Shown: piece after piece, positions 1 through 64,000 of the stretch
Numbering within the stretch: position 1 is the first letter of the stretch
Layout of the letters: each line of letters begins with the position of its first letter
Assembly (NCBI RefSeq): GCF_008642315.1
Contig: NZ_CP029192.1
Location: 6,386,001 to 6,450,000 of the forward strand
From: Streptomyces venezuelae
GTDB lineage: Bacteria > Actinomycetota > Actinomycetes > Streptomycetales > Streptomycetaceae
Direction of reading: 5' to 3'
Length of the DNA stretch: 64,000 nucleotides
Position numbers and translations under genes: made by a program
Notes under the pieces: model-generated
Databases searched by the model: none
The model's input: the letters and a program-made list of their open reading frames with translations, nothing else
What the model was told of the DNA's origin: nothing

Positions 1-286
1 TCATGACCTTGATCTTCTGCTTTCCCGTGCCCGGCTTCTCGGCCGTCGCACGGACCAGCTTCTCCGGGTACTTCGTGTACCCGGGCTGCACGCCCTCGGC
101 GGTCGGCGCGAGGTCGGGGGTGGGGCCCTTGGCCGGGGTGTACGTCGGCCAGGGCGCCGCCTTCTTGCCGGCGTTGGAGACGTTGCCGCCGCCGCTCGAC
201 TCGGTGGAGCAGGCGGTGAGGACGGCGGGGGCCGCGAGGGCGGCGCCGCCGACGGCTATGGAGCGGAGCAGGGTGCGGCGCGACAT
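1..286 (-). CDS. ABC transporter substrate-binding lipoprotein, N-terminal part only
   Basis: The first 95 codons of a secreted lipoprotein are visible; the rest lies beyond the left edge. The start ATG gives an N-terminus MSRRTLLRSIAVGGAALAAP followed by a lipobox-like LTAC, so the protein has a twin-arginine-like signal and a lipidated cysteine. The mature part begins with a Ser/Gly-rich linker, as in sugar-binding lipoproteins of carbohydrate ABC importers. It lies directly downstream of two permease genes on the same strand, which makes it the solute receptor of that importer. The substrate cannot be read from this fragment. The order permease-permease-receptor resembles the LplB/LplC/LplA (YtcQ) arrangement. 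Confidence 0.8.
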   Translation of the reverse strand, partial: MSRRTLLRSIAVGGAALAAPAVLTACSTESSGGGNVSNAGKKAAPWPTYTPAKGPTPDLAPTAEGVQPGYTKYPEKLVRATAEKPGTGKQKIKVM

Positions 287-334
287 CGAGGAACCGGACA
301 CGGAGGGAGCCCTTCTGTACGACGAGGTGAGATA

Positions 335-1237
335 TCAGCTCTTGATGGCGCCGGTGAGCACGCCCTTGGTGAAGTACTTCTGCAGGAAGGGGTAGACGAG
401 CAGGATCGGCACGGTGGCGATCACCAGGACGGCCATCTGCGTCGTCTGCGGGGCGGAGACCATGCCGGCCTCGCTCAGGCCGGTGTCGGCGATCTGCGAG
501 CCGCCGATGACGTACGTGCGCAGCACCTGCGACAGCGGCCAGTGACCGGACTCCATGTAGATGGAGGCGTGGAACCAGGCGTTCCAGTAGCTCACGGCGT
601 AGAAGAGGGAGACCACGGCCAGCGCCGCCTTGGAGAGCGGGAGCACGATCCGCCAGAGGATCTGCCAGTCCCCGGCGCCGTCGAGCCTGGCCGCCTCGTA
701 CAACTCCTCGGGTATCCCCTGGAAGAAGCCGCGCAGCACGATCAGATTGAAGACGTTGATGAGTACGGGCGCGACGAGCGCGGCATACGTATCCATCATC
801 CCCATGCCCTTGACCAGCAGGAACGCGGGGATCATGCCGGGCGGGAAGAGGAACGTGAAGAGGATGAGCAGCAGCACGGGCTTGCCGCCGAAGACCCCGG
901 GGCGGGCCAGGGCGTACGCGAGGAAGGTCGTGCACGCGAGCGAGAAGAGCGTGCCGAGGACCGTGAGGCCGACGCTGACGCCGAGCGCCTTGGTGACGAT
1001 GCCGCCGTTGAGGATCGTCCGGTAGGCGCGCAGGGTCGGATCGCTCGGCCAGAGCACCCAGCCGCCGTTGTCCACGACCTCGCGGTTGGAGGCGAGGGAC
1101 GTCGAGACGATGACGAGGAACGGAATCAGGACGAGCGCGAGAACGACGGTCACCGCCACGGCCTTCGCGGCCTTGGTCGCGACCCGTGGTTTCTCCATCC
1201 AGGCGGGACGGCTGACCTGCTTGACACTGCCACTCAC
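335..1237 (-). CDS. carbohydrate ABC transporter permease (LplC/YtcP type)
   Basis: This 300-residue inner-membrane permease is one of the two channel subunits of a sugar importer. It has about six hydrophobic segments and the cytoplasmic EAA loop, seen as LYEAARLDGAGDWQILWRIV near residue 180, which docks to the ATPase. The start overlaps the stop of the upstream permease by 4 bp (ATGA), so the two are translationally coupled. No ATPase is nearby; such systems in Streptomyces usually share the MsiK ATPase (family knowledge, not seen here). The likely substrates are plant or fungal oligosaccharides, but the sequence does not decide this. Confidence 0.9.
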   Translation of the reverse strand: MSGSVKQVSRPAWMEKPRVATKAAKAVAVTVVLALVLIPFLVIVSTSLASNREVVDNGGWVLWPSDPTLRAYRTILNGGIVTKALGVSVGLTVLGTLFSLACTTFLAYALARPGVFGGKPVLLLILFTFLFPPGMIPAFLLVKGMGMMDTYAALVAPVLINVFNLIVLRGFFQGIPEELYEAARLDGAGDWQILWRIVLPLSKAALAVVSLFYAVSYWNAWFHASIYMESGHWPLSQVLRTYVIGGSQIADTGLSEAGMVSAPQTTQMAVLVIATVPILLVYPFLQKYFTKGVLTGAIKS

Positions 1238-2229
1238 TTGTAGACCCCCTGCTCGCCGAGCCGGTGGGCGATCCGGTTGGCGGTGAAGACGAGCGCCGCG
1301 CCGACGACGCCCTTGAACAGGCCCGCGGCCGCCGCGTAGCCGGTGTCGCCGCCGACGATGCCCTGCCAGAAGACGAAGGTGTCGAGCACCTCACCGACCT
1401 CGGGACCCACCGACTGCCGCTGCAGCAGCATCTGTTCGAAGCCGACGGAGAGGATGTCGCCGAGCCGCATGATCAGCAGCAGGATGATGATGGGCCGGAT
1501 GCTCGGCAGCGTGACGTGCCAGAACCGCCGCCAGGGGCCGGCCCCGTCGATCGCCGAGGCCTCGTACAGCTGCTCGTCGACCTGCATCAGCGCGGCGAGG
1601 AAGATGATCGTCCCCCACCCGGCGTCCTTCCAGATCACCTCGATGACGACGAGCGGTTTGTACGCGTCCGGGTTGCCGATGATGTCGACGATGTGCAGCC
1701 CCGAGTCACTCAGGAAGGTGTTCAACAGTCCTGTGTCGCTGAGGACTTGCTGGAACAGCGCGACCACGACGACCCACGACAGGAAGTGCGGCAGATAGAT
1801 CACGGACTGCGTGAAACGGCGCAGCAGATCCGACGTGAGGCTGTGCAGGAGCAGGGCGAGACCGAGCGGCGCCGGGAAGAAGAAGACGAGCTGCAGCACG
1901 GCGATGAACAGGGTGTTCCACGTCGCGTGCCAGAAGTCCGGGTCGCCGAACATCCGCGAGAAGTTCTCGGTGCCCACCCAGGGGCTGGCCCACAGTCCGT
2001 CGAAGGGGACGTACTCCTTGAAGGCCACCGCGTTGGCGACGAAGGCGCCGTAGTGGAAGACCAGGAAGTACGCGAGGCCCGGCACCATGAGCAGCACCAG
2101 GACACGCGTGTGCTGAAACCGTTTCCAGGGCGAATCCCGCCGTGCTTTGTCGCGTTCTGACCCGTTATTACTTCTCCCGGGCGGCTTCACCGCCTCGGTT
2201 TCCGCCCGTTCCTTCGTCACCGTCGGCAC
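1234..2229 (-). CDS. carbohydrate ABC transporter permease (LplB/YteP type)
   Basis: This is the partner permease of the sugar importer, about 331 residues from the chosen GTG start. A GGAGGGG ribosome-binding site sits 5 bp before that GTG, while an upstream ATG at 2385 has no such site and would add about 50 unstructured residues. The N-terminus is a charged cytoplasmic tail, then six membrane segments follow. The EAA loop appears as LYEASAIDGAGPWRRFWHVT around residue 220. The gene heads an operon with the second permease and the lipoprotein. Two LacI-type operator motifs lie upstream and a third is inside the first codons. Confidence 0.9.
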   Translation of the reverse strand: MPTVTKERAETEAVKPPGRSNNGSERDKARRDSPWKRFQHTRVLVLLMVPGLAYFLVFHYGAFVANAVAFKEYVPFDGLWASPWVGTENFSRMFGDPDFWHATWNTLFIAVLQLVFFFPAPLGLALLLHSLTSDLLRRFTQSVIYLPHFLSWVVVVALFQQVLSDTGLLNTFLSDSGLHIVDIIGNPDAYKPLVVIEVIWKDAGWGTIIFLAALMQVDEQLYEASAIDGAGPWRRFWHVTLPSIRPIIILLLIMRLGDILSVGFEQMLLQRQSVGPEVGEVLDTFVFWQGIVGGDTGYAAAAGLFKGVVGAALVFTANRIAHRLGEQGVYK

Positions 2230-2369
2230 GGCAACCCCTCCGTCGTCGGAATAAGGTGCCCGGAATCTAAAGCGGTTACTTCGCCCGGTCAACCCCCCTT
2301 GCCTCGCGCTCTCTTGACCGTCCTCCCGGATTGGTCCTAGCCTCCAGGCGCTGGTTGGTAACCGGTTAC
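2115..2369. promoter_or_regulatory. three LacI-family operator-like motifs (AANCGNTT)
   Basis: Three copies of the LacI/GalR core AANCGNTT occur in 255 bp. GTAACCGGTTAC at 2358-2369 is a perfect 12-bp palindrome. AAGCGGTT at 2270-2277 lies in TAAAGCGGTTAC. AACCGTTT at 2117-2124 lies inside the first codons of the permease gene. The first two flank the divergent promoters of the importer operon and the dehydrogenase gene, so one repressor could close both. No LacI gene is visible in the window. Confidence 0.5.
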
Positions 2370-2387
2370 TACGAGGGACGGTCACGC

Positions 2388-3431
2388 GTGGCAGATCAGG
2401 CAGAGCGGGCGGATCGGCGGGAGCGGAACGGGGGCGGGCCGCCGGGCGCGGCCCTGGCCATGGGCGTCGAGGTCGCGGACCGCGTGTTCGCGCCGGACCT
2501 CCGCGAACGGCTCGCCCGCAGCGTGGCGTTGGCCCCGGTGCTCCTGTCCGGGCCGCTGACGACGCCCGAGGCGCGGGCGGTACTCGCCGAGACGGAAATC
2601 CTGGTCACGGGGTGGGAGTGCCCGCCCCTGACCGGGGAGATCCTCGCCTTCGCGCCCCGGCTGCGCGCGGTCGTCCACGCGGCGGGCTCCGTCAAACCGA
2701 TGGTCACCGACGCGGTCTGGGACCGGGGTGTCGTCGTCTCCTCGGCGGCGGACGCGAACGCGGACCCCGTGGTGGCGTTCACCCTCGCGGCGATCACGTT
2801 CGCGGCGAAGGGCGCGCTGTCGGCCGCGGCCGGCTACGCCTCCGGGTGGCCGTCCTTCACCGCCCGCACCGGGGCGGACGCGCGCACGATCGGCGTCGTC
2901 GGCGCGTCGCGGATCGGGCGGCGGGTGATCGCGGCGCTCCGGGAGTCGGACGCGGGCAGCCGGATCCTCCTCACGGACCCGTACGTGGCCCCCGAGGAGG
3001 CGGCGTCGCTCGGCGCGGAACTCGTGGACCTGCCCGAGCTGTGCTCACGCAGCAGCATCGTGACGGTCCACGCGCCGCAACTCCCCGAGACAGAAGGCCT
3101 CTTGAGCGGCGACATGCTCAAGCTGATCCCCGACGGCGGGGTCGTCGTCAACACGGCCCGGGGGGCGCTCGTCGACACGGACGCGCTGGTGCGGGAGTGC
3201 GGGGCGGGACGCCTGGACGCGTTCCTCGACGTCACGGATCCCGAGCCGCTGCCCCCGGGGCACGCGCTCCTCCGCCTCCCCAACGTGCTGGTCACCCCGC
3301 ATGTGGCGGGGGCGCAGGGGAGCGAGGTGCGCAGGCTCGGGGAGTACGCGGTGGGGGAGGTCGAGCGCTATGTGTCCGGAGCGCCGCTCCGCGGCCGCCT
3401 CCTGCGCGAGGACCTGCCTCGTCTGGCCTGA
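2388..3431 (+). CDS. D-isomer-specific 2-hydroxyacid dehydrogenase
   Basis: This is a 347-residue NAD(P)-dependent dehydrogenase of the 2-hydroxyacid (phosphoglycerate dehydrogenase-like) family. The nucleotide-binding loop reads GVVGASRIGRRV. The catalytic triad positions are visible: Arg in NTARGALVD, Glu in DPEPLPPGHALL and His in TPHVAGA. The start GTG at 2388 follows GAGGGACGG; an internal ATG at 2460 is an alternative. The gene is divergent from the sugar importer and shares its operator-bearing spacer, so it probably works in catabolism of the imported sugar or of a derived 2-keto/2-hydroxy acid. The exact substrate is unknown. Confidence 0.85.
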   Translation: MADQAERADRRERNGGGPPGAALAMGVEVADRVFAPDLRERLARSVALAPVLLSGPLTTPEARAVLAETEILVTGWECPPLTGEILAFAPRLRAVVHAAGSVKPMVTDAVWDRGVVVSSAADANADPVVAFTLAAITFAAKGALSAAAGYASGWPSFTARTGADARTIGVVGASRIGRRVIAALRESDAGSRILLTDPYVAPEEAASLGAELVDLPELCSRSSIVTVHAPQLPETEGLLSGDMLKLIPDGGVVVNTARGALVDTDALVRECGAGRLDAFLDVTDPEPLPPGHALLRLPNVLVTPHVAGAQGSEVRRLGEYAVGEVERYVSGAPLRGRLLREDLPRLA

Positions 3432-3560
3432 GCGTCACGCAGCGGAACTGCGGGGCGGATTATTCAACAGCCGCAAGGAGGTTGTCCGAGGTACGGAGAA
3501 GTACGGTCGGTAGTCATATGCCTTCGGTAACGTGGGAGCCATCTGCCTCCGACTGGATGG

Positions 3561-5225
3561 GTGGTGGGAACCCGCGTCAGCGGGCTCCAAGCGATGGCTT
3601 CTTTGCCCGAGCAGACGAGCTCTTGTGGTGCAGGACCCGCCGCGCGGCCCGGTGCCCCGTACCCGGCGCTGACCGTGGACGCGGCGGGCATCATCCTGGT
3701 CCACAACAAGCAGGCCGCCGTGCTGCTCTCGCGCATCGCTGTCGGCGTCCCGCTGAGCGATGTCGCGCCCGCCTGGCTGGTCGAGGCGCATGTGCGGCAC
3801 ACCGGCGACACGGCCGAGCAGGCGCCGGCCTGGGCGGGCGGCAGGATCGGCGGGCGGCGCGTGACGGCACTGGCGGGGCCGGGCGCGGGCGGCGCGACGA
3901 CCTGGTGGCTGATCGCCGGTAGCGCCCGGGCCGGTGCCGCCAAGGAGTTGGCGCGCGAGCGCTCGCGTGCGGGCCTGCTCCAGGAGCTCTCCTCGGAACT
4001 GCTCGCCTCGCTCGACGTCGGGCGCTGCGCGGAGACGGCCGTGCGGCAGGCGGCCCGGCATCTGGCGGACGCGGCGGTCCTCGTCGGACCGGGCGACCGG
4101 AGCGGACACCCGGTGGCGCGCTGTGCCGCCGACGGGCCCGTGGTACGGGAGCGGATCGCCATGGACCCGGAGCAACTGCCAGGCCTGGCAGAGGCGTTGA
4201 CGGGGCTCCCCGCGGTGTCCTCGCGCTGGATCGACCCTCACGACGTGCCCGCATGGGCCGTGCCCGAGGGGTTCCCGGGTGGCGCCGCCGACATCGGCTC
4301 GGTCGTCGTGGCGCCCCTGCCCGGGCACGGCGCGCCCGCCGGATGCATCGTCCTGCTCCGGCACCGGGGCGAGGCGCCGTTCACCCCCGCCGAGGAGTCC
4401 TTCGCGCAGCTCTTCGCCGCGCGGGTGGGCGCCGCCCTGTCCGTGGCCCGCAGCCACGCCCGCCAGGCGTACTGCACCGATGTGCTGACGCGCGACCTGT
4501 TGCCACCGGCACTCGGCCCGGTGCACGGCATCTGCCTCTCCGGCCGGTACCGCGCCTCGGCCCCGGACGAGCACATCGGCGGTGACTTCTACGACACGTT
4601 CCCCGCCGGCACACCCGATGCGGAGACCGTCGCGGTGCTGGGTGACGTGTGCGGCAAGGGGCTGGAGGCCGCCGTCACCGCCGGGAGGATACGCAGCGCG
4701 CTGCAGGCGCTGGTTCCGTTCGCCGACGACCACACCCGTCTGCTGGCCCTCCTCAACCGGGCGCTGCTGTCCTGGGAGCGGACCCCCTTCGTGACCCTGG
4801 TCCTGGTCTCCGCCGTGCGCGAGGGCGCGCGGGTGCGGCTGCGCGTCTCCAGCGCGGGCCATCCCGTCCCCTTCGTCGTGTGCTCCGACGGCCGGGTGGA
4901 GGAGGTCCGGACCCGCGGCACGCTCATCGGCGCCATCGCCGACCTCGAGCTCAGGACCGCCGAAGTCCGCCTGGAGCCGGGTGAGACCTGCCTGCTGTAC
5001 TCCGACGGGATCACCGAGGCGCGCGGAGGACCGCTGGGTGACGTGATGTTCGGTGAGGACAGGCTGCGCTCCGAGCTGACCCGGTGCGCCGGGATGCCGG
5101 TGGAAGCGCTCACCGAACGGGTGCAGATGGTCGTCGCCCAGTGGGTGGGGCAGGGCCCGCACGACGACATGGCCGTCGTGGCGATCGGAGCGCCCAGGGA
5201 CGGCCGAGCCGGCAGAAGCGACTGA
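3561..5225 (+). CDS. PAS-GAF-SpoIIE type PP2C serine phosphatase
   Basis: This cytoplasmic regulatory phosphatase has about 554 residues (543 from the alternative ATG at 3594). Domain order is a short PAS-like segment (about 35-110), a GAF-like sensor (about 135-300) and a SpoIIE/RsbU PP2C domain (about 325-545). The metal-binding motifs are intact: GGDFYDTF, GDVCGKGLEAA, YSDGITEARG and HDDMAVVAI. Such enzymes usually dephosphorylate anti-sigma-factor antagonists. Neither an antagonist nor an anti-sigma gene is adjacent. The next gene, 62 bp downstream on the same strand, is a B12-binding protein, which suggests a sensor-output pair. Confidence 0.88.
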   Translation: MVGTRVSGLQAMASLPEQTSSCGAGPAARPGAPYPALTVDAAGIILVHNKQAAVLLSRIAVGVPLSDVAPAWLVEAHVRHTGDTAEQAPAWAGGRIGGRRVTALAGPGAGGATTWWLIAGSARAGAAKELARERSRAGLLQELSSELLASLDVGRCAETAVRQAARHLADAAVLVGPGDRSGHPVARCAADGPVVRERIAMDPEQLPGLAEALTGLPAVSSRWIDPHDVPAWAVPEGFPGGAADIGSVVVAPLPGHGAPAGCIVLLRHRGEAPFTPAEESFAQLFAARVGAALSVARSHARQAYCTDVLTRDLLPPALGPVHGICLSGRYRASAPDEHIGGDFYDTFPAGTPDAETVAVLGDVCGKGLEAAVTAGRIRSALQALVPFADDHTRLLALLNRALLSWERTPFVTLVLVSAVREGARVRLRVSSAGHPVPFVVCSDGRVEEVRTRGTLIGAIADLELRTAEVRLEPGETCLLYSDGITEARGGPLGDVMFGEDRLRSELTRCAGMPVEALTERVQMVVAQWVGQGPHDDMAVVAIGAPRDGRAGRSD

Positions 5226-5270
5226 GCCGACAGAGACGACGCCGGCAGAGACAACGCCGACAGAGACAAC
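5226..5270. repeat. three tandem 15-bp repeats between phosphatase and B12 protein
   Basis: Three imperfect copies of GCCGACAGAGACRAC lie head to tail at 5226-5240, 5241-5255 and 5256-5270. They fill the spacer and end just before the GAGGAAAGG ribosome-binding site of the next gene. A partial fourth copy may be the last codons of the phosphatase. Confidence 0.7.
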
Positions 5271-5287
5271 GAGGAAAGGCGATAAGG

Positions 5288-6406
5288 GTGAACCGTGGCA
5301 CAGAACCCCTTGAACTGGCCGAGCCGCGTGAGCAGTTGTGGGAGGCACTCTGCGAGGGGGAGGAGGATCGCGCCGTCGCCCTCGTGCGCAGCGCACTCGC
5401 CGCGGCGCGATCGGCGCAGGGGACTTCGGGCACCTCCTCCGACGAACGGACGCGGGCCGCGGGCGAACACGTCCTGCTCGAACTGATCGCCCCGTCCCAG
5501 GAGCGGCTGGGCCACGCGTGGGCGGCCGACGAGATCACGGTGGCGCAGGAACACGCCGCCACGGTGATCAGCGAGCGGTGCGTGGCGGCCGTCGCCGACA
5601 GCGCCGCGCCCGTGCTCGCCGCTCCGCCCCTGGGGCGGGTCCTGGTGTCGTGCGTCGGCGGCGAGTGGCACGCCCTGCCCGCGCGGCTGGTCAGCGAAGT
5701 GCTGCGGCTGCGGGGCTGGCGGGTCGACCATCTCGGGGCGCAGGTCCCCACCGAGCACGTGGTCGCGCACGCGCGCAGCACGCGTGCCCAGGCGGTGCTG
5801 CTGTCCTCGTCGATCCCCACGCTGCTGCCCGGCGCCCACAACGCGATCAGCTCCTGCCAGGGTGCCGGTGTCCGCGTGCTCGCCGGAGGCGCCGCCTTCG
5901 GACCGCGGGGGCGCTACGCCCGGATGATGCGGGCCGAATGGGCCGAGGACGCGCGCGGTGCGGCCGCCCTCCTGGACCGGAGTCCCACACCGCCCCCGCA
6001 GACGGCCCGCCCGCCCGATCTGGACCTGCCCCACCTGGCCGACCAGGAGTACACCATGGTCTGCCGCACCAGACTGCAGCTGGTCAAGCAGGCCCTCGCC
6101 GACGTCGAGGAGGGCTTTCCCGACATGCGCGGGTACAGCGAGTACCAGCGGGAGCGGACCGTCGAGGACATCGACCACATCGTCAATCACCTCGCCACGG
6201 CCCTGTACGTGGACGACCCCGACCTGTTCACGAGGTTCATCGTGTGGACCGCGGACATTCTGGCGGCCCGTGACGTCCCGCCGTGGTGCCTGCTTCCCGC
6301 CCTCGATTCGCTGCTGAACCGGCTCAAGGACTTCCCCCGCGCGGTCGGCGTCCTCGCCGCCGCCCGCCGCCTCCTCGATCCGCCCCGGTCCGCGAGGCCC
6401 ACCTGA
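5288..6406 (+). CDS. cobalamin-binding regulatory protein with CarH-like photosensor motif
   Basis: A 372-residue soluble protein. Residues about 10-105 form a helical segment holding W78-x9-E88-H89, the signature of the B12-dependent photoreceptors CarH/LitR. Residues about 115-225 are a B12-binding Rossmann domain with E126-W-H128 as the probable cobalt-ligand motif, then LLSSSIP and AGGAAFG as the later cobalamin loops. About 135 mostly helical residues follow, with no recognisable DNA-binding domain. The MerR-type helix-turn-helix of CarH is therefore absent. GTG at 5288 is preceded by GAGGAAAGG at good spacing. The gene is probably co-transcribed with the upstream PAS-GAF-PP2C phosphatase. 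Light or B12 sensing is inferred from the motifs. Confidence 0.8.
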   Translation: MNRGTEPLELAEPREQLWEALCEGEEDRAVALVRSALAAARSAQGTSGTSSDERTRAAGEHVLLELIAPSQERLGHAWAADEITVAQEHAATVISERCVAAVADSAAPVLAAPPLGRVLVSCVGGEWHALPARLVSEVLRLRGWRVDHLGAQVPTEHVVAHARSTRAQAVLLSSSIPTLLPGAHNAISSCQGAGVRVLAGGAAFGPRGRYARMMRAEWAEDARGAAALLDRSPTPPPQTARPPDLDLPHLADQEYTMVCRTRLQLVKQALADVEEGFPDMRGYSEYQRERTVEDIDHIVNHLATALYVDDPDLFTRFIVWTADILAARDVPPWCLLPALDSLLNRLKDFPRAVGVLAAARRLLDPPRSARPT

Positions 6407-6445
6407 TCCCTCACCGGTCGCACGGCGCGTGCGGCGGGATGGGCC

Positions 6446-7066
6446 CTACGGCTTCGCGCCCCGCTCCTTCAGCATCGACGACATCAGCTCGATCTCCGAC
6501 TCCTGCGACTCCACCATCCCCCGCGCCAGCCTCCGCTCCGCGGACACCTCGCAGCGGTCCACGCAGCCCTGCGCCATATGCACCCCGCCCCGGTGGTGCC
6601 GCGTCATCAGTTGCAGGTAGAGGATCTCCGCCTTCTTGCCGCTGAGTCCACCCAGCCGCTTCAGCTCCGCCCCCGTGGCCATCCCCGGCATCAGCGCGCC
6701 GTCCTCGCCCGGCGGCATGTCGCCCATGCCCATCCACTCCATCGGCGCCCCTTCCGGCACCTTCGGCAGCTCCCACAGGTCCAGCCAGCCGAGCAGCATC
6801 CCGCGCTGGTTGGCCTGGGTCTGGGCGATGTCGTACGCGAGACGCCGTACGTCCTCGTCATCGGTCCGGTCCCGCACGATGTACGACATCTCCACCGCCT
6901 GCTGGTGGTGGACCGCCATGTCGCGGGCGAACCCCGCGTCCGCCGACGAAGTCGCGGGCGAGCCGCCCGAGTCGGAGTCCGTCGCGGCCACCGCCGCCGT
7001 GATCCCGCCCCCGGCGACGACCGCGGCCACGACCGCCCCGACGATCCAGTTCGTACGCCGCCTCAC
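6446..7066 (-). CDS. DUF305 family secreted or membrane-anchored protein
   Basis: This 206-residue protein has one N-terminal hydrophobic segment (about 8-28, signal or anchor) and a DUF305 domain. The domain's His/Met motifs are visible as MAVHHQQAVEMS and MTRHHRGGVHMAQG, with many further Met residues between them. DUF305 proteins are extracytoplasmic four-helix bundles of uncertain function, often discussed in connection with copper. It is preceded on the same strand by a DUF3105 gene with a 49-bp gap, a pairing I recall as common in Streptomyces. No metal-responsive regulator is adjacent. Confidence 0.88.
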   Translation of the reverse strand: MRRRTNWIVGAVVAAVVAGGGITAAVAATDSDSGGSPATSSADAGFARDMAVHHQQAVEMSYIVRDRTDDEDVRRLAYDIAQTQANQRGMLLGWLDLWELPKVPEGAPMEWMGMGDMPPGEDGALMPGMATGAELKRLGGLSGKKAEILYLQLMTRHHRGGVHMAQGCVDRCEVSAERRLARGMVESQESEIELMSSMLKERGAKP

Positions 7067-7115
7067 GCCGACCCCCGCCTCACCGCGCCCGCTCCGCTCA
7101 CCGCGTTCACCGCAC

Positions 7116-7778
7116 TCACTGCCCGAGACCGTTCGTGCACGCCGCCCCCGGCTCCGGCGTCTGCTTGCCCTGGACGTAGGTGGAGAAGAACTCCTTGACC
7201 TTCGGGTCGTCCGCGCCCGTGACGGTCCGCTGGTGCGCCCACGCGGTCAGCATGACGGGGTCCTTCTGGTCCTTCACGGGGCTCATCAGCGAGTACGGCG
7301 TGGCCTTGACCTTCGCTTCCAGCTTCTTCAGGTCGGCCGGCTCCGCCTTGTCGTTGTAGGTGACCCATACGGCGCCGTGCTCCAGGGAGTGCACGGCGTT
7401 CATCTCCGGGATCTCCTTCTTGTAGACGTCGCCGTTGCAGTTCATCCAGACCTGATTGTGGTCCCCGCCGACGGGCGGCGTCATCGGATAGTCCACGGTC
7501 TTCGTGACGTGCGTACGGCCGAGCTTGCCCCAGCTCTTCTCGCCGTCCGCGGAGACCTTGTACTTCGGCCAGTCCTGCGCGCTCTTCGAGTCCGAGCCGG
7601 AGTCGTCGGAGGCCTTGTCGACGAGGAAGTAGCCGCCCACGCCGAGCGCCGCGACGACGACCGCGCTGACCGTGATCGTCAGGGCCCGGCCCCGGCGGTC
7701 GCGTGCGCGCTCCGCCCGGCGCATCTCCTCTATCCGGGCCTTGCGGGAAGCGTTGCTCGTGTTCTTGGCGGAACCCAT
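7116..7778 (-). CDS. DUF3105 family membrane-anchored protein
   Basis: This 220-residue protein has a basic cytoplasmic N-terminus (about 1-30), one membrane segment (about 33-55) and an extracytoplasmic DUF3105 domain. Typical family pieces are visible, such as PPVGGDHNQVWMNC and NAVHSLEHGAVWVTY, with conserved His and Cys residues. The biochemical role of the family is not established. It is the first gene of a two-gene unit with the DUF305 gene downstream and may assist it at the membrane. The ATG at 7778 is preceded by a GAAGGACAC purine stretch. Confidence 0.85.
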   Translation of the reverse strand: MGSAKNTSNASRKARIEEMRRAERARDRRGRALTITVSAVVVAALGVGGYFLVDKASDDSGSDSKSAQDWPKYKVSADGEKSWGKLGRTHVTKTVDYPMTPPVGGDHNQVWMNCNGDVYKKEIPEMNAVHSLEHGAVWVTYNDKAEPADLKKLEAKVKATPYSLMSPVKDQKDPVMLTAWAHQRTVTGADDPKVKEFFSTYVQGKQTPEPGAACTNGLGQ

Positions 7779-7939
7779 GGTGTGTCCTTCTGCGGAAAGG
7801 GACGGACGGGACGACGAACGAGTCCGCTGATCGTAATCGGAGGGAGGCCCGTACTACAGAGCGTCCTCCCGACTCCGTCCGCCGACCGGCGTGACGGAGC
7901 AATTTGAGCCACCGCCGCGCATTCCCTACGCTCGACCGT

Positions 7940-8386
7940 ATGCGGCTCATGCGCTCCACCGACCTGGCACTGCGCACCCTCATGCGCCTCGCCGTGGTGG
8001 ACGGCGCGGACCCCGCCCCCACGACGCGTGAAGTGGCGGCCGACATGGCGGTGCCGTACACCCACGAGACGAAGGTCGTCGCCGAGCTCCAGAAGATGGG
8101 TCTCCTCGAGGCCCGCCGGGGCAGGGGCGGCGGCCTCGCGCTGACCGAGGCGGGGCGCGGGGCGTCGGTCGGCGCGCTGGTGCGGTCCTTCGAGGGCACG
8201 GGCGACGTCGTGGACTGCGAGAGCGGCACGCCGTGTCCGCTGAACTCGGCATGCCGCCTGCGTGACGCGCTGCGCAGGGCGCAGGAGGCCTTCTACGCGT
8301 CGCTGGACCCCCTGACGGTGGCGGACATCGTCGCGAGCCCGACGGGCCCGCTCCTCCTGGGCATCACGACCCGCCCCACCGACTGA
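7940..8386 (+). CDS. nsrR: Rrf2-family nitric oxide-sensing repressor NsrR
   Basis: This 148-residue winged-helix repressor has its iron-sulfur cysteines at C93, C99 and C105 when the ATG at 7940 is used. From memory, this is exactly the numbering of the [4Fe-4S] ligands in S. coelicolor NsrR, which supports the start. The helix-turn-helix lies at about 28-60. NO damages the cluster and releases the protein from DNA. The neighbour, ending 9 bp away on the other strand, is the flavohemoprotein gene hmp, a known NsrR target, and an NsrR-like operator precedes hmp. No clear copy of the operator was seen in front of nsrR itself. Confidence 0.9.
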   Translation: MRLMRSTDLALRTLMRLAVVDGADPAPTTREVAADMAVPYTHETKVVAELQKMGLLEARRGRGGGLALTEAGRGASVGALVRSFEGTGDVVDCESGTPCPLNSACRLRDALRRAQEAFYASLDPLTVADIVASPTGPLLLGITTRPTD

Positions 8387-8395
8387 AGGGCCGGG

Positions 8396-9613
8396 TCAGC
8401 TCCGGGCCAGCCACAGGTCGGGCCCGAACACCTCGTAGTGGACGTCGGCCGCGGCGACTTTGCGCTCGATCAGCTGGAAACGCACCGCCCGCATGAACGG
8501 CAGCGGACCGCACAGGTACGCGCGCGTGCCGGCCGGGATCGGCGGCAGGGCCGCGAGATCGGCGTACCCCGTGAGCTCCGCGGGGTGGCCCGCCTCCGGC
8601 CGCTCGTAGAAGAAGTACGCCGAGCCGTCCGGGAGTTTGGCGGTGTACGCCTCGTGGTCGGCCCGCAGCGCGTGCGCCGCGGGGGAGCGGTCGGCGTGGA
8701 CGACGGTGACGGGCGCCCGGTGCCCCGACGCGGCCAGCTGCTCCAGCATGGCGATCATCGGAGTGACGCCGATCCCCGCGGAGGCGAGCAGCAGTGGAAC
8801 GTCCGCGTCCGTCTCGCCGAGAGCGAGATCGCCGTACGGCGGAGAGACACGGAGGACGTCGCCCTCCCGCACGCGCGCGTGCAGGTGGTTCGAGACCTCG
8901 CCCTCGGGCGCCCCCGCCTCACCCCGCACCCTCTTCACACAGATCTGCCGCACCTCGGACCCGCCGCGGCCCGCCCCGGTGAGGCTGTACTGCCGTATCT
9001 GCCGGGCCCCGTCCTTGAGTTGCACCTGCACGGACACGTACTGCCCCGGCCGGAAGCCCGGTGCCGGCGCCCCGTCGACGGGCCGCAGCCGGAACGTGGC
9101 GACGTCCGCCGTCTCCTCCACGCGCCCGACGACCTCCCACGCACGCCACGTGTCCTCGCCCGCCGTGACGCCCTGCCCGGCGTAGAGGCGGGCCTCGATG
9201 GCGATGAGGGCGTTGGCCATGAGCCAGTAGACGTCGTCCCAGGCTGCGGCGGTCTCGGGCGTGAACGCGTCGCCGAGCACCTCGACGATGGCGGCGAAGA
9301 GGTGACGGTGCACCGTCTCGTACTGGTCGGGGGCCACGCCGAGCGAGGCGTGCTTGTGCGCGATGCGGTTCAGCATCACGTCGGGCCGCTCGTCGGGGTG
9401 CTCCACCAGGTGCGTCGCGAACGCGGCGATGGAGCCGGCCAGGGCCTGCCGCTGTGTCCCCGCGGCCTGGTTGCCTCGGTTGAAGAGGTCCCTGAGCAGC
9501 TCGGGACGGGCCGTGAAGAGCCGGTCGTAGAAGCGCTCGGTGATCTCGCCGATCGCCGCTCCGACGACGGGAAGCGTGGCGCGGACGGTCGCGGCCGACT
9601 GTTCTGACAGCAA
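8396..9613 (-). CDS. hmp: flavohemoprotein (nitric oxide dioxygenase)
   Basis: This 405-residue cytosolic enzyme oxidises NO to nitrate with O2 and NAD(P)H. It has a globin domain (about 1-145, distal FYDRLF tyrosine, proximal His in AHKHASLG), an FAD domain (RQYSLT motif) and an NAD-binding domain (GIGVTPM). The start is a TTG at 9613 placed 6 bp after GAGGAG; the longer frame back to 9703 has no such site and adds non-homologous sequence. The gene is convergent with nsrR and carries a 23-bp NsrR-like inverted repeat about 90 bp upstream. Confidence 0.92.
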   Translation of the reverse strand: MLSEQSAATVRATLPVVGAAIGEITERFYDRLFTARPELLRDLFNRGNQAAGTQRQALAGSIAAFATHLVEHPDERPDVMLNRIAHKHASLGVAPDQYETVHRHLFAAIVEVLGDAFTPETAAAWDDVYWLMANALIAIEARLYAGQGVTAGEDTWRAWEVVGRVEETADVATFRLRPVDGAPAPGFRPGQYVSVQVQLKDGARQIRQYSLTGAGRGGSEVRQICVKRVRGEAGAPEGEVSNHLHARVREGDVLRVSPPYGDLALGETDADVPLLLASAGIGVTPMIAMLEQLAASGHRAPVTVVHADRSPAAHALRADHEAYTAKLPDGSAYFFYERPEAGHPAELTGYADLAALPPIPAGTRAYLCGPLPFMRAVRFQLIERKVAAADVHYEVFGPDLWLARS

Positions 9614-9969
9614 CGTGGGCTCCTCAGTGCCTGGTGACGAGCAGGGCGTGGGCAGGGCTCGGTAAGGGAGGGTTGCGCCCCCCTTGTCTGTTTCGATCCT
9701 CAAATTAGCATCTGATATGCAAGTTATAGCGACGGGGGTACGGATGACGGGCCGGCAAGGGGCCGGACACGGCGCCGGGACCCGCCACCGTTACGGCCGA
9801 CCGGCGCAGCAGGCACTATGGGCACAGAGCGGCAAGAGAAACGGCTCGAACGCCGCGGCACGGGGCCCGCAACGCGCACGAAACCAAGGAGTGGGATGCT
9901 CGTGTGCCCGGTGTGTCCCGGGGCGCGAATGCAGGTGGCCTGACCAGCAAGGATGGGTGGAAGCGGAAG
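9614..9969. other. hmp-glnA2 divergent spacer
   Basis: This 356-bp spacer separates the divergent hmp and glnA2 starts. Besides the NsrR-like operator at 9703-9725 I see no gene in it. A long frame reading into glnA2 from 9904 has no ribosome-binding site and unlikely composition. No GlnR-like four-part box was found in front of glnA2, in contrast to glnII and glnA. Confidence 0.5.
9703..9725 (-). promoter_or_regulatory. NsrR-type operator upstream of hmp
   Basis: This is an 11-1-11 bp inverted repeat. The arms AATTAGCATCT and ATATGCAAGTT pair at 8 of 11 positions around a central G. Architecture and AT-rich GCAT content fit NsrR sites. It lies 90 bp upstream of the hmp start, and the NO sensor gene nsrR is next to hmp. 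It stands out from its surroundings because it is AT-rich. Confidence 0.7.
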
Positions 9970-11331
9970 ATGAACAAGCAGCAGGAATTCGTGCTCCGTA
10001 CGTTGGAGGAGCGCGACATCCGGTTCGTGCGCCTGTGGTTCACGGACGTCCTCGGCTTCCTCAAGTCGGTGGCCGTGGCCCCGGCCGAACTGGAACAGGC
10101 CTTCGACGAGGGCATCGGCTTCGACGGCTCGGCCATCGAGGGCTTCGCCCGGGTGTACGAGTCGGACATGATCGCCAAGCCGGACCCCTCGACCTTCCAG
10201 GTGCTGCCCTGGCGCGCTGAGGCCCCCGGCACGGCCCGCATGTTCTGCGACATCCTGATGCCGGACGGCTCACCGTCCTTCGCGGACCCGCGCTACGTGC
10301 TGAAGCGCGCCCTCGCCAAGACCTCCGACCTGGGCTTCACCTTCTACACCCACCCCGAGATCGAGTTCTTCCTGCTGAAGGACAAGCCGCTGGACGGCTC
10401 GCGGCCCACCCCCGCCGACAACTCCGGCTACTTCGACCACACCCCGCAGAACGTGGGCATGGACTTCCGCCGCCAGGCCATCACGATGCTCGAATCCATG
10501 GGCATCTCCGTGGAGTTCAGCCACCACGAGGGCGCCCCCGGTCAGCAGGAGATCGACCTCCGCTACGCCGACGCGCTCTCCACGGCCGACAACATCATGA
10601 CGTTCCGCCTGGTCATGAAGCAGGTCGCCCTGGAACAGGGGGTGCAGGCCACCTTCATGCCGAAACCGTTCTCCGAGCACCCCGGCTCCGGCATGCACAC
10701 CCACCTCTCCCTCTTCGAGGGGGACCGCAACGCGTTCTACGAGTCCGGTGCCGAGTACCAACTCTCCAAGGTCGGCCGCTCCTTCATCGCGGGCCTGCTG
10801 CGGCACGCCGCGGAGATCTCCGCGGTCACCAACCAGTGGGTGAACTCGTACAAGCGCATCTGGGGCGGCTCCGAGCGCACCGCGGGCGCGGGCGGCGAGG
10901 CACCCTCGTACATCTGCTGGGGCCACAACAACCGCTCCGCGTTGATCCGCGTCCCGATGTACAAGCCCGGCAAGACGGGTTCCGCGCGCGTCGAGGTCCG
11001 CTCGATCGACTCGGGCGCCAACCCCTACCTGACGTACGCGGTGCTGCTCGCCGCCGGACTCAAGGGCATCGAGGAGGGGTACGAGCTGCCGCCGGGCGCC
11101 GACGACGACGTATGGGCGCTGCGCGACGCCGAGCGCCGCGCGCTGGGCATCGAACCGCTCCCGCAGAACCTGGGCGAGGCGATCGCGCTCATGGAGAAGT
11201 CCGAACTGGTCGCCGAGACCCTCGGCGAGCACGTCTACGACTTCTTCCTGCGCAACAAGAAGCAGGAGTGGGAGGAGTACCGCTCCGAGGTGACGGCCTT
11301 CGAGCTCCGCAAGAACCTGCCGGTTCTGTAG
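9970..11331 (+). CDS. glnA2: glutamine synthetase-like gamma-glutamylpolyamine synthetase GlnA2
   Basis: This 453-residue protein has the type I glutamine synthetase fold. Active-site segments are visible: GFDGSAIEGFA, PEIEFFLL, FMPKPFSEHPGSGMHTHLS and an Arg-rich VEVRSIDSGANPYL. The C-terminal adenylylation tyrosine loop of GlnA is not preserved. The closest remembered protein is S. coelicolor GlnA2 (SCO2241, 453 aa), shown there to glutamylate polyamines rather than make bulk glutamine. The ATG at 9970 follows GGAAGCGGAAG. glnE lies 0.8 kb downstream in the same direction. Assignment to GlnA2 rather than another paralogue rests on length and synteny. Confidence 0.85.
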   Translation: MNKQQEFVLRTLEERDIRFVRLWFTDVLGFLKSVAVAPAELEQAFDEGIGFDGSAIEGFARVYESDMIAKPDPSTFQVLPWRAEAPGTARMFCDILMPDGSPSFADPRYVLKRALAKTSDLGFTFYTHPEIEFFLLKDKPLDGSRPTPADNSGYFDHTPQNVGMDFRRQAITMLESMGISVEFSHHEGAPGQQEIDLRYADALSTADNIMTFRLVMKQVALEQGVQATFMPKPFSEHPGSGMHTHLSLFEGDRNAFYESGAEYQLSKVGRSFIAGLLRHAAEISAVTNQWVNSYKRIWGGSERTAGAGGEAPSYICWGHNNRSALIRVPMYKPGKTGSARVEVRSIDSGANPYLTYAVLLAAGLKGIEEGYELPPGADDDVWALRDAERRALGIEPLPQNLGEAIALMEKSELVAETLGEHVYDFFLRNKKQEWEEYRSEVTAFELRKNLPVL

Positions 11332-11456
11332 GGGAGCGACCCCGCCGTTGGGGGTGCGACCGCCGGCCGCGGCCGCGCTGCGCCAAGGAGCACGCGCGGA
11401 GGCCGGCGGACGCCGGGGTCGGGCCGGAACCCGCAGATGAGGACACGCCCGCCCCG

Positions 11457-11597
11457 GTACTCGCCCGCGACGAGGCGCTTCTCGTCCTGGCCACGGAGTG
11501 CCACCCGAGGACGCTGCGGCAGATGCGCTGGACCAACACCATGATCAAGAACATCGCGCCGCAGATCCTCGCCGTCGGCGTCAGTCCTGCGCGGTGA
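11457..11597 (+). pseudogene. short coding-like remnant after glnA2
   Basis: This frame (codons starting at 11457) ends at a TGA at 11595-11597 and shows strong third-position G/C bias. It includes residues such as MRWTNTMIKNIAPQILAV that are unusual for a chance frame in GC-rich DNA. No start codon with a ribosome-binding site precedes it, and its last 17 bp overlap the end of the VOC gene on the other strand. It looks like the 3' end of a decayed gene. I do not recognise the family. Confidence 0.35.
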
Positions 11598-12018
11598 TCG
11601 CCTCACGCAGCGGCGTAGTCGCCCGCACCCGGTACTCCTGGATGGCCCAGCCGTTGCCGTCCGGGTCGCTGAAGTACATGAACGTGCCGCCGTCCTGCGG
11701 CGCGTGCTGCACCGGCTCGGAGACGTCGAGGCCGCGAGCGACCAGCTCGGCGTGCGCGGCCTTGGCGTCGGCGACGCACAGCTGCAGGCCCTGGTAGGAG
11801 CCGACGGGCGGTCTCGGGCCCGCCATCGACTCCCAGAGCGCGTCGCCCGCAAGCGCGATCGAACAGCCCGACCCCGGCGGGGTCAGCTGGACGATGCGCA
11901 TGCCCGGCATCACCTCCGTGTCGATGTCGACGTGGAAGCCCAGCTTGTCGCTGTAGAACTCCTTCGCCCGGTCGATGTCACTGACGGGCAGCGGGATCAC
12001 TTCGAGTGTGTATTCCAT
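11581..12018 (-). CDS. VOC-family (glyoxalase/bleomycin resistance-like) protein
   Basis: This 145-residue protein has the paired beta-alpha-beta-beta-beta modules of the vicinal oxygen chelate fold. Typical ends are visible: LEVIPLPVSDIDRAKEFYSD at the N-terminus and YFSDPDGNGWAIQEY at the C-terminus. Candidate metal or substrate ligands include the Glu of AIQEY. Members range from glyoxalases to antibiotic-binding proteins, and the substrate cannot be predicted. It stands alone, divergent from glnE with about 130 bp between starts, and its 3' end overlaps a short gene remnant. Confidence 0.85.
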   Translation of the reverse strand: MEYTLEVIPLPVSDIDRAKEFYSDKLGFHVDIDTEVMPGMRIVQLTPPGSGCSIALAGDALWESMAGPRPPVGSYQGLQLCVADAKAAHAELVARGLDVSEPVQHAPQDGGTFMYFSDPDGNGWAIQEYRVRATTPLREAITAQD

Positions 12019-12146
12019 GGCCCGCAGTACACCAGTGAGTTGAGCCCCTGTCAGCCGTCGCGTGCAGGGTGTCGCGGGGCGGCCGGGCGCCGGTTCGCCG
12101 GGGAGGCCTTAGGCTCGGGCCGAGGAGTGATCGAACGGAGGCTCGC

Positions 12147-15140
12147 ATGACGGTGCCGCAAGGGCGACGAAGCAGTACGTTCACGCGGCTGCTGCGGCAC
12201 GGCTTCACCGACCCGTCCGCCGCGGAGCGGCTCCTCGACGACCCGGCGCTGAGCGCCCTGCGCGACGATCCGCTGCTCCTGGACGCGCTCGGCGCCACCG
12301 CCGACCCCGACCTGGCCCTCCTCGGCCTGGTCCGGCTCGTGGAGGCGCAGGACGACGACCTCGGACGGCGCGAGCTGCTCGACACCCTCGTCACCGCCAA
12401 ACCCCTGCGCGACCGCCTCCTCGGCGTGCTCGGCGCTTCGGAGGCCCTCGCCGACCACCTGGCCAGGCACCCCCTGGACTGGCGTGCCCTCGTCACCTAC
12501 GAATCGGCCGACCTGCACCCCGGCGTGGAGGAGTTCGAGCGGGGTCTCGCCGACGCCGCCGACCCCGAGTCGCTGCGCGTCGCCTACCGCCGCTGCCTGC
12601 TCTCCATCGCGGCCCGCGACGTGTGCGGCACCACCGATGTCGCCGAGGCGGCGGCCGAGCTCGCGGACCTCGCGACGGCGACGCTGCGGGCGGCGCTCGC
12701 CCAGGCCCGCGCGGCCGCGCCCGAGGACGCCGCGCAGTGCAGGCTCGCGGTGATCGCCATGGGCAAGTGCGGCGGCCACGAGCTGAACTACGTGTCCGAC
12801 GTCGACGTCATCTTCGTCGGCGAGGCCACCGAGGGCACCGACGAGGACAAGGCGATGCGGGCCGCGACCCGCATCGCCTCGCACATGATGCGGATCTGCT
12901 CGGAGACGAACGCCGAGGGCACCATCTGGCCCGTCGACGCGAACCTCCGCCCCGAGGGCAGGAACGGCCCCCTGGTGCGCACGCTCTCCAGCCACCTCGC
13001 GTACTACCAGCGCTGGGCGAAGACCTGGGAGTTCCAGGCTCTGCTGAAGGCCCGTCCGGTCGCGGGCGACCTCGCGCTCGGCGAGGAGTACGTCGAGGCG
13101 CTCGCGCCGCTCGTCTGGCAGGCCGCCGAACGCGAGAACTTCGTGCCCGACGTGCAGAAGATGCGGCGCAGGGTCGTCGAGAACATTCCGGTGGGCGAGG
13201 TGGACCGGGAGCTGAAGCTCGGCCCCGGCGGACTGCGCGACGTCGAGTTCGCCGTGCAGATGCTCCAGCTGGTGCACGGCCGCAGCGACCGGTCGATCCG
13301 CAGCGGCTCGACGCTCGTCGCCCTGCAGGCGCTCGGCGCCGGCGGATACGTGGGGCGCGTGGACGCCGCCCAGCTCGACGACGCGTACCGCTTCCTGCGC
13401 TCCCTCGAACACCGCATCCAGCTGTACAAGCTGCGCCGCACCCATCTCGTGCCGGAGGACGACGCGGACCTGCGGCGCATCGGCCGCTCGCTGGGCATGC
13501 GCACCGAGCCGATCACCGAGCTCGGCCGTGCCTGGAAGCGGCACACCTCCGTGGTCCGCCGACTGCACGAGAAGCTCTTCTACCGCCCGCTGCTCGACGC
13601 CGTCGCCCAGCTCGCCCCCGGCGAGGCACGGCTGAGCACGGAGGCGGCCCGCGAACGCCTCGTCGCACTCGGCTACGCGGACCCCAGCGCGGCGCTCAGG
13701 CACCTGGAGGCACTGGCGTCCGGTGTGACCCGCAAGGCCGCCATCCAGCGCACCCTGCTGCCGGTCCTCCTCGGCTGGTTCGCGGACTCCGCCGACCCCG
13801 ACGCGGGCCTCCTCGGCTTCCGCAAGGTGTCCGACGCGCTCGGCAAGACCCCCTGGTACCTGCGGCTCCTTCGGGACGAGGGCGCCGCCGCGGAGAACCT
13901 CGCCCGCGTCCTCTCCGCCGGACGCCTCGCCCCCGACCTGCTGCTTCGCGCCCCCGAGGCCGTCGCCCTCCTCGGCGACCAGGGCGGCCTCGAACCGCGC
14001 GGCCGCGCCCACCTGGAGCAGGAGATACTGGCCGCGGTGCGCCGCGCGGACGGCGCCGAGCAGGCCGTGACGGTGGCGCGCGGGGTGCGGCGCCGCGAGA
14101 TGTTCCGTACCGCCGCGGGTGACCTCATCGGCTCGTACGGCACGGAGGACAACCCCGCCGAGGCCGACCCCGGCACGCTCGTGGACCGGGTGGGCGACGC
14201 CGTGTCGGACCTGACGGCCGCCACCCTCGCGGGCACGCTGCGCGCCGTCGTCCGCGAGGGCTGGGGCGACACGCTCCCCACCCGCTTCGCCGTCATCGGC
14301 ATGGGCCGCTTCGGCGGCCACGAGCTGAGCTACGGCTCGGACGCGGACGTCCTCTTCGTGCACGAGCCGCGCGAGGGCGCCGACGAACAGGAGGCGGCCA
14401 AGGCCGCGGCGAAGGTCGTCGCCGAGATGCGCAGACTCCTGCAGCTCCCCTCCGCCGACCCGCCGCTGCTCATCGACGCCGACCTGCGCCCGGAGGGCCG
14501 CAGCGGCCCGCTGGTGCGCACCCTGCGCTCGTACGAGGCGTACTACCGCCGCTGGTCCCTCGTCTGGGAGTCCCAGGCGCTGCTGCGGGCCGAACCGGTC
14601 GCGGGCGACGAGGAGCTCGGGCGCGCCTTCATCGGCCTCGTCGACCCGCTGCGCTACCCGGCGGAGGGCCTCGGCGAGGACGCGGTCCGCGAGATCCGCC
14701 GCCTCAAGGCCCGGATGGAGGCGGAGCGCATGCCGCGCGGCGCCGACCCGACCCTCAACGCGAAGCTGGGCCGCGGCGGTCTCTCCGACGTCGAGTGGAC
14801 CGTGCAGCTCCTGCAGCTGGAGCACGGCTGGGCCGAACCGGGCCTGCGCACGACCAGGACCCGCGAGGCCCTGGCCGCGGCCTGCGCGGCGGAGCTGATC
14901 CCGACGCAGGACGCGGCGACCCTCGACGAGGCGTGGGTCCTGGCGGCGCGCGTGCGCAACGCGGTCATGCTGGTGCGCGGCCGGGCGGGCGACACGTTCC
15001 CCTCCGACGGCCGTGAACTGGCGGCGGTCGCCCGGTACCTGGGCTACGACCCGGGCCACGTCGGCGAGATGCTGGACGACTACCGGCGCATCACGCGCAG
15101 GGCGCGGGCCGTGGTGGAGGAGCGGTTCTACGGGGCGTGA
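12147..15140 (+). CDS. glnE: bifunctional glutamine synthetase adenylyltransferase/adenylyl-removing enzyme
   Basis: This 997-residue cytosolic enzyme attaches AMP to, and removes it from, the regulatory tyrosine of GlnA-type glutamine synthetase. It contains two nucleotidyltransferase halves, each with the G-G-x-x-L-x-x-x-S-D-x-D signature: GGHELNYVSDVDVIFVGE in the N-terminal (deadenylylating) half and GGHELSYGSDADVLFVHE in the C-terminal (adenylylating) half. The length matches actinobacterial GlnE. The ATG at 12147 is preceded by CGGAGGCTCGC. Its probable target glnA is also in this window (55.8-57.2 kb), with the target tyrosine intact. Confidence 0.96.
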   Translation: MTVPQGRRSSTFTRLLRHGFTDPSAAERLLDDPALSALRDDPLLLDALGATADPDLALLGLVRLVEAQDDDLGRRELLDTLVTAKPLRDRLLGVLGASEALADHLARHPLDWRALVTYESADLHPGVEEFERGLADAADPESLRVAYRRCLLSIAARDVCGTTDVAEAAAELADLATATLRAALAQARAAAPEDAAQCRLAVIAMGKCGGHELNYVSDVDVIFVGEATEGTDEDKAMRAATRIASHMMRICSETNAEGTIWPVDANLRPEGRNGPLVRTLSSHLAYYQRWAKTWEFQALLKARPVAGDLALGEEYVEALAPLVWQAAERENFVPDVQKMRRRVVENIPVGEVDRELKLGPGGLRDVEFAVQMLQLVHGRSDRSIRSGSTLVALQALGAGGYVGRVDAAQLDDAYRFLRSLEHRIQLYKLRRTHLVPEDDADLRRIGRSLGMRTEPITELGRAWKRHTSVVRRLHEKLFYRPLLDAVAQLAPGEARLSTEAARERLVALGYADPSAALRHLEALASGVTRKAAIQRTLLPVLLGWFADSADPDAGLLGFRKVSDALGKTPWYLRLLRDEGAAAENLARVLSAGRLAPDLLLRAPEAVALLGDQGGLEPRGRAHLEQEILAAVRRADGAEQAVTVARGVRRREMFRTAAGDLIGSYGTEDNPAEADPGTLVDRVGDAVSDLTAATLAGTLRAVVREGWGDTLPTRFAVIGMGRFGGHELSYGSDADVLFVHEPREGADEQEAAKAAAKVVAEMRRLLQLPSADPPLLIDADLRPEGRSGPLVRTLRSYEAYYRRWSLVWESQALLRAEPVAGDEELGRAFIGLVDPLRYPAEGLGEDAVREIRRLKARMEAERMPRGADPTLNAKLGRGGLSDVEWTVQLLQLEHGWAEPGLRTTRTREALAAACAAELIPTQDAATLDEAWVLAARVRNAVMLVRGRAGDTFPSDGRELAAVARYLGYDPGHVGEMLDDYRRITRRARAVVEERFYGA

Positions 15141-15275
15141 CCGTACGGCCCCGAGGTCCGCGGGAGCCGTCCGCGCTGCCTCAACAGACCCGCAACGCTG
15201 CCCTTGCGCCCCTGGTCCGGCGGCCGCTCCATGGCGTATTCAGGAAGAGTTCGAGTCAGTCTGCCTGGAGGCCCC

Positions 15276-16466
15276 ATGCGCGCCAGTGAATCCGCCCGAC
15301 CCGCCGACGGGGAGCGCGCCGGTCGCGTACCGGCCCGCAGCGCCGAGTCGCCGTCGAGCGCGGAGGGCGGCATGACCGCGCGGGAGATCCGCGCCCTGCA
15401 GCGCAGCGCGGGCAACGCCGCCGTCGTGCGTGCGGTGCAGCGGTCCTCCGTGCACGACGTGCTGAGCGGCGGCGGGCGCCCGCTCGACACCGGGACCCGT
15501 ACGGACATGGAGGCGCGCCTCGGCGCGGACTTCTCCGACGTACGCGTCCACGACGACAGTGCCGCGAAGGCCTCGGCGGCCGAGGTGGGCGCCCGCGCCT
15601 ACACCTCCGGCAACCACGTCGTCATCGGCGACGGCGGCGCGGACCGGCACACGCTCGCGCACGAGCTGACGCACGTCATCCAGCAGCGGCAGGGCCCGGT
15701 CGCGGGCACCGACAACGGCTCGGGCCTCAAGGTCTCCGACCCGTCCGACCGGTTCGAGCGCGAGGCCGAGGCGAACGCCCACCGGGTCCTCTCCGGTCCT
15801 GCGCCCGAGGCCCACACGGAGGCGGCCCCGCACGCACACACGGCCGCGGAGGAGCACGCCGTGCAGCGCGCCCCCGGCACCCAGACGGCCCCCCGCGTCG
15901 ACTGGAACCAGCTCCTGGACACCATCGTCGGCCAGGACCGTACGCTCGCCGGGTTCCAGTTCGGGTCCGAGTGCCGGAACAACGGCGGCAACAACCTCAT
16001 CTCCCGCCCCGTGGAGGTGACCGTCGCCGCGGGCGGCACCACCGCCCGCCTCGCCGTCCACCTCAACGTGATGCTCACCAGCGGCGGCGAGGTCCGGGAC
16101 CGCAAGACCGGTGACTCCTCGGCGTCGATCAGGGGCTCCCTCTTCCACCTGACGGCACGCCCGCTGGCCGGCCAGAACCTGATCCACGAGGCGGGCGCGT
16201 CCAGCCTCACGGCACAGGAGTCGATCCACGTGGGACGCAACAACGCCGACGGCTGGAACAACCGCCCCGGCAACACCCAGGCGCTCGCCCACGCCGTCGA
16301 CGTACCGCACGACAAGCTCCTGGAGGCGCTGAACTCCCGGTACCCGCACAGCGGCATCGAGGACCTGATCGAGCGCTTCAAGCGGGACGTCGGCCGCGCC
16401 GTCATCCACGGCCTCGCCCCGGACGTCGTCCACGTCAACTGGGACGGGGACGAGTCGTTCAAGTAG
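15276..16466 (+). CDS. DUF4157 (HExxH) protein, eCIS-cargo-like
   Basis: A 396-residue protein. After a disordered N-terminus comes LQRSAGNAAVVRAVQRS (about 41-57), a segment often seen ahead of DUF4157. DUF4157 itself follows at about 60-140, with zinc-protease motif H129-E-L-T-H133 in AHELTHVIQQ. Residues 141-225 form a His/Ala/Glu-rich linker and 226-396 a C-terminal domain I do not recognise. There is no signal peptide or membrane segment. DUF4157 is known as a marker of proteins loaded into extracellular contractile injection systems; no such system is in this window. CTGGAGG precedes the ATG. The 3' end overlaps the PAP2 gene by 8 bp, tail to tail. Confidence 0.85.
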   Translation: MRASESARPADGERAGRVPARSAESPSSAEGGMTAREIRALQRSAGNAAVVRAVQRSSVHDVLSGGGRPLDTGTRTDMEARLGADFSDVRVHDDSAAKASAAEVGARAYTSGNHVVIGDGGADRHTLAHELTHVIQQRQGPVAGTDNGSGLKVSDPSDRFEREAEANAHRVLSGPAPEAHTEAAPHAHTAAEEHAVQRAPGTQTAPRVDWNQLLDTIVGQDRTLAGFQFGSECRNNGGNNLISRPVEVTVAAGGTTARLAVHLNVMLTSGGEVRDRKTGDSSASIRGSLFHLTARPLAGQNLIHEAGASSLTAQESIHVGRNNADGWNNRPGNTQALAHAVDVPHDKLLEALNSRYPHSGIEDLIERFKRDVGRAVIHGLAPDVVHVNWDGDESFK

Positions 16467-17322
16467 GGAGGCGGTCCGGCGCGGCCACGTCGCGCGGCAG
16501 GGCGTACGGCATCGTGCCGTACCAGAGCCGCGCGACCGCGAAGCCGAAGGCCAGGCAGATCATGCCGCCGACCGCGTCGAGCCAGAAGTGGTTGGCGGTG
16601 GCCACGATGACGACGAGCGTCGCGACGGGGTAGAGCAGGCCGAGCACCTTGGCCCACGGCACCGACGCCAGGGCGAAGATCGTCAGCCCGCACCACAGCG
16701 ACCAGCCGATGTGCATCGACGGCATCGCCGCGTACTGGTTCGACATGTTCTTGAGGTCGCCGGAGGCCATCGAGCCCCACGTGTGGTGGACGACCACCGT
16801 GTCGATGAAGTGGGTGCCGTTCATCAGGCGCGGCGGGGCCAGTGGGTAGAAGTAGTAGCCGACCAGGGCGACCGCCGTCGTCGCGAAGAGGACGAGGCGC
16901 GTGGCCGCGTACCTCCCCGGGTGCTTGCGGAAGAGCCAGACGAGAACACCGAGCGTGACGATGAAATGCAGGGTCGCGTAGTAGTAGTTCATGCCGACGA
17001 TGAGCCATGTCACGGAGTCGACGGTGTGGTTGACGCTCTGCTCGACCGCTATCCCCAGATCGTGCTCGACGCGCCAGATCCAGTCGGCGTTGCGCAGCGC
17101 CTGCGACTTCTGCTCCGGCACCGCGTTGCGGATCAGTGAATACGTCCAGTAACTGACGCCGATGAGGAGGATCTCGAACCAGAGACGGGGGCGGCGGGGT
17201 GTTCGGAGGCGACGGAAACGACGCAGCGCGTTGCGCCCATTGCGGCCGTTCTGCTCGTCCGCGATGGGTGATGAAACGGGCCTTTCCCGGCCTTCAAGTG
17301 TCGTCACGGTCGTCTCACCCAT
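16459..17322 (-). CDS. PAP2-superfamily membrane phosphatase
   Basis: This 287-residue integral membrane protein has about six hydrophobic segments after a basic cytoplasmic N-terminus. The PAP2 active-site parts are present as AAMPSMHIGWS (PSxH) and NHFWLDAVGG (His-x-x-x-D). Phosphatases and phosphotransferases of this class act on lipid phosphates such as phosphatidate, polyprenyl pyrophosphate or inositol-phosphate lipids. The arrangement most resembles the PAP2_3 (inositol phosphorylceramide synthase-like) group. It is convergent with the DUF4157 gene. The substrate is not deducible. Confidence 0.85.
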   Translation of the reverse strand: MGETTVTTLEGRERPVSSPIADEQNGRNGRNALRRFRRLRTPRRPRLWFEILLIGVSYWTYSLIRNAVPEQKSQALRNADWIWRVEHDLGIAVEQSVNHTVDSVTWLIVGMNYYYATLHFIVTLGVLVWLFRKHPGRYAATRLVLFATTAVALVGYYFYPLAPPRLMNGTHFIDTVVVHHTWGSMASGDLKNMSNQYAAMPSMHIGWSLWCGLTIFALASVPWAKVLGLLYPVATLVVIVATANHFWLDAVGGMICLAFGFAVARLWYGTMPYALPRDVAAPDRLPT

Positions 17323-17492
17323 AGGGACAGAGTCTGCCAGATCCCCACCCTTCGACCGATCATCCCTTGGTCGGGTTCGGACCGCATTCTCTACGCCGCA
17401 GGAAGGAGGGCGCGCCCCTGGAGGGACCCCGGGGGCGCATGGGGCAGGGCCGGGCGGCGAGCCTTATGCGTGTATAACCCAAGGAGATCGGG

Positions 17493-19142
17493 TCAGGCCG
17501 CCCACCACACCGCCGAATCCGCCGGAAGCACCGTCCGCCCCGCGCCCGGCGCGATCTCCGTGCTGGCCAGCAGGGGCGTGCCGGGCGTCGGCAGCGCGAC
17601 CGGTGACGCGGTGAGGTTGACCGTGCACACGAACGAACCGGCGGAGGTCGTGCGGCGGAACGCGAGCACGCCCTCCGGCGCCGGCAGCCACGTGACGTCG
17701 CGGCCCGCGCCGAGCGCCGGATGCGCGCGGCGCACGGCCAGCGCCCGCCGGTAGAACTCCAGCGTCGACGCAGGATCGCCCGACTGCGCGGCCACCGACA
17801 GGTCCTTCCAGGCGTCCGGCTGCGGCAGCCAGCTCGGACCGCCCTCGCGCGGCCCGAAGCCGAACGGGGCACGCTCCCCGGACCACGGCAGCGGCACCCG
17901 GCACCCGTCCCGCGTGCCGTCCTGCCCCGAGCCGCGGAAGAACGCCGGGTCCTGCCGCACCTCGTCCGGCAGCTCCGTCACCTCCGGCAGCCCCAGCTCC
18001 TCACCCTGGTACAGGTACGCCGAGCCCGGCAGCGCCAGCATCAGCAGCGTCGCCGCCCGCGCCCGGCGCAGCCCCCGGGCCTCGTCGCCGTCCGCGAAGC
18101 GCGTCGCGTGGCGCACGACGTCGTGGTTGGAGAGCACCCACGTGGCGGGCGCGTCCACGGCGTTCATCGCGGCCAGCGAGCGGTCGATGACGTCGCGCAG
18201 CGCGTCCGCGTCCCACGCCGTCGTCAGATACTCGAAGTTGAAGGCCTGGTGCAGCTCGTCGCGGCGCAGATAGCGGGCGCTGCGCTCGACCGTCGGGGTC
18301 CACGCCTCGGCGACGGCGATGCGCCGCGCCCCGGCGTCCTCCCCGTACTCGTCGAGGATGCGGCGCCAGTCGCGGTAGATCTCGTGCACGCCGTCCTGGT
18401 CGAAGTAGGGCACGGCCTGCTTGCCGAGCAGCTTGACCTGCTCCGCGTGGCCGATGTCCGGCAGGCCCGCCGCCTTGACCAGGCCGTGCGCGACGTCGAT
18501 GCGGAACCCGTCGACGCCGAGGTCGAGCCAGAACCGCAGGACGGACCGGAACTCGTCGTGGACGTCCGGGTGCTCCCAGTCGAAGTCGGGCTGCTCGGGC
18601 GCGAACAGGTGGAGGTACCACTCCCCGTCCTCGACCCGCGTCCAGGCCGGGCCGCCGAACACGGACTCCCAGTCGTTCGGCGGGAGTTCACCGCACGCGC
18701 CCCGGCCGGGCCGGAACAGGAAGCGGTCGCGCGCCGCGGAACCCGGGCCCTCGCGCAGCGCCTGCCCGAACCACTCGTGCCGGTCCGAGCAGTGGTTGGG
18801 CACGATGTCGACGATGACGCGCAGCCCGAGCGCGTGCGCCTCGCCGATGAGGCCGTCGGCGTCGGTGAGGGTGCCGAACATCGGGTCGACCGCGCGGTAG
18901 TCCGCCACGTCGTACCCGGCGTCGGCCTGCGGCGACGCGTAGAACGGGGAGAGCCACACGGCGTCCACGCCCAGGTCGCGCAGGTACGGCAGCCGGGCCG
19001 TGATGCCGGGCAGATCGCCCATGCCGTCGCCGTTCCCGTCGGCGAAGCTGCGCGGATAGACCTGGTAGATGACGGCGTCGCGCCACCACTCCCCGGCGGG
19101 CGAGGACTCGGGGGCGGGCGCGGAGGTGACGTTCTGGGTCAT
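17493..19142 (-). CDS. aglA: GH13 alpha-glucosidase
   Basis: This 549-residue enzyme is of the oligo-1,6-glucosidase/alpha-glucosidase branch of GH13. The catalytic barrel motifs are visible: VDIVPNHCS, GFRIDVAHG (nucleophile Asp), VAEAWTP (acid/base Glu) and LSNHDVVRH. There is no signal peptide, so it acts on imported maltose and maltodextrins. The ATG at 19142 follows GAGGGACTCC. From memory, aglA of S. coelicolor (SCO2228) is the last gene of the malEFG-aglA region beside glnE; here the importer genes are absent and aglA stands alone. The symbol rests on synteny and family. Confidence 0.88.
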   Translation of the reverse strand: MTQNVTSAPAPESSPAGEWWRDAVIYQVYPRSFADGNGDGMGDLPGITARLPYLRDLGVDAVWLSPFYASPQADAGYDVADYRAVDPMFGTLTDADGLIGEAHALGLRVIVDIVPNHCSDRHEWFGQALREGPGSAARDRFLFRPGRGACGELPPNDWESVFGGPAWTRVEDGEWYLHLFAPEQPDFDWEHPDVHDEFRSVLRFWLDLGVDGFRIDVAHGLVKAAGLPDIGHAEQVKLLGKQAVPYFDQDGVHEIYRDWRRILDEYGEDAGARRIAVAEAWTPTVERSARYLRRDELHQAFNFEYLTTAWDADALRDVIDRSLAAMNAVDAPATWVLSNHDVVRHATRFADGDEARGLRRARAATLLMLALPGSAYLYQGEELGLPEVTELPDEVRQDPAFFRGSGQDGTRDGCRVPLPWSGERAPFGFGPREGGPSWLPQPDAWKDLSVAAQSGDPASTLEFYRRALAVRRAHPALGAGRDVTWLPAPEGVLAFRRTTSAGSFVCTVNLTASPVALPTPGTPLLASTEIAPGAGRTVLPADSAVWWAA

Positions 19143-19403
19143 GGAGTCCCTCAGGACGGGTGCGGCGGTCGGCTTCCGAGGTGAGAACGCCCGGCGGAAC
19201 GCGAAGGTCACGAGGGTGGGACGGCGCCGTGGCACGGGCCGGAGATTCTATCGCCAAGGTCCTTTCGTACGCGGCATGTTCCTGGATCTTCACCGATCCC
19301 GGTCACAGGAGCGGCGTCACCTCCCGCCGTGCGCCCCGGAACGCTAAATTGGATCGGGCAGGCCCGCGGGGGGTCTGCCCCACCAGCCCCAAAGGGGCCC
19401 CGC

Positions 19404-21044
19404 GTGAGCGTGAACGCCACGGCAGGCAGCACGATCCTGGTGGTGGACGACGTCGCCGCCAGCCGATACGCACTCGGTGCGGTCCTGCGCAGGGACGGCC
19501 ACCGCGTCGTCCTCGCCGCCACCGCGGGCGAGGCCCTCATCGAGCTCGACGTGCGCAGACGCGCCGGTGAACTGCCGGACGTGGCGCTCGTCGACGTCGG
19601 CCTGCCCGACATGAGCGGCTTCGAACTGTGCCGCAGGCTGAAGGAGACGCCACCGTTCGCCGCCCTGCCCGTCGTGCACTTCTCCGCCGCCCGGATAGCC
19701 CCCTCCGACCGGTGCCGCGGCCTCGACGCGGGCGGCGACGCCTATCTGACGGTGCCCGCCGAACCGGAGGAGATCCAGGCCGTCGTGCGGGCCGCGGCCC
19801 GCGGCGCACGCCACCGCAGCGACGCGGAGGCCCAGGCGGGACACCTGACCCGGCTCGCCGAGACGATCCTCGACGTGCAGTCCGCCCGCTGCCCCCGGGA
19901 ACTCGCCGCGGCCGCCGCGGCCGGCACGGCCCGCCTCTCCGGCGGCCCCGCGGCGGCCTTCGTCATCGCCGACGACGGCGAGCTCCACCGCAGCCTGTCC
20001 CGGCGCAGGAGCGCCGCCTCCCTGCCCGACGAAGGCGCGCACGACACGGTGGTGGGCCTCATCCAGCGCGGCACGGCCGGGCAGGTCGGCGTCCGCGAGA
20101 CCGTCGTGCCCGCACCCGTGTGGCCGCGCGGCTTCTTCCACGCCGAACCGGCGAACGGCACCGGACACCCCGTCGGAGCCCGCCTCACCCTGGCCCGCGC
20201 CCGCGAAGGGTCCGCGCCCGTCTGCCTCGCCACGCCCTTGTACGACAAAGGACCCGCCCCCGGCGTCGGACGGTTCGTGGGACGCCTCGCCCACGCCACC
20301 GCCGTCGCCGCCGAACGACTGCTGATGTACGAGATGGAACGCCACATCGCCCTCACCCTCCAGCGCAGCTTCCTGCCGGCGCACGTCCCGCAGACCCCCG
20401 GCACCGAAGTCGTCGTCCGCTACGAACCCGCCTCCCGCGACACCGAGATCGGCGGCGACTTCTACGCGTCGCTCGCCACCTCGCAGGGACTCCTCACGGC
20501 CATCGGCGACGTGGTCGGCCACTCCCTGGAAGCCGCCACCGTCATGGTCGAGATCCGGCACGCGCTGCGCGCCTACTGCGTCGAGGACCCCGACCCGCGC
20601 TCGCTCGCCGGGCGCCTCGACGACATGCTGCAGCGCTACCACCCCGACGTGACCGCCACCCTCTGCCTGGCCCTCGTCGACCCCGCCACCGGATGCATCC
20701 GCGTCGCCAACGCGGGACACATCCCGCCCCTGGTCGTCGCCGACGACGGCACCGCCGCCTACCTCGACGCGAAGGGCCCGCTCCTCGGCCTCGGCCTGGA
20801 CAGACCGCCGCCCACCGAGACGGTCCTGCGCCCCACCGACCGGTTCCTCATGGTCACCGACGGACTCATCGAGACCCGCGGCACCGACCTCGCCGAATCC
20901 ATGGAGCACCTGCGCACGGTCGCCGCCGAAGCGCCCCTCGGCGTCACGGCCCTCTGCGACACCCTGCTCGCCTGCCTGGGCCACAACCGCGAGGACGACA
21001 TCGCCCTCCTCGCCATGCGTCTGCGCACGGACGAGCTCCCCTAG
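19404..21044 (+). CDS. response regulator-like SpoIIE PP2C phosphatase with degenerate receiver
   Basis: This 546-residue protein joins a receiver domain (about 9-130) to a GAF-like middle (about 145-300) and a SpoIIE phosphatase (about 325-545). The receiver keeps the acidic pair D15/D16, the acceptor D64 in LVDVGLPDMSG and S94, but the conserved lysine of the fifth strand is replaced by V117 in YLTVPAEP. Phosphatase motifs are intact: GGDFYASL, GDVVGHSLEAA, VTDGLIETRG and REDDIALL. GTG at 19404 follows AAAGGGG. No kinase or anti-sigma gene adjoins it. It probably controls an anti-sigma antagonist and may respond to a signal other than normal phosphorylation. Confidence 0.87.
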   Translation: MSVNATAGSTILVVDDVAASRYALGAVLRRDGHRVVLAATAGEALIELDVRRRAGELPDVALVDVGLPDMSGFELCRRLKETPPFAALPVVHFSAARIAPSDRCRGLDAGGDAYLTVPAEPEEIQAVVRAAARGARHRSDAEAQAGHLTRLAETILDVQSARCPRELAAAAAAGTARLSGGPAAAFVIADDGELHRSLSRRRSAASLPDEGAHDTVVGLIQRGTAGQVGVRETVVPAPVWPRGFFHAEPANGTGHPVGARLTLARAREGSAPVCLATPLYDKGPAPGVGRFVGRLAHATAVAAERLLMYEMERHIALTLQRSFLPAHVPQTPGTEVVVRYEPASRDTEIGGDFYASLATSQGLLTAIGDVVGHSLEAATVMVEIRHALRAYCVEDPDPRSLAGRLDDMLQRYHPDVTATLCLALVDPATGCIRVANAGHIPPLVVADDGTAAYLDAKGPLLGLGLDRPPPTETVLRPTDRFLMVTDGLIETRGTDLAESMEHLRTVAAEAPLGVTALCDTLLACLGHNREDDIALLAMRLRTDELP

Positions 21045-21054
21045 GGCCTGCGTC

Positions 21055-21570
21055 CTAGCCGAGCGGCCTCTCCATGAGCAGCACGCCGTACGGGGTGCCG
21101 TCCGCGGCGAGCTTGTCCGTGAGTTCGCCGACGACCGTGTAACCGGCCTCTTCGTAGTACGTGCGCAGGCGGGGGCTGGTCACCACGACGTCCAGGCGGC
21201 TCAGCTCGCGGCCCGCCGCCGCGATCCTGCGCTCGGCGTCCCGCAGCAGCGCCCGGCCCGTCCCCGCGGGCGCCCCGCGCCGCGTCATCAGCCGGTGCAC
21301 GTACCCGGCGACCGGCGGCTGCGCGCCCCATGCCTGCTCGTCGGACCACCACAGCTCGTACGCGCCGAGGGGCCCGGACCCGTCGTGGGCCAGCCACACC
21401 TCCGCCGTCGAGGAGCCGATCACCCGCTCGAAGTGCCGGGCGTCCTTGGCGCCGGGCTGCCACTGGTCGATGCCGTGGTCCTGCATCCAGCGGACCGCGC
21501 CTTCGTAGAGGCCCGCCAGGGTCGCCGCGTCGCCGATGTCCGCGCCGCGGAAGGTCAGTTGAGCTGTCAT
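21055..21570 (-). CDS. GNAT-family N-acetyltransferase
   Basis: This 171-residue acetyl-CoA-dependent acyltransferase has a GNAT fold. The acetyl-CoA pyrophosphate loop appears as RRGAPAGTGRALLRDAERRI, followed by the typical C-terminal YYEEAGYTVVGEL. The substrate (amine, peptide N-terminus or drug) is not predictable. The ATG overlaps the stop of the upstream TetR gene by 4 bp, so the two are co-translated. It is convergent with the SpoIIE phosphatase gene, with only 10 bp between the two stop codons. Confidence 0.85.
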   Translation of the reverse strand: MTAQLTFRGADIGDAATLAGLYEGAVRWMQDHGIDQWQPGAKDARHFERVIGSSTAEVWLAHDGSGPLGAYELWWSDEQAWGAQPPVAGYVHRLMTRRGAPAGTGRALLRDAERRIAAAGRELSRLDVVVTSPRLRTYYEEAGYTVVGELTDKLAADGTPYGVLLMERPLG

Positions 21571-22256
21571 GGGGCCAGTGTCGCAAGCCGTTCCAGGAGC
21601 TCGGCGAAGGGTCCTTCGGGCGGCTCCGACGCGAGGACCTCGCGCAGCAGCGTCGCCATCCCCTCGTCGTAGGCGGCGCTCACCGCGGCGAGCGCCGCGA
21701 AGTCGTGCACGAGTTGGAGCTCCAGCTCCGCGCGCGGGATGCGGCGGCCGTCCAGCCAGATCAGCGCCGTCGACTCGGCGAGGGAGATCCAGGACCGCAC
21801 GACGAGTTCGAGTCTCGCGGAGGGCTCGGTGACGTCGAGCTGGAAGAGCACCTGCTCGTACGCCGCCTGGCGCACCGAGTCGACCAGCGCGTTCGTCGTC
21901 GACGAGCCGACCGCGGGGCCGCCCCGCATCAGCGCGGAGAAACCGGGACCGTGATCGTCGACGAAGGCGAAGAAGCGCCCCATGACCCGCAGCAGACGCG
22001 CCCCGGGCGGACCCTCGCGGGGCTCCACGAACCGCCCCGCCAGGTCGTCCGCCGCCCGGCGCAACGCCGCCTCGTACAGGCTGAGTTTGCCGGGGAAGTA
22101 GTGGTAGACCAGCGGACGCGAGATGCCCGCGGCCGCTGCTATCTCGTCGATGGACACGTCGTCGGGCGAGCGGTGGCTGAACAGGTCGAGCGCGACCCCG
22201 ATCAACTGCTGCCGCCGCTCCTCGACACCCATCCTGCGGCGCACCCCGGTTGTCAT
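21567..22256 (-). CDS. TetR-family transcriptional regulator
   Basis: This is a 229-residue dimeric repressor. The N-terminal helix-turn-helix is visible in VSIDEIAAAAGISRPLVYHY (about 35-56), and the rest is a helical ligand-binding domain with a C-terminal region seen in lipid- and xenobiotic-responsive members. It lies downstream of the ferritin-like protein and reductase genes, on the same strand with a 67-bp gap, and is coupled to the GNAT gene. It may control the operon, but I could not identify a convincing palindromic operator. Confidence 0.88.
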   Translation of the reverse strand: MTTGVRRRMGVEERRQQLIGVALDLFSHRSPDDVSIDEIAAAAGISRPLVYHYFPGKLSLYEAALRRAADDLAGRFVEPREGPPGARLLRVMGRFFAFVDDHGPGFSALMRGGPAVGSSTTNALVDSVRQAAYEQVLFQLDVTEPSARLELVVRSWISLAESTALIWLDGRRIPRAELELQLVHDFAALAAVSAAYDEGMATLLREVLASEPPEGPFAELLERLATLAP

Positions 22257-22323
22257 GCGAACACCTTACCGAGCAGAACCGGCCCCGCCACCGGCCGGTC
22301 CGCGTCCGCTCCCGGCGTCCGTC

Positions 22324-23394
22324 TCACATGTCGAGGACGAGCCGCTCACCACGCGCCCGCGAGACGCAGATGAGCATCGAACCGGCCCGCTCGCCGTCGG
22401 TGAGCAGCTCGTCGCGGTGGTCGATCTCCCCTTCCACGACCCGCTGTTGGCACGTTCCGCAGAAGCCTTGGCGGCAGCTGTACGGAGTGTCGGGCAGCTC
22501 CGCGCGGACCGCGGCGAGCACCGTGGTGTCCGCGGCGACCGCCACCGTACGGCCGCTGCGCCGCAGTTCCACCTCGAAGGCGGTGTTGCCGTCGGCGGAC
22601 GTGCGTGGCGTGAACCTTTCCACGTGGAGGGAGCAGCCGTCGGGCAGGACGGCGGCGACGGCGTCCAGCAACGCCTCGGGCCCGCACACGTGGACGGCGG
22701 CGCCGGACGGCGTCCCGTCGAGGAAGGCGGCGAGGTCCGGCAGCCCGTCCTCGTCCTGCGCGACCACGGTGACGCGTCCGCGCCCGGCGCCGCCGAGCTT
22801 CTCCACCTCTTCGAGGAACGGCATCGACGCCCGCGACCGCCCGCCGTACAGCAGCCGCCACGGCGCCCCGGCCGCCTCGACGGCCCGCAGCATCGGCAGG
22901 ATCGGCGTGATCCCGATGCCGCCCGCCACGAAGACGTACGACGCCGCGTCGGCCAGCGGGAAACGGTTGCGCGGCCCGCGCACCTCGACCACGGCGCCCT
23001 CCGCGAGCTGCCCGTGCACTTCGCGCGAGCCGCCCCTGCCGCCGTGCTCCGCGGCGATCAGCCGGGTCGCGACGGTGTACGAGGAGGAGTCCTCGGGGTC
23101 GCCGCAGAGCGAGTACTGCCGCACGAGCCCCGAGGGCAGCACGAGGTCGAGATGGGCGCCGGGCGTCCAGCCGGGCAACCGGGCGCCCTCCAGGCGCAGT
23201 TGGACGACTCCCTCGGCGACCGTCTCGTGCCGGGCGACGCGGAGCCGCAGCGCCCGGGAGCGCGGCCGCCCGGAGACGGGCTCCTCCAGGGCGGGCAGCG
23301 GCCAGAGCGGGGAGACCGCGATGCGGCGGCGCAGGGCGCGCCGGGTGAGCAGGGCGACGCCCGCGGCGAGGGCGACGGTGCGGATGCGGGGCAT
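22324..23394 (-). CDS. ferredoxin reductase with C-terminal 2Fe-2S domain
   Basis: This 356-residue electron-transfer protein begins with a hydrophobic stretch (about 5-20), then an FAD/FMN domain with RQYSLCG, an NAD-binding domain with GGIGITPILPM, and a plant-type ferredoxin domain with YSCRQGFCGTC plus a final Cys in LICVS. This is the class IA/IB oxygenase reductase architecture, able to feed electrons from NAD(P)H to a non-heme diiron or Rieske oxygenase. It follows the ferritin-like protein gene with 1 bp between the two, so that protein is the likely electron acceptor (inference). Confidence 0.9.
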   Translation of the reverse strand: MPRIRTVALAAGVALLTRRALRRRIAVSPLWPLPALEEPVSGRPRSRALRLRVARHETVAEGVVQLRLEGARLPGWTPGAHLDLVLPSGLVRQYSLCGDPEDSSSYTVATRLIAAEHGGRGGSREVHGQLAEGAVVEVRGPRNRFPLADAASYVFVAGGIGITPILPMLRAVEAAGAPWRLLYGGRSRASMPFLEEVEKLGGAGRGRVTVVAQDEDGLPDLAAFLDGTPSGAAVHVCGPEALLDAVAAVLPDGCSLHVERFTPRTSADGNTAFEVELRRSGRTVAVAADTTVLAAVRAELPDTPYSCRQGFCGTCQQRVVEGEIDHRDELLTDGERAGSMLICVSRARGERLVLDM

Positions 23395-23395
23395 G

Positions 23396-24310
23396 TCAGG
23401 CGGTCCCCTTCTCGGCGGCGAGCGCGGCGACGGCCGCGGGCGAGGAGGCGAGATAGGCGACGGCCTGCTCGGTGCTGCCCTCCTGCGAGGGGTGGTAGGC
23501 CCGGCTGAGGTAGCGGGGGATGGAGCGGATCATGTCGCCGGTGGAGGGCAGAGTGCCGGCCTTCCCGCTCCGGTGGAAGTCCTTGAACGTCGCCCGGCCG
23601 TCGACGAGCGTCGGGTCGTTCTCCATGAAGAACCGCGCACCGCGCTGCCAGAGGAAGACCAGTGCGGTGAACGCCGTCGCCCACGTCCTGGCCCGGCGCC
23701 GGTAGCCCCCGTCGACGTGCATGAACAGCTCGAAGGCGACCGAGCGGTGCTCGACCTCCTCCGCGCCGTGCCAGCGCAGCAGGTCGAGCATGGTGGGGTC
23801 GGCGCCCCTGCGGTCCAGCTCCTTCGCGTTGAGGACCCAGTTGCCGAGGAACGCGGTGTAGTGCTCGATGGCCGCGATGATCGCGACGCGCTCCATCAGC
23901 CACCACCGGCGCGCCTTGCCGGGCGGCAGCGTCCGGTCGCCGAGCAGCTTCTCGAAGAGCCAGTCGACCTGCGCGGTGTACGGCGTCGGGTCGAGGCCCT
24001 GCTCCTTGAGGTGCGGCAGGACCTCGTCGTGGGCCTGCGCGTGCATGGCCTCCTGGCCGATGAACCCGATGACGTCCTGACGCAGCCTCTCGTCGCGGAT
24101 CAGCGGCAGCACCTGCTTGTAGACGTGCACGAACCAGCGCTCGCCTGCGGGCAGCAGCAGATGCAGCACGTTGATGGTGTGCGTGGTGAACGGGTCGTCC
24201 GGGAGCCAGTGGAGCGGGGTGCTCTCCCAGGAGAAGGAGACGTTGCGTGCCTTGAGCGCTATGTGCTCGGACGCGACGGGCTCGGGCGCCCGGCTCTGCG
24301 TATTAGACAT
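23396..24310 (-). CDS. ferritin-like metal-dependent protein (PF10118 type), probable diiron enzyme
   Basis: A 304-residue helical protein of the family usually named predicted metal-dependent hydrolase. Two E-x-x-H ligand motifs are visible, EAMHAQAH near residue 100 and EEVEHRSVAFE near residue 185, with single Glu residues in the other helices, as in ferritin-like diiron proteins. The family name says hydrolase. A flavin/2Fe-2S reductase lies 1 bp downstream, which argues for redox (oxygenase or desaturase) chemistry. There is no signal peptide, and the gene heads the probable operon with reductase, TetR and GNAT genes. Confidence 0.8.
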   Translation of the reverse strand: MSNTQSRAPEPVASEHIALKARNVSFSWESTPLHWLPDDPFTTHTINVLHLLLPAGERWFVHVYKQVLPLIRDERLRQDVIGFIGQEAMHAQAHDEVLPHLKEQGLDPTPYTAQVDWLFEKLLGDRTLPPGKARRWWLMERVAIIAAIEHYTAFLGNWVLNAKELDRRGADPTMLDLLRWHGAEEVEHRSVAFELFMHVDGGYRRRARTWATAFTALVFLWQRGARFFMENDPTLVDGRATFKDFHRSGKAGTLPSTGDMIRSIPRYLSRAYHPSQEGSTEQAVAYLASSPAAVAALAAEKGTA

Positions 24311-24368
24311 GGCGTCAATGTACTGATGGGTAGTTCGGCGGTACAGGGGTCTGCGCGGGTGAGTTCCG

Positions 24369-26327
24369 TCAGCGGAGCGTGGTCACCTTCGTTCCGTCGG
24401 CCAGCGTGCCGGTGAGCCGCGCCTTCGCGGTCCGCTCGGTCCGTACGGCGAGGACGTTGCCCGGCGTGCGCTCGCCGCCGGACCCGGTGACGGACGTGAC
24501 GTTCTTGCTGCCCGCACCGAGCAGGTACCAGGAGCCCGCCCGTGACTTCCACAGCACGCCCGCGAGGACCTTCGGGTCGCGGTCGCCGCACGCGGGGGAG
24601 TCCTCGGCCTTGGCGGCGACGGCGCCCGCGGGCCCGTCGGCGGTCTGGAACTGGGCCAGGATCCGGCTGCCCTCGCCGCGCCAGGTGTCGGCGCGGGTGC
24701 AGACCCAGTCGGCGGCGCCGTTGGCCTCGGGCAGGGCCTGACGGGCGTACGTCCACGAGTTCACGGAGCGGACACCGTGCGAGCGGATCGTGGCGAGGGA
24801 GCACGCGGACTTCGACCACTGTGCCGGGGAGGCCTCGCGCGGGGCCTGCGGGCGGCCCGCGGTCAGATGGGCGGGGACGAGCTCGCCGAGATCGGTGGTG
24901 AGACGCACGGCGCCCGAGTGGTCGCGCAGCCGCAGTGCGTTCCACGACGTGCACGCGCCGGTCTGCACGGGGCCCGCGAACGGGTCGGTGACACCGTCGG
25001 CGGACCGCCGCAGCGCGACGGCCTTCGCGGCGGGCTTCAGCAGGTCCTGCACGCCCACGGACTTGATCCACGGGGCGGTCAGATAGCGGATGTTGCCGTC
25101 GGCGCGGTCGACGACGACGGCGTTCGCCTCCGTGCCGGTCGCGCCGTCCACGCGGGCGAAGTCGAGGGCCGCGCCGCCGGTGCCCTCCTTCGGCTCGGCG
25201 TACCGCACGATGCGCAGTCCGTCGTAGAGCAGCACCACGCGCGCGGAGTCGACCTCCCCGGCGTAGAGCAGCCGGGCGGGTCCGGGCGGCGCCCCGGCGG
25301 CGGTGCCCGGCGTCGCGGAGACCTGCACGGACTCGCCGGGGCGTGCCCAGACGGCGAGGGCGCGGCGGAGGAGTTCCTTGTCGCCGACGAGGCCGCCGCG
25401 CGCGGGCCACACGGAGAAGTCGGTCCGAGCGGAACGTTTCCACGCCGTCGCGGTCGCCGTCGTCAACTGCTCTGGATCGAGGGCTGCTTGACCGGCCGGG
25501 TTCTGTGCGTACGGCGGCGCGGCGGCGCCGTCGGGCCCCCAGCCGTCGCCCGGCAGCCCGAGCAGCGCCCCGCACACCAGGACGGCGGCGGCCGCGACAC
25601 CCGCGGCCTTCATGTGCTGCCTGCGCCGCATCAGGTCGGTCGGCCGCGCCTGCAGGGAGCAGGGGTCGAACTCGGGGGACGCCAGCAGGTCGTACCGCGC
25701 CTCGACCTCGTCGGCCTCGTCCAGGGCGTCCTCGGGGTCCTCGCAGCCCGCGGCGGCGAGCACGGCGCACACCCCGGCGTCGTCGAGACCTTCGAGGCCC
25801 CGCAGGACGTAGGCGGCGCGGGCGGCACCCGACAGGGCGGACAGCCGCTGGTCCAGCGCCAGTTCGTCGGCCCCGCCCGAGCGCGGGAAGAGCCGCAGCC
25901 CGCGCACCTGGGGCAGCAGCGGCGGCAGCTGGGCCCGCTTGGGCCAGGCGTTCCACCGCAGGGGCAGGCCGGCGTCGAGGGCGCCGCACAGCACTTGGAG
26001 CCGCATGTACGCGTAGGCGGGGTCGCCGAGGGCGCGCGCCCTGCCGCCCTCACCGGCCTGGCCGCCACCCCCTCCCCGCTGGCCGGGGACGGCGGCCTCG
26101 CCCGTCCTGCGGCTGCGCGGCAGGGCGCGCTGGGTCAGGGCGTGGGCGGTCAGGACCCGGCGGTTGCGGCCGAGGCTCGGTGGCAGCACCAGATAGGCGA
26201 GCCGGACGAGCCGCGGGTAGTGCTCGACGAGGGCGGCCTCGGCCTGCTCCACGTCGACCACCGGGGTGGGGCGGCTGGACTTCGGGGACTTCGACGGAGA
26301 CTGCACATTCGACGACACGTTCAGCAA
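24369..26327 (-). CDS. membrane-anchored protein with sigma-factor-like N-terminus
   Basis: This protein of about 652 residues has an ECF sigma-like cytoplasmic part. Residues about 25-70 resemble region 2 (ALVEHYPRLVRLAYLVL) and 157-207 resemble region 4 (LSGAARAAYVLRGLEGLDDA), with a Gly-rich insertion between. A basic stop-transfer stretch and a single membrane segment follow at about 241-259, then about 390 extracytoplasmic residues with several cysteines. I do not recognise the outer domain. The start is uncertain: TTG at 26327 or GTG at 26318/26306, none with a good ribosome-binding site. The preceding gene encodes a TPR protein, 26 bp upstream on the same strand. Confidence 0.75.
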   Translation of the reverse strand: MLNVSSNVQSPSKSPKSSRPTPVVDVEQAEAALVEHYPRLVRLAYLVLPPSLGRNRRVLTAHALTQRALPRSRRTGEAAVPGQRGGGGGQAGEGGRARALGDPAYAYMRLQVLCGALDAGLPLRWNAWPKRAQLPPLLPQVRGLRLFPRSGGADELALDQRLSALSGAARAAYVLRGLEGLDDAGVCAVLAAAGCEDPEDALDEADEVEARYDLLASPEFDPCSLQARPTDLMRRRQHMKAAGVAAAAVLVCGALLGLPGDGWGPDGAAAPPYAQNPAGQAALDPEQLTTATATAWKRSARTDFSVWPARGGLVGDKELLRRALAVWARPGESVQVSATPGTAAGAPPGPARLLYAGEVDSARVVLLYDGLRIVRYAEPKEGTGGAALDFARVDGATGTEANAVVVDRADGNIRYLTAPWIKSVGVQDLLKPAAKAVALRRSADGVTDPFAGPVQTGACTSWNALRLRDHSGAVRLTTDLGELVPAHLTAGRPQAPREASPAQWSKSACSLATIRSHGVRSVNSWTYARQALPEANGAADWVCTRADTWRGEGSRILAQFQTADGPAGAVAAKAEDSPACGDRDPKVLAGVLWKSRAGSWYLLGAGSKNVTSVTGSGGERTPGNVLAVRTERTAKARLTGTLADGTKVTTLR

Positions 26328-26353
26328 AACGAGCGAATCGTCGGATGGTCACC

Positions 26354-26857
26354 TCATGCCGGGGTGTCCGCCACGAGTGCGCGGGCGTAGTCGGTCATCG
26401 AGCGCTGGTAGCGGGGGAGGTGCGGGGCGAGGGCTTCGAGCACGAGGGCGAGGCCTTCGCGCTCCCTGCCGAGGCCGGCGAGGCAGAGCGCGAGACAGGC
26501 GCGCACGGCGTCGTCCAACTCGTCGCCCGGCTTCTCCAGTTCGGCGGTGAGCAGGGCGACGCCCTCCTCGGCCCGCCCCACGTTCCGGAGCGAACTCGCG
26601 AGCTGGACGGCCGTGCGCCGTCGGCGGTAGCCGTCCAGACCGCGGTCCAGGGCCTCCTGGTACAGGGGCACGGCGCGGTCCGAGTGGCCGGTGGAGTCGA
26701 AGGCGCAGGCCCGCTCGAAGAGTCCGACGGGATGCCCGTGCGGCAGCTCCGCGACGAGCCCGTCGATCACCTCGCGGAACTCCTCGGCCCTGTCCTCCTC
26801 GTAGGAGTCCAGCGTCTCCCAGGCCTCGGCGACCCGCTTCTCCCAATCCGCGTCCAT
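26354..26857 (-). CDS. tetratricopeptide-repeat protein
   Basis: This is a 167-residue all-helical protein with about three TPR-like helical pairs, for example GLFERACAFDSTGHSDRAVP and SSLRNVGRAEEGVALLTAEL. The ATG at 26857 is chosen because the upstream extension is proline/glycine-rich and would overlap the neighbouring gene region. It has no signal or membrane segment. TPR proteins of this size act as adaptors. It precedes the sigma-like membrane protein by 26 bp on the same strand and may bind its cytoplasmic part. Confidence 0.8.
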   Translation of the reverse strand: MDADWEKRVAEAWETLDSYEEDRAEEFREVIDGLVAELPHGHPVGLFERACAFDSTGHSDRAVPLYQEALDRGLDGYRRRRTAVQLASSLRNVGRAEEGVALLTAELEKPGDELDDAVRACLALCLAGLGREREGLALVLEALAPHLPRYQRSMTDYARALVADTPA

Positions 26858-26907
26858 GCCCCCAGCCTGACACCACCCGCCCCGCCCGTCACTCCCTTTT
26901 CCCGGCG

Positions 26908-29900
26908 CTATCCCAGCTTCCACCCGCTGAACTCCACCGTCCCGCGGGCCCCGTCACCCCCGTTCGTCGCGCTCATGAACAGCCCCACGTCCTGGACCGC
27001 CGCGGCCCCCGGCACCGGCACCGTCGCCACCGTCCGCCACGTCGCGCCGTCGTCCGTCGAGCACGCCCCCGTGAAGGAGTCCCCGCTGCGGGAGAGCCGG
27101 AGCAGTACCGGCGCCGTGATGCCCGTGATGCGCTTGTACGTGTCGAGCGTGCCGTCGCCGTTCGTGTCGTAGGACAGGACGACTCCGTTGGCGGGCGTCA
27201 CCGCCAGGTCCACGAAGCCCGGGGACAGCGGTGTGGCGAGGGAGTTGCGGGCGATGAGGCCCGCCCTGGCCCACGGGCCCGTCTTCGCCTGCTCGTCGAC
27301 CCGTACCGTCACGGACACCCCGTCCCGCAGGGCCCCCTTGCGGTAGAGCGTCCCGAACTCCGCCGTGCCCTTCCAGAGGTCCGCGCCGCCCCCGTCGATC
27401 GCGTACCGCTCTCCCAACTGGCCGAAGACGGCGGCGTTGTTCGTGTACGAGTCCCACGCGTCGTCCACCGGGCCCGCCTCGTACAGCACACCCTCGTGGA
27501 CGGCTCGCACCCGCCGCTCGCCCGCGGGCCCGTACCGGACCGTGATCTCGTAGGGGAGCGGGCGCAGCGGGCGGTCCAGCGGGGTGTCCGGGGCCGAGGC
27601 CCGCCACGTGACCTCGCCGGTGCCCGCGGGGGCCACCCGCGGCAGGGACACGGGCCCCGTCGGCTCCGCCTCGATGCCCGTCAACGCGAAGTCGACGCGG
27701 CCCGTGGCGCGGAGACCGTTGACGTTGCGGAAGGAGGCCGTCAGCCGGGAGCGGCCCCCGGGCGGAACGGCTGGCGGGTCGGCGGTGACCTCCAGGCTGC
27801 CCTGGTAGGGCGCCCGCGCCAGGACGTCACGGACACGGGAGGCGACACGGTGCGGGGAGGCTCCTTGCGGGCGCCGCGGGTAGTCCTTGCGCTCCCGCGT
27901 CCACTTCTCCTCCAGCGCGAACCAGTCCACCGGCTTCGGCGCCCGGTCCGCCGCGAGCGCGTCGGCCAGCTCGTCGAGCCACGTCTGCCAGCGCGGCACG
28001 TACAGGTCGGCGATGAGGCCGTGCCATTCGCGGTTGCCGTAGTCGTGCAGCCGGCCCGCGTCGGCCGTGGCGCGCTCGCCCCACACGGTGATCAGGACCT
28101 TGGCGGTCCGCTCGAACTCGGCGCGTTCCGCCTCGGTCGTCCCCATGCGGCGGGCGGCCGCGGTCCACGGGCCGAGGAGGAACGCCGTGTGCGTGCCCGT
28201 CACCTCGTCGGAGAGCCGCATCAGCCGCAGCCACAGCTCCGCGAGCGTCCCGAACGTCCGCCGGTCCTTGCGCTCGTACGCCGTCCGCAGCTGCGGCAGG
28301 AGCTGGCGGCTGCGGTGGGCGAGTGCCTGCCGGGCGACGTCGACCAGGTCGTGGCGGTAGGCGGCGCTTTCCCGCAGCGGTCCCGCCACGCCGAGGAGCC
28401 CGGTGAGCGCGGCGTCGAAGCGGCCCGGGTCGTAGGTGAGCGCCCGCGGCGCGTACTCGGCGGCGCGCGCCGCCGTGAGGTCGGGGCGGGCGGCGAAGAG
28501 CGAGTCGTGCGGGTCGCTGCGTTCGACGGCGGTGTGCTCATAGGCGGTCGCGTTCAGGGTGCGCCACGCGGACCGCGCGTCGGCGTCCCGCCCGCCGTAC
28601 CGGAAGTCGGCGTACGAGGAGAACCAGGCGGCCCGGTCCACCGGCGCCTTCGTCCACGCCAGCTCGGAGAAGAGCTCGAAGGCGGCGGGGTCGCGGTCGG
28701 TGGCCTCGGGCATGAACGCGGTGCCGGTCAGGGCGCTGCCCGCCTTGTCGCGCCAGGCGAAGAACCGCTCGTTCCACAGGTGGGTGCGGGCGCCGATCGT
28801 CGTGCGGCCGCCGAAGTTGGGGATCGTCCCGAAGGCGTACGGGGTGCCGCCCCAGTCCTTCTCCCGGTCCGGCTCCTTCGCGTACCGGTCGGACACGCCG
28901 TCGACGATCAGCATGCGCTTCCTGTCGACGGCGTCGAGCAGCGCGGGCAGCGGGTTGGCCTCCCAGCCGAGGATCACCCACGTGGCGTTCGGCCGCGCCT
29001 TGCGCAGGGCCGCCTCCACGCCGCGCGCCGCGTCGGGCACGGGCACGTCGCCCGCGGTGCCGCCCTCGTGCAGCAGGTCCATCTTGAAGAGGTCGGCGGG
29101 GCCGAAGAGCTCTTCCTGGTGGCGGTAGAAGGCGGCGGCGACCTTCGCGAACGCCGAGGTGCGCGGGTCGAGCCAGTCGGGCCGCTTGAACCCGTGCCAG
29201 ACGCCCTGCGGGACTACGCGCGCGTCGCCGCCGTTGCGCTCGACGAACCCGTCGGGCACGTGGCCGTAGTAGCCGGGGAGGACCGGCGCGATACCGAGGT
29301 CGCGAAGCCGCCGCACTATGCGCCGCCCCAGCGCGACCCGGTCCGCGACGAGTCGGTCGGAGAGCGGACCTCCGTACCCGGAGAGGTTCTGCAGCAGCCA
29401 CCAGGGCTGGTGCGAGGGCGCGGGCAGCCACGCCCCGGCCTCGGCGTCGGAGTAGCCGAACTCGGTGAGCACCTTCCGGTACACCGCCTCGGCGCCCGCG
29501 ATCACCAGGACCTCGTTGCACCCGTGCAGGGCGAGCACGTCGATCATCCGCTCCCAGTACGTCCAGTCGGCGTACGGCGCGGTGTACCCGTCGTTGGTGT
29601 CGTTCAGGGCGAACCGGTGGGGGAGCGAGGTGCTGCGCCTGAGCGTCCTGGCCGGGGCGGGCAGCCTGCGCGGCAGGTCGAGCTGGCTGCCGTTCCACGT
29701 GATGTGCGCCCCGCACACGTACTTCAGGTACCAGTGGACGCCGGTGAGCAGTACGGCGGGCGTGGTCCCCGACACCTCGATCCGGCCGGTCGTGCCGGTG
29801 ACCTCGAAACGGTCCTCGCGGCCCCGCGCGGGAAGAAGTCTGAGCCGGAACTGTTCCGCGTGATGCGGCAGGAGTCTGTTGAGCGCGGAGCGCGCGGAAT

Positions 29901-30039
29901 CCGTATCGAGGGCGGGGCCCGCGGCGGAACCCGCGGGCCCGTCGGCCGCGTGGGCCGGCAGCGGTACGCCGCCGACGGCGGCGCCGAGGCCGAGGGCTCC
30001 GGCGGTGCCTAGCACCGTACGTCTGGACGGTTCGGACAT
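26908..30039 (-). CDS. secreted GH89 alpha-N-acetylglucosaminidase
   Basis: This is a 1043-residue exported glycosidase. It begins with a twin-arginine signal (SRRTVLGTAGALGLGAAVGG, cleavage after AHA). The N-terminal domain and catalytic barrel (about 50-700) match the NAGLU/GH89 family, with segments such as HRFALNDTNDGYTAPYADW, GYYGHVPDGF and MDLLHEGG. An all-helical part follows, then a beta-rich C-terminal region (about 740-1043) that looks like a galactose-binding or LamG-like carbohydrate-binding module. The ATG at 30039 has AGGGGG 5 bp upstream; longer in-frame starts lack support. Likely targets are terminal alpha-GlcNAc on mucin-type or heparan-like glycans (family knowledge). Confidence 0.92.
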   Translation of the reverse strand: MSEPSRRTVLGTAGALGLGAAVGGVPLPAHAADGPAGSAAGPALDTDSARSALNRLLPHHAEQFRLRLLPARGREDRFEVTGTTGRIEVSGTTPAVLLTGVHWYLKYVCGAHITWNGSQLDLPRRLPAPARTLRRSTSLPHRFALNDTNDGYTAPYADWTYWERMIDVLALHGCNEVLVIAGAEAVYRKVLTEFGYSDAEAGAWLPAPSHQPWWLLQNLSGYGGPLSDRLVADRVALGRRIVRRLRDLGIAPVLPGYYGHVPDGFVERNGGDARVVPQGVWHGFKRPDWLDPRTSAFAKVAAAFYRHQEELFGPADLFKMDLLHEGGTAGDVPVPDAARGVEAALRKARPNATWVILGWEANPLPALLDAVDRKRMLIVDGVSDRYAKEPDREKDWGGTPYAFGTIPNFGGRTTIGARTHLWNERFFAWRDKAGSALTGTAFMPEATDRDPAAFELFSELAWTKAPVDRAAWFSSYADFRYGGRDADARSAWRTLNATAYEHTAVERSDPHDSLFAARPDLTAARAAEYAPRALTYDPGRFDAALTGLLGVAGPLRESAAYRHDLVDVARQALAHRSRQLLPQLRTAYERKDRRTFGTLAELWLRLMRLSDEVTGTHTAFLLGPWTAAARRMGTTEAERAEFERTAKVLITVWGERATADAGRLHDYGNREWHGLIADLYVPRWQTWLDELADALAADRAPKPVDWFALEEKWTRERKDYPRRPQGASPHRVASRVRDVLARAPYQGSLEVTADPPAVPPGGRSRLTASFRNVNGLRATGRVDFALTGIEAEPTGPVSLPRVAPAGTGEVTWRASAPDTPLDRPLRPLPYEITVRYGPAGERRVRAVHEGVLYEAGPVDDAWDSYTNNAAVFGQLGERYAIDGGGADLWKGTAEFGTLYRKGALRDGVSVTVRVDEQAKTGPWARAGLIARNSLATPLSPGFVDLAVTPANGVVLSYDTNGDGTLDTYKRITGITAPVLLRLSRSGDSFTGACSTDDGATWRTVATVPVPGAAAVQDVGLFMSATNGGDGARGTVEFSGWKLG

Positions 30040-30150
30040 GTGTACCCCCTGGGGTGAAGGCTGCGGCGCACGGTAGCCGGGCGGCCGACCGTCATCAACG
30101 GTGCATACGAGACAGGCGAGTTGAACTCGCCGGAAGAGACTGGTGGGACG

Positions 30151-30579
30151 ATGACGAGGACGGTCGGCGGGGCGCGGTACGCGCTTTCGGGCATGGCTGT
30201 GGGAGCCCTGATGATGGTGATGGGGTGCGGCTCGGGGGGTGACGACACACCACGCACGGCGAGCGGCAGCCTTGAGCAGCTGGCGGCCGAGGCGGGGTGC
30301 AGGCCCGACGTCCGGACGGACGCGGCCGAGCTGCGCCAGGCCACCTGTCAGAACGGTGCCCGGCGCTACGTGCTCGTAACCTTTACAAACGCCCGTGGCC
30401 AGGCCGAATGGCTCGACGAGGCGAACGACTACGGGGGTACGTACCTCGTCGGTGGCAGCAGCTGGGTGGCGGTCGGCGGTGCCGACGACATCGCGGCGCT
30501 GCACGACCGCCTCGGCGGGACCGTGGTGGACGCCGCGGGGAGGCACGGCGGGGGCCACCACGGCCACCACGAGGGGTGA
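30151..30579 (+). CDS. small secreted lipoprotein of unknown function
   Basis: This 142-residue protein has a signal peptide and lipobox (MMVMGC), so it is anchored to the outer face of the membrane. The mature part contains two Cys (AGCRPDV and ATCQNG), likely a disulfide, and ends in a His/Gly-rich tail GRHGGGHHGHHEG that could bind metal. I do not recognise the family. The ATG at 30151 follows GGTGGGACG. It is divergent from the GH89 gene and convergent with the DUF1996 gene. Confidence 0.8.
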   Translation: MTRTVGGARYALSGMAVGALMMVMGCGSGGDDTPRTASGSLEQLAAEAGCRPDVRTDAAELRQATCQNGARRYVLVTFTNARGQAEWLDEANDYGGTYLVGGSSWVAVGGADDIAALHDRLGGTVVDAAGRHGGGHHGHHEG

Positions 30580-30607
30580 GCGGCGCCGCGGTCCGGGGGG
30601 GCAGCGG

Positions 30608-31984
30608 TCAGCTGCAGCGCTGACCGGAGTTGACGCACTTGGCGACGCGCCGCATCAGCCGCTCGTCGAAGACGTTGATGAAGTCGCCGTGGTCGGTGAC
30701 GGGCTTGTGCAGCTGCTCGGGGAACGAGTCGACGGCGAAGCCGGGGCCCGGCGGCACGTCGTACACGATGCGCTGCACCAGCTGCGGCACGGCACGGAAG
30801 CCGCGCGGGCAGGCGCCGGTCCGCGGATCGGCGAAGGCGACGTGGGTGCGGTGGTTGGCGCTGTCGGTGTTCTGCCCGTCCCAGCAGCTCTGGAAGTTGA
30901 ACGTACGGACCACCTTGCTGCCCTCGGGGCAGATCGGATACTTGTCCTTCAGCTGCCGGTTCTCGAAGCCGGTGCAGCTCCACGACGCGTTGGCGTTGGC
31001 GTCGCCGTTGGTGAACGCCTTGGCGTCACCGGTGATGATGCGCAGGAAGCGCGGCATGGCGACGACCTTGCTCACCGGGTTCCCGGCGAACTTCAGCGAC
31101 ACGGAGGCGGGTGTCTGGATCTCGCCGACGTTCTGGTCCTTGCCGCCGCCGTCGGCCTGCGCGTCGTCCTCGTTCTCGCCGTTCTGCAGGCGCAGGACGG
31201 GCCAGTAGTACGTCGACTTGTCGCCCTGGTTGCGGCAGCTGGTCCGCCCGTTCGCGAGGTCGTCGTCGTCGGAGAAGGCGTCCGTGGCCTGGTTGCCCAC
31301 GTAGTCGTGCATGTGGTGGGCGCCGTTGCTCACTCCGGGCGCGACGATGACGTTGTCCGGGTTGAACTTGCCGTTCTCGTTGCGGCCGCACCGGGTGGTG
31401 AAGGTGCCGCGCGAGGCGTTGCGGCCGTTGCGGGGGCGGTTGACGTTGGGCCGGACGGACCGGATCTCGACGAAGTCCCCGGCCTCGGGTCCGTTGGCGG
31501 ACGCGCTCTGTTCCCCCGAGCCCTGCTCCTGTCCTCCCGACTCCTCCTGGTCGTCGGCGCGCACGGTGCAGGGCGCCATGCTGTCGAGGTTCCCGGCAGG
31601 GGCGCCGGAGCTTTCCAGGGTGTCCGAGATGCCGCCGAGGGTCTCCCTGCGCTTCTCCTCCAGGGGCCCGAGCAGGGACTCCTTGTCCTGGGTCTGCTCG
31701 AACCGCCCGTACGCGTCCGTGATCTGGCTGTCGAGATCGGCGAGCCGCCGGTCCACCTCGCCGCGCGCGGCGTCCGGCACCTCCGGCAGCTGGTTGCCCA
31801 CGTCCGGGCAGCTGATGGTCGACGCCTGCTGCCCGGCGCTCTGCGGCGGAGGCCGATCCGTGCCTTCCTCGGCGTTCGCGTAGACGTTCACGGCGACCAG
31901 GCCGCCGCCGCCCATGATTACCGCTGCGGACGCGGCGACCACGCGCCGCGCCAGCCTTGATCGTTTTCGTGAGGTACGTCCCAT
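30608..31984 (-). CDS. DUF1996 family secreted protein
   Basis: This 458-residue exported protein has a signal or anchor at about 13-36, then a helical, low-complexity Gln/Glu/Ser-rich segment (about 60-165), then a DUF1996 domain (about 185-458). The family hallmark [11 protein letters not shown] is present, together with a conserved Cys set ([19 protein letters not shown]). DUF1996 proteins of fungi and actinomycetes are extracellular and uncharacterised. The helical segment may form a coiled coil. The 3' end is convergent with a small lipoprotein gene, with a 28-bp gap. Confidence 0.88.
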
Positions 31985-32016
31985 GGGGCTACATACGCAT
32001 CAGCGGCCCGCTGTGT

Positions 32017-32670
32017 TCAGCGCCCCTGGTCCAGATACGCGAGGACCGCGAGGACCCGGCGGTTGTCGTCGTCGGAGACCGCCAGGTCCAGCTTCCCGAA
32101 GATGTTGGAGGTGTGCTTGGCGATGGCCCGCTCGGTGACGACGAGCTGCGCCGCGATCGCCGCGTTCGACCGGCCCTGCGCCATGAGTTCGAGCACCTCG
32201 CGCTCGCGCGGGGTGAGCGCGCCGAGCGGTTCGTCGGAGGCGGACCGCCGGGTCAGGAGCTGCTGGATGACCTGCGGGTCCATCGCGGTGCCGCCCGCCG
32301 CGACCCGTCGCACGGCGTCGATGAACTGCGCCGCGTCGAAGACCCGGTCCTTGAGGAGATAGCCGACGCCGCCGTTCCCGTCGGCGAGGAGCTCGCGTGC
32401 GTACAACTGCTCCACGTGCTGCGAGAGGACCAGGACGGGCAGCCCGGGGCGGGCCCGGCGGGCGGCGAGCGCGCACTGGAGCCCCTCGTCCGTGTGGGAC
32501 GGCGGAAGCCGGACGTCGACCACGGCGACGTCCGGCTGCAACTCCTCCAGGGCCTTGGTCAGTTCGGGCCCGCTCTCCACGGCCGCCGCGATCTCGAAGT
32601 CGAACGCCTCCAGCATCCGCACCAGGCCGTCACGCAGCAGGAAGAGGTCTTCGGCTAGGACAACACGCAA
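32017..32670 (-). CDS. NarL/LuxR-type response regulator
   Basis: This 217-residue regulator has a receiver domain (acidic pair in VVLAEDLFL, acceptor Asp in VVDVRLPPSHTDEG, Lys in YLLKDR) and a C-terminal LuxR helix-turn-helix (LTPREREVLELMAQG through TSNIFGKLDL). The start overlaps the end of the histidine kinase gene by 16 bp, so the two form one operon and one signalling pair. The likely target is the divergent MMPL exporter gene 1.5 kb away, beyond the kinase gene, or its own operon (inference from position). Confidence 0.92.
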   Translation of the reverse strand: MRVVLAEDLFLLRDGLVRMLEAFDFEIAAAVESGPELTKALEELQPDVAVVDVRLPPSHTDEGLQCALAARRARPGLPVLVLSQHVEQLYARELLADGNGGVGYLLKDRVFDAAQFIDAVRRVAAGGTAMDPQVIQQLLTRRSASDEPLGALTPREREVLELMAQGRSNAAIAAQLVVTERAIAKHTSNIFGKLDLAVSDDDNRRVLAVLAYLDQGR

Positions 32671-33935
32671 GGGATCTCCATGGTCACCATGGTCGGGCCG
32701 CCCGCGGGACTGCTGACGGCCAGTACGCCGTCGAATGTACCGAGCCGGCGTTCGATGCCGCTCAGCCCGGAGCCCGCACCGGCGACCGCCCCGCCCTTGC
32801 CGTTGTCCGTGACGGCGATGCGCAGCATGCCGTCGGCGTGGTGCATGTCCACCCAGACGCGGTCGGCGCCCGAGTGCTTGATCGCGTTGGTCAGGGACTC
32901 GCTCACCGCGAAGTACGCGGCCGACTCGACCGGCGCCTCCGCCCGCCCCGCCAGCTCCACGTCGACCTCGGTGGGCAGCGGCAGCCGCAGCGCGAGGGCC
33001 TTGACGGCGTCGCCGAGACCGCGTTCGGCGAGGACCGGCGGGTGGATGCCGCGGACCAGGTCGCGCAGCTCGGTGAGCGCCTCACCGGAGTTCTGCCGTG
33101 CCTTGCCGATCAGCTCCTTGGCCTTGGCGGGGTTGGTCTCGATCATCGCCTCGATGGTGCCGAGGTCCATGCCCATGGCGACCAGGCGGGCCTGCGCGCC
33201 GTCGTGCAGGTCGCGCTCGATGCGGCGCAGCTCGGCGGCGGAGTTGTCGACGGCGTCGTGCCGGGTCTCGGTCAGCCGGTCCACGCGCCGCGCCAGTTCG
33301 CGCTCACGCATCCGCGCGGTGGGGGAGAGGCAGGCGCGGGCGAGGAGGAAGTGGCCGCGCACGAGGCAGGGGTTGACGAAGACCGCGAGGAGGAAGAAGC
33401 CGGTGCCGAGCAGCGCCGCCTGGTCGGCGGTGTCCTGCGAGGTGACGTGGATGAACGCGAACCACTCGCCGCCGCCCGCGTCGTAGATCGGCTCCCACAC
33501 GCCGGCGGCGAGCACCCAGCCGTACACCATGTAGAGGATCAGCGAGGGCGCGAGGACCGCGACGATCGGCGCCACGGTCATGTTGACCAGCAGCCACTGC
33601 AGATCGCGCCAGGTCGCCGGGTCCTTCAGCATCAGCGAGCAGCGCTCCACCTGACCCGTGACGCCGGACCGCAGGTCGGGCGGGAAGGGGCGGTAGGCGT
33701 GCGGGATGGTCACGTCCGACCACGCCCCGGCGAGGCCGCGGTAGGTGTTGGCGTACTTGCGCAGCACCGTGAGGACGGCCGGTGTCGTGAAGACGCCGAT
33801 GCCCAGCAGGATGAACGCGATCGAGAGCACGGAGAACACGAAGAGGACGATCGAACCCACCAGCGCGAAGAGCGTGAGGCAGAGGCCGCGCGCCCCCGCG
33901 ACCACCGCGTCCTTGAGCCTCGTCATGGTCATCAA
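32655..33935 (-). CDS. membrane sensor histidine kinase (HisKA_3 type)
   Basis: This 426-residue kinase has about four membrane segments in the first 200 residues and a dimerisation/phosphoacceptor helix with the H-box RRIERDLHDGAQARL near residue 240. A GHKL ATPase domain follows, with the N-box SESLTNAIKHSG and G-boxes VTDNGKGG and GSGLSGIERR. The membrane part resembles the DUF-type sensor regions of Streptomyces DesK/LiaS-like kinases that respond to envelope stress. It is followed in the operon by its NarL-type regulator and is divergent from an MMPL exporter. Confidence 0.92.
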   Translation of the reverse strand: MMTMTRLKDAVVAGARGLCLTLFALVGSIVLFVFSVLSIAFILLGIGVFTTPAVLTVLRKYANTYRGLAGAWSDVTIPHAYRPFPPDLRSGVTGQVERCSLMLKDPATWRDLQWLLVNMTVAPIVAVLAPSLILYMVYGWVLAAGVWEPIYDAGGGEWFAFIHVTSQDTADQAALLGTGFFLLAVFVNPCLVRGHFLLARACLSPTARMRERELARRVDRLTETRHDAVDNSAAELRRIERDLHDGAQARLVAMGMDLGTIEAMIETNPAKAKELIGKARQNSGEALTELRDLVRGIHPPVLAERGLGDAVKALALRLPLPTEVDVELAGRAEAPVESAAYFAVSESLTNAIKHSGADRVWVDMHHADGMLRIAVTDNGKGGAVAGAGSGLSGIERRLGTFDGVLAVSSPAGGPTMVTMEIPCVLS

Positions 33936-34126
33936 TCCCTCTCGTCACACCGTGGATCCGGCCGCGTTCCGTGCGTCCGGCACGGTCATATCTTCGTCGC
34001 TGCCCGAGGGTGCGTCATTGGGCCCTCCACCCGGGCGGGGGTGTACCTGACGACACCCCTCGTCGTCGCCCTGTGCCTCGGGCAGAGGGGGTCTCGGCGG
34101 CTGGGGCGCGAGGCTCCCGATTTCTA

Positions 34127-34161
34127 GCGTGAGTCACGTCTTATCCGACGCATACTCACGC
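34127..34161. promoter_or_regulatory. inverted repeat in front of the MMPL exporter gene
   Basis: Perfect 8-bp arms GCGTGAGT (34127-34134) and ACTCACGC (34154-34161) are separated by 19 bp. They end 23 bp before the exporter start codon, where an operator or an mRNA hairpin could act. The adjacent two-component system is a candidate regulator. Functional assignment is tentative. Confidence 0.4.
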
Positions 34162-34184
34162 AGACTTGATGGGGGCGAAGCGCC

Positions 34185-36368
34185 ATGAGGCGGAACCTCG
34201 CGGCACGACTCGGTGTGTGGAGCGCACACCACCGGAAGGCGGCCATCCTCGGCTGGCTGGTCTTCGTGGTCCTGGCCACGGTCATCGGCGGGGCCGTCGG
34301 CACGGTCACCGCCTCCGACGAAGAGATGGGCGTCGGCGACTCGGGCCGCGCCGCCGAGATCCTGAAGGACGCGGGCATCGACGAGCCGGCCGCCGAGCTC
34401 GTCATGGTCGGCGCGCGCACCGCCGACGGCTGGCGGGACGCGGCCGCCGACCTCTCGAAGGCGCTGGACGCGACCGGCGAGGTACGCGGTCTCAAGGCGC
34501 CGCTGCCCTCCGAAGACGGCAAGGACGCGCTGCTCCGCTTTGCGATCAAGGGGCCGTCGGACGAGGCGGGCGACCGCGTCCAGCCGGTACTGGACGCCGT
34601 GGACAAGGCGCGGCAGGACGGCGCGGGACGCGGCATCTCCGTGCACCAGTTCGGCGACGCGAGCTCCGAGAAGGAGCTGTCCGATCTGCTCGCCGACGAC
34701 TTGAAGAAGGCCGAGTTCACCGCGGTGCCGCTGGCCCTCGGCATCCTCCTTATCGCCTTCGGCGCGGTGGTCGCCGCGCTGCTGCCGGTGGGGCTCGCGC
34801 TCACCGCGTGCGTGGCGGCGTTCGGACTGCTCTCGCTGGCCAGCCACCAACTGCACCTGTTCGAGACGACGTACTCCGTGATGTTCCTGATGGGGCTCGC
34901 GGTCGGCGTCGACTACTGCCTCTTCTACCTGCGCCGCGAGCGGGACGAGCGCGCGGCGGGACGGGACGCGGAGACGGCCCTGCGGATCGCCGCGGCGACC
35001 AGCGGACGCGCCGTCCTCGTCTCCGGCCTCACCGTGATGGTCGCCATGGCCGGCATGTTCCTGTCCGGGCTGCTCCTCTTCAAGGGCTTCGCCGTCGCCA
35101 CGATCCTCGTCGTGTGCGTGGCGATGCTCGGCTCGGTCACCGTCCTGCCCGCGCTGCTCGCGGGGCTCGGCGACCGGATCGACGCCGGCCGCATCCCGTT
35201 CCTGAACCGCCGCGCGAAGAAGGGCGTGCACGCGAGCGGTGGCCTGGCCGGCAAGGTGCTGCGCCCCGTCCTCGCCCGTCCGAAGTTCTTCGCCGTCGGC
35301 GCGGCGGTCCTCCTGCTCTCCCTCGCCGCGCCCGCGCTCGGCATGAAGACCGAACAGCTCGGCCTGGAGAAGCAGTTCGGCTCCGACGCGCCGCTGTCCG
35401 TCGCGTACCAGAAGATCACCGACGAGTTCCCGGGCGGCCCCGCCCCGGCCCGCGTGGTCGTCAAGGCGGACGACATCGGTGCGCGGCCCGTACGGGACGC
35501 CCTCGACTCGCTGACCCGGAAGGCCGGTGACGGCGCGGAACTCACCGTCCACAAGGCGTCGGGCGTCGCCGAGATCGCGGTCCCGCTGCCGGGCACCGGC
35601 ACGGACGCCGAGGCGAAGAAGGCCCTGCACCAGCTGCGGGACGACACGGTCCCGGCGGCCTTCGAGGGGATGGACGTCGAGGCGTACGTGGGCGGGGACC
35701 TGGCCTCGTCCGAGGACTTCGGCGACCAGCTCGGCAGGGGCATCGTGCCGGTCTTCGCCTTCATCACCGCGGTGACGTTCCTCCTGATGCTGTTCTGCTT
35801 CCGCTCGGTGGTGATCGCGGTGACGTCGATCGCCCTGAACCTGCTGTCGGTGGGCGCCGCCTACGGCGTCATGACCGCCGTCTTCCAGCACGGCTGGGGC
35901 GCGGAGCTGATCGGCTCGGAGAAGGTCGGCGCGATCGAGAACTGGATGCCGCTGTTCGTCCTCGTCGTCCTCTTCGGGCTCTCCATGGACTACCACGTGT
36001 TCGTGGTCTCCCGGATCCGCGAGTCCCGCGACCGGGGCATGGACAACCGCGCGGCGATCCGCGAGGGCATCACGCGCACGGCGGGCGCCGTCACCGGCGC
36101 GGCCGTGATCATGGTGGCGGTCTTCGCGGTGTTCGGCACGCTCTCCATGCAGGACATGCAGCAGATGGGCGTGGGCCTGGGTGTGGCGGTCCTCCTGGAC
36201 GCGACGGTGGTCCGCATGCTCCTGCTGCCGTCCCTGATGACCCTCCTCGGCGAGCGCAACTGGCACACGCCGCGGTACCTGCGGTGGCTGCCGAAGATCT
36301 CCCACGAGGAGGCGGAGCCGACCGCGCGGCCCTACGCGCACAACTCCCCGGTGCCGAGCGGTCGTTGA
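34185..36368 (+). CDS. MMPL-family RND exporter
   Basis: This 727-residue inner-membrane transporter is organised as two repeats. Each has one membrane helix, an extracytoplasmic domain and five further helices. Proton-relay motifs are visible as GLAVGVDYCLFYLRRERDE in the first half and FGLSMDYHVFVVSRIRES in the second. MMPL proteins export lipids, siderophores or lipophilic antibiotics by proton antiport. It lies divergent from a kinase/regulator operon, which makes it a probable stress-regulated exporter. The ATG is preceded by GGGGGCGAAGCGCC. Confidence 0.92.
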   Translation: MRRNLAARLGVWSAHHRKAAILGWLVFVVLATVIGGAVGTVTASDEEMGVGDSGRAAEILKDAGIDEPAAELVMVGARTADGWRDAAADLSKALDATGEVRGLKAPLPSEDGKDALLRFAIKGPSDEAGDRVQPVLDAVDKARQDGAGRGISVHQFGDASSEKELSDLLADDLKKAEFTAVPLALGILLIAFGAVVAALLPVGLALTACVAAFGLLSLASHQLHLFETTYSVMFLMGLAVGVDYCLFYLRRERDERAAGRDAETALRIAAATSGRAVLVSGLTVMVAMAGMFLSGLLLFKGFAVATILVVCVAMLGSVTVLPALLAGLGDRIDAGRIPFLNRRAKKGVHASGGLAGKVLRPVLARPKFFAVGAAVLLLSLAAPALGMKTEQLGLEKQFGSDAPLSVAYQKITDEFPGGPAPARVVVKADDIGARPVRDALDSLTRKAGDGAELTVHKASGVAEIAVPLPGTGTDAEAKKALHQLRDDTVPAAFEGMDVEAYVGGDLASSEDFGDQLGRGIVPVFAFITAVTFLLMLFCFRSVVIAVTSIALNLLSVGAAYGVMTAVFQHGWGAELIGSEKVGAIENWMPLFVLVVLFGLSMDYHVFVVSRIRESRDRGMDNRAAIREGITRTAGAVTGAAVIMVAVFAVFGTLSMQDMQQMGVGLGVAVLLDATVVRMLLLPSLMTLLGERNWHTPRYLRWLPKISHEEAEPTARPYAHNSPVPSGR

Positions 36369-36383
36369 CACTCGCACGGCGTG

Positions 36384-36427
36384 AGGCAGGTCCCCGGCGC
36401 GGCGTCGTCCGCACCGGGGGCCTGCCT
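36384..36427. terminator. hairpin terminator between exporter and epimerase genes
   Basis: AGGCAGGtCCCCGG (36384-36397) pairs with CCGGGGgCCTGCCT (36414-36427) with one mismatch, and TTTGTT follows on the + strand. It lies between the stops of two convergent genes and can serve both. Confidence 0.75.
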
Positions 36428-36431
36428 TTGT

Positions 36432-37415
36432 TCAGTCGAGAGCCTTCGCCTCCTTCTCGGGGGCGAGCCCGACGACCGGCCGGTCGGGCCGTTGCGGCGC
36501 CGTGCCGCCGATGGACCGCAGCCACTCCCACGTGTCGCGCACCGTCTCGGCGACGGGCCGGGCCCTGAGGCCCGCCGCGACCGCCTTCTCCGACGACGTC
36601 CGGTGCATCGTGTCGTGCAGCTCGCCCGGGGCCAGCCACACCGGAAGCTCCGACCACTGCTCGATGCCGGCGTCGAGCACCACCTGCGGCTCCGTCCAGC
36701 GGAGCGTCGCCTCCGGGCCCGCCACCTCCGCGCACGCCTCCAGAAGCTCCCCCATCGTGATCCGCCCCATGGGGCTCACCAGGTTGTACGCGCCGTGCAG
36801 CCCGTCGGCCGCCGCGTCCAGGACCCATTCGGCGAGGTCCCGCACGTCGACGTACTGGATGTCGAGGTCCCGGGGCCCGGGGGCGAGGACCGTCCCGCCG
36901 CGCGCCATCCGGTTCAGCCACCACGGCAGCCGCCCGATGTTCTCGTACGGGCCGAGGATGAGACCGGCCCGCGCGAGCACCGTCCGCTCCTCCCCGAACG
37001 CGGCGACGGCGGCGAGTTCGCCGCCCCGCTTGTCCTCCGCGTACGCCGTCGCGTCCGCGTCCGGGTCGCCGTCCACCACGGGGAAGCTCTCGTCGGAGCC
37101 CGCCTCGCCCGGGTAGCGGTACACGGAGGCGCTGGAGACGTACACGTACCGCCCCGCGCGCCCCGCGAGCAGCCGGGCCGCGTCCCGCACCACCCGCGGC
37201 GCCGCCGACCAGGTGTCGACCACCGCGTCCCACTCACCGTCGGCCAGCGCGTCGAGGCCGCCCTCCGCGGTGCGGTCGCCGTGCACGGCACGTGCCCCCT
37301 CCGGCGCCGCGTGGTGACCGCGGTGGAGGACCGTCACCTCCCAGCCCCGTATGAGGGCCGCCTCGGTGACCGCACGCCCCACGAACTCGGTACCGCCAAG
37401 CATCAGAAGTCTCAT
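36432..37415 (-). CDS. NAD-dependent epimerase/dehydratase-like protein
   Basis: This is a 327-residue extended short-chain dehydrogenase. The Rossmann motif is MLGGTEFVGRAV, and the catalytic Ser/Tyr-Lys pair is seen in YVSSASVYRY and TAYAEDKRGGE (YxxxK). The C-terminal part resembles nucleotide-sugar or isoflavone reductase-like epimerases, including chloroplast RNA-binding homologues. The substrate is not predictable. It is convergent with the MMPL gene and shares a terminator hairpin with it. The nearest upstream gene on this strand is an orphan winged-helix regulator ending 72 bp away. Confidence 0.87.
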   Translation of the reverse strand: MRLLMLGGTEFVGRAVTEAALIRGWEVTVLHRGHHAAPEGARAVHGDRTAEGGLDALADGEWDAVVDTWSAAPRVVRDAARLLAGRAGRYVYVSSASVYRYPGEAGSDESFPVVDGDPDADATAYAEDKRGGELAAVAAFGEERTVLARAGLILGPYENIGRLPWWLNRMARGGTVLAPGPRDLDIQYVDVRDLAEWVLDAAADGLHGAYNLVSPMGRITMGELLEACAEVAGPEATLRWTEPQVVLDAGIEQWSELPVWLAPGELHDTMHRTSSEKAVAAGLRARPVAETVRDTWEWLRSIGGTAPQRPDRPVVGLAPEKEAKALD

Positions 37416-37487
37416 GGCGGTGACTCTGCCCCGCCGCCCCGGCCCTGTGAACCGGTTTCTGCTCGGGGCAGAGTCGGGAACCGCAGC

Positions 37488-38063
37488 TCAGCGGGGGGTC
37501 GGCGGCGCGTACTTGTAGCCGACGCGGCGCACCGTCTGGATCGTCCTGCGGTGCTCGGCGCCCAGTTTGCGGCGCAGCCGCGCGACGTGGACGTCGACGG
37601 TGCGGCCGTCGCCCACGTGGCCGTACCCCCACACCGTCGTCACCAACTGGTCGCGGGTGTGCACCCGGTGGGGGTGCGCGACGAGGTGGGCGAGGAGCTC
37701 GAACTCCAGATACGTGAGGTCGAGGACGCGTCCTTCGACCTCGGCGGCGCGCTGCACGGCGTCGATCCTGATGGGGCCCGGGGCGGGGGCGTGGGATGCC
37801 TCGGGCCGCACGGGTGCTGGAGTGGCGGCCACGGGCTCCTGGCCCGCCGGTACGAGGACGAGGTAGCCGACCATCGGCGGCTGTCCCGGCAGGGTCGGCA
37901 GCGTGTGCTGCGGCGCGGGCAGCCAGGTGGCGCCCGGCGGCAGGAAGTCGGCGATCTGCACCACCTCGTCGGGCGCGACGGCTCGCAGTCGGCCGCGGCC
38001 GGACACCGGGGGAGGGGTGAGGGTGGAGGGAGCGGAGGCAGTGAAAGTACGGGAGTTCGCCAT
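37488..38063 (-). CDS. winged-helix (OmpR-type) transcriptional regulator without receiver domain
   Basis: This is a 191-residue protein. The first about 95 residues are Pro/Ala-rich and contain a short beta segment, MVGYLVLVP. Residues about 100-190 are a complete OmpR/PhoB DNA-binding domain, with YLEFELLAHLVAHPHRV, VWGYGHVGDGRTVDVHVARL and a C-terminal TVRRVGYKY. The phosphorylatable receiver is missing, as in orphan actinobacterial regulators of the GlnR/NnaR neighbourhood type. It lies between glnII and the epimerase gene on the same strand. Its targets are unknown; involvement in nitrogen control is only suggested by position. Confidence 0.85.
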   Translation of the reverse strand: MANSRTFTASAPSTLTPPPVSGRGRLRAVAPDEVVQIADFLPPGATWLPAPQHTLPTLPGQPPMVGYLVLVPAGQEPVAATPAPVRPEASHAPAPGPIRIDAVQRAAEVEGRVLDLTYLEFELLAHLVAHPHRVHTRDQLVTTVWGYGHVGDGRTVDVHVARLRRKLGAEHRRTIQTVRRVGYKYAPPTPR

Positions 38064-38343
38064 GGGGAGTCAGCTCTTTCGCGCGAAGAGGGAGTCGTCG
38101 AGAACGAGACGTACGTCGTGCGCGTCAGGCGAAGGCCGGGTGAACGGCTTTAGAGGGCCCGCGCGTTCGTCGCGCGGCAACACACCCGGTCGAAGTCGTG
38201 GTGCTGACGGGAGGGCCAGAAAGGCTCGAGGTCATGACGACCTGTCGCGGTGTTCTGGTGGCTGCCCATGGCTCCATTGAATCAGATGAAGTCGGGGTCG
38301 CCCACCGTAATCGGCGGACGACCCTGCGGTGACGGGTCCGGGA

Positions 38344-39372
38344 TCAGACCTGGCCGGCCTTCTCCAGCGCGGTGCAGCACGTGTCGACGAGGAGGCGCGT
38401 GACGACGTACGGGTCGACGTTCGCGTTGGGGCGGCGGTCCTCGATGTAGCCCTTCTGGTCCACCTCGACCTGCCACGGGATGCGGACCGAGGCGCCGCGG
38501 TCGGAGACGCCGTACTTGTACTCGTCCCAGGGCGCGGTCTCGTGGAGACCGGTCAGGCGGTCGTCGATGCCCGCGCCGTAGTTCTTGACGTGGTCCATCG
38601 GCTTGGAGCCCTCGCCGAGGGACTCGCAGGCGGTGATGATCGGGGCGTAGCCCTCGCGCATCGCCTTGGTGGAGAAGTTGGTGTGCGCGCCCGCGCCGTT
38701 CCAGTCGCCCTTGACCGGCTTCGGGTCGAGCGTGGCCGACACCTTGAAGTCCTCGGCGGTGCGGTAGAGCAGCCAGCGGGCGATCCACAGCTGGTCGGAG
38801 ACCTCCAGCGGCGCGAGCGGGCCGACCTGGAACTCCCACTGGCCGGGCATGACCTCGGCGTTGATGCCGGAGATGCCGAGGCCGGCCGTGAGGCAGTGCT
38901 CCAGGTGCGCCTCGACGACGTCACGGCCGAAGATCTCGTCCGCGCCGACGCCGCAGTAGTAGCCGCCCTGCGCGGCGGGGAAGCCGCCGACGGGGAAGCC
39001 GAGGGGGCGGTCGCCCTCGAAGAACGTGTACTCCTGCTCGATGCCGAAGATCGGCTCCTGCGCGGCGAAGCGGCCCGCGACCTCGGCCAGTTCGGCGCGG
39101 GTGTTGGACGCGTGCGGCGTCATGTCCGTGTTGAGGACCTCGCACAGGACGAGTACGTCCGCGCCGCCGCGGATCGGGTCCGGGCAGGTGAAGACCGGCT
39201 TGAGCACGCGGTCCGAGGCGTGGCCCTCGGCCTGGTTCGTGCTGGATCCGTCGAAGCCCCAGAGCGGCAGTTCGGCGCCCTTCGCGTCGTCCGCGAGGAT
39301 CTTCGTCTTGGAACGGAGCTTCGCGGTCGGCTCGGTGCCGTCGATCCAGATGTACTCAGCCTTGAAGGTCAC
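38344..39372 (-). CDS. glnII: type II glutamine synthetase GlnII
   Basis: This 342-residue eukaryotic-type glutamine synthetase makes glutamine from glutamate, ammonia and ATP. Motifs include GFDGSSTNQAEGH, IEQEYTFF, GDWNGAGAHTNFST and VRIPWQVE. The protein is much shorter than GlnA and has no adenylylation loop, so GlnE should not control it. The start is GTG at 39372, 5 bp after GATGAGG. A GlnR box is centred about 110 bp upstream, which indicates induction under nitrogen limitation. The gene is monocistronic as far as can be seen. Confidence 0.95.
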   Translation of the reverse strand: MTFKAEYIWIDGTEPTAKLRSKTKILADDAKGAELPLWGFDGSSTNQAEGHASDRVLKPVFTCPDPIRGGADVLVLCEVLNTDMTPHASNTRAELAEVAGRFAAQEPIFGIEQEYTFFEGDRPLGFPVGGFPAAQGGYYCGVGADEIFGRDVVEAHLEHCLTAGLGISGINAEVMPGQWEFQVGPLAPLEVSDQLWIARWLLYRTAEDFKVSATLDPKPVKGDWNGAGAHTNFSTKAMREGYAPIITACESLGEGSKPMDHVKNYGAGIDDRLTGLHETAPWDEYKYGVSDRGASVRIPWQVEVDQKGYIEDRRPNANVDPYVVTRLLVDTCCTALEKAGQV

Positions 39373-39461
39373 GGGGGCCTCATCCTCATAACGCTCGGTA
39401 CGGCGCAGAACGTGCGGGCGCTGCGGTGCCGTGGTGATGGCCGGAAGACTGGCAACCGGCG

Positions 39462-39499
39462 ATTTCCCGACCGTTGCTCTTGTGTGAACCCCGTGTTAC
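39462..39499 (-). promoter_or_regulatory. GlnR box upstream of glnII
   Basis: Read on the - strand it is GTAAC-n6-TTCAC-n6-GCAAC-n6-GAAAT. All three spacers are exactly 6 bp, the arrangement of the actinobacterial GlnR consensus GTNAC-n6-GAAAC repeated twice. It lies 90-127 bp before the glnII start codon. The same 38-bp geometry recurs upstream of glnA. Confidence 0.85.
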
Positions 39500-39534
39500 C
39501 TGGGGCGGGTGTGGCCGAGGTCACGGCCGCCCGG

Positions 39535-40005
39535 TCACTTGATGACCGCGTTGGCGGCCGCTATCGCCAGCCCGATCGTCGCGTCGGCGCCGCCGATCAG
39601 CACGGCGGAGCGCCGCCGGTAGCCGACCCGCGCCGCGGCCACGGTGCCCCAGGCGAAGAGGAGGACGGCGTTCAGGAGCAGTCCGCCGTACGTCACGCGG
39701 CTCTCGGGCCAGCCGAAGGCGCCGGCGAGGACGAGCAGCAGCACGGTCGGCCAGCAGGCGACGACCACCGGCCACTCGTCGACGAGCGCCCAGCCGAGCT
39801 GGCGCCAGCGGTGCGTGCCGTGGCCCGGCCGGTGCGTCGACATGTGGTGCGCGTAGCCGTGGGCGAGGGCGGCCGTGCCGGCGGTCACCATCACCCAGGA
39901 CGCGTCGTAGTAGGGCGTATAGGTGTCGCCCTGCGACTGCAGCGCCGCGAGCAGCGCGCTCGCGAGGACGGTTCCGTATACACCTCCGGACAGCCAGTTC
40001 CGCAC
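39535..40005 (-). CDS. small integral membrane protein of unknown function
   Basis: This is a 156-residue protein with about four hydrophobic segments (roughly 5-20, 30-48, 72-95 and 105-125). GTG at 40005 is preceded by GAGGAAGGAG, a strong ribosome-binding site, while a longer frame from 40119 lacks one. I do not recognise a characterised family; it resembles conserved Streptomyces membrane proteins of this locus. It lies just upstream of the glnII promoter on the same strand, but a GlnR box and 160 bp separate it from glnII, so they are probably independent. Confidence 0.8.
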   Translation of the reverse strand: MRNWLSGGVYGTVLASALLAALQSQGDTYTPYYDASWVMVTAGTAALAHGYAHHMSTHRPGHGTHRWRQLGWALVDEWPVVVACWPTVLLLVLAGAFGWPESRVTYGGLLLNAVLLFAWGTVAAARVGYRRRSAVLIGGADATIGLAIAAANAVIK

Positions 40006-40141
40006 GGCGCGCTCCTTCCTCTCCCGGTCTGGAGCACCCCACGCTAGGCAGGCGTATGTAACGGTTTGCCGGACTTGAGGCATCGGTCGCCGGACAACTG
40101 AGCCACTCGGCCGGGCCATCGGCCGGGCCCCGGGGCGGCCC

Positions 40142-40510
40142 TCAGCGGGAGAGCGCGTCCCGCACCGCCTCCTCGGTGCGGCCCACGACCGCCGTGCCGT
40201 CGTCCGCCGTGATGATCGGGCGCTGGATCAGCTTCGGGTGGTCGGCGAGCGCCTTGATCCAGCGGTCGCGGCCGGAGGCGTCGCGGGGCCAGGCCTGCGC
40301 GTCCTTGAGGTTCAGGTCCTTGGCGTCCTGTTCCTGGGTGCGGGTGATGTCCCAGGGTTCGAGGCCGAGCCGGTCGAGGAGGGCGCGGATCTCGTCCTCG
40401 GTGGGTACGTCGTCGAGGTAGCGCCGCACGGTGTAGTCGGCGCCCTCCGCGTCGAGCAGGGTGAGCGCGCTGCGGCACTTCGAGCAGGCGGGATTGATCC
40501 AGATCTCCAT
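40142..40510 (-). CDS. ArsC/Spx-like thiol protein
   Basis: This 122-residue thioredoxin-fold protein is of the ArsC family. The active-site cysteine is in NPACSKCRSAL (Cys9, with Cys12 making a CxxC), and the family ending RPIITADDGTAVVGRTEE is present. True arsenate reductases of this class use Cys and downstream Arg residues; here the CxxC pair could also fit a Spx-like or redox-switch role. No ars genes adjoin it, so a dedicated arsenic function is unlikely. The ATG at 40510 is preferred over the in-frame GTG 6 bp earlier. Confidence 0.85.
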   Translation of the reverse strand: MEIWINPACSKCRSALTLLDAEGADYTVRRYLDDVPTEDEIRALLDRLGLEPWDITRTQEQDAKDLNLKDAQAWPRDASGRDRWIKALADHPKLIQRPIITADDGTAVVGRTEEAVRDALSR

Positions 40511-40677
40511 GCCCACACGCTACCTGCGAACCACCCGTCCCAGGCCCTGCGGCGGCGTTCTGTTCGATTACCCCAAAGCCGGTCTGGCCAGCGGCGATTG
40601 TCAGTGCCGGGCAGTAGAATCACAGTAGTGTTCGAGGGCGCCCGACGGGGGGTCCTGACCGCGACAGGAGGATGCCT

Positions 40678-40986
40678 GTGCCCGCTGCCGCACTCACATC
40701 GAAGCGTGTGTCCAAGACCGTTCCCAAGCCCGTCCTGATCGACCTGCCGTACGCACCGCTGGAGAAGAAGGCGCTCCCCGCCGGACGCCCGCGCGAGTGG
40801 TACGTCAACCACAACCGCCGCCTGAAGGCCATGCGGCTCGCGATAGCGCTGCTCGACTCGGGCGTCTATCTGCCGAACCAGGCGAAGAACAGCACGATCC
40901 GGCGGATGGCGGAGGAGGTCGGGATCCACCCGCCGTCCGACATCACCTGCCACATGGTCCGTGCCCTCATGAGGTACAGCCGGTGA
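40678..40986 (+). CDS. small conserved hypothetical protein
   Basis: This is a 102-residue basic protein with no signal peptide. The start is decided by the ribosome-binding site: CAGGAGG ends at 40671, so GTG at 40678 has normal spacing while ATG at 40672 would touch it. The C-terminal half reads like a helical domain (RLKAMRLAIALLDSGVY and STIRRMAEEVGIHPPSDIT), suggesting a small nucleic acid-binding or adaptor protein. I recall similar proteins at this locus in other Streptomyces, but no function. It is divergent from the ArsC-like gene. Confidence 0.8.
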   Translation: MPAAALTSKRVSKTVPKPVLIDLPYAPLEKKALPAGRPREWYVNHNRRLKAMRLAIALLDSGVYLPNQAKNSTIRRMAEEVGIHPPSDITCHMVRALMRYSR

Positions 40987-40996
40987 GGGGCGCACG

Positions 40997-41056
40997 GACG
41001 TAGGCGCGGACGCGAGTCCGGAGGCAAGTCCGGACGCGAGTTCGGACGCAAGTGCG
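40997..41056. repeat. five tandem 12-bp repeats
   Basis: Five degenerate 12-bp units run head to tail: GACGTAGGCGCG, GACGCGAGTCCG, GAGGCAAGTCCG, GACGCGAGTTCG and GACGCAAGTGCG. They start 10 bp after the stop of the small hypothetical gene and run into the hairpin at 41060. No reading frame uses them. Confidence 0.8.
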
Positions 41057-41059
41057 GGC

Positions 41060-41087
41060 CACCTGGAGGGAATTGGCCTTCCAGGTG
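41060..41087. terminator. hairpin after the 12-bp repeat array
   Basis: CACCTGGA (41060-41067) pairs with TCCAGGTG (41080-41087) around a 12-nt loop, and a wider GTGCGG/CCGCAC pair may extend it. It sits downstream of the small hypothetical gene. There is no U-tract, which is usual in this genus. Confidence 0.55.
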
Positions 41088-41132
41088 CCCCGTTCCGCAC
41101 ACGATGCGGTGCGTTCACCTGTGTGATGGGAC

Positions 41133-42122
41133 ATGCTGAACCTCATGACCCAGCAGGAACCCGTCGGCGAACTGCCGCTCCTGACGACCGCCGAACTCCC
41201 GGACGGCACGCGGCTTCCCGTGCGTGCGCTCCGCGTCCCCGAGCCGGAACGCTTCCTGCCGTCCGGCTCGGGCCCGGCGCCGGGCCCGCCCCCCGCCCCC
41301 ATGGTGCTCATCCTCCCCGCGATGGGCGTCCCCGCCCGCTTCTACCGCCGCTTCGCGCGCCAGCTCCACGACGAGGGGTTGACGGTGCTCACCGTCGACC
41401 TGCGCGGCCAGGGCGAGTCGGCGCCGTCCGCGGCGGGGCGCGGCGCCCCGGGGCACGGGTACCGGGCGATCGTCGAGGAGGACCTCCCCGCGGTCGTGGC
41501 CGCGATCCGCGACGAACTCGGCACCGAGCCGCCCCTGTTCCTGCTCGGCCACAGCCTCGGCGGCCAACTCGCCCTGGTGTACGCGGCATCGGCGCGACGC
41601 CCCGCCGTGGACGGCGTCGCCGTGGTCGCCACGGGCTCGGTCTGGTTCCGCGCTTTCGCCCCGCTGCGCGGCGCGGGCCTGCTCCTCGTGCAGCTCCTGA
41701 TCGCCGGCACGGCGACGGTTCTCGGCCGCTGGCCCGGCACCCGCCTCGGCTTCGGCGGCAACCAGCCCAAGGGCGTCATGCGCGACTGGGCGAGACAGGT
41801 GCGAACGGGCCGCTACAGCGCGGAAGGCTCTCCCCTCGACTACGAATCGACACTCGCCACCCTCACCCTCCCCGTCCTGGCGATCTCGGTCGACGACGAC
41901 ACGTACGCCCCCGCCTCCTCCCTGACCCATCTCCTGGACAAGGCTCCGGAGGCCCGCCTGACCCGCCGCCACTACACGACCCAGGAGGCGGGCGCCCCGC
42001 TCGACCACTTCGCCTGGACCCGGGCGGGCGGCGCCCTGGCGAAGTGGGTGGCGGCATGGACCACGGAAGAGCACCCCCACCCCAGAACCCTCGCCGCCCA
42101 CCGCGCGGCCACCGGCTCCTGA
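41133..42122 (+). CDS. alpha/beta hydrolase
   Basis: This 329-residue soluble enzyme has the alpha/beta-hydrolase fold of serine lipases and esterases. The nucleophile elbow is GHSLGGQLA (Ser near residue 140), the oxyanion region is ILPAMGVPARFYRR, and the C-terminal His is in PLDHFAWTR. An Asp in SVDDDTYAP completes the triad. This layout resembles the YheT/serine aminopeptidase-like (Hydrolase_4) group. There is no signal peptide. The start is ATG at 41133, or at 41145 if translation begins at MTQQ. It lies 55 bp upstream of an asparaginase gene on the same strand. Confidence 0.85.
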   Translation: MLNLMTQQEPVGELPLLTTAELPDGTRLPVRALRVPEPERFLPSGSGPAPGPPPAPMVLILPAMGVPARFYRRFARQLHDEGLTVLTVDLRGQGESAPSAAGRGAPGHGYRAIVEEDLPAVVAAIRDELGTEPPLFLLGHSLGGQLALVYAASARRPAVDGVAVVATGSVWFRAFAPLRGAGLLLVQLLIAGTATVLGRWPGTRLGFGGNQPKGVMRDWARQVRTGRYSAEGSPLDYESTLATLTLPVLAISVDDDTYAPASSLTHLLDKAPEARLTRRHYTTQEAGAPLDHFAWTRAGGALAKWVAAWTTEEHPHPRTLAAHRAATGS

Positions 42123-42177
42123 CCCTCCGGGGCTCCGTGCGTCCGGGGCTCCGGGACTCCGGGAGAAGATGGGGCGC

Positions 42178-43152
42178 ATGGCGACGACGACCGTGTCTGT
42201 GTTCACTCTCGGCGGCACCATCTCCGCGCAGGGCGGGGGAAGTTCGCCTCGGCTGTCCGGGCGTGCGGTCCTCGCGGGCGTCGGGGACGTGCCGGGCGGT
42301 GTCGAGGTCGAGGTGCACGACGTGCGCAGGCTGCCCAGTTCCTCACTGAGCGTCGAGGACGTGGCCGAGCTCGTCGGACGGGTCGACGCGGCTACGGCTC
42401 AGGGGAACGGTGTCGTCGTGGTGCAGGGCACCGACACCCTGGAAGAGACCGCCTTCCTGCTCGACCTCGCCTGTGCGCGCCGCGCCCCCGTCGTCGTGAC
42501 CGGCGCGATGCGCAGGCCCGACCTGCCGGGCGCCGACGGCCCGGCGAACCTCGCCGCGGCCGTGGCCGTCGCGGCCGATCCCGGGTGCGCGGGCCTCGGC
42601 GTGGTCGTGGTCCTCGCCGACGAGATCCATGCCGCGCGGCACGTACGCAAGACGCACACCACGTCCGTCGCGACGTTCGCATCGCCGGGCGCGGGGCCGC
42701 TCGGCCGGGTCGTCGAGGGCAGGCCGCGCATCCTGTTCCACCCCGCCCGGCCGGTGACCGAACGCCCCCTGAAGTTGAGCGGCGCCGCCCGCGTCGCCCT
42801 CGTCACGCTCACCCTCGGGGACCGCGGGGAACTCCTCGAAGCGGTCGACGAACGGTTCGGGGGCCTGGTCGTGGCGGCGTTCGGCGCGGGCCACGTCCCC
42901 ACCTGGCTCGTTGACCCGCTGACCGACCTCGCCGCCCGCATGCCCGTCGTGCTCGCCTCCCGCACGGGCGCGGGCCCGCTGCTCAGCGAGACGTACCAGG
43001 GCCCTGGATCGGAGTACGACATGCTCGGCCGCGGCCTGCTCTCCGCCGGGACCCTGGACGCGCCGAAGGCACGCCTGCTCCTGCACGCCCTGCTCGCGGA
43101 CGGCGCCGACCGCACCCAAGTGGCCGACGCCTTCCGCGCGTTGGACGACTGA
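42178..43152 (+). CDS. L-asparaginase
   Basis: This 324-residue enzyme is of the bacterial asparaginase I/II family, hydrolysing asparagine to aspartate and ammonia. Both catalytic threonine regions are present: FTLGGTISAQGG at the N-terminus and VVVVQGTDTLEETA near residue 82. The C-terminal dimer domain is complete. No signal peptide is seen, so it is cytoplasmic. The ATG at 42178 is used; an earlier ATG at 42169 lies too close to its purine stretch. It fits the nitrogen theme of the window, but no GlnR box was found in front of it. Confidence 0.9.
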   Translation: MATTTVSVFTLGGTISAQGGGSSPRLSGRAVLAGVGDVPGGVEVEVHDVRRLPSSSLSVEDVAELVGRVDAATAQGNGVVVVQGTDTLEETAFLLDLACARRAPVVVTGAMRRPDLPGADGPANLAAAVAVAADPGCAGLGVVVVLADEIHAARHVRKTHTTSVATFASPGAGPLGRVVEGRPRILFHPARPVTERPLKLSGAARVALVTLTLGDRGELLEAVDERFGGLVVAAFGAGHVPTWLVDPLTDLAARMPVVLASRTGAGPLLSETYQGPGSEYDMLGRGLLSAGTLDAPKARLLLHALLADGADRTQVADAFRALDD

Positions 43153-43157
43153 CCGGC

Positions 43158-44312
43158 TCAGCCGATCTGGTCCGGAGTGACCGTCAGCCACCGCTTGTCG
43201 GCGGTCACCTTCTGGCCCAGCTCACGCTGCCGCTCCGCGTTCTTCTTCTTCATCCCGTCGAGCTGCTTCATGTACGAGTCCTTGCGGTTGACCCACACCC
43301 GCACACCGCCGTGCGCCACATCGGCGGAGTGGAACAGCATCGGCCCGTCGCTGGCCGGGGTGTCACCGGCCGCCAGGATCGGCTTCTTCCATTCGTCGAT
43401 GTACGTGTTGATCGCCGCGGGCTTCCCCTCGTACCAGGTCAGCGGCGCCCACAGGTTCGGCGTCAGCTCGCGCTTCGCGAGCTCCGCGCGGTCCTTCTCG
43501 CCGAAGCGCCCCTCGGCGATCTCCTTGCGGGAGCTGGTCACTTCACCGGTCTTGCGGTCCTTGAGCTGCATGGAGACACCGATGACGTTCTGCGGCTTCA
43601 CGCCGTAGCCGTACTTCGGGTCGGCGAGCACCATGCGCACCAGGTCCTCACTGGCCGCACTGACCACGTACACCTCGACGCCGTGCGCCCGCAGCGTCTT
43701 GTAGAGCTGCTGCATGCCGCGCGAGAACTCCGGCGGCTTCACCTCGGTCTTCGTGAGCTTCCCGTCCTCGTAGTACTCGGCGGGGATCGGCTTCTTGTAC
43801 GCCAGGAGCTCGTCGACGTACCCCTTGAGCTCCTTCAGCGTGAAGCCGGAGAAGATCTGCGCGGCCCAGGGGTAGCAGACCTGGTCGTCCACCTCGCACA
43901 GCCGGTTGTAGTAGCTGTACAGGCTCTCCTTGTGCCCGGCCTTGTCCTTGAAGGGGATGACCTTCAGGGACGGGTCCATCGTCTTGCGGGTGAGGACGCC
44001 CTTCATCTCCAGGAAGGGCAGCAGCGACTCCTCCAGGTCGTTGCGGTACGTCGTGTTGTCCGCGTCGAAGACGGCGTACGCACCCTTGTGGTCGTTCTCC
44101 GCGATGACCTTGCCGAGCTGCTTCGCGACGGGCTTCGGCCAGTGGGACAGCTCGCGGGCGGTGGCCGCGGAGGTATCGGCGGCGCTCGCCTCGTCCGTCG
44201 GCCACAGGGCGCTGCCCGCGAGCACGGCGGCGGCCAGCGCGCCTGTGGTGCCGATGACGGCAAGCCTGCTCTTTGCCCGTGCGCTCTGTGTCCGTACTGC
44301 CCGTGCTGCCAT
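43158..44312 (-). CDS. secreted HAD-superfamily phosphatase-like protein
   Basis: This is a 384-residue exported protein. A signal peptide or anchor (about 15-45, ending near EASA) precedes a haloacid dehalogenase-type core. Motif I is [13 protein letters not shown] (DxDxT/S), motif II is near [11 protein letters not shown], and a late motif ends in the aspartate of [15 protein letters not shown]. The last two Asp residues fit motif IV. Substrates of such secreted HAD enzymes are usually phosphomonoesters, such as phosphocholine or phosphoserine. The ATG at 44312 follows AGGGACGTAGAGAC. It is convergent with the asparaginase gene, 5 bp apart. Confidence 0.88.
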
Positions 44313-44532
44313 GTCTCTACGTCCCTGCCGTTCCCTGCGAGCGATGTGCGCCCCGACCGGAGCGGCGCGCAATGCTATGGGGCGGCCCCGACATTTCCCA
44401 TGATCGAAGTCACCGTGGCGCGGGGGCATGGGGCGGGTGAACACGGGTAGCGGAGGGGTTCCGCCTGGTCCCGCCTGGTCCCGCACGGTTCTGCTCACGG
44501 GGGCGCGGCTCACTGGGTCGCATACTGGGACC

Positions 44533-45396
44533 ATGGACTCCCGTGAGTTCGTCCGGGCCGCGCCCGGCCTCGACGGCATGGTGATCTCCGCGGTCGGCTA
44601 CCGCACCGAGGGGCAGCGCCCCGGTCTGCACCGCGGCCTCCCCTCGCCGTACCTGACGCTGATCTTCTCCCTGGACGGCACCATCGCCACCGGCAGCACC
44701 CCGGAGCAGGCCACAGGCGCGGACGCGACGCGCACCGACATCGTCGTGGGCGGCCTGCACCAGAGCCCCGCGTACGTCGTACAGCCCGAGCACGAGGCGG
44801 GCATCCAGCTCGCCGTGCACCCCCTCGCGGCCCGCGCGCTCCTCGGCCTGCCCGCGGCGGGCCTCACCGGGGAGCTCGTCGTCGGCGGCACGGACGTCCT
44901 CGGCGACCCGGCCGCCGGCATCCGCGAACGGCTGTGCGCGCTCGACCGCTGGGAGGACCGCTTCGCCCTCCTCTCGGCGTACCTGCGGCGGCGCGCGGCC
45001 GCGGCGCAGGACACCGCGGGAACCGTCCGCCCCGAGGTCGCCGAGGCCTGGGCGTGGCTGGCCAGACACCGGGGCGCGGGCACGCTCGGCGGTCTCTCCC
45101 GGCACGTCGCGCTCAGCGAACGCAGGCTGACCGCGCTGTTCCGCGGCGAGACGGGGCTGACGCCCAAGCAGGCGGCCCGCCTGATGCGTTTCCAGCACGC
45201 CAAGTCCGCGGTGGCCCGCGCGGTCGCGGCGGGCGCGCCGCCGGACCTCGCCCGGGTCGCGGCCGACACGGGGTACTACGACCACTCCCACCTCGTACGC
45301 GACTTCCAGCAGTACACAGGGATGGCGCCGACCGGCTGGCTGGCCGAAGAGTGCCGGAATATCCAAGCCGGGGCGCACGGCCGGGGCGAAGAGTAG
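44533..45396 (+). CDS. AraC-family transcriptional regulator
   Basis: This is a 287-residue regulator. The N-terminal about 170 residues are a sensor domain of the DUF6597/AraC-ligand type, with [12 protein letters not shown]. The C-terminal part carries two helix-turn-helix motifs, seen in [20 protein letters not shown] and [20 protein letters not shown]. AraC proteins of this class often control an adjacent VOC or oxidoreductase gene. Here the next gene, 5 bp downstream on the same strand, is a VOC protein. It is divergent from the HAD phosphatase gene with about 220 bp between starts. Confidence 0.9.
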
Positions 45397-45401
45397 GGGG
45401 C

Positions 45402-45860
45402 ATGGAAACGAACCGGAACACCACGCAAGAGCAGCAGCCCGGCCTCAGCACGCCCGCCCCGGCGATCTGGCCGGGCCTCCAGGCGCAGGACGCCCCCGCC
45501 CTGATCGAATTCCTCGTCGGCACCGTCGGCTTCCTGCGCACCGCCGTCTACGAGGACGAGGGCCGCGTCGCCCACGCCCAGCTCGACTGGCCCGAGGGCG
45601 GCGGTGTCATGCTCGGCTCGTACGACCCGGCGAACGAGGCCACCTGCGGCAGGCCCGGCACGGCGGGCGCCTACGTCGTCACCGACCACGTCGACGACCT
45701 GTACCGGCGGCTCCGGGACGCCGGTGTGAAGGTCATCAGCGAGATCGAGGACAAGCCCTACGGAAGCCGTGAGTTCGGTATCGAGGACCCGGAGGGCAAC
45801 CGGTGGTCCTTCGGTACGTACCGGGGCGAGCCGAGGCCCGCACCGACGTCGGGCCCGTGA
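45402..45860 (+). CDS. VOC-family protein coupled to the AraC regulator
   Basis: This 152-residue glyoxalase/bleomycin-resistance fold protein is of the PhnB or extradiol-like branch. Motifs are WPGLQAQDAPALIEFLV at the start and FGIEDPEGNRWSFGTY at the end. Translation starts at ATG 45402, 5 bp after the AraC stop, with TAGGGGG as ribosome-binding site. An AraC regulator of this sensor type followed by a VOC gene is a pattern I recall from Streptomyces. The substrate is unknown. Confidence 0.87.
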   Translation: METNRNTTQEQQPGLSTPAPAIWPGLQAQDAPALIEFLVGTVGFLRTAVYEDEGRVAHAQLDWPEGGGVMLGSYDPANEATCGRPGTAGAYVVTDHVDDLYRRLRDAGVKVISEIEDKPYGSREFGIEDPEGNRWSFGTYRGEPRPAPTSGP

Positions 45861-45911
45861 GGGCGGCACGCCGGGCCCGTGAAGCCGGCACGCCGGGCCC
45901 GTCAAGCCGCG

Positions 45912-46090
45912 TGATAACTTGCGCAAGCCAGTCAAACCCACACCTGGGCCAGGGAATCCGGTGCGAATCCGGAACTGACGCGCAGCGGTGAGGGGGACGG
46001 GCGGGGCCACGGCCACTGGGTGTCGCGAGACGCCCGGGAAGGCGCCCCGCCCGGCCGATCCCGAGTCCGAAGACCTGCTGGCGCCCTCCG
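45912..46090 (+). ncRNA. cobalamin riboswitch
   Basis: The conserved elements of the adenosylcobalamin aptamer are present in order: GGGAAtccGGTGcgAAtCCgGAACTG (45952-45977, split here by variable bases), a GCCACTGGG...GGGAAGGC block (46012-46043), and a B12-box-like GAGTCCGAAGACCTGCTGGC (46063-46082). It lies in the leader of a BtuF-like gene starting at 46163, so it should shut off B12 import when cobalamin is plentiful. The 70 bp after it contain GC-rich segments suitable for an expression hairpin that could hide the ribosome-binding site AAGGGATCAT. Confidence 0.93.
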
Positions 46091-46162
46091 GCCGCTCACC
46101 CGGCGGCGGGGGTCCGACGCAGGCCAGGCTCCGCGTATGAGCCGTGAGACTCAAGGGATCAT

Positions 46163-47227
46163 GTGTCCTCGACAGCCCGTACCCGTACCCGTATACGTAA
46201 GTTCGCCCTGTGCTGCGCCGGAGCACTCGCCCTCACCGCGTGCGGTGGCGGCGCCTCGGAGCAGACGGGGCAGGAGGCGGGGGCGAAGGCCAAGGGCTAT
46301 CCCGTGACGGTCGCCTCCTGCGGCAAGAAGGCCGAGGTCGCGGCCCCGCCGCAACGGGCCGTCTCCCTCGACCAGGGCTCCACGGAGATCCTCCTCTCGC
46401 TCGGTCTCGCCGACCGCATGGTGGGCACCGGAACCTGGACCGACCCGGTCCTGAAGAACCTGGAGAAGGAGAACGCGAAGGTCGAGCGGCTCGCCGACCG
46501 CTATCCGTCGCTGGAGAAGGTCCTCTCCAAGGAGCCGGACTTCGTCAGCGCGTCCTTCCTCTACACGGTCGGCAAGGGCGGTGTCGCCGACCGCGCGAAG
46601 TTCGACGAGCTCAACGTGCCCGTCTACGTCTCGCCCAGCGACTGCGCGGGCAAGGACAACGACGGCGGCGGCGACGGCAAGCGCGTCAAGACCCTCACCA
46701 TGGACACCGTCTACGGCGAGGTGCGCGACCTGGCGAAGGTCTTCCACGTCGAGAAGCGCGGCGAGAAGCTGGTCGCCGATCTCAAGGCGCGGGTCACGAA
46801 GGCCACGAAGGACATCGACGCGTCCGCCGCTTCCGGCACGAAGCTCATGTACTGGTTCGCCAACTCCGACGCCCCGTACATGGCGGGCTGCTGCGGCGCC
46901 CCCGGCATCATCACCCGCGAACTCGGCGCGAAGAACGTCTTCGACGACACCCGCGAGGAGTGGCCCCAGATCAACTGGGAGACCGTCGCCGACCGCGACC
47001 CCGACGTCCTCGTCATCGGCGACCTCACCCGCAAGTCGCAGTCCGCGGAGAGCGCCGCGGCGAAGATCAAGTTCCTGGAGACCAACCCGGCGACCAAGAA
47101 CCTGACCGCCGTGAAGAAGAAGCGGTACGTCCTGCTGAGCGGCCAGGCCATGAACCCCACGATCCGTACGGTCGACGGCGTCGAGCAAGTGGCGGCGGGC
47201 CTGCGGAAGTTCGGGCTGACCAAGTGA
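46163..47227 (+). CDS. cobalamin ABC transporter substrate-binding lipoprotein (BtuF-like)
   Basis: This 354-residue exported lipoprotein has a signal peptide with lipobox LTACGG and a periplasmic-binding-protein (TroA/BtuF) fold: one lobe begins PQRAVSLDQGSTEILLSLGL and the other contains GIITRELGAKNVFDD. The start is GTG at 46163 after AAGGGATCAT; an ATG 2 bp earlier is out of frame. It follows a cobalamin riboswitch and is overlapped by the permease gene (GTGA), so the substrate is most likely vitamin B12 or a precursor rather than iron-siderophore. Confidence 0.9.
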   Translation: MSSTARTRTRIRKFALCCAGALALTACGGGASEQTGQEAGAKAKGYPVTVASCGKKAEVAAPPQRAVSLDQGSTEILLSLGLADRMVGTGTWTDPVLKNLEKENAKVERLADRYPSLEKVLSKEPDFVSASFLYTVGKGGVADRAKFDELNVPVYVSPSDCAGKDNDGGGDGKRVKTLTMDTVYGEVRDLAKVFHVEKRGEKLVADLKARVTKATKDIDASAASGTKLMYWFANSDAPYMAGCCGAPGIITRELGAKNVFDDTREEWPQINWETVADRDPDVLVIGDLTRKSQSAESAAAKIKFLETNPATKNLTAVKKKRYVLLSGQAMNPTIRTVDGVEQVAAGLRKFGLTK

Positions 47228-48336
47228 GAGAGGTCGCGGCGGACGCCGACGCGGGGCCTGGTGCGGGACTCGGTGCGGGGCCTGGTGCGGGGTCCGGTGC
47301 GGTCGGCACCGCCTCTGCCTCCGCCCGCGTCCGGCAAGCGCTGCTGTGGCTCGCCGGGGCAGCGGCGCTCGTCCTCTCCGTCTCCGTGGCCGTCACCATC
47401 GGCCCCGCGGACATCTCCGTGCCCGACGTGTGGTCGACCGTCGCCGCCCACCTCGGCTGGGGCGACAGCCCGCTCACCCCGATCAGGGACGGCATCGTCT
47501 GGAACCTGCGGATGCCGCGCACCGTGCTCGCCGCCGTCTGCGGCGCGGGCCTCGCGGTCTGCGGGGCGGTCATGCAGTCCCTGCTCCGGAACCCGCTCGC
47601 CGACCCCTTCGTGCTCGGGGTGTCGTCCGGGGCGTCCACGGGAGCGGTCGCGGTCGTCGTCCTCGGCGTCGGCGGGGGAGTGGTGTCCGTCTCGGCGGGC
47701 GCCTTCGCCGGCGCGCTCTGCTCCTTCGCCCTCGTCCTGCTCCTGAGCCACACCCTCGGCGACACCACGGACCGCGTCGTGCTGTCGGGCGTCGCGGCCA
47801 TGCAGCTCTTCTCCGCCCTGACCTCCTTCGTCGTCCTCACGGCGGGCGACGCGGAGACGACGCGCGGCGTGCTGTTCTGGCTCCTCGGCTCGCTCAGCGG
47901 GGTCGGCTGGACGGACGTGTGGCTGTGCGGCGCGGTGCTCGTGGCGGCGCTGGTCATCTGCCTCGGCCACGCCCGTACGCTCGACGCCTTCGCGTTCGGC
48001 CCGGAGGCCGCGGCGGCGCTGGGCGTCCGGGTGGCCCGCACCCGGCTCGTCCTGCTCTGCACGACGGCGCTGCTCACGGCGGCGCTGGTCAGCTCGGCGG
48101 GCGCGATCGGTTTCGTCGGCCTTGTCCTGCCGCACGCGGCCCGCGCGGTCGTCGGCTCGGGCCACGCCAGACTCCTCCCGGTCACGGCGCTCGCCGGGGC
48201 GGTCTTCCTGGTCTGGGTGGACACGCTGGCCCGCACGGCCCTGGACCCGCAGGAGGTCCCGGTCGGCGTGGTGACCTCACTCATCGGCGTACCGGCGTTC
48301 GTGGCGGTGCTGTACAGGACACGGAGGACGACATGA
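47224..48336 (+). CDS. cobalamin ABC transporter permease (FecCD/BtuC type)
   Basis: This 370-residue inner-membrane permease has about ten helices. The FecCD signatures RMPRTVLAAVCGAGLAVCGA and FVGLVLPHAARAVVG are visible. Residues 8-30 are a curious Ala/Gly/Pro-rich stretch of short repeats (AGPGAGLGAGPGAGSGA) before the first helix. The start GTG at 47224 overlaps the BtuF stop, giving translational coupling. It is the second gene of the riboswitch-controlled operon. Confidence 0.92.
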   Translation: MREVAADADAGPGAGLGAGPGAGSGAVGTASASARVRQALLWLAGAAALVLSVSVAVTIGPADISVPDVWSTVAAHLGWGDSPLTPIRDGIVWNLRMPRTVLAAVCGAGLAVCGAVMQSLLRNPLADPFVLGVSSGASTGAVAVVVLGVGGGVVSVSAGAFAGALCSFALVLLLSHTLGDTTDRVVLSGVAAMQLFSALTSFVVLTAGDAETTRGVLFWLLGSLSGVGWTDVWLCGAVLVAALVICLGHARTLDAFAFGPEAAAALGVRVARTRLVLLCTTALLTAALVSSAGAIGFVGLVLPHAARAVVGSGHARLLPVTALAGAVFLVWVDTLARTALDPQEVPVGVVTSLIGVPAFVAVLYRTRRTT

Positions 48337-49112
48337 CGTCTCCGAGCATCGTCGAGGGGCTGCGGGCGGACCGCGTCAGCCGGGAGGCGGGCGGCAGACT
48401 GATCGTCGACGGGGTGAGCCTGGCTCCGCCCCCCGGCGCCACAGTCGGTCTCCTGGGCCCCAACGGCTCCGGCAAGTCCACGCTCCTGCGCCTGCTCGCG
48501 GGTGTCCTGGCCCCGGCGTCCGGTGTGATCACCCTGGACGGCCGGACCCTGTCGGACACGGGCCGCCGAGCGGTGGCCCGACGGATCGCCGTGGTCGAGC
48601 AGCACGCGGCGACGCAGGTCGAACTGACCGTACGGGACGTCGTACGTCTCGGCCGCATCCCGCACCGCCGCGCCTGGTCGACCCCCACGCCCGAGGACGA
48701 ACGGGCCGTACGCGAGGCCCTCGCACGCACCGGACTCGCCGAACGCGCCGCCCAGGCCTGGCACACGCTCTCCGGCGGCGAACGCCAGCGCGTCCAGATA
48801 GCCCGCGCCCTGGCCCAGGAGCCCCGCGAACTCCTCCTCGATGAACCCACCAACCACCTGGACATACAGCACCAACTGGACCTGCTCTCCCTGGTCGCCG
48901 AGCTCCCCGTCACGAGCGTGATCGCGCTGCACGACCTCAACCTGGCGTCGATGTTCTGCGACCACGTGCTGATCCTCAAGGAGGGCACGGCGTACGCGGC
49001 GGGCACGCCCGCGGAGGTCATCACGGAGAAGCTGATCGCGGAGGTGTACGGGGTGCGGGCGGTGGTGACGCCGGAGGCCGGGCGCCCGTCGGTGCGGTTC
49101 GTACGCCCGTAA
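48333..49112 (+). CDS. cobalamin ABC transporter ATPase (BtuD/FecE type)
   Basis: This 259-residue ATP-binding subunit has Walker A GPNGSGKSTLLR, signature LSGGERQRVQIAR, Walker B LLLDEPTNHLDI and the H-loop HDLNLA. It overlaps the permease stop by 4 bp (ATGA) and follows GGAGGACGAC. It completes the BtuFCD-type operon. No cobalamin biosynthesis gene follows; the next gene is a metallophosphoesterase behind a repeat-filled spacer. Confidence 0.93.
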   Translation: MTSPSIVEGLRADRVSREAGGRLIVDGVSLAPPPGATVGLLGPNGSGKSTLLRLLAGVLAPASGVITLDGRTLSDTGRRAVARRIAVVEQHAATQVELTVRDVVRLGRIPHRRAWSTPTPEDERAVREALARTGLAERAAQAWHTLSGGERQRVQIARALAQEPRELLLDEPTNHLDIQHQLDLLSLVAELPVTSVIALHDLNLASMFCDHVLILKEGTAYAAGTPAEVITEKLIAEVYGVRAVVTPEAGRPSVRFVRP

Positions 49113-49158
49113 AGGGTTCCGCCGGGTCAGCCAGACAACGCAGACTGACGGCGTACGA

Positions 49159-49236
49159 GGCATCGGCCGTGCACGAGGCACCGACCGCGCACATGGCACA
49201 ACCGACCGCGCACATGGCACCACCGACCGTGCACGA
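49159..49236. repeat. four tandem 18/21-bp repeats in phosphoesterase leader
   Basis: Units at 49159-49176, 49177-49194, 49195-49215 and 49216-49236 share the pattern GGCAC-CGACCG-GCAC. The last two carry a 3-bp insertion, and a fifth partial unit follows. The array lies 27-104 bp before the phosphoesterase start and could be transcribed as its leader. Confidence 0.75.
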
Positions 49237-49262
49237 GGCACTTACGGGAGAGGACTCCTCCA

Positions 49263-50033
49263 ATGATCGTGATCGCGCACCTGAGCGACACCCACATCGA
49301 CACCGGACCGGAGGACGGCGGCCGCAGCGTCGACCGCACCCGGGCGGTCATGGAGTACCTGAACAGCCTCCCGTACGACCTGGACGCAGTCATAGCGACC
49401 GGCGACATCGCGGACCACGCGACCCCGTCCGAGTACGAGGCGGCCCGCAATCTCCTCACCACCACCCGGCACCCGCTGCTGACCTGCCCCGGCAACCACG
49501 ACGAGCGCGCCGCGTACCGCGAACACTTCCTGGGCGAGCCGCCGAGCAAGACCCCGATCAACACGGTCCACGCCACGGACACCTTCACCCTGGCCCTGTG
49601 CGACACGTCGGTACCGGGCGAGGACCACGGACGCCTGGAGGACGAAACCCTGACCTGGCTGTCCACCCTCCTCGCCGACACCCCACCCACCCGCCCCGTC
49701 CTGATCGGCTTCCACCACCCGCCGGTCCCGCTCAACACGCCCTACGTGGACGGCATCCGCCAGTTCGACGAGGACCGCCTGGCCGACCTGACGTCACGCC
49801 ACCCGAACGTCACGGCGTTCCTGGCAGGCCACGCACACACGCCCGCGGCCACAACATTCGCGAACCGCCCCCTACTGGTGGCCCCAGGAGTGGTCTCCAC
49901 CCTCCGCCTCCCCTGGGAACCCCAAACGCACCCCACCCACCACGTCCACCGCGACCTGCCCCCGGCGGTCGCGTTCCACGTCCTGGACGACACGGGCCGC
50001 CTGACGACGCACTACCGCTCCGTCGCCGTCTGA
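49263..50033 (+). CDS. calcineurin-like metallophosphoesterase (CpdA-type)
   Basis: This 256-residue phosphodiesterase is of the cyclic-nucleotide or phospholipid type. The bimetal site motifs are in the expected order: HLSDTHI (DxH), TGDIAD (GDxxD), PGNHDER (GNHD), FHHPPV and GHAHTPAA (GHxH). It lacks a signal peptide. Possible substrates are cAMP, glycerophosphodiesters or UDP-linked diphosphates. GGAGAGGACTCC precedes the ATG. The 3' end overlaps the convergent thioesterase gene by 22 bp. Confidence 0.9.
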   Translation: MIVIAHLSDTHIDTGPEDGGRSVDRTRAVMEYLNSLPYDLDAVIATGDIADHATPSEYEAARNLLTTTRHPLLTCPGNHDERAAYREHFLGEPPSKTPINTVHATDTFTLALCDTSVPGEDHGRLEDETLTWLSTLLADTPPTRPVLIGFHHPPVPLNTPYVDGIRQFDEDRLADLTSRHPNVTAFLAGHAHTPAATTFANRPLLVAPGVVSTLRLPWEPQTHPTHHVHRDLPPAVAFHVLDDTGRLTTHYRSVAV

Positions 50034-50485
50034 CCCACGCGTATGAGGGTCTGCTGCCCATGGGCGACGAGCGTGCGTGAGCCGTCCTCCTCCCGCACCC
50101 CGTACACCTCCAACTGGCAGACGGTCAGGGTCCGTCCGGACTTCAGTACGGTCCCGACGGCCTCGATGTGATCGCCGACGGCGGGTGCGAGGAGGTTGAT
50201 CTTGTACTCGACGGTGAGGACGTCCGCCCCTTCGGGGAACAGCGTGTAGGCGGCGTAACCACCAGCGCTGTCGGCGATGGCGCTGGTGGCACCGGCGTGG
50301 AAGTACCCGTTCTGCTGGGTGACTTCGGGCCGGGCGGGCAGCACGATGTGTACGCGCCCCGGCGCGATGCGGGAAATACGGGCACCGAGATGCCGCATCA
50401 GCCCCTGCCGATCGAAGCTGGCCGCGACACGCGACCGCACCTCAGGCCCGACGGCCCCGTCCTCGCTCCGCTCCAGCCCGTGCAC
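50012..50485 (-). CDS. PaaI-type hotdog-fold thioesterase
   Basis: This 157-residue hotdog-fold enzyme is of the PaaI/YigI branch. The family motif NGYFHAGATSAIADSAGGYA contains the catalytic Asp and the conserved glycines. It hydrolyses acyl- or aryl-CoA thioesters; the specific acyl group is unknown. No phenylacetate genes are nearby. The 3' end overlaps that of the phosphoesterase gene. The stop of the upstream LysE-type gene lies about 36 bp away on the same strand, so co-transcription with it is possible. Confidence 0.87.
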   Translation of the reverse strand: MHGLERSEDGAVGPEVRSRVAASFDRQGLMRHLGARISRIAPGRVHIVLPARPEVTQQNGYFHAGATSAIADSAGGYAAYTLFPEGADVLTVEYKINLLAPAVGDHIEAVGTVLKSGRTLTVCQLEVYGVREEDGSRTLVAHGQQTLIRVGQTATER

Positions 50486-50521
50486 GTACTGCCTCCCCGT
50501 CGTCGGCTGTTCGCGGACCTG

Positions 50522-51166
50522 TCAGCCGGCCAACTGCTCCACCAACAGGAACCCGCCGATGGCGATCATCATGGCACCGGAGGCCCGGGTCACCACCCGC
50601 GCGGCGGACGGCCGGGCCTTCAGCACGGTCCGCGCGAGGATGCCGACGCCGAGGTAGACGACGGCGCAGGCGGTCATGTGGAGCGTGCCGAGCAGCCCGG
50701 TCTGCGCGGCGACGGGCCAGTCGCTAGCGGAGTCGATGAACTGCGGAAACAACGCGAAGTACAGCAACAGCGCCTTGGGATTGAGCCCGCTGGTCCCGGC
50801 CCCCTTGAGGGCGACGTGCCACGCGGAGGACGGGCTCCCGCCACCGGACGTACTGGTCGCCGCCGCCGTCGCCGTCGCCGTGGGGGCGACGGGCGCCCTC
50901 ACGACTCCCCACCCCAGCCACACCAGATACCCGGCCCCGGCGACGGTGAGCACCGTGAGGACGGTCGCCGAACTGGCCACGATCACCACGAGCCCGGCGA
51001 CGGCGAGCAGCGTGTACCCCGCGTATCCGGCTATGAGCCCGGCGACCGCGGGCACGACGGACCGGTCCCGAAGCCCCGCGGTGATCGCGTACGCCCAGTC
51101 CGCGCCCGGCGTGAAGATCAGCAGCAGATCCACCGCGAGAAAGGCCGCCACTGTCGCCGTATCCAT
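50522..51166 (-). CDS. LysE-family amino acid exporter
   Basis: This is a 214-residue membrane protein with about six hydrophobic segments and the LysE/RhtB hallmarks FTPGADWAYAI near the N-terminus and GLNPKALLLYFALFPQF in the middle. A Thr/Ala/Ser-rich loop (about 92-110) separates the two halves. It is divergent from an Lrp/AsnC regulator with 115 bp between starts, the classic exporter-regulator arrangement in which the amino acid substrate activates its own export through Lrp. Confidence 0.9.
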   Translation of the reverse strand: MDTATVAAFLAVDLLLIFTPGADWAYAITAGLRDRSVVPAVAGLIAGYAGYTLLAVAGLVVIVASSATVLTVLTVAGAGYLVWLGWGVVRAPVAPTATATAAATSTSGGGSPSSAWHVALKGAGTSGLNPKALLLYFALFPQFIDSASDWPVAAQTGLLGTLHMTACAVVYLGVGILARTVLKARPSAARVVTRASGAMMIAIGGFLLVEQLAG

Positions 51167-51281
51167 GTACTTATGTCCGTTCCCTCAAAACCTCTGTTCC
51201 CTGAGGAAGATTAGGAGGAAAGTCGCCAAAAGTGTTTCCGAAGATTCCCCGATAGCACCCATCCCGGGGGAGAATCTCCCC

Positions 51282-51782
51282 ATGGATGCCATGGACAGGA
51301 AAATTCTTACCGAGCTGCAGCTGGACGGCCGCCTCACGGTCACGGAACTGGCGGCGCGCGTGAAGCTCAGCGTCTCCCCCTGCCACCGCCGTCTCCGCGA
51401 CCTGGAACGCGCGGGCGCGATCCGCGGCTACCGAGCGGTGGTGGACCCGGCCGCCGTCGGCCTGGACTTCGAGGCCCTCGTCTTCGCCACGCTGCGCTGG
51501 GAGGACCGGGACACGGTGGAGACGTTCGAGGCGGCGGTGGCGGCGGTTCCGCACGTGACCCAGGCCCAACGCCTGTTCGGCGAACCGGACTACCTCCTCC
51601 GCGTAGCCACGGCCGACCTCGCCACCTACCAACAGCTCTACGACCAGCAACTCGCCAAGCTCCCCGGCGTCCAACGCCTGACGTCCACCTTGGTCATGAA
51701 GAACGTGGTCCACGACCGACCTCTGCCGGAACAGCCGACTCCGGCCCCGACCAGGGAGGGAGGCCGGGCACGACGGGGGTAG
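51282..51782 (+). CDS. Lrp/AsnC-family transcriptional regulator
   Basis: This 166-residue regulator has an N-terminal helix-turn-helix (LTVTELAARVKLSVSPCHRR) and a RAM ligand-binding domain (about 65-145). A Pro/Arg-rich tail follows. It probably senses an amino acid and controls the divergent LysE gene. The ATG at 51282 is followed 9 bp later by a second in-frame ATG. The 115-bp spacer between the pair is AT-richer than its surroundings (around 51178-51260) and likely holds the operator, but I cannot define a consensus. Confidence 0.9.
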   Translation: MDAMDRKILTELQLDGRLTVTELAARVKLSVSPCHRRLRDLERAGAIRGYRAVVDPAAVGLDFEALVFATLRWEDRDTVETFEAAVAAVPHVTQAQRLFGEPDYLLRVATADLATYQQLYDQQLAKLPGVQRLTSTLVMKNVVHDRPLPEQPTPAPTREGGRARRG

Positions 51783-51817
51783 GTACATTCCGAGTGTTAA
51801 GCCAGAAGGGATCCTGG

Positions 51818-53023
51818 ATGCCCTACGCCAATGACAGCGCGCGTGATCGTATCGGGCACCGTATTGCGGAGGCCCGCAGAGCACGTGGGCTGACACAACT
51901 GCAGTTGGCCCATCGCATCCCGTGCTCGAAATCGCTCATCGCTCAAGTCGAGCGGGGGCACAAGCCAGCCACACCCTCGCTCACTGCCGGCGCCGCCCGC
52001 GCACTGGGCGTCCGGCTGGAACAACTCACGGGGCAGCCGTACGAGGACGCTCACCGCGGGCGGGTGCACGCGACGGTCCCCGACATTCAGACGTCCATGC
52101 TGAGCTGGGACCTGCCTGACGACGACCTTCCTTTGCGGCCCTTCGACGAGCTGGCGGCCGATGTCGCGTCAGCCTCCGCGCTCGGCCGGAAGGCTCTTTA
52201 CGCGCGCCTCGGCTCCATGTTGCCGCCCCTTCTCGACGAATTGTCGGCTGCCTGCCATGCCGCCCAGGGGAGGGAACGGGAGCGGTTGTTCGGGCTGCTG
52301 GGTGAGGCGTACTCCGGCGTGACGGCCATCGCTTATGCCGTCGGGCTGTCCGATCTGCGTTCTCAAGCGATGGACCGGGTGCAGTGGGCGGCGCAGGAAT
52401 CCGCCGATCCTGTGCGGATCAGCCGTACGCAGTGGCATCGCTCGACACTGTTCCTCCAGGCTGCGGCGTACGAACGTGGAATGCGGCTCCTGGACCGAGT
52501 ACGCCAGGACCTTGGCGAGGACATCTCCTGCATGGATCCACCCACACTGAGCGTGCACGGTGCGGTTCACCTGCGCTCCGCCATGTTCGCCGCACGGCAA
52601 GGGAACGCCCCGACCGCGCACGCGCATCTGGACGCCGCGGCGGAGGCGGCTCGGCGCCTTGGCCACGATGCCAACCACTACGGGCTGGAGTTCGGTCCGA
52701 CCAACGTTGCGATGCATCGACTCGGGGTGGCCGTGGAGATGTACGACGGCCCGGAGGTCGCACGCCGGACGCGCCGCACACGGCTGCCCGCCACAGTAGC
52801 GCCGGTGCGGGCAGGCCATTGGTACATCGACGCGGCGAAGGGGTGGCTGGACTACGGGAACCGGGGCGAGGCGTTCGCCGCGCTCCAAGCGGCCCGGCGG
52901 GCATCACCGGAACAGACCAGGAACCATCCGCAGGTCCGTGAGGTCACACAGACGTTGATCCGCCTGGAGCGCTACGGCAAGGAGGCGCTGTCGGGTTTCG
53001 CCGCGTGGCTCGGCCTGGCCTGA
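51818..53023 (+). CDS. XRE-family regulator with TPR-like C-terminus
   Basis: This 401-residue protein has an N-terminal Cro/CI-type helix-turn-helix (about 8-65, GLTQLQLAHRIPCSKSLIAQ) and a long helical C-terminal region of TPR-like repeats (about 110-395). This is the large Streptomyces XRE architecture often found beside small partner genes. The ATG at 51818 follows AGAAGGGATCCTGG; an in-frame GTG at 51794 would add a rare TTA codon and has no better signal. It opens an accessory block whose codon use is less extreme than the flanks. Confidence 0.88.
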   Translation: MPYANDSARDRIGHRIAEARRARGLTQLQLAHRIPCSKSLIAQVERGHKPATPSLTAGAARALGVRLEQLTGQPYEDAHRGRVHATVPDIQTSMLSWDLPDDDLPLRPFDELAADVASASALGRKALYARLGSMLPPLLDELSAACHAAQGRERERLFGLLGEAYSGVTAIAYAVGLSDLRSQAMDRVQWAAQESADPVRISRTQWHRSTLFLQAAAYERGMRLLDRVRQDLGEDISCMDPPTLSVHGAVHLRSAMFAARQGNAPTAHAHLDAAAEAARRLGHDANHYGLEFGPTNVAMHRLGVAVEMYDGPEVARRTRRTRLPATVAPVRAGHWYIDAAKGWLDYGNRGEAFAALQAARRASPEQTRNHPQVREVTQTLIRLERYGKEALSGFAAWLGLA

Positions 53024-53150
53024 CGTTCTGAGACTCCGCAGTTTCACAAGCCGTGAAACTCACCGCGAGTGTGCAGCGGAAGCATGCAGTGATCAGACCC
53101 TGTGACGCATGGACGTCCAGGGCATGGCCACAGCTGCGAGGAGCTGCGAC

Positions 53151-53420
53151 GTGACCGACGACAACCGCGAGCGAGTCGAAGCCCACACGACACCTGCGAG
53201 CACAGAAGCTCCCGCCATCGGCACGCTGGTCGTCGACGAGGCACGAAAGCGGTTGGGAGTGGTGATGGACGATGTCGGCGGCCGTCTTCAGATCCGTCCC
53301 CCTTCGGGAGGGCGCGAATGGGACGCGGACCCCGTCCACGTCCGCTCCGCACGCGAGGACGAGATCTTGCGTGTACGCGTGGCAGCCACAGCCGCGATGG
53401 TCCAGGGACGGTCCCTGTGA
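53151..53420 (+). CDS. small hypothetical protein next to the XRE regulator
   Basis: This is an 89-residue protein that starts at GTG 53151 after AGGAGCTGCGAC. The central part (IGTLVVDEARKRLGVVMDDV) and the rest (GGREWDADPVHVRSA) look like a small beta-barrel, PRC/SH3-like fold. I do not recognise a characterised family. The next gene overlaps its stop (GTGA), so the two are coupled, and both lie 127 bp downstream of the XRE regulator on the same strand. Confidence 0.72.
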   Translation: MTDDNRERVEAHTTPASTEAPAIGTLVVDEARKRLGVVMDDVGGRLQIRPPSGGREWDADPVHVRSAREDEILRVRVAATAAMVQGRSL

Positions 53421-53680
53421 CCAAGTCCGCGATCCGCGAGGTGACATGGCATCTGTCCCCGGACTCCGAACCGGACGCTGAGCCGATCACCCGCCAAATG
53501 GTGTGCGTCGTTTGCGAGGACGACGAGGCGGCTTCCGCTGCCATGTCGGACCCGTTCGAAGAGTCCGAGCACGGCGTACTCACCGCCCAGGCCTGGGTGT
53601 TCAAGCACGTGGGCCGCCACCCGGGCCACCACGCCTACCGGGAGATCATCCGCCGTCCGTGGCGAGCGGTCATGACTTAG
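53417..53680 (+). CDS. small hypothetical protein, possibly DUF7848-like
   Basis: This 87-residue protein starts with GTG overlapping the previous stop. It contains one CVVC pair (MVCVVCEDDEA) and an ending EQ-free His/Arg-rich segment (VFKHVGRHPGHHAYREIIR). The pattern REVTWHLSPDSEP-x-CVVC followed by a C-terminal H-x-x-Y-R-E resembles the DUF7848 proteins that accompany XRE regulators in Streptomyces. This is from memory and tentative. The Cys/His set could bind zinc. Confidence 0.7.
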   Translation: MTKSAIREVTWHLSPDSEPDAEPITRQMVCVVCEDDEAASAAMSDPFEESEHGVLTAQAWVFKHVGRHPGHHAYREIIRRPWRAVMT

Positions 53681-53729
53681 TCGGCGCCAGTAGCCCTGCT
53701 TGTCAGAGGTTCGCAGTACCGTCCTGTCA

Positions 53730-54135
53730 TTGGTCGCCAGCGTCGACCTGACCCTCGATTGCACGGACGCGCAACTCCTTGCCGAGTTCCGGGGAGACAG
53801 CCCTGAGGTATGTCGACGAACCGCCATCCGCACCCTTTAGTACTCGCGATGAGTGGCTCGCGCAGTTCGACCTTTCGGATGACGATTCCGTGGATGACAC
53901 CGCATGGCTGTGTGATCCTGACGGCGTCGGCCCCCGGCTCTCCCTTCTCAAGGTCCCTGAACCGAAAGCAACCAAAGAACCGGCAGTTCCGATGTGGGCC
54001 CGCATCAAGACGGAGGCCGAGCGCCTGGTGAAGATGGGCGGGAGCGTCCGCAGAGAGTCCGACGGGCACCACGTTGTGATGGCTGTCCTGGAGGGCAACG
54101 AGTTCTGCGTGCCGCGGCATCGACCTGAGGACTGA
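53730..54135 (+). pseudogene. broken VOC-family gene (frameshifted, internally deleted)
   Basis: Pieces of a VOC protein occur in order but in different frames. Frame 1 (53733 onward) reads VASVDLTLDCTDAQLLAEF. One extra G in the CGGGGAG run near 53792 shifts the frame to YVDEPPSAPF...LCDPDGVGPRLSLLKVPEPK. Near 53965 a second break follows, with loss of roughly 15-20 residues, where a family member would read a KNRLH-type segment. The end WARIKTEAERLVK...HHVVMAVLEGNEFCV is in frame with the middle. A 118-residue open frame from TTG 53779 remains but lacks the first strand and the middle. Expression as a functional protein is unlikely. Confidence 0.7.
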
Positions 54136-54635
54136 CAAGGCATAACCCGCGCCCGTGGAACGGCGAAGTAATTGATCGACGAGTACGACTGCAGCCCACC
54201 TCATCTGTTGAACGACTGCAAGTCGCGACCCAATAGGGGTTCCTACAAGGGGTGAGTGGGCTCAGCCTGACTGTACGAGACGGCTCGCCGCTAAATGTCA
54301 GTGGCCGCCGTCAGGGTACGGAGCGGCCCTCGGCCCACGGAGCTCTCTCCGCTCAACAGAAGTGCGGATCGGTCGGGTGGTGCATACGCATTGTCGGTCA
54401 ATATCGCGACCAGATCTTTAGATGCAGGAGTAGTACCGTAACCACTATTTCGAGCTGATTAGATGTGTGCTCAGGATGAGGTGACTGTGCAACCGGTGCG
54501 CATTTTAGGTAGTAACTGACGGCAAACATTCTTCACCCGAAGAGAGCTTTCGTGGAAAGTCGGGATTGAAGCGAACGCCGTCGCGCCATGCTCTTGTCGA
54601 CTAACCGGCAAGAGTTCAATTTGGGGGTCAGGGAC
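54136..54635. other. AT-rich non-coding stretch before the orphan gene
   Basis: This roughly 500-bp stretch is visibly richer in A/T than the rest of the window, especially 54380-54560. I find no gene with a ribosome-binding site in it; one 68-residue frame at 54252-54458 has no family resemblance. It probably contains the promoter of the downstream AT-rich gene. No tRNA, att-like direct repeat or integrase was recognised. Confidence 0.5.
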
Positions 54636-55622
54636 GTGGCGGATATCTTCTCCCGCGTAGAGCGGTATGTTCTAGACGCGTTCGGCGGGGCTGCGATCTG
54701 TGCGCATACAGGAGATGCTCGTGAGTGCACTGTTAAGCGGCACTTTGAGTACCCGCGCTTCCGTAGTGAAATGATGGACGATCTGATCAGGAATAGGGGT
54801 CGGCGATCCAAGCGCTGGGAGGCGCTCATCGCTACAGCGAGACTGGCCGACATGGCCGACGAGGATATGTGGAGAATGGCCTTCATTGACTGTCTCTCGC
54901 CTGTGTTCCGTAAGCGCGCGCACATCATTTCGCGAGATCTGCGTACAGATCTGGAGGATGTGCTCTCGGACATGTTTGAGGCCGCGCTTGTCGCGTGGAT
55001 GGACACGGAACGAGGGTGCCCCCCGGGCAGCGTGCGCCATAAGGTGGTCAAGGGAGCATATGAAATTGCTTACAAGAGGGCTAAGGTATGTGGGGGTGAG
55101 TGGTCATCTGACTGTATGGATGGTGTCCCAATTTTTCCGGGGAATGAAAACGAATTCACGATAAAGACTTCCGGTGTCGTAGACTCTGTTGATGTGAGAG
55201 ATCCAGTCGTTGCAGAGCAGATTCGCGGCGAGCGCTTCGGCGCGCTACTGCGAAAAATGAACTGCGTCGATCGGATGACGTTGTTTCACCAGGAGATCCG
55301 CGACGGACTTCACCCTGGAATTGCGGATAGGGTGATGAAAGGGGGAGTGGCGGAAAGGGTCTGGGTCGACGGTGCGGAGCGGTACTATTACGTTTCCGAT
55401 TTCTATCCCAAGTTCATGAGACTGCCTGCGGCCGCCGAAGTGATGGGAGTGGCGGAGTCCGCTGCATATCGAAAAGTGAGGGGTGGGGATTTCCCCTTCC
55501 CCGTGAACTCAACCGGCCGGAGTTATCAGGTGTCTGTCGGGGCACTCATGCACCATGTTGGAATCTCGGATGCGGTCGTTCACATGGACGATGTGGAGAA
55601 CGGGGCTGGCTACGCTGGGTAG
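54636..55622 (+). CDS. AT-rich orphan gene, possible sigma-like/DNA-binding protein
   Basis: This 328-residue protein comes from a gene with much lower GC than its neighbours, which suggests recent acquisition. GTG at 54636 follows GGGGGTCAGGGAC; ATG at 54588 in the same frame is an alternative. The middle part is helical and weakly sigma-like (FIDCLSPVFRKRAHIISRDL...LEDVLSDMFEAALVAWM). The C-terminus, LPAAAEVMGVAESAAYRKVR then FPFPVNSTGRSYQVSVGAL, resembles an excisionase/MerR-type helix-turn-helix. I do not recognise a named family. It stands alone before the glnA terminator hairpin, facing glnA. Confidence 0.75.
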   Translation: MADIFSRVERYVLDAFGGAAICAHTGDARECTVKRHFEYPRFRSEMMDDLIRNRGRRSKRWEALIATARLADMADEDMWRMAFIDCLSPVFRKRAHIISRDLRTDLEDVLSDMFEAALVAWMDTERGCPPGSVRHKVVKGAYEIAYKRAKVCGGEWSSDCMDGVPIFPGNENEFTIKTSGVVDSVDVRDPVVAEQIRGERFGALLRKMNCVDRMTLFHQEIRDGLHPGIADRVMKGGVAERVWVDGAERYYYVSDFYPKFMRLPAAAEVMGVAESAAYRKVRGGDFPFPVNSTGRSYQVSVGALMHHVGISDAVVHMDDVENGAGYAG

Positions 55623-55661
55623 CTGATGGAAATATGGGCCGCGCGGGCGATCCGTCAAACA

Positions 55662-55708
55662 ACTGTGGGCCGTGTCCTTCCCCCTTGAGGAAGGACACGG
55701 CCCACAGT
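55662..55708. terminator. long perfect hairpin terminator downstream of glnA
   Basis: A 20-bp perfect stem has arms at 55662-55681 and 55689-55708 and a 7-nt loop. It lies 50 bp beyond the glnA stop (- strand) and 40 bp beyond the stop of the AT-rich gene (+ strand), so it can end both transcripts. Confidence 0.9.
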
Positions 55709-55757
55709 CTGTGTGCGGCTCAGAGGGGCGGAATCGCCGCGCTCGAGCCGGGCACTC

Positions 55758-57170
55758 CTAGAGGTCGAAGTAGAGCTCGAACTCGTGCGGGTGCGGCCGC
55801 AGCTGGATCGGGGCGATTTCGTTCGTGCGCTTGTAGTCGATCCACGTCTCGATCAGGTCGGACGTGAAGACGCCGCCGGCCTGGAGGTACTCGTTGTCCG
55901 CCTCGAGGGCGTCGAGGACCGCGGGGAGGGACGTCGGGACCTGGGCGACGTTCGCGTGCTCCTCGGGGGCGAGCTCGTAGAGGTCCTTGTCGATCGGCTC
56001 CGGCGGCTCGATCTTGTTCTTCACGCCGTCGAGGCCCGCGAGGAGCAGCGCCGAGAAGGCCAGGTACGGGTTCGAGGACGGGTCCGGCGCGCGGAACTCG
56101 ACCCGCTTCGCCTTCGGGTTCGAGCCCGTGATCGGGATGCGCATGGCCGCGGAGCGGTTGCGCTGCGAGTACACCATGTTGACCGGGGCCTCGAAGCCCG
56201 GGACCAGGCGGTGGTACGAGTTCACCGTCGGGTTGGTGAAGGCGAGGAGCGAGGGGGCGTGCTTGAGGATGCCGCCGATGTAGTACCGCGCGGTGTCCGA
56301 CAGGCCCGCGTAACCCTGCTCGTCGTAGAAGAGCGGGTCGCCGCCGGACCAGAGCGACTGGTGGACGTGCATGCCCGAGCCGTTGTCGCCGAAGATCGGC
56401 TTCGGCATGAAGGTCGCGGTCTTCTCGTTGCGCCAGGCGACGTTCTTCACGATGTACTTGAAGAGCATCAGGTCGTCGGCCGCGGCGAGCAGCGTGTTGA
56501 ACTTGTAGTTGATCTCCGCCTGGCCGGCCGTGCCGACCTCGTGGTGCTGGCGCTCGACCTGGAGGCCGTTCTTGTCCAGCTCCAGGGAGATCTCGGCGCG
56601 GAGGTCCGCGAAGTGGTCGACCGGCGGGGCCGGGAAGTAACCGCCCTTGTAGCGGACCTTGTAGCCGCGGTTGTTCTCGACCGCACCGGTGTTCCAGGCG
56701 CCCGCCTCGGAGTCGATGTGGTAGAAGCTCTCGTTCGCCGACGTCTGGAAGCGGACGTTGTCGAAGACGTAGAACTCCGCCTCCGGGCCGAAGTACGCCG
56801 TGTCGGCGATGCCGGTCGAGGCGAGGTACGCCTCCGCCTTCTTCGCGACGTTACGCGGGTCACGGCTGTACTGCTCGCCCGTGATCGGGTCGTGGATGAA
56901 GAAGTTGATGTTGACGGTCGTGTCCCGGCGGAACGGGTCCACGCGGGCCGTCGACAGGTCGGCGCGGAGCGCCATGTCGGACTCGTGGATGGCCTGGAAG
57001 CCACGGATCGACGAACCGTCGAAGGCGAGCTCCTCGTCCGGGTCGAACGCCGCCGCCGGGATCGTGAAGTGCTGCATCACACCGGGCAGGTCGCAGAATC
57101 GGACGTCGATGAACTTCACGTCCTCGTCCGCGATGTACTTCTTTGCGTCGTCGGCGTTCTGGAACAACAT
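55758..57170 (-). CDS. glnA: type I glutamine synthetase
   Basis: This 470-residue subunit belongs to the dodecameric enzyme that makes glutamine from glutamate, ammonia and ATP. Signatures are visible: [35 protein letters not shown], the Asn-rich [13 protein letters not shown] and RIP. The adenylylation site is Tyr398 in [11 protein letters not shown], so GlnE (also in this window) should modify it. The ATG at 57170 follows AGGAGGAGTTGG. A GlnR box lies 110-147 bp upstream, indicating nitrogen-responsive transcription. The gene is monocistronic and ends at a strong hairpin. Confidence 0.97.
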
Positions 57171-57279
57171 CCAACTCCTCCTACTCCCGCCCGGGGCGGG
57201 ACGGGGTTGCAGCTCGTTGTGCGGCCAGTGCGCGCCAGTGCGGGTGGCACACGCTGGGACCCGACCATAAGGACGGGGG

Positions 57280-57317
57280 ATTTCTCAAGCATGACCCATT
57301 TGTTTCGTCGAAGTTAA
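57280..57317 (-). promoter_or_regulatory. GlnR box upstream of glnA
   Basis: Read on the - strand it is TTAAC-n6-GAAAC-n6-GTCAT-n6-GAAAT. All spacers are exactly 6 bp, the same 38-bp geometry as the box before glnII. The second element is a perfect GAAAC. It lies about 110-147 bp before the glnA start codon. Confidence 0.88.
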
Positions 57318-57437
57318 CCGAGCCGGGTGTGGTGTGCACCCCTTGCGTCTCCCGCACCCCGCGCACGCCCTGCCCCGTGCGCGGTTTGTCCCACCCCGGC
57401 CGTCCCGACTGGGCGAGCCGCCCAGTACCTTGGACGG

Positions 57438-57905
57438 GTGGACAAGAGGCAAGCAATCGGATCGTGGCTGTCCGGCCCCCGCGCCGCCGCGGAAGACGCC
57501 GGAGTCGACTTCGGATACCGGGGCCAGCAGCTCGGCCTGCCCGAGGAGGGGCCGGGTTCGATCGCACGCCCCGGCCGCCGCATGGGCGGCATCATCGTGG
57601 ACTGGGGCCTGTGCATGGTGATCGCATACGGTCTGTTCGCGAACGGTGACCAGCAGGCCATGGGCAACTGGGCCCTCGGCATCTTCTTCGTCATGAGCGT
57701 GCTGACCCTCGGCACGGTCGGCTGCACCCCGGGCAAGGCCCTCTTCCGGCTCCGCGTCATCTCCGAGAGCGGCGGCCGCCTCGCCCCCGGCTGGGTCCTG
57801 GTCCGCAGCATCCTGCTGTGCCTCGTCATCCCCGCCCTGATCTGGGACCGCGACGGCCGCGGCCTCCACGACCGCCTCTCCCGTTCGGTCCAGGTCCGGA
57901 TCTGA
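57438..57905 (+). CDS. RDD-family membrane protein
   Basis: This 155-residue membrane protein has a hydrophilic N-terminus (about 1-45) and three hydrophobic segments. The RDD domain shows its Arg (ARPGRRMGGIIVDW) and Asp-containing ends (LIWDRDGRGLHDRLS). The function of RDD proteins is not settled; sodium/proton exchange has been shown for one member. GTG at 57438 is chosen from the domain length and the upstream DNA. It is divergent from glnA and convergent with the DUF4191 gene. RDD-glnA-DUF4191 is a familiar Streptomyces order. Confidence 0.85.
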   Translation: MDKRQAIGSWLSGPRAAAEDAGVDFGYRGQQLGLPEEGPGSIARPGRRMGGIIVDWGLCMVIAYGLFANGDQQAMGNWALGIFFVMSVLTLGTVGCTPGKALFRLRVISESGGRLAPGWVLVRSILLCLVIPALIWDRDGRGLHDRLSRSVQVRI

Positions 57906-58005
57906 CACGTGACGCGTGGCGCGTGCCGTACTCCGCATGACGCGTGATGCGTGCCGTATTCCGCATGACGCGTGACGCGTGATGCGTGACGCGTGCCGTA
58001 CTCCG
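57906..58005. repeat. degenerate GACGCGTG/GCCGTACTCCGCAT repeat block
   Basis: About 100 bp directly after the RDD stop are built from short repeats. A GACGCGTG-like octamer recurs at least seven times, interspersed with three copies of GCCGTAYTCCGCA (near 57924, 57953 and 57996). No supported gene uses it. Confidence 0.75.
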
Positions 58006-58021
58006 CACTTCGCATTCCACT

Positions 58022-58071
58022 ACGACGACGAGGGCCCCGGAACCGATCGGTTCCGGGGCCCTCGTCGTCGT
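58022..58071. terminator. 50-bp perfect palindrome between convergent genes
   Basis: Arms 58022-58046 and 58047-58071 are exact reverse complements (25 bp each, GATC at the tip), so the RNA folds into a long hairpin from either strand. It sits between the RDD gene and the stop of the DUF4191 gene 10 bp away, as a bidirectional terminator. Confidence 0.92.
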
Positions 58072-58081
58072 GGAGAAGGAG

Positions 58082-58789
58082 TTACTTCGCCTTCGGGCCG
58101 CCCCGCGGCATCCGCATGCCCTTCGGCATCGGACCCTTTGGCAGCGGCATGTTCGACATCAGGTCGCCCATCGCGCGCAGGCGGTCGTTCGTCGCCGTGA
58201 CCTGCGGGCCCGTGAGGACGCGGGGGAGCTTCAGGAGCGTCGTGCGGAGCTTCTTGAGGGAGACCGTGCCCTCGGTCGTGCCGACGATGACGTCGTGGAC
58301 CGGGACGTCCGCAACGATGCGGGCCATCTTCCTCTTCTCGGAGGCCAGCAGGCTCTTCACGCGGTTCGGGTTGCCCTCGGCGACCAGGACGATGCCGGCC
58401 TTGCCGACGGTGCGGTGCACCACGTCCTGGCTGCGGTTCATCGCGACCGCCGGGGTCGTCGTCCAGCCGCGGCCGATCTTGTCGAGCACCGCGGCCGCCG
58501 CGCCGGGCTGACCCTCCATCTGACCGAAGGCGGCCCGCTCGGCCCTGCGTCCGAAGACGATCGCCATCGCGAGGAAGGCGAGCAGGAAGCCGAGGATGCC
58601 CAGGTAGATCGGGTGATCGACCCAGAAGCCGATCGCGAGGAAGACACCAAAGGTGACGATTCCCACAGCCGCGATGATGAGACCGATTTTGGAGTCGGCC
58701 CGCCGGGTCATCTTGTAGGTCAGAGCGATCTGCTTGAGTCGCCCTGGCTCCGCGGCCGCATCCGCCGCGGTGGATTCCTTCCTCGCCAT
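58082..58789 (-). CDS. DUF4191 family membrane protein
   Basis: This is a 235-residue protein with a Lys/Arg-rich N-terminus and two adjacent hydrophobic helices (about 35-80). A cytoplasmic domain with VGKAGIVLVAEGNPNRV is followed by a Met/Pro/Gly-rich tail (MPLPKGPMPKGMRMPRG). This matches the actinobacterial DUF4191 family, which is encoded next to lipA in many Streptomyces and is of unknown function. The ATG at 58789 is followed by MARKESTAADAAAEPG. A lipoate-pathway link is only suggested by position. Confidence 0.9.
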   Translation of the reverse strand: MARKESTAADAAAEPGRLKQIALTYKMTRRADSKIGLIIAAVGIVTFGVFLAIGFWVDHPIYLGILGFLLAFLAMAIVFGRRAERAAFGQMEGQPGAAAAVLDKIGRGWTTTPAVAMNRSQDVVHRTVGKAGIVLVAEGNPNRVKSLLASEKRKMARIVADVPVHDVIVGTTEGTVSLKKLRTTLLKLPRVLTGPQVTATNDRLRAMGDLMSNMPLPKGPMPKGMRMPRGGPKAK

Positions 58790-58819
58790 GCGATGAAGTC
58801 TACGTGCCCCCGGCGGCGG

Positions 58820-59071
58820 CTACGACGTGCGGGTTGCCGTGCCCGCCTCTTCGAGCACCCGCAGAGTCTCGACCCTGTCCTTGGCGCGGCGCCGGTCCTC
58901 CAGGACGGAGGTCCAGGCATTGCGCCGGGCCGTGCGCTGGCCGCCGCTCAGCAGCAGCGACTCGACGGCGCGCAGGGCGTCGGCGACGGACGGGATGGCG
59001 GTGGCGCGAACGGGCGCGGAGGTCGTGGCGGTGGTGCGAACCTGCGTGGCGCGAACGGGCGCGGCCTGCAT
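58820..59071 (-). CDS. small conserved hypothetical protein upstream of DUF4191
   Basis: This is an 83-residue Ala/Arg/Thr-rich protein. The ATG at 59071 is preceded by AGGAGGGCCCCATC, a strong ribosome-binding site, which is the main evidence that it is real. The second half (VADALRAVESLLLSGGQRTA, then WTSVLEDRRRAKDRVETLR) looks helical. I know no function. It lies 30 bp upstream of the DUF4191 gene on the same strand and may be co-transcribed. Confidence 0.65.
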   Translation of the reverse strand: MQAAPVRATQVRTTATTSAPVRATAIPSVADALRAVESLLLSGGQRTARRNAWTSVLEDRRRAKDRVETLRVLEEAGTATRTS

Positions 59072-59111
59072 GATGGGGCCCTCCTGGAGAGCGGCTCGAG
59101 ATGGGGGGAGC

Positions 59112-59171
59112 GGCTGTGGATCAGGCTGTGGATCAGGCTGTACGTACGGCTATGGGTAGGGCTGTACGTGC
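59112..59171. repeat. five tandem 12-bp repeats upstream of lipA-side spacer
   Basis: The units are GGCTGTGGATCA (twice), GGCTGTACGTAC, GGCTATGGGTAG and GGCTGTACGTGC, exactly 12 bp each. They lie upstream of the 83-residue gene (- strand), in the 315-bp gap before the lipA stop. Unit length and copy number equal those of the array at 40997-41056, but the sequences differ. Confidence 0.8.
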
Positions 59172-59260
59172 GGTAGTACCAGGGTCACTGATTGGTGTTA
59201 CCAGGGCGTGACCGGGTGGTCAAACGCCGATGAAACGTTGATGCGAGGGCCCAAAACGCT

Positions 59261-59311
59261 GACGCGGCCCGTACGGTCCCCGTCACCTGCGGGGATCGCA
59301 CGGGCCGCGTC
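59261..59311. terminator. hairpin terminator downstream of lipA
   Basis: GACGCGGCCCGT (59261-59272) pairs with ACGGGCCGCGTC (59300-59311) over 12 bp. The loop contains a further CCCCG/CGGGG stem. It lies about 75 bp beyond the lipA stop. Confidence 0.75.
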
Positions 59312-59386
59312 GTTACGGCCACTACTGGGTGGTAGGTGCTTGTGCGCCGATTCACACAGTACCTACGTGCGAGGCATGTGCCTGCG

Positions 59387-60352
59387 TCACACCGCCTGCG
59401 ACGCCACGTACGCACCGCGCTTCTCGATCGCCATCTGGTACAGGCGTCCTGCGCGGTACGAGGAGCGGACCAGCGGGCCCGACATGACGCCGGAGAAGCC
59501 GATCTGCTCGGCCTCCTCCTTCAGCTCCACGAACTCGGCGGGCTTCACCCAGCGCTCGACGGGGTGGTGCCGCGGGGTGGGGCGCAGGTACTGGGTGATC
59601 GTGACGAGCTCCGTGCCCGCCTCGTGCAGCTGGCGCAGCGCCTCGCTGACCTCTTCGCGGGTCTCGCCCATGCCGAGGATCAGGTTGGACTTGGTCACCA
59701 GGCCGGCCTCGCGGGCCTTCGTGATGACCTCGAGGGAGCGCTCGTACCGGAAGCCGGGGCGGATCCGCTTGAAGATGCGCGGCACCGTCTCGACGTTGTG
59801 CCCGAGGACCTCGGGCTCGGACGAGAAGACCTCGGCCAGCTGGTCGGGGTCGGCGTTGAAGTCCGGGATGAGCAGCTCGACCTTGGTGTAGCCCTCGGCG
59901 CGCTCGGCCGTCATCGCGTGGATCTGGCGGACCGTCTCCGCGTAGAGCCAGGCGCCGCCGTCCTCCAGGTCGTCGCGGGCGACGCCGGTGATCGTGGCGT
60001 AGTTCAGGTCCATCGTGACGACGGACTCGCCGACGCGGCGCGGCTCGTCGCGGTCGAGGGCCTGCGGCTTGCCGGTGTCGATCTGGCAGAAGTCGCAGCG
60101 CCGGGTGCACTGGTCACCGCCGATGAGGAACGTGGCCTCGCGGTCTTCCCAGCATTCGTAGATGTTCGGACAGCCCGCCTCCTGACAGACCGTGTGCAGG
60201 CCCTCGGTCTTCACGAGCTTCTGCAGGGCGTTGTACTCGGGGCCCATTTTCGCCCGGGTCTTGATCCACTCGGGCTTGCGCTCGATGGGGGTCTGGGCGT
60301 TCCGGACCTCCAGGCGCAGCATCTTGCGTCCGTCGGGTGCGACTGCGGACAC
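59387..60352 (-). CDS. lipA: lipoyl synthase
   Basis: This 321-residue radical-SAM enzyme inserts two sulfurs into the octanoyl group on carrier proteins. Two cysteine sets are present: [12 protein letters not shown] (auxiliary cluster) and CTRRCDFC (CX3CX2C SAM cluster). The C-terminal RSSYRAG motif is present. GTG at 60352 follows AGGGAGCCGAT and gives the same N-terminus as known Streptomyces LipA ([15 protein letters not shown]); an upstream frame to 60388 is not needed. It acts after LipB, whose gene lies 130 bp upstream on the same strand. Confidence 0.96.
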
Positions 60353-60481
60353 ATCGGCTCCCTGTAGCTTCGATTCTTCGGCGCACACCAGGGTACGCCC
60401 GTGATGTCGTTGGGCTTACTTCTGGCCAACCTCTGGCCAAGGGGGTGCATTCCCGATGCGGTTCCCCGGCCCGGTGTCGGC

Positions 60482-61303
60482 CTACGCGGAGGCGGGCTCC
60501 ACGGCGGGTTCCGCCGCACGCTGCACCTCGCGCGGCTTCAGCTCCGCGTTCTCCAGTACGTCGCGCAGATGCCGCTCCGCGACCGGCAGCACATCGGCGA
60601 TGGTGATCTCGCGGTCCAGCTCGTACGAGAGGGACGTCACGCCCGCGTCGCGGATGCCGCACGGGATGATCCGGTCGAACCAGGTGTTGTCCGGGTTCAC
60701 GTTCAGCGCGAAGCCGTGCATCGTCACGCCCTTGGCGACGCGGATGCCGATCGCCGCGATCTTCCGGTCCTCACGGCGCTGGCCCGCGTTCGAGGGCGCG
60801 TACTCGGGACCGTTGAACCGTGCGTCGAATTCGTCGTCCTGCAGCCGCGGGTCGAAGTCGAGGGAGAGCCCGCCGAGCGCGGGGCGCTGCTCCACCGGGT
60901 CGCCGAGGACCCAGACGCCGCTGCGGCCCTCGATGCGTGTGGTCTCCAGGCCGAACTCCGCACAGGTGCGGATGAGCGCCTCTTCCAGGCGGCGCACGTG
61001 CGCCACGACGTCCACCGGGCGCGGCAGCTTCTGGATGGGGTAGCCCACCAGCTGGCCCGGGCCGTGCCAGGTGATCTTGCCGCCGCGGTCCACGTCGACG
61101 ACGGGGGTGCCGTCCAGCGGGCGCTCGCTGTCCGCGGTGCGGCGGCCCGCGGTGTAGACAGGCGGGTGCTCCAGGAGGAGACAGGTGTCGGGGATCTCGT
61201 CGGCGAAGCGGGCGGCGTGCACACGGCGCTGCTCGTCCCACGCCTCTTGGTACTCCACGGAGTCCGGCCCAAAACCCAGCCGGACGAACCGAAACTCACT
61301 CAC
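60482..61303 (-). CDS. lipB: octanoyl-[carrier protein] transferase
   Basis: This 273-residue cytosolic enzyme transfers octanoyl groups from acyl carrier protein to apo-lipoyl domains. Motifs are [28 protein letters not shown], the catalytic Lys in [14 protein letters not shown] and the catalytic Cys in [16 protein letters not shown]-terminal tail (about 235-273) is Glu/Ala-rich. It lies directly upstream of lipA and divergent from a large regulator gene. The two lip genes form the de novo lipoylation pathway. Confidence 0.95.
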
Positions 61304-61520
61304 GGCAGGTGCCTCCCTGAACGTTCACCGTGCACATATCGCGCCCCTGCCACTGTACGGGCCACCTCCGGCGGCAACCTCGGCCCGGGTTCCTCACACG
61401 ATCGGATGAAAGGCCCCGCAAGGTGCGTACACCGGCTGCCACGGCCGCTACATTCACGCCGTTCACGAGGCCATAAGGGCTGCTCAAGGCAGGCCCGAAA
61501 GGCAGGAGACCGCACAGCCG

Positions 61521-62966
61521 ATGACGGAACGACCCCCGCAGCGCACCCCGAACCGCCAGCTAGCCGCGCTCATCTCGGAAGCCGGATTCTCCAATGCGGG
61601 CCTCGCCCGCCGCGTCGACCAGCTGGGCCTCGAACACGGCCTGGACCTGCGGTACGACAAGACGTCCGTGACCCGCTGGCTCCGCGGCCAGCAGCCCAGA
61701 GGCACCACGCCCGCGCTGATCGCCGAGGTCTTCACGAGACGGCTCGGACGGCGCCTGTCCGCCCAGGACCTCGGGCTCGACGCGTGCGCCCCGGTCTACG
61801 CGGGGCTGGAGTTCGCGGCCACCCCCGAGGAGGCCGTCGACATCGTCGGCGGGCTGTGGCGCAAGGACTCGGGGAGCCACGCGGAGCTCCGGAAGATCGC
61901 GTTCACCCCGGCCGGGCTCGTGGTGCCGAGCCGGGACTGGCTGATCGGCCGCGCCGACGAACGCGTCGGCCGCGGGGACGTCGACCCGCATCAGGCCCGC
62001 GTCCCCGTGCAGGGCCGCCCCGCCGTGCCACGGCAGCGGCAGGGCCCCGAGCGCGGCCCCGGCCTGCGGGTCAGCAACGGCGACATCGCGGCGCTGCGCT
62101 CCGTGGGCGAACTGTTCCGCGCCCTCGACCACGCGTACGGTGGCGGGCACGCCCGACAGGCCCTCGTCCGCTATCTGGAGCACGAGGCCGAGCCGATGCT
62201 CCGCGGTGTCTACGGAGAGCAGGCGGGCCGCAGGCTCTTCGCGGCCGCCGCCGATCTGACCCGCCTCGCGGGCTGGACCTCGTACGACATCGCGGCCCAC
62301 GGCCTCGCCCAGCGGTACTACGTCCAGGCGCTGCGCCTCGCACAGGCGGCGGGCGACCGGGCGTACGGCTCGTACGTCCTGGTCACGATGAGCCGCCAGG
62401 CCGTCTACCTCGGCCACGGACGCGAGGCCGTGCAGCTCGCGCGGGTGGCCCAGCAGGGCGTCGGCTCCGCGGCGCCGCACGTCGTGCAGTCCCTGCTGTA
62501 CGCGGCGGAGGCGCGGGGCCACGGAGTGCTGGGCGAGGTGCGGGCCTGCACGGCGGCGCTCGTGCGGGCCGAGCGGTCGCTCGAGGCGGCGCGGCCCGGC
62601 GACGACGTGCCGCACTGGGCGCGGTTCTTCGACGAGGCACAGCTGGCGGACGAGTTCGGGCACAGCTACCGCGACCTGCAGCAGTACCGCGCCGCGGCCC
62701 AGCACGCCGAGCGCTCGCTCCAGCTGCGCGCCCCCGGCTTCGCGCGCAGCAGGCTCTTCTGCCGGGTGGTGCTCGCCACCGCGCGGCTCGGCCTCGGCGA
62801 GCTGGAGACGGCCTGCCAGCTGGGCTCGGAGGCGGCGCAGGCGGCGGGCGAGATGCGGTCCGCGCGGGCGTACGAATACGTGCGCGAGTTCGAGCGCCGC
62901 CTGGAGCCCTACCGGGACGCGGCGCCCGTGCGCGGGTATCGCGACAGGGTCGCCGCGCTCGGCTGA
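61521..62966 (+). CDS. large HTH/TPR regulator (NsdA-like)
   Basis: This 481-residue regulator has a helix-turn-helix-like N-terminus (about 8-62; RQLAALISEAGFSNAGLARR through DKTSVTRWLRGQ) and a long helical region (about 190-475) of TPR-like repeats. This is the architecture of the Streptomyces NsdA/NsdB group of developmental and antibiotic regulators, but NsdA itself is elsewhere in S. coelicolor, so the assignment is at group level only. It is divergent from lipB with a 217-bp spacer. The segment 150-185 is Arg/Gln/Pro-rich and probably a linker. Confidence 0.85.
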   Translation: MTERPPQRTPNRQLAALISEAGFSNAGLARRVDQLGLEHGLDLRYDKTSVTRWLRGQQPRGTTPALIAEVFTRRLGRRLSAQDLGLDACAPVYAGLEFAATPEEAVDIVGGLWRKDSGSHAELRKIAFTPAGLVVPSRDWLIGRADERVGRGDVDPHQARVPVQGRPAVPRQRQGPERGPGLRVSNGDIAALRSVGELFRALDHAYGGGHARQALVRYLEHEAEPMLRGVYGEQAGRRLFAAAADLTRLAGWTSYDIAAHGLAQRYYVQALRLAQAAGDRAYGSYVLVTMSRQAVYLGHGREAVQLARVAQQGVGSAAPHVVQSLLYAAEARGHGVLGEVRACTAALVRAERSLEAARPGDDVPHWARFFDEAQLADEFGHSYRDLQQYRAAAQHAERSLQLRAPGFARSRLFCRVVLATARLGLGELETACQLGSEAAQAAGEMRSARAYEYVREFERRLEPYRDAAPVRGYRDRVAALG

Positions 62967-63016
62967 AACCCTGCCGCCCACCACGGCCGGGGTCGCTCAC
63001 TTCAGCTCGCTTCAGC

Positions 63017-64000
63017 TCACCTGAGGCGAGCGACCTCGGCGGGGCTCAACGCCTCGTCCCACGTCACCAGTTCGTCCAGGTCGCCCCGCAGACCCGCCTT
63101 CTCCGTGCCGATGGAGCGCAGGGGGAGGGGGACCGAGGCCGCGACCGACCCCACCCGCTCCCCGTCGGCGTACAGCGTCGTGCTGCCCGGCGTGGCCACC
63201 CAGGTCAGCCGGGTCCAGCGGTCCAGCGGCAGCGTGTGGTCGAAGCTGAAGTCCGTGTCGCCGTACCGCGTGAAGCCGACCTTGCCCGTGCCGTGCTGCA
63301 TCAGTTTCAGGGCGCCCGTCTTCGAGCTGAGCAGGACCTGGTCGGCGGTGCGTGCGCCGGCGCGGACGCGGACCGAGACGGTCCACGGTTCGGCGACGTC
63401 CAGGCCGCCGAAGCCCACGCCGTCCCGGTCGGAGTCGAAGCGCCAGGCCTGACCGCGCGGGCCCGGCACCGGTGTCGGGTTGTCGATGATGTACGACGTG
63501 CCGTGCAGGCCACCGGCCCGGTCCTCGGCGAGGATCGTGTTGCCGGGGCTGCCCGCGTACGTCCAGCCGCTCGGGTACGCCGCGTCGTCGAAGGTCCAGT
63601 GGTGGCTGGGCCGGTCCGTCACGCGGGGCGGGACGGGTGCGGGGGTGACGCCGGGAGGATCGCCGATGCGGGCGGCGCGGGCCCGGAAGTCCGCGAGTGC
63701 GTCCGGCGTCGCGGACCCGTTCCACGCGCGGTCGGCGAGGATCGCGCGGGCACCCGCCATGTGCTGTTCGAAGTAGCGGTCGTCGGCCCAGAAGTTGTAG
63801 TCCGCCCAGTTCGTGACGCCGGAGCCGAGCATGTCGGGGCTGGTGCTCGGCGCCCAACTCCCGTACATCCAGGGCTCGTCCGGGTACAGGTGGTGGTAGT
63901 TGTTCGGGGTGGTGTAGAACGGGCCGATCGCGATCTCGTCGTGGCCGGGGATCTCCGGCTCGGCGCCCGTGCCCTCCCAGGTGAGGAAGACGACCGGGGC
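63017..64000 (-). CDS. GH20-like glycosidase with C-terminal LamG domain, partial
   Basis: The gene enters from the right edge; about 328 C-terminal codons are visible. The first part reads VVFLTWEGTGAEPEIPG, then YHHLYPDEPWMYGSW and MAGARAILADRAWNG, matching the end of a GH20 beta-hexosaminidase/lacto-N-biosidase barrel. A LamG/concanavalin-like domain (63017-63600; HHWTFDDAAYPSGWTY ... LDELVTWDEALSPAEVARL) follows. Such enzymes are secreted, though the signal peptide is outside the window. The GH20 assignment rests on these fragments and is less certain than the LamG domain. Together with the GH89 gene it suggests breakdown of GlcNAc-containing host or fungal glycans. Confidence 0.7.
   Translation of the reverse strand, partial: APVVFLTWEGTGAEPEIPGHDEIAIGPFYTTPNNYHHLYPDEPWMYGSWAPSTSPDMLGSGVTNWADYNFWADDRYFEQHMAGARAILADRAWNGSATPDALADFRARAARIGDPPGVTPAPVPPRVTDRPSHHWTFDDAAYPSGWTYAGSPGNTILAEDRAGGLHGTSYIIDNPTPVPGPRGQAWRFDSDRDGVGFGGLDVAEPWTVSVRVRAGARTADQVLLSSKTGALKLMQHGTGKVGFTRYGDTDFSFDHTLPLDRWTRLTWVATPGSTTLYADGERVGSVAASVPLPLRSIGTEKAGLRGDLDELVTWDEALSPAEVARLR

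Follow-up and report, generated by a model that had tools for sequence, protein, structure and literature searches.

Genes and domains of the locus

The window, i.e., the whole stretch of 64 kb of Streptomyces venezuelae DNA analysed here, encodes on its forward strand a SpoIIE-type serine/threonine phosphatase (gene 1, 3561..5225, 554 residues as read, exact start codon uncertain) directly followed by a gene matching stand-alone photocobilins (gene 2, 5288..6406, 372 residues). Gene 1 has a GAF domain (4023..4439, residues 155-293; Pfam PF01590, E 4.3e-6) and a PP2C catalytic domain (4506..5195, residues about 316-545; VIA-align range 316-545), within which the SpoIIE profile PF07228 matches residues 353-542 (E 1.4e-40). 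The catalytic domain carries D342, D362, D482-G483 and D535-D536; across 80 partner phosphatases from related loci, none of these positions falls below 95% identity. D342, D362, D482, D535 and D536 correspond to the metal-binding acidic residues of the SpoIIE/RsbU-type family. Gene 1 thus shows the features of SpoIIE/RsbU-type PP2C proteins, i.e., PF07228 and the conserved acidic residues, together with a predicted alpha-helical linker ahead of the PP2C domain: in the model a long helix runs from GAF to PP2C (4386..4493, residues 276-311) and is a candidate signalling linker. The PAS-like N-terminal domain (3663..3917, residues 35-119) is putative, since the Pfam search of gene 1 gives no PAS match and the assignment draws on the PAS-like order of the predicted model (residues 36-119; two strands, helices, three strands) and on phytochrome photosensory modules among the weaker Foldseek matches. 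Of the PAS-GAF-PP2C architecture of the original prediction, Pfam retrieves GAF and SpoIIE, with PAS as a putative addition from the model.

The GTG start of gene 2 lies eight bases downstream of a ribosome-binding-site-like sequence, GAGGAAAGG (5271..5279, + strand). The protein combines a four-helix bundle predicted to cap adenosylcobalamin (5309..5617, residues 8-110, with W78 and E88-H89; Pfam B12-binding_2 at 14-101), a B12-binding Rossmann domain (5633..5977, residues 116-230; Pfam B12-binding at 116-207, 6.6e-16) with H157 and the putative lower ligand H128, part of E126-W-H128, and a C-terminal helical globin-type domain (6044..6376, residues about 253-363) that matches solved photocobilins and, by alignment to 8j2x, is a predicted biliverdin-binding domain. 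This is the domain order of SasPcob of Saccharothrix syringae (PDB 8J2W/8J2X) and of AbDPcob. SasPcob is the best PDB match of gene 2 (E 3e-73, TM 0.81): phmmer aligns residues 13-363 with 8j2x/8j2w (E 2.8e-73), and the predicted model (pLDDT 91.7) aligns with 8j2x over 355 columns (Foldseek TMq 0.81). W61, E71, H72, H108, H137, D270 and W296 of SasPcob correspond to W78, E88, H89, H128, H157, D294 and W320. Gene 2 thereby has both sequence motifs of photocobilins, W-(10)x-EH for light sensing and E/DxH for the cobalamin ligand; nine residues separate W78 from E88, exactly as they separate W61 from E71, and both the biliverdin aspartate (D270) and W296 are kept. The seven chromophore residues are invariant in 82 of 82 photocobilins (80 relatives, a second copy in the host and the window), so the match is not due to chance. 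Judged by sequence and model, gene 2 encodes a stand-alone member of the photocobilins, an already published family. Sensitivity to both green and red light is consequently expected of it, the latter via biliverdin (PMC10979010).

The original prediction had described a B12 photosensor with a CarH-type motif, lacking a DNA-binding domain and encoded directly after a SpoIIE phosphatase. Pfam and the residue positions confirm this, and W78-x9-E88-H89 and EWH128 lie where it had placed them; it had recognised the B12 part and missed the bilin-binding globin domain that makes the protein a photocobilin. Neither MerR nor any other helix-turn-helix domain is matched by Pfam in gene 2, and membership in CarH/LitR was ruled out for lack of MerR. 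A promoter scan of 3300-6600 gave a single promoter-like site and a single terminator-like site; both lie on the minus strand and were left unused.

Conservation of the gene pair

A SpoIIE phosphatase match lies directly 5' of the photocobilin in all 80 near-relative loci, a set that favours close kin because it holds the best 80 of 333 relatives. The two genes overlap by exactly 4 nt in 54 of the 78 pairs with both genes called. Three pairs of rows (L033/L088, L018/L089 and L082/L090) are at zero distance, probably because each genome is present in two collections. The upstream phosphatase of one near relative, L024, is a 79-bit fragment only.

The pair is also frequent beyond these loci. With an upstream limit of 400 nt, the phosphatase was found at 28 of 30 places in Streptomycetaceae (the misses are L104 and L110). 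The survey of the class (394 genomes) found it at 58 of 69 places, 45 of 56 newly fetched and 13 of 13 earlier ones, counting as misses L188, at a contig end, and L205, a degraded remnant; the limit for the 56 new places was 1600 nt, which leaves room for tandem photocobilins. The original prediction had offered rarity of co-occurrence in actinobacteria as a refutation, and these counts show no such rarity. Ten of the 17 newly fetched places scoring below 230 bits lack the phosphatase, including L188, which is cut by the contig end. At three of the 69 places (L194, L196 and L202) the best match is to the B12 part only; among these, L202 is unlinked and L196 is linked. In other classes, none of 14 photocobilins had an upstream phosphatase within 400 nt, nor did any of the ten best-scoring B12-type controls, two of which (L136 and L139) give a weak globin-like match as well. 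Since all ten controls come from other classes, this comparison confounds the effect of class with that of protein type.

The linked phosphatases that we tested form one lineage. In a tree with the other SpoIIE domains of the host genome (26, of which 23 were usable; L210, L217 and L228 gave none), 41 linked phosphatases, our selection out of all linked loci, fall on one side of a branch with an SH-aLRT of 97. A FastTree tree likewise sets 92 linked phosphatases apart from 19 unlinked ones, where the unlinked rows taken from the 80 loci were picked among those below 120 bits, a choice that the host-gene tree avoids. Tree roots are midpoints and many inner forks are weak. The pairing of phosphatase and photocobilin is thus real and old. 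Linkage, though not contact, follows from the conserved gene order and co-inheritance. An L/I/V-PHLxDxEY motif between the B12 and globin domains occurs in 103 of the 116 rows linked to a phosphatase and in 1 of the 16 unlinked ones. We considered it as a docking site and kept this as an idea only, the unlinked rows being mostly distant and SasPcob seemingly devoid of the motif in the alignment.

STAS, anti-sigma and sigma genes at related loci

In 67 of the 80 relatives the photocobilin gene is directly followed by one for a STAS (anti-anti-sigma) protein, the two overlapping by 4 nt in 60 of these 67 loci, and the Asp-Ser-x-Gly of the neighbouring STAS proteins is at least 90% conserved. Some relatives' loci also have anti-sigma-like genes near the photocobilin. 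A SigB/F/G-type sigma gene was found in 11 of 82 loci scanned, a raw count, uncorrected for background, whose queries were taken from among the scanned loci (four of them for sigma, three for anti-sigma). L010 has the order sigma-STAS-HATPase-SpoIIE-photocobilin-STAS-HATPase. The window copy belongs to a six-member clade (with L004-L008) that lacks a STAS gene beside the photocobilin, and STAS, HATPase anti-sigma and SigB-type sigma proteins had no match anywhere in the 64 kb. The second copy in the host is a SpoIIE-photocobilin-STAS operon, with its STAS gene at G000:C1:232895-233245. The partner-switch role that had been predicted from the two genes gains support from the STAS, anti-sigma-like and sigma genes of the relatives.

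A proposed light-gated partner switch

The two genes are probably the input half of a light-gated partner switch, with the photocobilin controlling the phosphatase in the way that RsbQ controls RsbP. Adenosylcobalamin (ligand H128, capped by W78, E88 and H89) and biliverdin (D294, W320) would confer sensitivity to green and red light. As in SasPcob, light would cleave the Co-C bond, and the dimer present in the dark would become a monomer. The photocobilin would then contact the (PAS)-GAF-PP2C phosphatase encoded upstream and alter its activity, probably via the helix between GAF and PP2C; RsbQ on RsbP and RsbT on RsbU may be compared. The phosphatase would dephosphorylate a STAS protein, usually the product of the third operon gene in relatives, and this protein would capture an anti-sigma kinase, freeing a SigB/F/G-type sigma factor for its presumed regulon. 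Since the window's operon lacks a STAS gene, the target of its phosphatase must be elsewhere, and the STAS protein of the host's second operon is a candidate. Acting in trans, SasPcob altered a cyclase domain foreign to it, depending on light and with a sign that was reversed without biliverdin (PMC10979010); hence no direction of the light effect can be predicted.

Alternatively, the direct target of the photocobilin might be the STAS protein or the anti-sigma factor, with the phosphatase, under its own PAS-GAF signals, working in parallel on the same STAS protein. This would fit the sensor domains of the phosphatase and the frequent overlap of photocobilin and STAS genes. Yet the phosphatase accompanies the photocobilin more constantly than STAS does: loci without STAS keep it, in the window and L004-L008 and at 25 of 45 linked class places without a STAS match beside the best photocobilin (L170 and L171 are counted in, two tandem loci with STAS behind the second photocobilin), and the 132-row photocobilin tree (400-nt limit) requires three changes for SpoIIE adjacency against 12 for STAS adjacency. 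We regard direct action on STAS as unlikely.

Much of the life of soil hyphae passes in darkness, and a sensor of cobalamin level or redox state could control the phosphatase by loss of adenosylcobalamin or ligand exchange rather than by photolysis. The PF01126 heme oxygenase was found in 18 of 24 photocobilin-bearing genomes and in 24 of 37 without photocobilin, with no clear link, so that six carriers lack a biliverdin source of this family; we did not use biliverdin supply as support. However, all 82 proteins compared keep the residues of CarH/photocobilin photochemistry and of biliverdin binding, and Rfam gave no match at gathering scores in positions 1-16000 of the window, hence no cobalamin riboswitch there. 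Dark sensing of this kind seems quite unlikely. Mere neighbourhood, kept by co-transcription or shared inheritance alone, is very improbable. In its favour, no single frame joins PP2C and photocobilin in 198 loci (82, 60 and 56), which deprives us of a fusion as proof of contact, and SpoIIE genes are common in the host. With 28 such domains in 8.9 Mb, however, chance adjacency is still rare, and the linked phosphatases tested form one lineage across many family codes and differing N-terminal parts.

We lean slightly towards a broader reading, in which photocobilins are a widespread and old green-and-red receptor for sigma-factor partner switching in actinobacteria of this class. One PP2C lineage would have evolved with them as a light-driven activator or brake replacing RsbT/RsbQ; STAS would have been lost in the window's clade, so that a single STAS protein may be the common target of two light-sensing phosphatases. 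Non-phototrophic soil actinomycetes would then have a bilin/B12 route, separate from CarH/LitR, from visible light, including red, to a SigB-type response, and Streptomyces work would gain a compact red/green-light phosphatase switch. A link to light-induced mycobacterial pigment was dropped, a term search of the M. kansasii paper (PMC9861118) having given no hits for any of cobalamin, SigF, photoreceptor, anti-anti and phosphatase.

Comparison with known systems

CarH/LitR proteins have the B12 light-sensing core in common with gene 2, but they carry a MerR DNA-binding domain and no bilin globin, the opposite of gene 2 on both counts. The host encodes one CarH/LitR-type gene with MerR (L085). 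Photoglobin-B12 proteins (Schneider et al. 2022) reportedly contain the same domain pair and are said to be a predicted light-sensing hub.

Further close parallels are in the SigB pathway. RsbQ-RsbP of Bacillus subtilis likewise pairs a stand-alone sensor with a neighbouring phosphatase, of PAS-linker-PP2C type, which activates SigB; however, RsbQ belongs to the alpha/beta hydrolases rather than to the B12/bilin photoreceptors, and the sensor comes first in the rsbQP operon, whereas here the phosphatase does (PMC3183031). RsbT switches RsbU via a helical linker, the role proposed here for the gene 1 helix, although RsbT is released by stress and is not a photosensor (PMC12143880). Light also enters the SigB pathway through YtvA (LOV-STAS), a flavin receptor fused to STAS and in this unlike gene 2, and through other inputs, among which red light requires RsbP/Q in B. 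subtilis (PMC3019169).

The original prediction knew of no described system with this pair, which is only partly right: photocobilins were published, together with a STRING-based hint at STAS, SpoIIE and PP2C proteins as potential interaction partners of SasPcob, the function of stand-alone photocobilins being left open as less clear (PMC10979010). Here they are tied to one phosphatase lineage and a STAS gene, which would give stand-alone photocobilins a concrete partner, substrate and read-out.

Identity of the gene pair

The pair consists of a phosphatase gene (3561-5225, forward strand, 554 aa) with GAF and SpoIIE domains and, starting 62 nt past it, a second gene (5288-6406, forward strand, 372 aa) with B12-binding_2 and B12-binding domains but no DNA-binding domain (Pfam). 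The N-terminal domain of the phosphatase resembles PAS in the predicted model only. The second gene almost certainly encodes a photocobilin. Its top PDB match by phmmer is SasPcob, the photocobilin of Saccharothrix syringae (8j2x, 8j2w; residues 13-363, E 2.8e-73), followed by AbPcob (8j2y, E 8.7e-28) and then by CarH, which is matched in the B12 part only. The AlphaFold2 model (pLDDT 91.7) has a TMq of 0.81 against 8j2x. The key residues of SasPcob named in PMC10979010 (Trp61, Glu71-His72, His108, His137, Asp270, Trp296) correspond in order to W78, E88, H89, H128, H157, D294 and W320, as counted by hand along the phmmer alignment (chain index + 5 gives the numbering of that paper). All seven are invariant in 82/82 proteins, i.e., the best 80 of 333 relatives and both host copies. 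The weak biliverdin binding of AbPcob is most likely due to a His replacing Asp270 (PMC10979010). Since the equivalent of this residue (D294) and the other chromophore-associated residues are kept, the window sensor would be expected from its sequence to respond to red plus green light.

The GTG start codon of the photocobilin gene lies eight bases 3' of GAGGAAAGG. Most of the intergenic gap is occupied by a 15-nt tandem repeat, GCCGACAGAGACAAC (5226-5271, 3.1 copies, 90% match). The pair is flanked upstream by a D-2-hydroxyacid dehydrogenase gene on the same strand and downstream by a DUF305 gene in opposite orientation. Further along (7904-9703), genes for an Rrf2-type regulator and a flavohemoglobin-like protein with globin, FAD and NAD domains face each other, an arrangement associated with nitric-oxide responses. 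Another SpoIIE-type phosphatase domain (20484-21023) falls outside the photocobilin-linked PP2C group. The host also encodes a CarH/LitR-type protein (L085, G000:C1:1574000-1588000; MerR and B12-binding_2 by Pfam, 6398-7378, reverse strand), whose neighbours we take by eye to be an ECF sigma factor and a photolyase; the locus has no SpoIIE match.

Conservation of gene order

A scan of genome contigs identified 333 relatives, of which we retained the best 80 (Streptomyces, Streptacidiphilus, Actinacidiphila, Saccharothrix, Nocardia, Nocardioides and mycobacteria). Among these, a SpoIIE match lies immediately upstream of the photocobilin on the same strand in 80/80, the one at L024 being a 79-bit fragment. 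Phosphatase and photocobilin are adjacent in each of the 78 loci with calls for both, and overlap in 57 of them, by exactly 4 nt in 54. A STAS gene directly follows the photocobilin in 67 of the 80, with a 4-nt overlap in 60. Of 71 genes examined at this position, that of the host's second copy among them, 66 have a Pfam STAS match, and the Asp-Ser-x-Gly site is retained at a level of at least 90%.

Photocobilins were found in 24 of 61 Streptomycetaceae genomes; among the 30 non-host places, 28 have the phosphatase immediately upstream and 22 have STAS next. Across the phylum 70/396 genomes matched, many in the B12 part only. Six of 20 longer matches fetched from beyond the family are linked, all within the same class, and none of the 14 from other classes is. 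The ten B12-type control places, drawn entirely from other classes, have no phosphatase directly upstream (0/10); one of them (L138) has a PP2C match ~870 nt downstream. In the class survey (63/394 genomes at E 1e-38 or better), 72 rows represent 69 distinct places, as two rows are one split gene and two are second tandem copies. Linkage was found in 58/69 places: 13/13 seen earlier and 45/56 newly fetched. At 230 bits or more, 38 of 39 new places are linked, the sole miss being the degraded L205, and below this score 7 of 17 are. For three of these 69 places (L194, L196, L202) the best match is confined to the B12 part; L196 is the one of them with linkage.

Several loci depart from the common arrangement. 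L170 and L171 carry a tandem photocobilin pair between phosphatase and STAS. In L196 the phosphatase-linked B12 protein lacks a recognised globin part, and is perhaps a bilin-free variant; STAS matches flank the pair on both sides. The B12-type matches at L136 and L139 share their frame with a weak globin-like match, which in L139 precedes the B12 part, i.e., the domain order differs. A divergent linked group from one genus code (L112-L115) has D-W-H for E-W-H and no aligned His157, and still adjoins the phosphatase. Two loci are decayed: in L204 the photocobilin match is broken across two frames, and in L205 the matches are limited to fragments of the phosphatase N-terminus and the photocobilin C-terminus.

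A single, old pairing

A FastTree photocobilin tree of 132 rows requires three changes in phosphatase adjacency and 12 in STAS. The window and L004-L008 form a six-member clade (support 100) without STAS. The gene was most likely lost there, because the clade is nested in a mostly STAS-bearing group. In the PP2C domain tree, a branch with SH-aLRT 97 separates 41 linked phosphatases from 23 of the 26 other host SpoIIE domains (28 SpoIIE places in total). All of ten divergent linked phosphatases keep PP2C; GAF is matched in seven (five above the Pfam cut-off) and PAS in none (0/10), a pattern hinting that the helix-PP2C part may be what the photocobilin needs.

Proposed output of the pathway

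The most likely signal chain would run from light through photocobilin, phosphatase, STAS and anti-sigma factor to sigma factor. The 64-kb window has no match for STAS, HATPase or a SigB-type sigma factor. The host's second copy (L084, G000:C1) is a complete phosphatase-photocobilin-STAS operon. Its STAS tops the 12 host matches to the family STAS profile (161 bits vs 61 for the runner-up), a score inflated by its being itself a row of that profile. It is also the natural candidate for what the window phosphatase would act on. Among the 82 scanned loci, 11 have a SigB/F/G-type sigma gene within about 8 kb (a twelfth match, 89 bits, was left out), and 25 have anti-sigma-like HATPase genes; both are raw counts without a background rate. 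L010 reads sigma-STAS-HATPase-SpoIIE-photocobilin-STAS-HATPase, and L013 and L016 have a sigma gene after the phosphatase-photocobilin-STAS trio; all three sigma genes pass NCBIfam TIGR02980.

The original prediction was of a light- or B12-gated partner switch in which the sensor acts on the phosphatase or the sigma machinery and not on DNA. A functional tie between photocobilin and phosphatase is very probable, and the full sigma-factor switch is likely. Confidence in each main claim is a shade lower because all the B12-type controls lie outside the class and because no globin part is recognised in one of the linked places.

Comparison with known systems

Photocobilins are already published, and PMC10979010, drawing on STRING, names STAS, SpoIIE and PP2C proteins as potential interaction partners of SasPcob. 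In the literature covered, judged by titles and the starts of abstracts, no other paper describes this operon; priority of description is uncertain. According to PMC10979010, illuminated SasPcob carrying both chromophores switched on a foreign diguanylate cyclase domain in trans; when biliverdin was absent, activation came from the dark form, and the lit form seemed inhibitory. In the same paper AbDPcob was inhibited in the dark and activated by light. Either state, dark or lit, may activate the window phosphatase. YtvA is a known light input to SigB, and the red-light response of B. subtilis requires RsbP/Q (PMC3019169). The best model for the photocobilin-phosphatase pair would, by analogy, be RsbQ-RsbP, where a sensor gene likewise adjoins the gene of a PAS-linker-PP2C phosphatase (PMC3183031).
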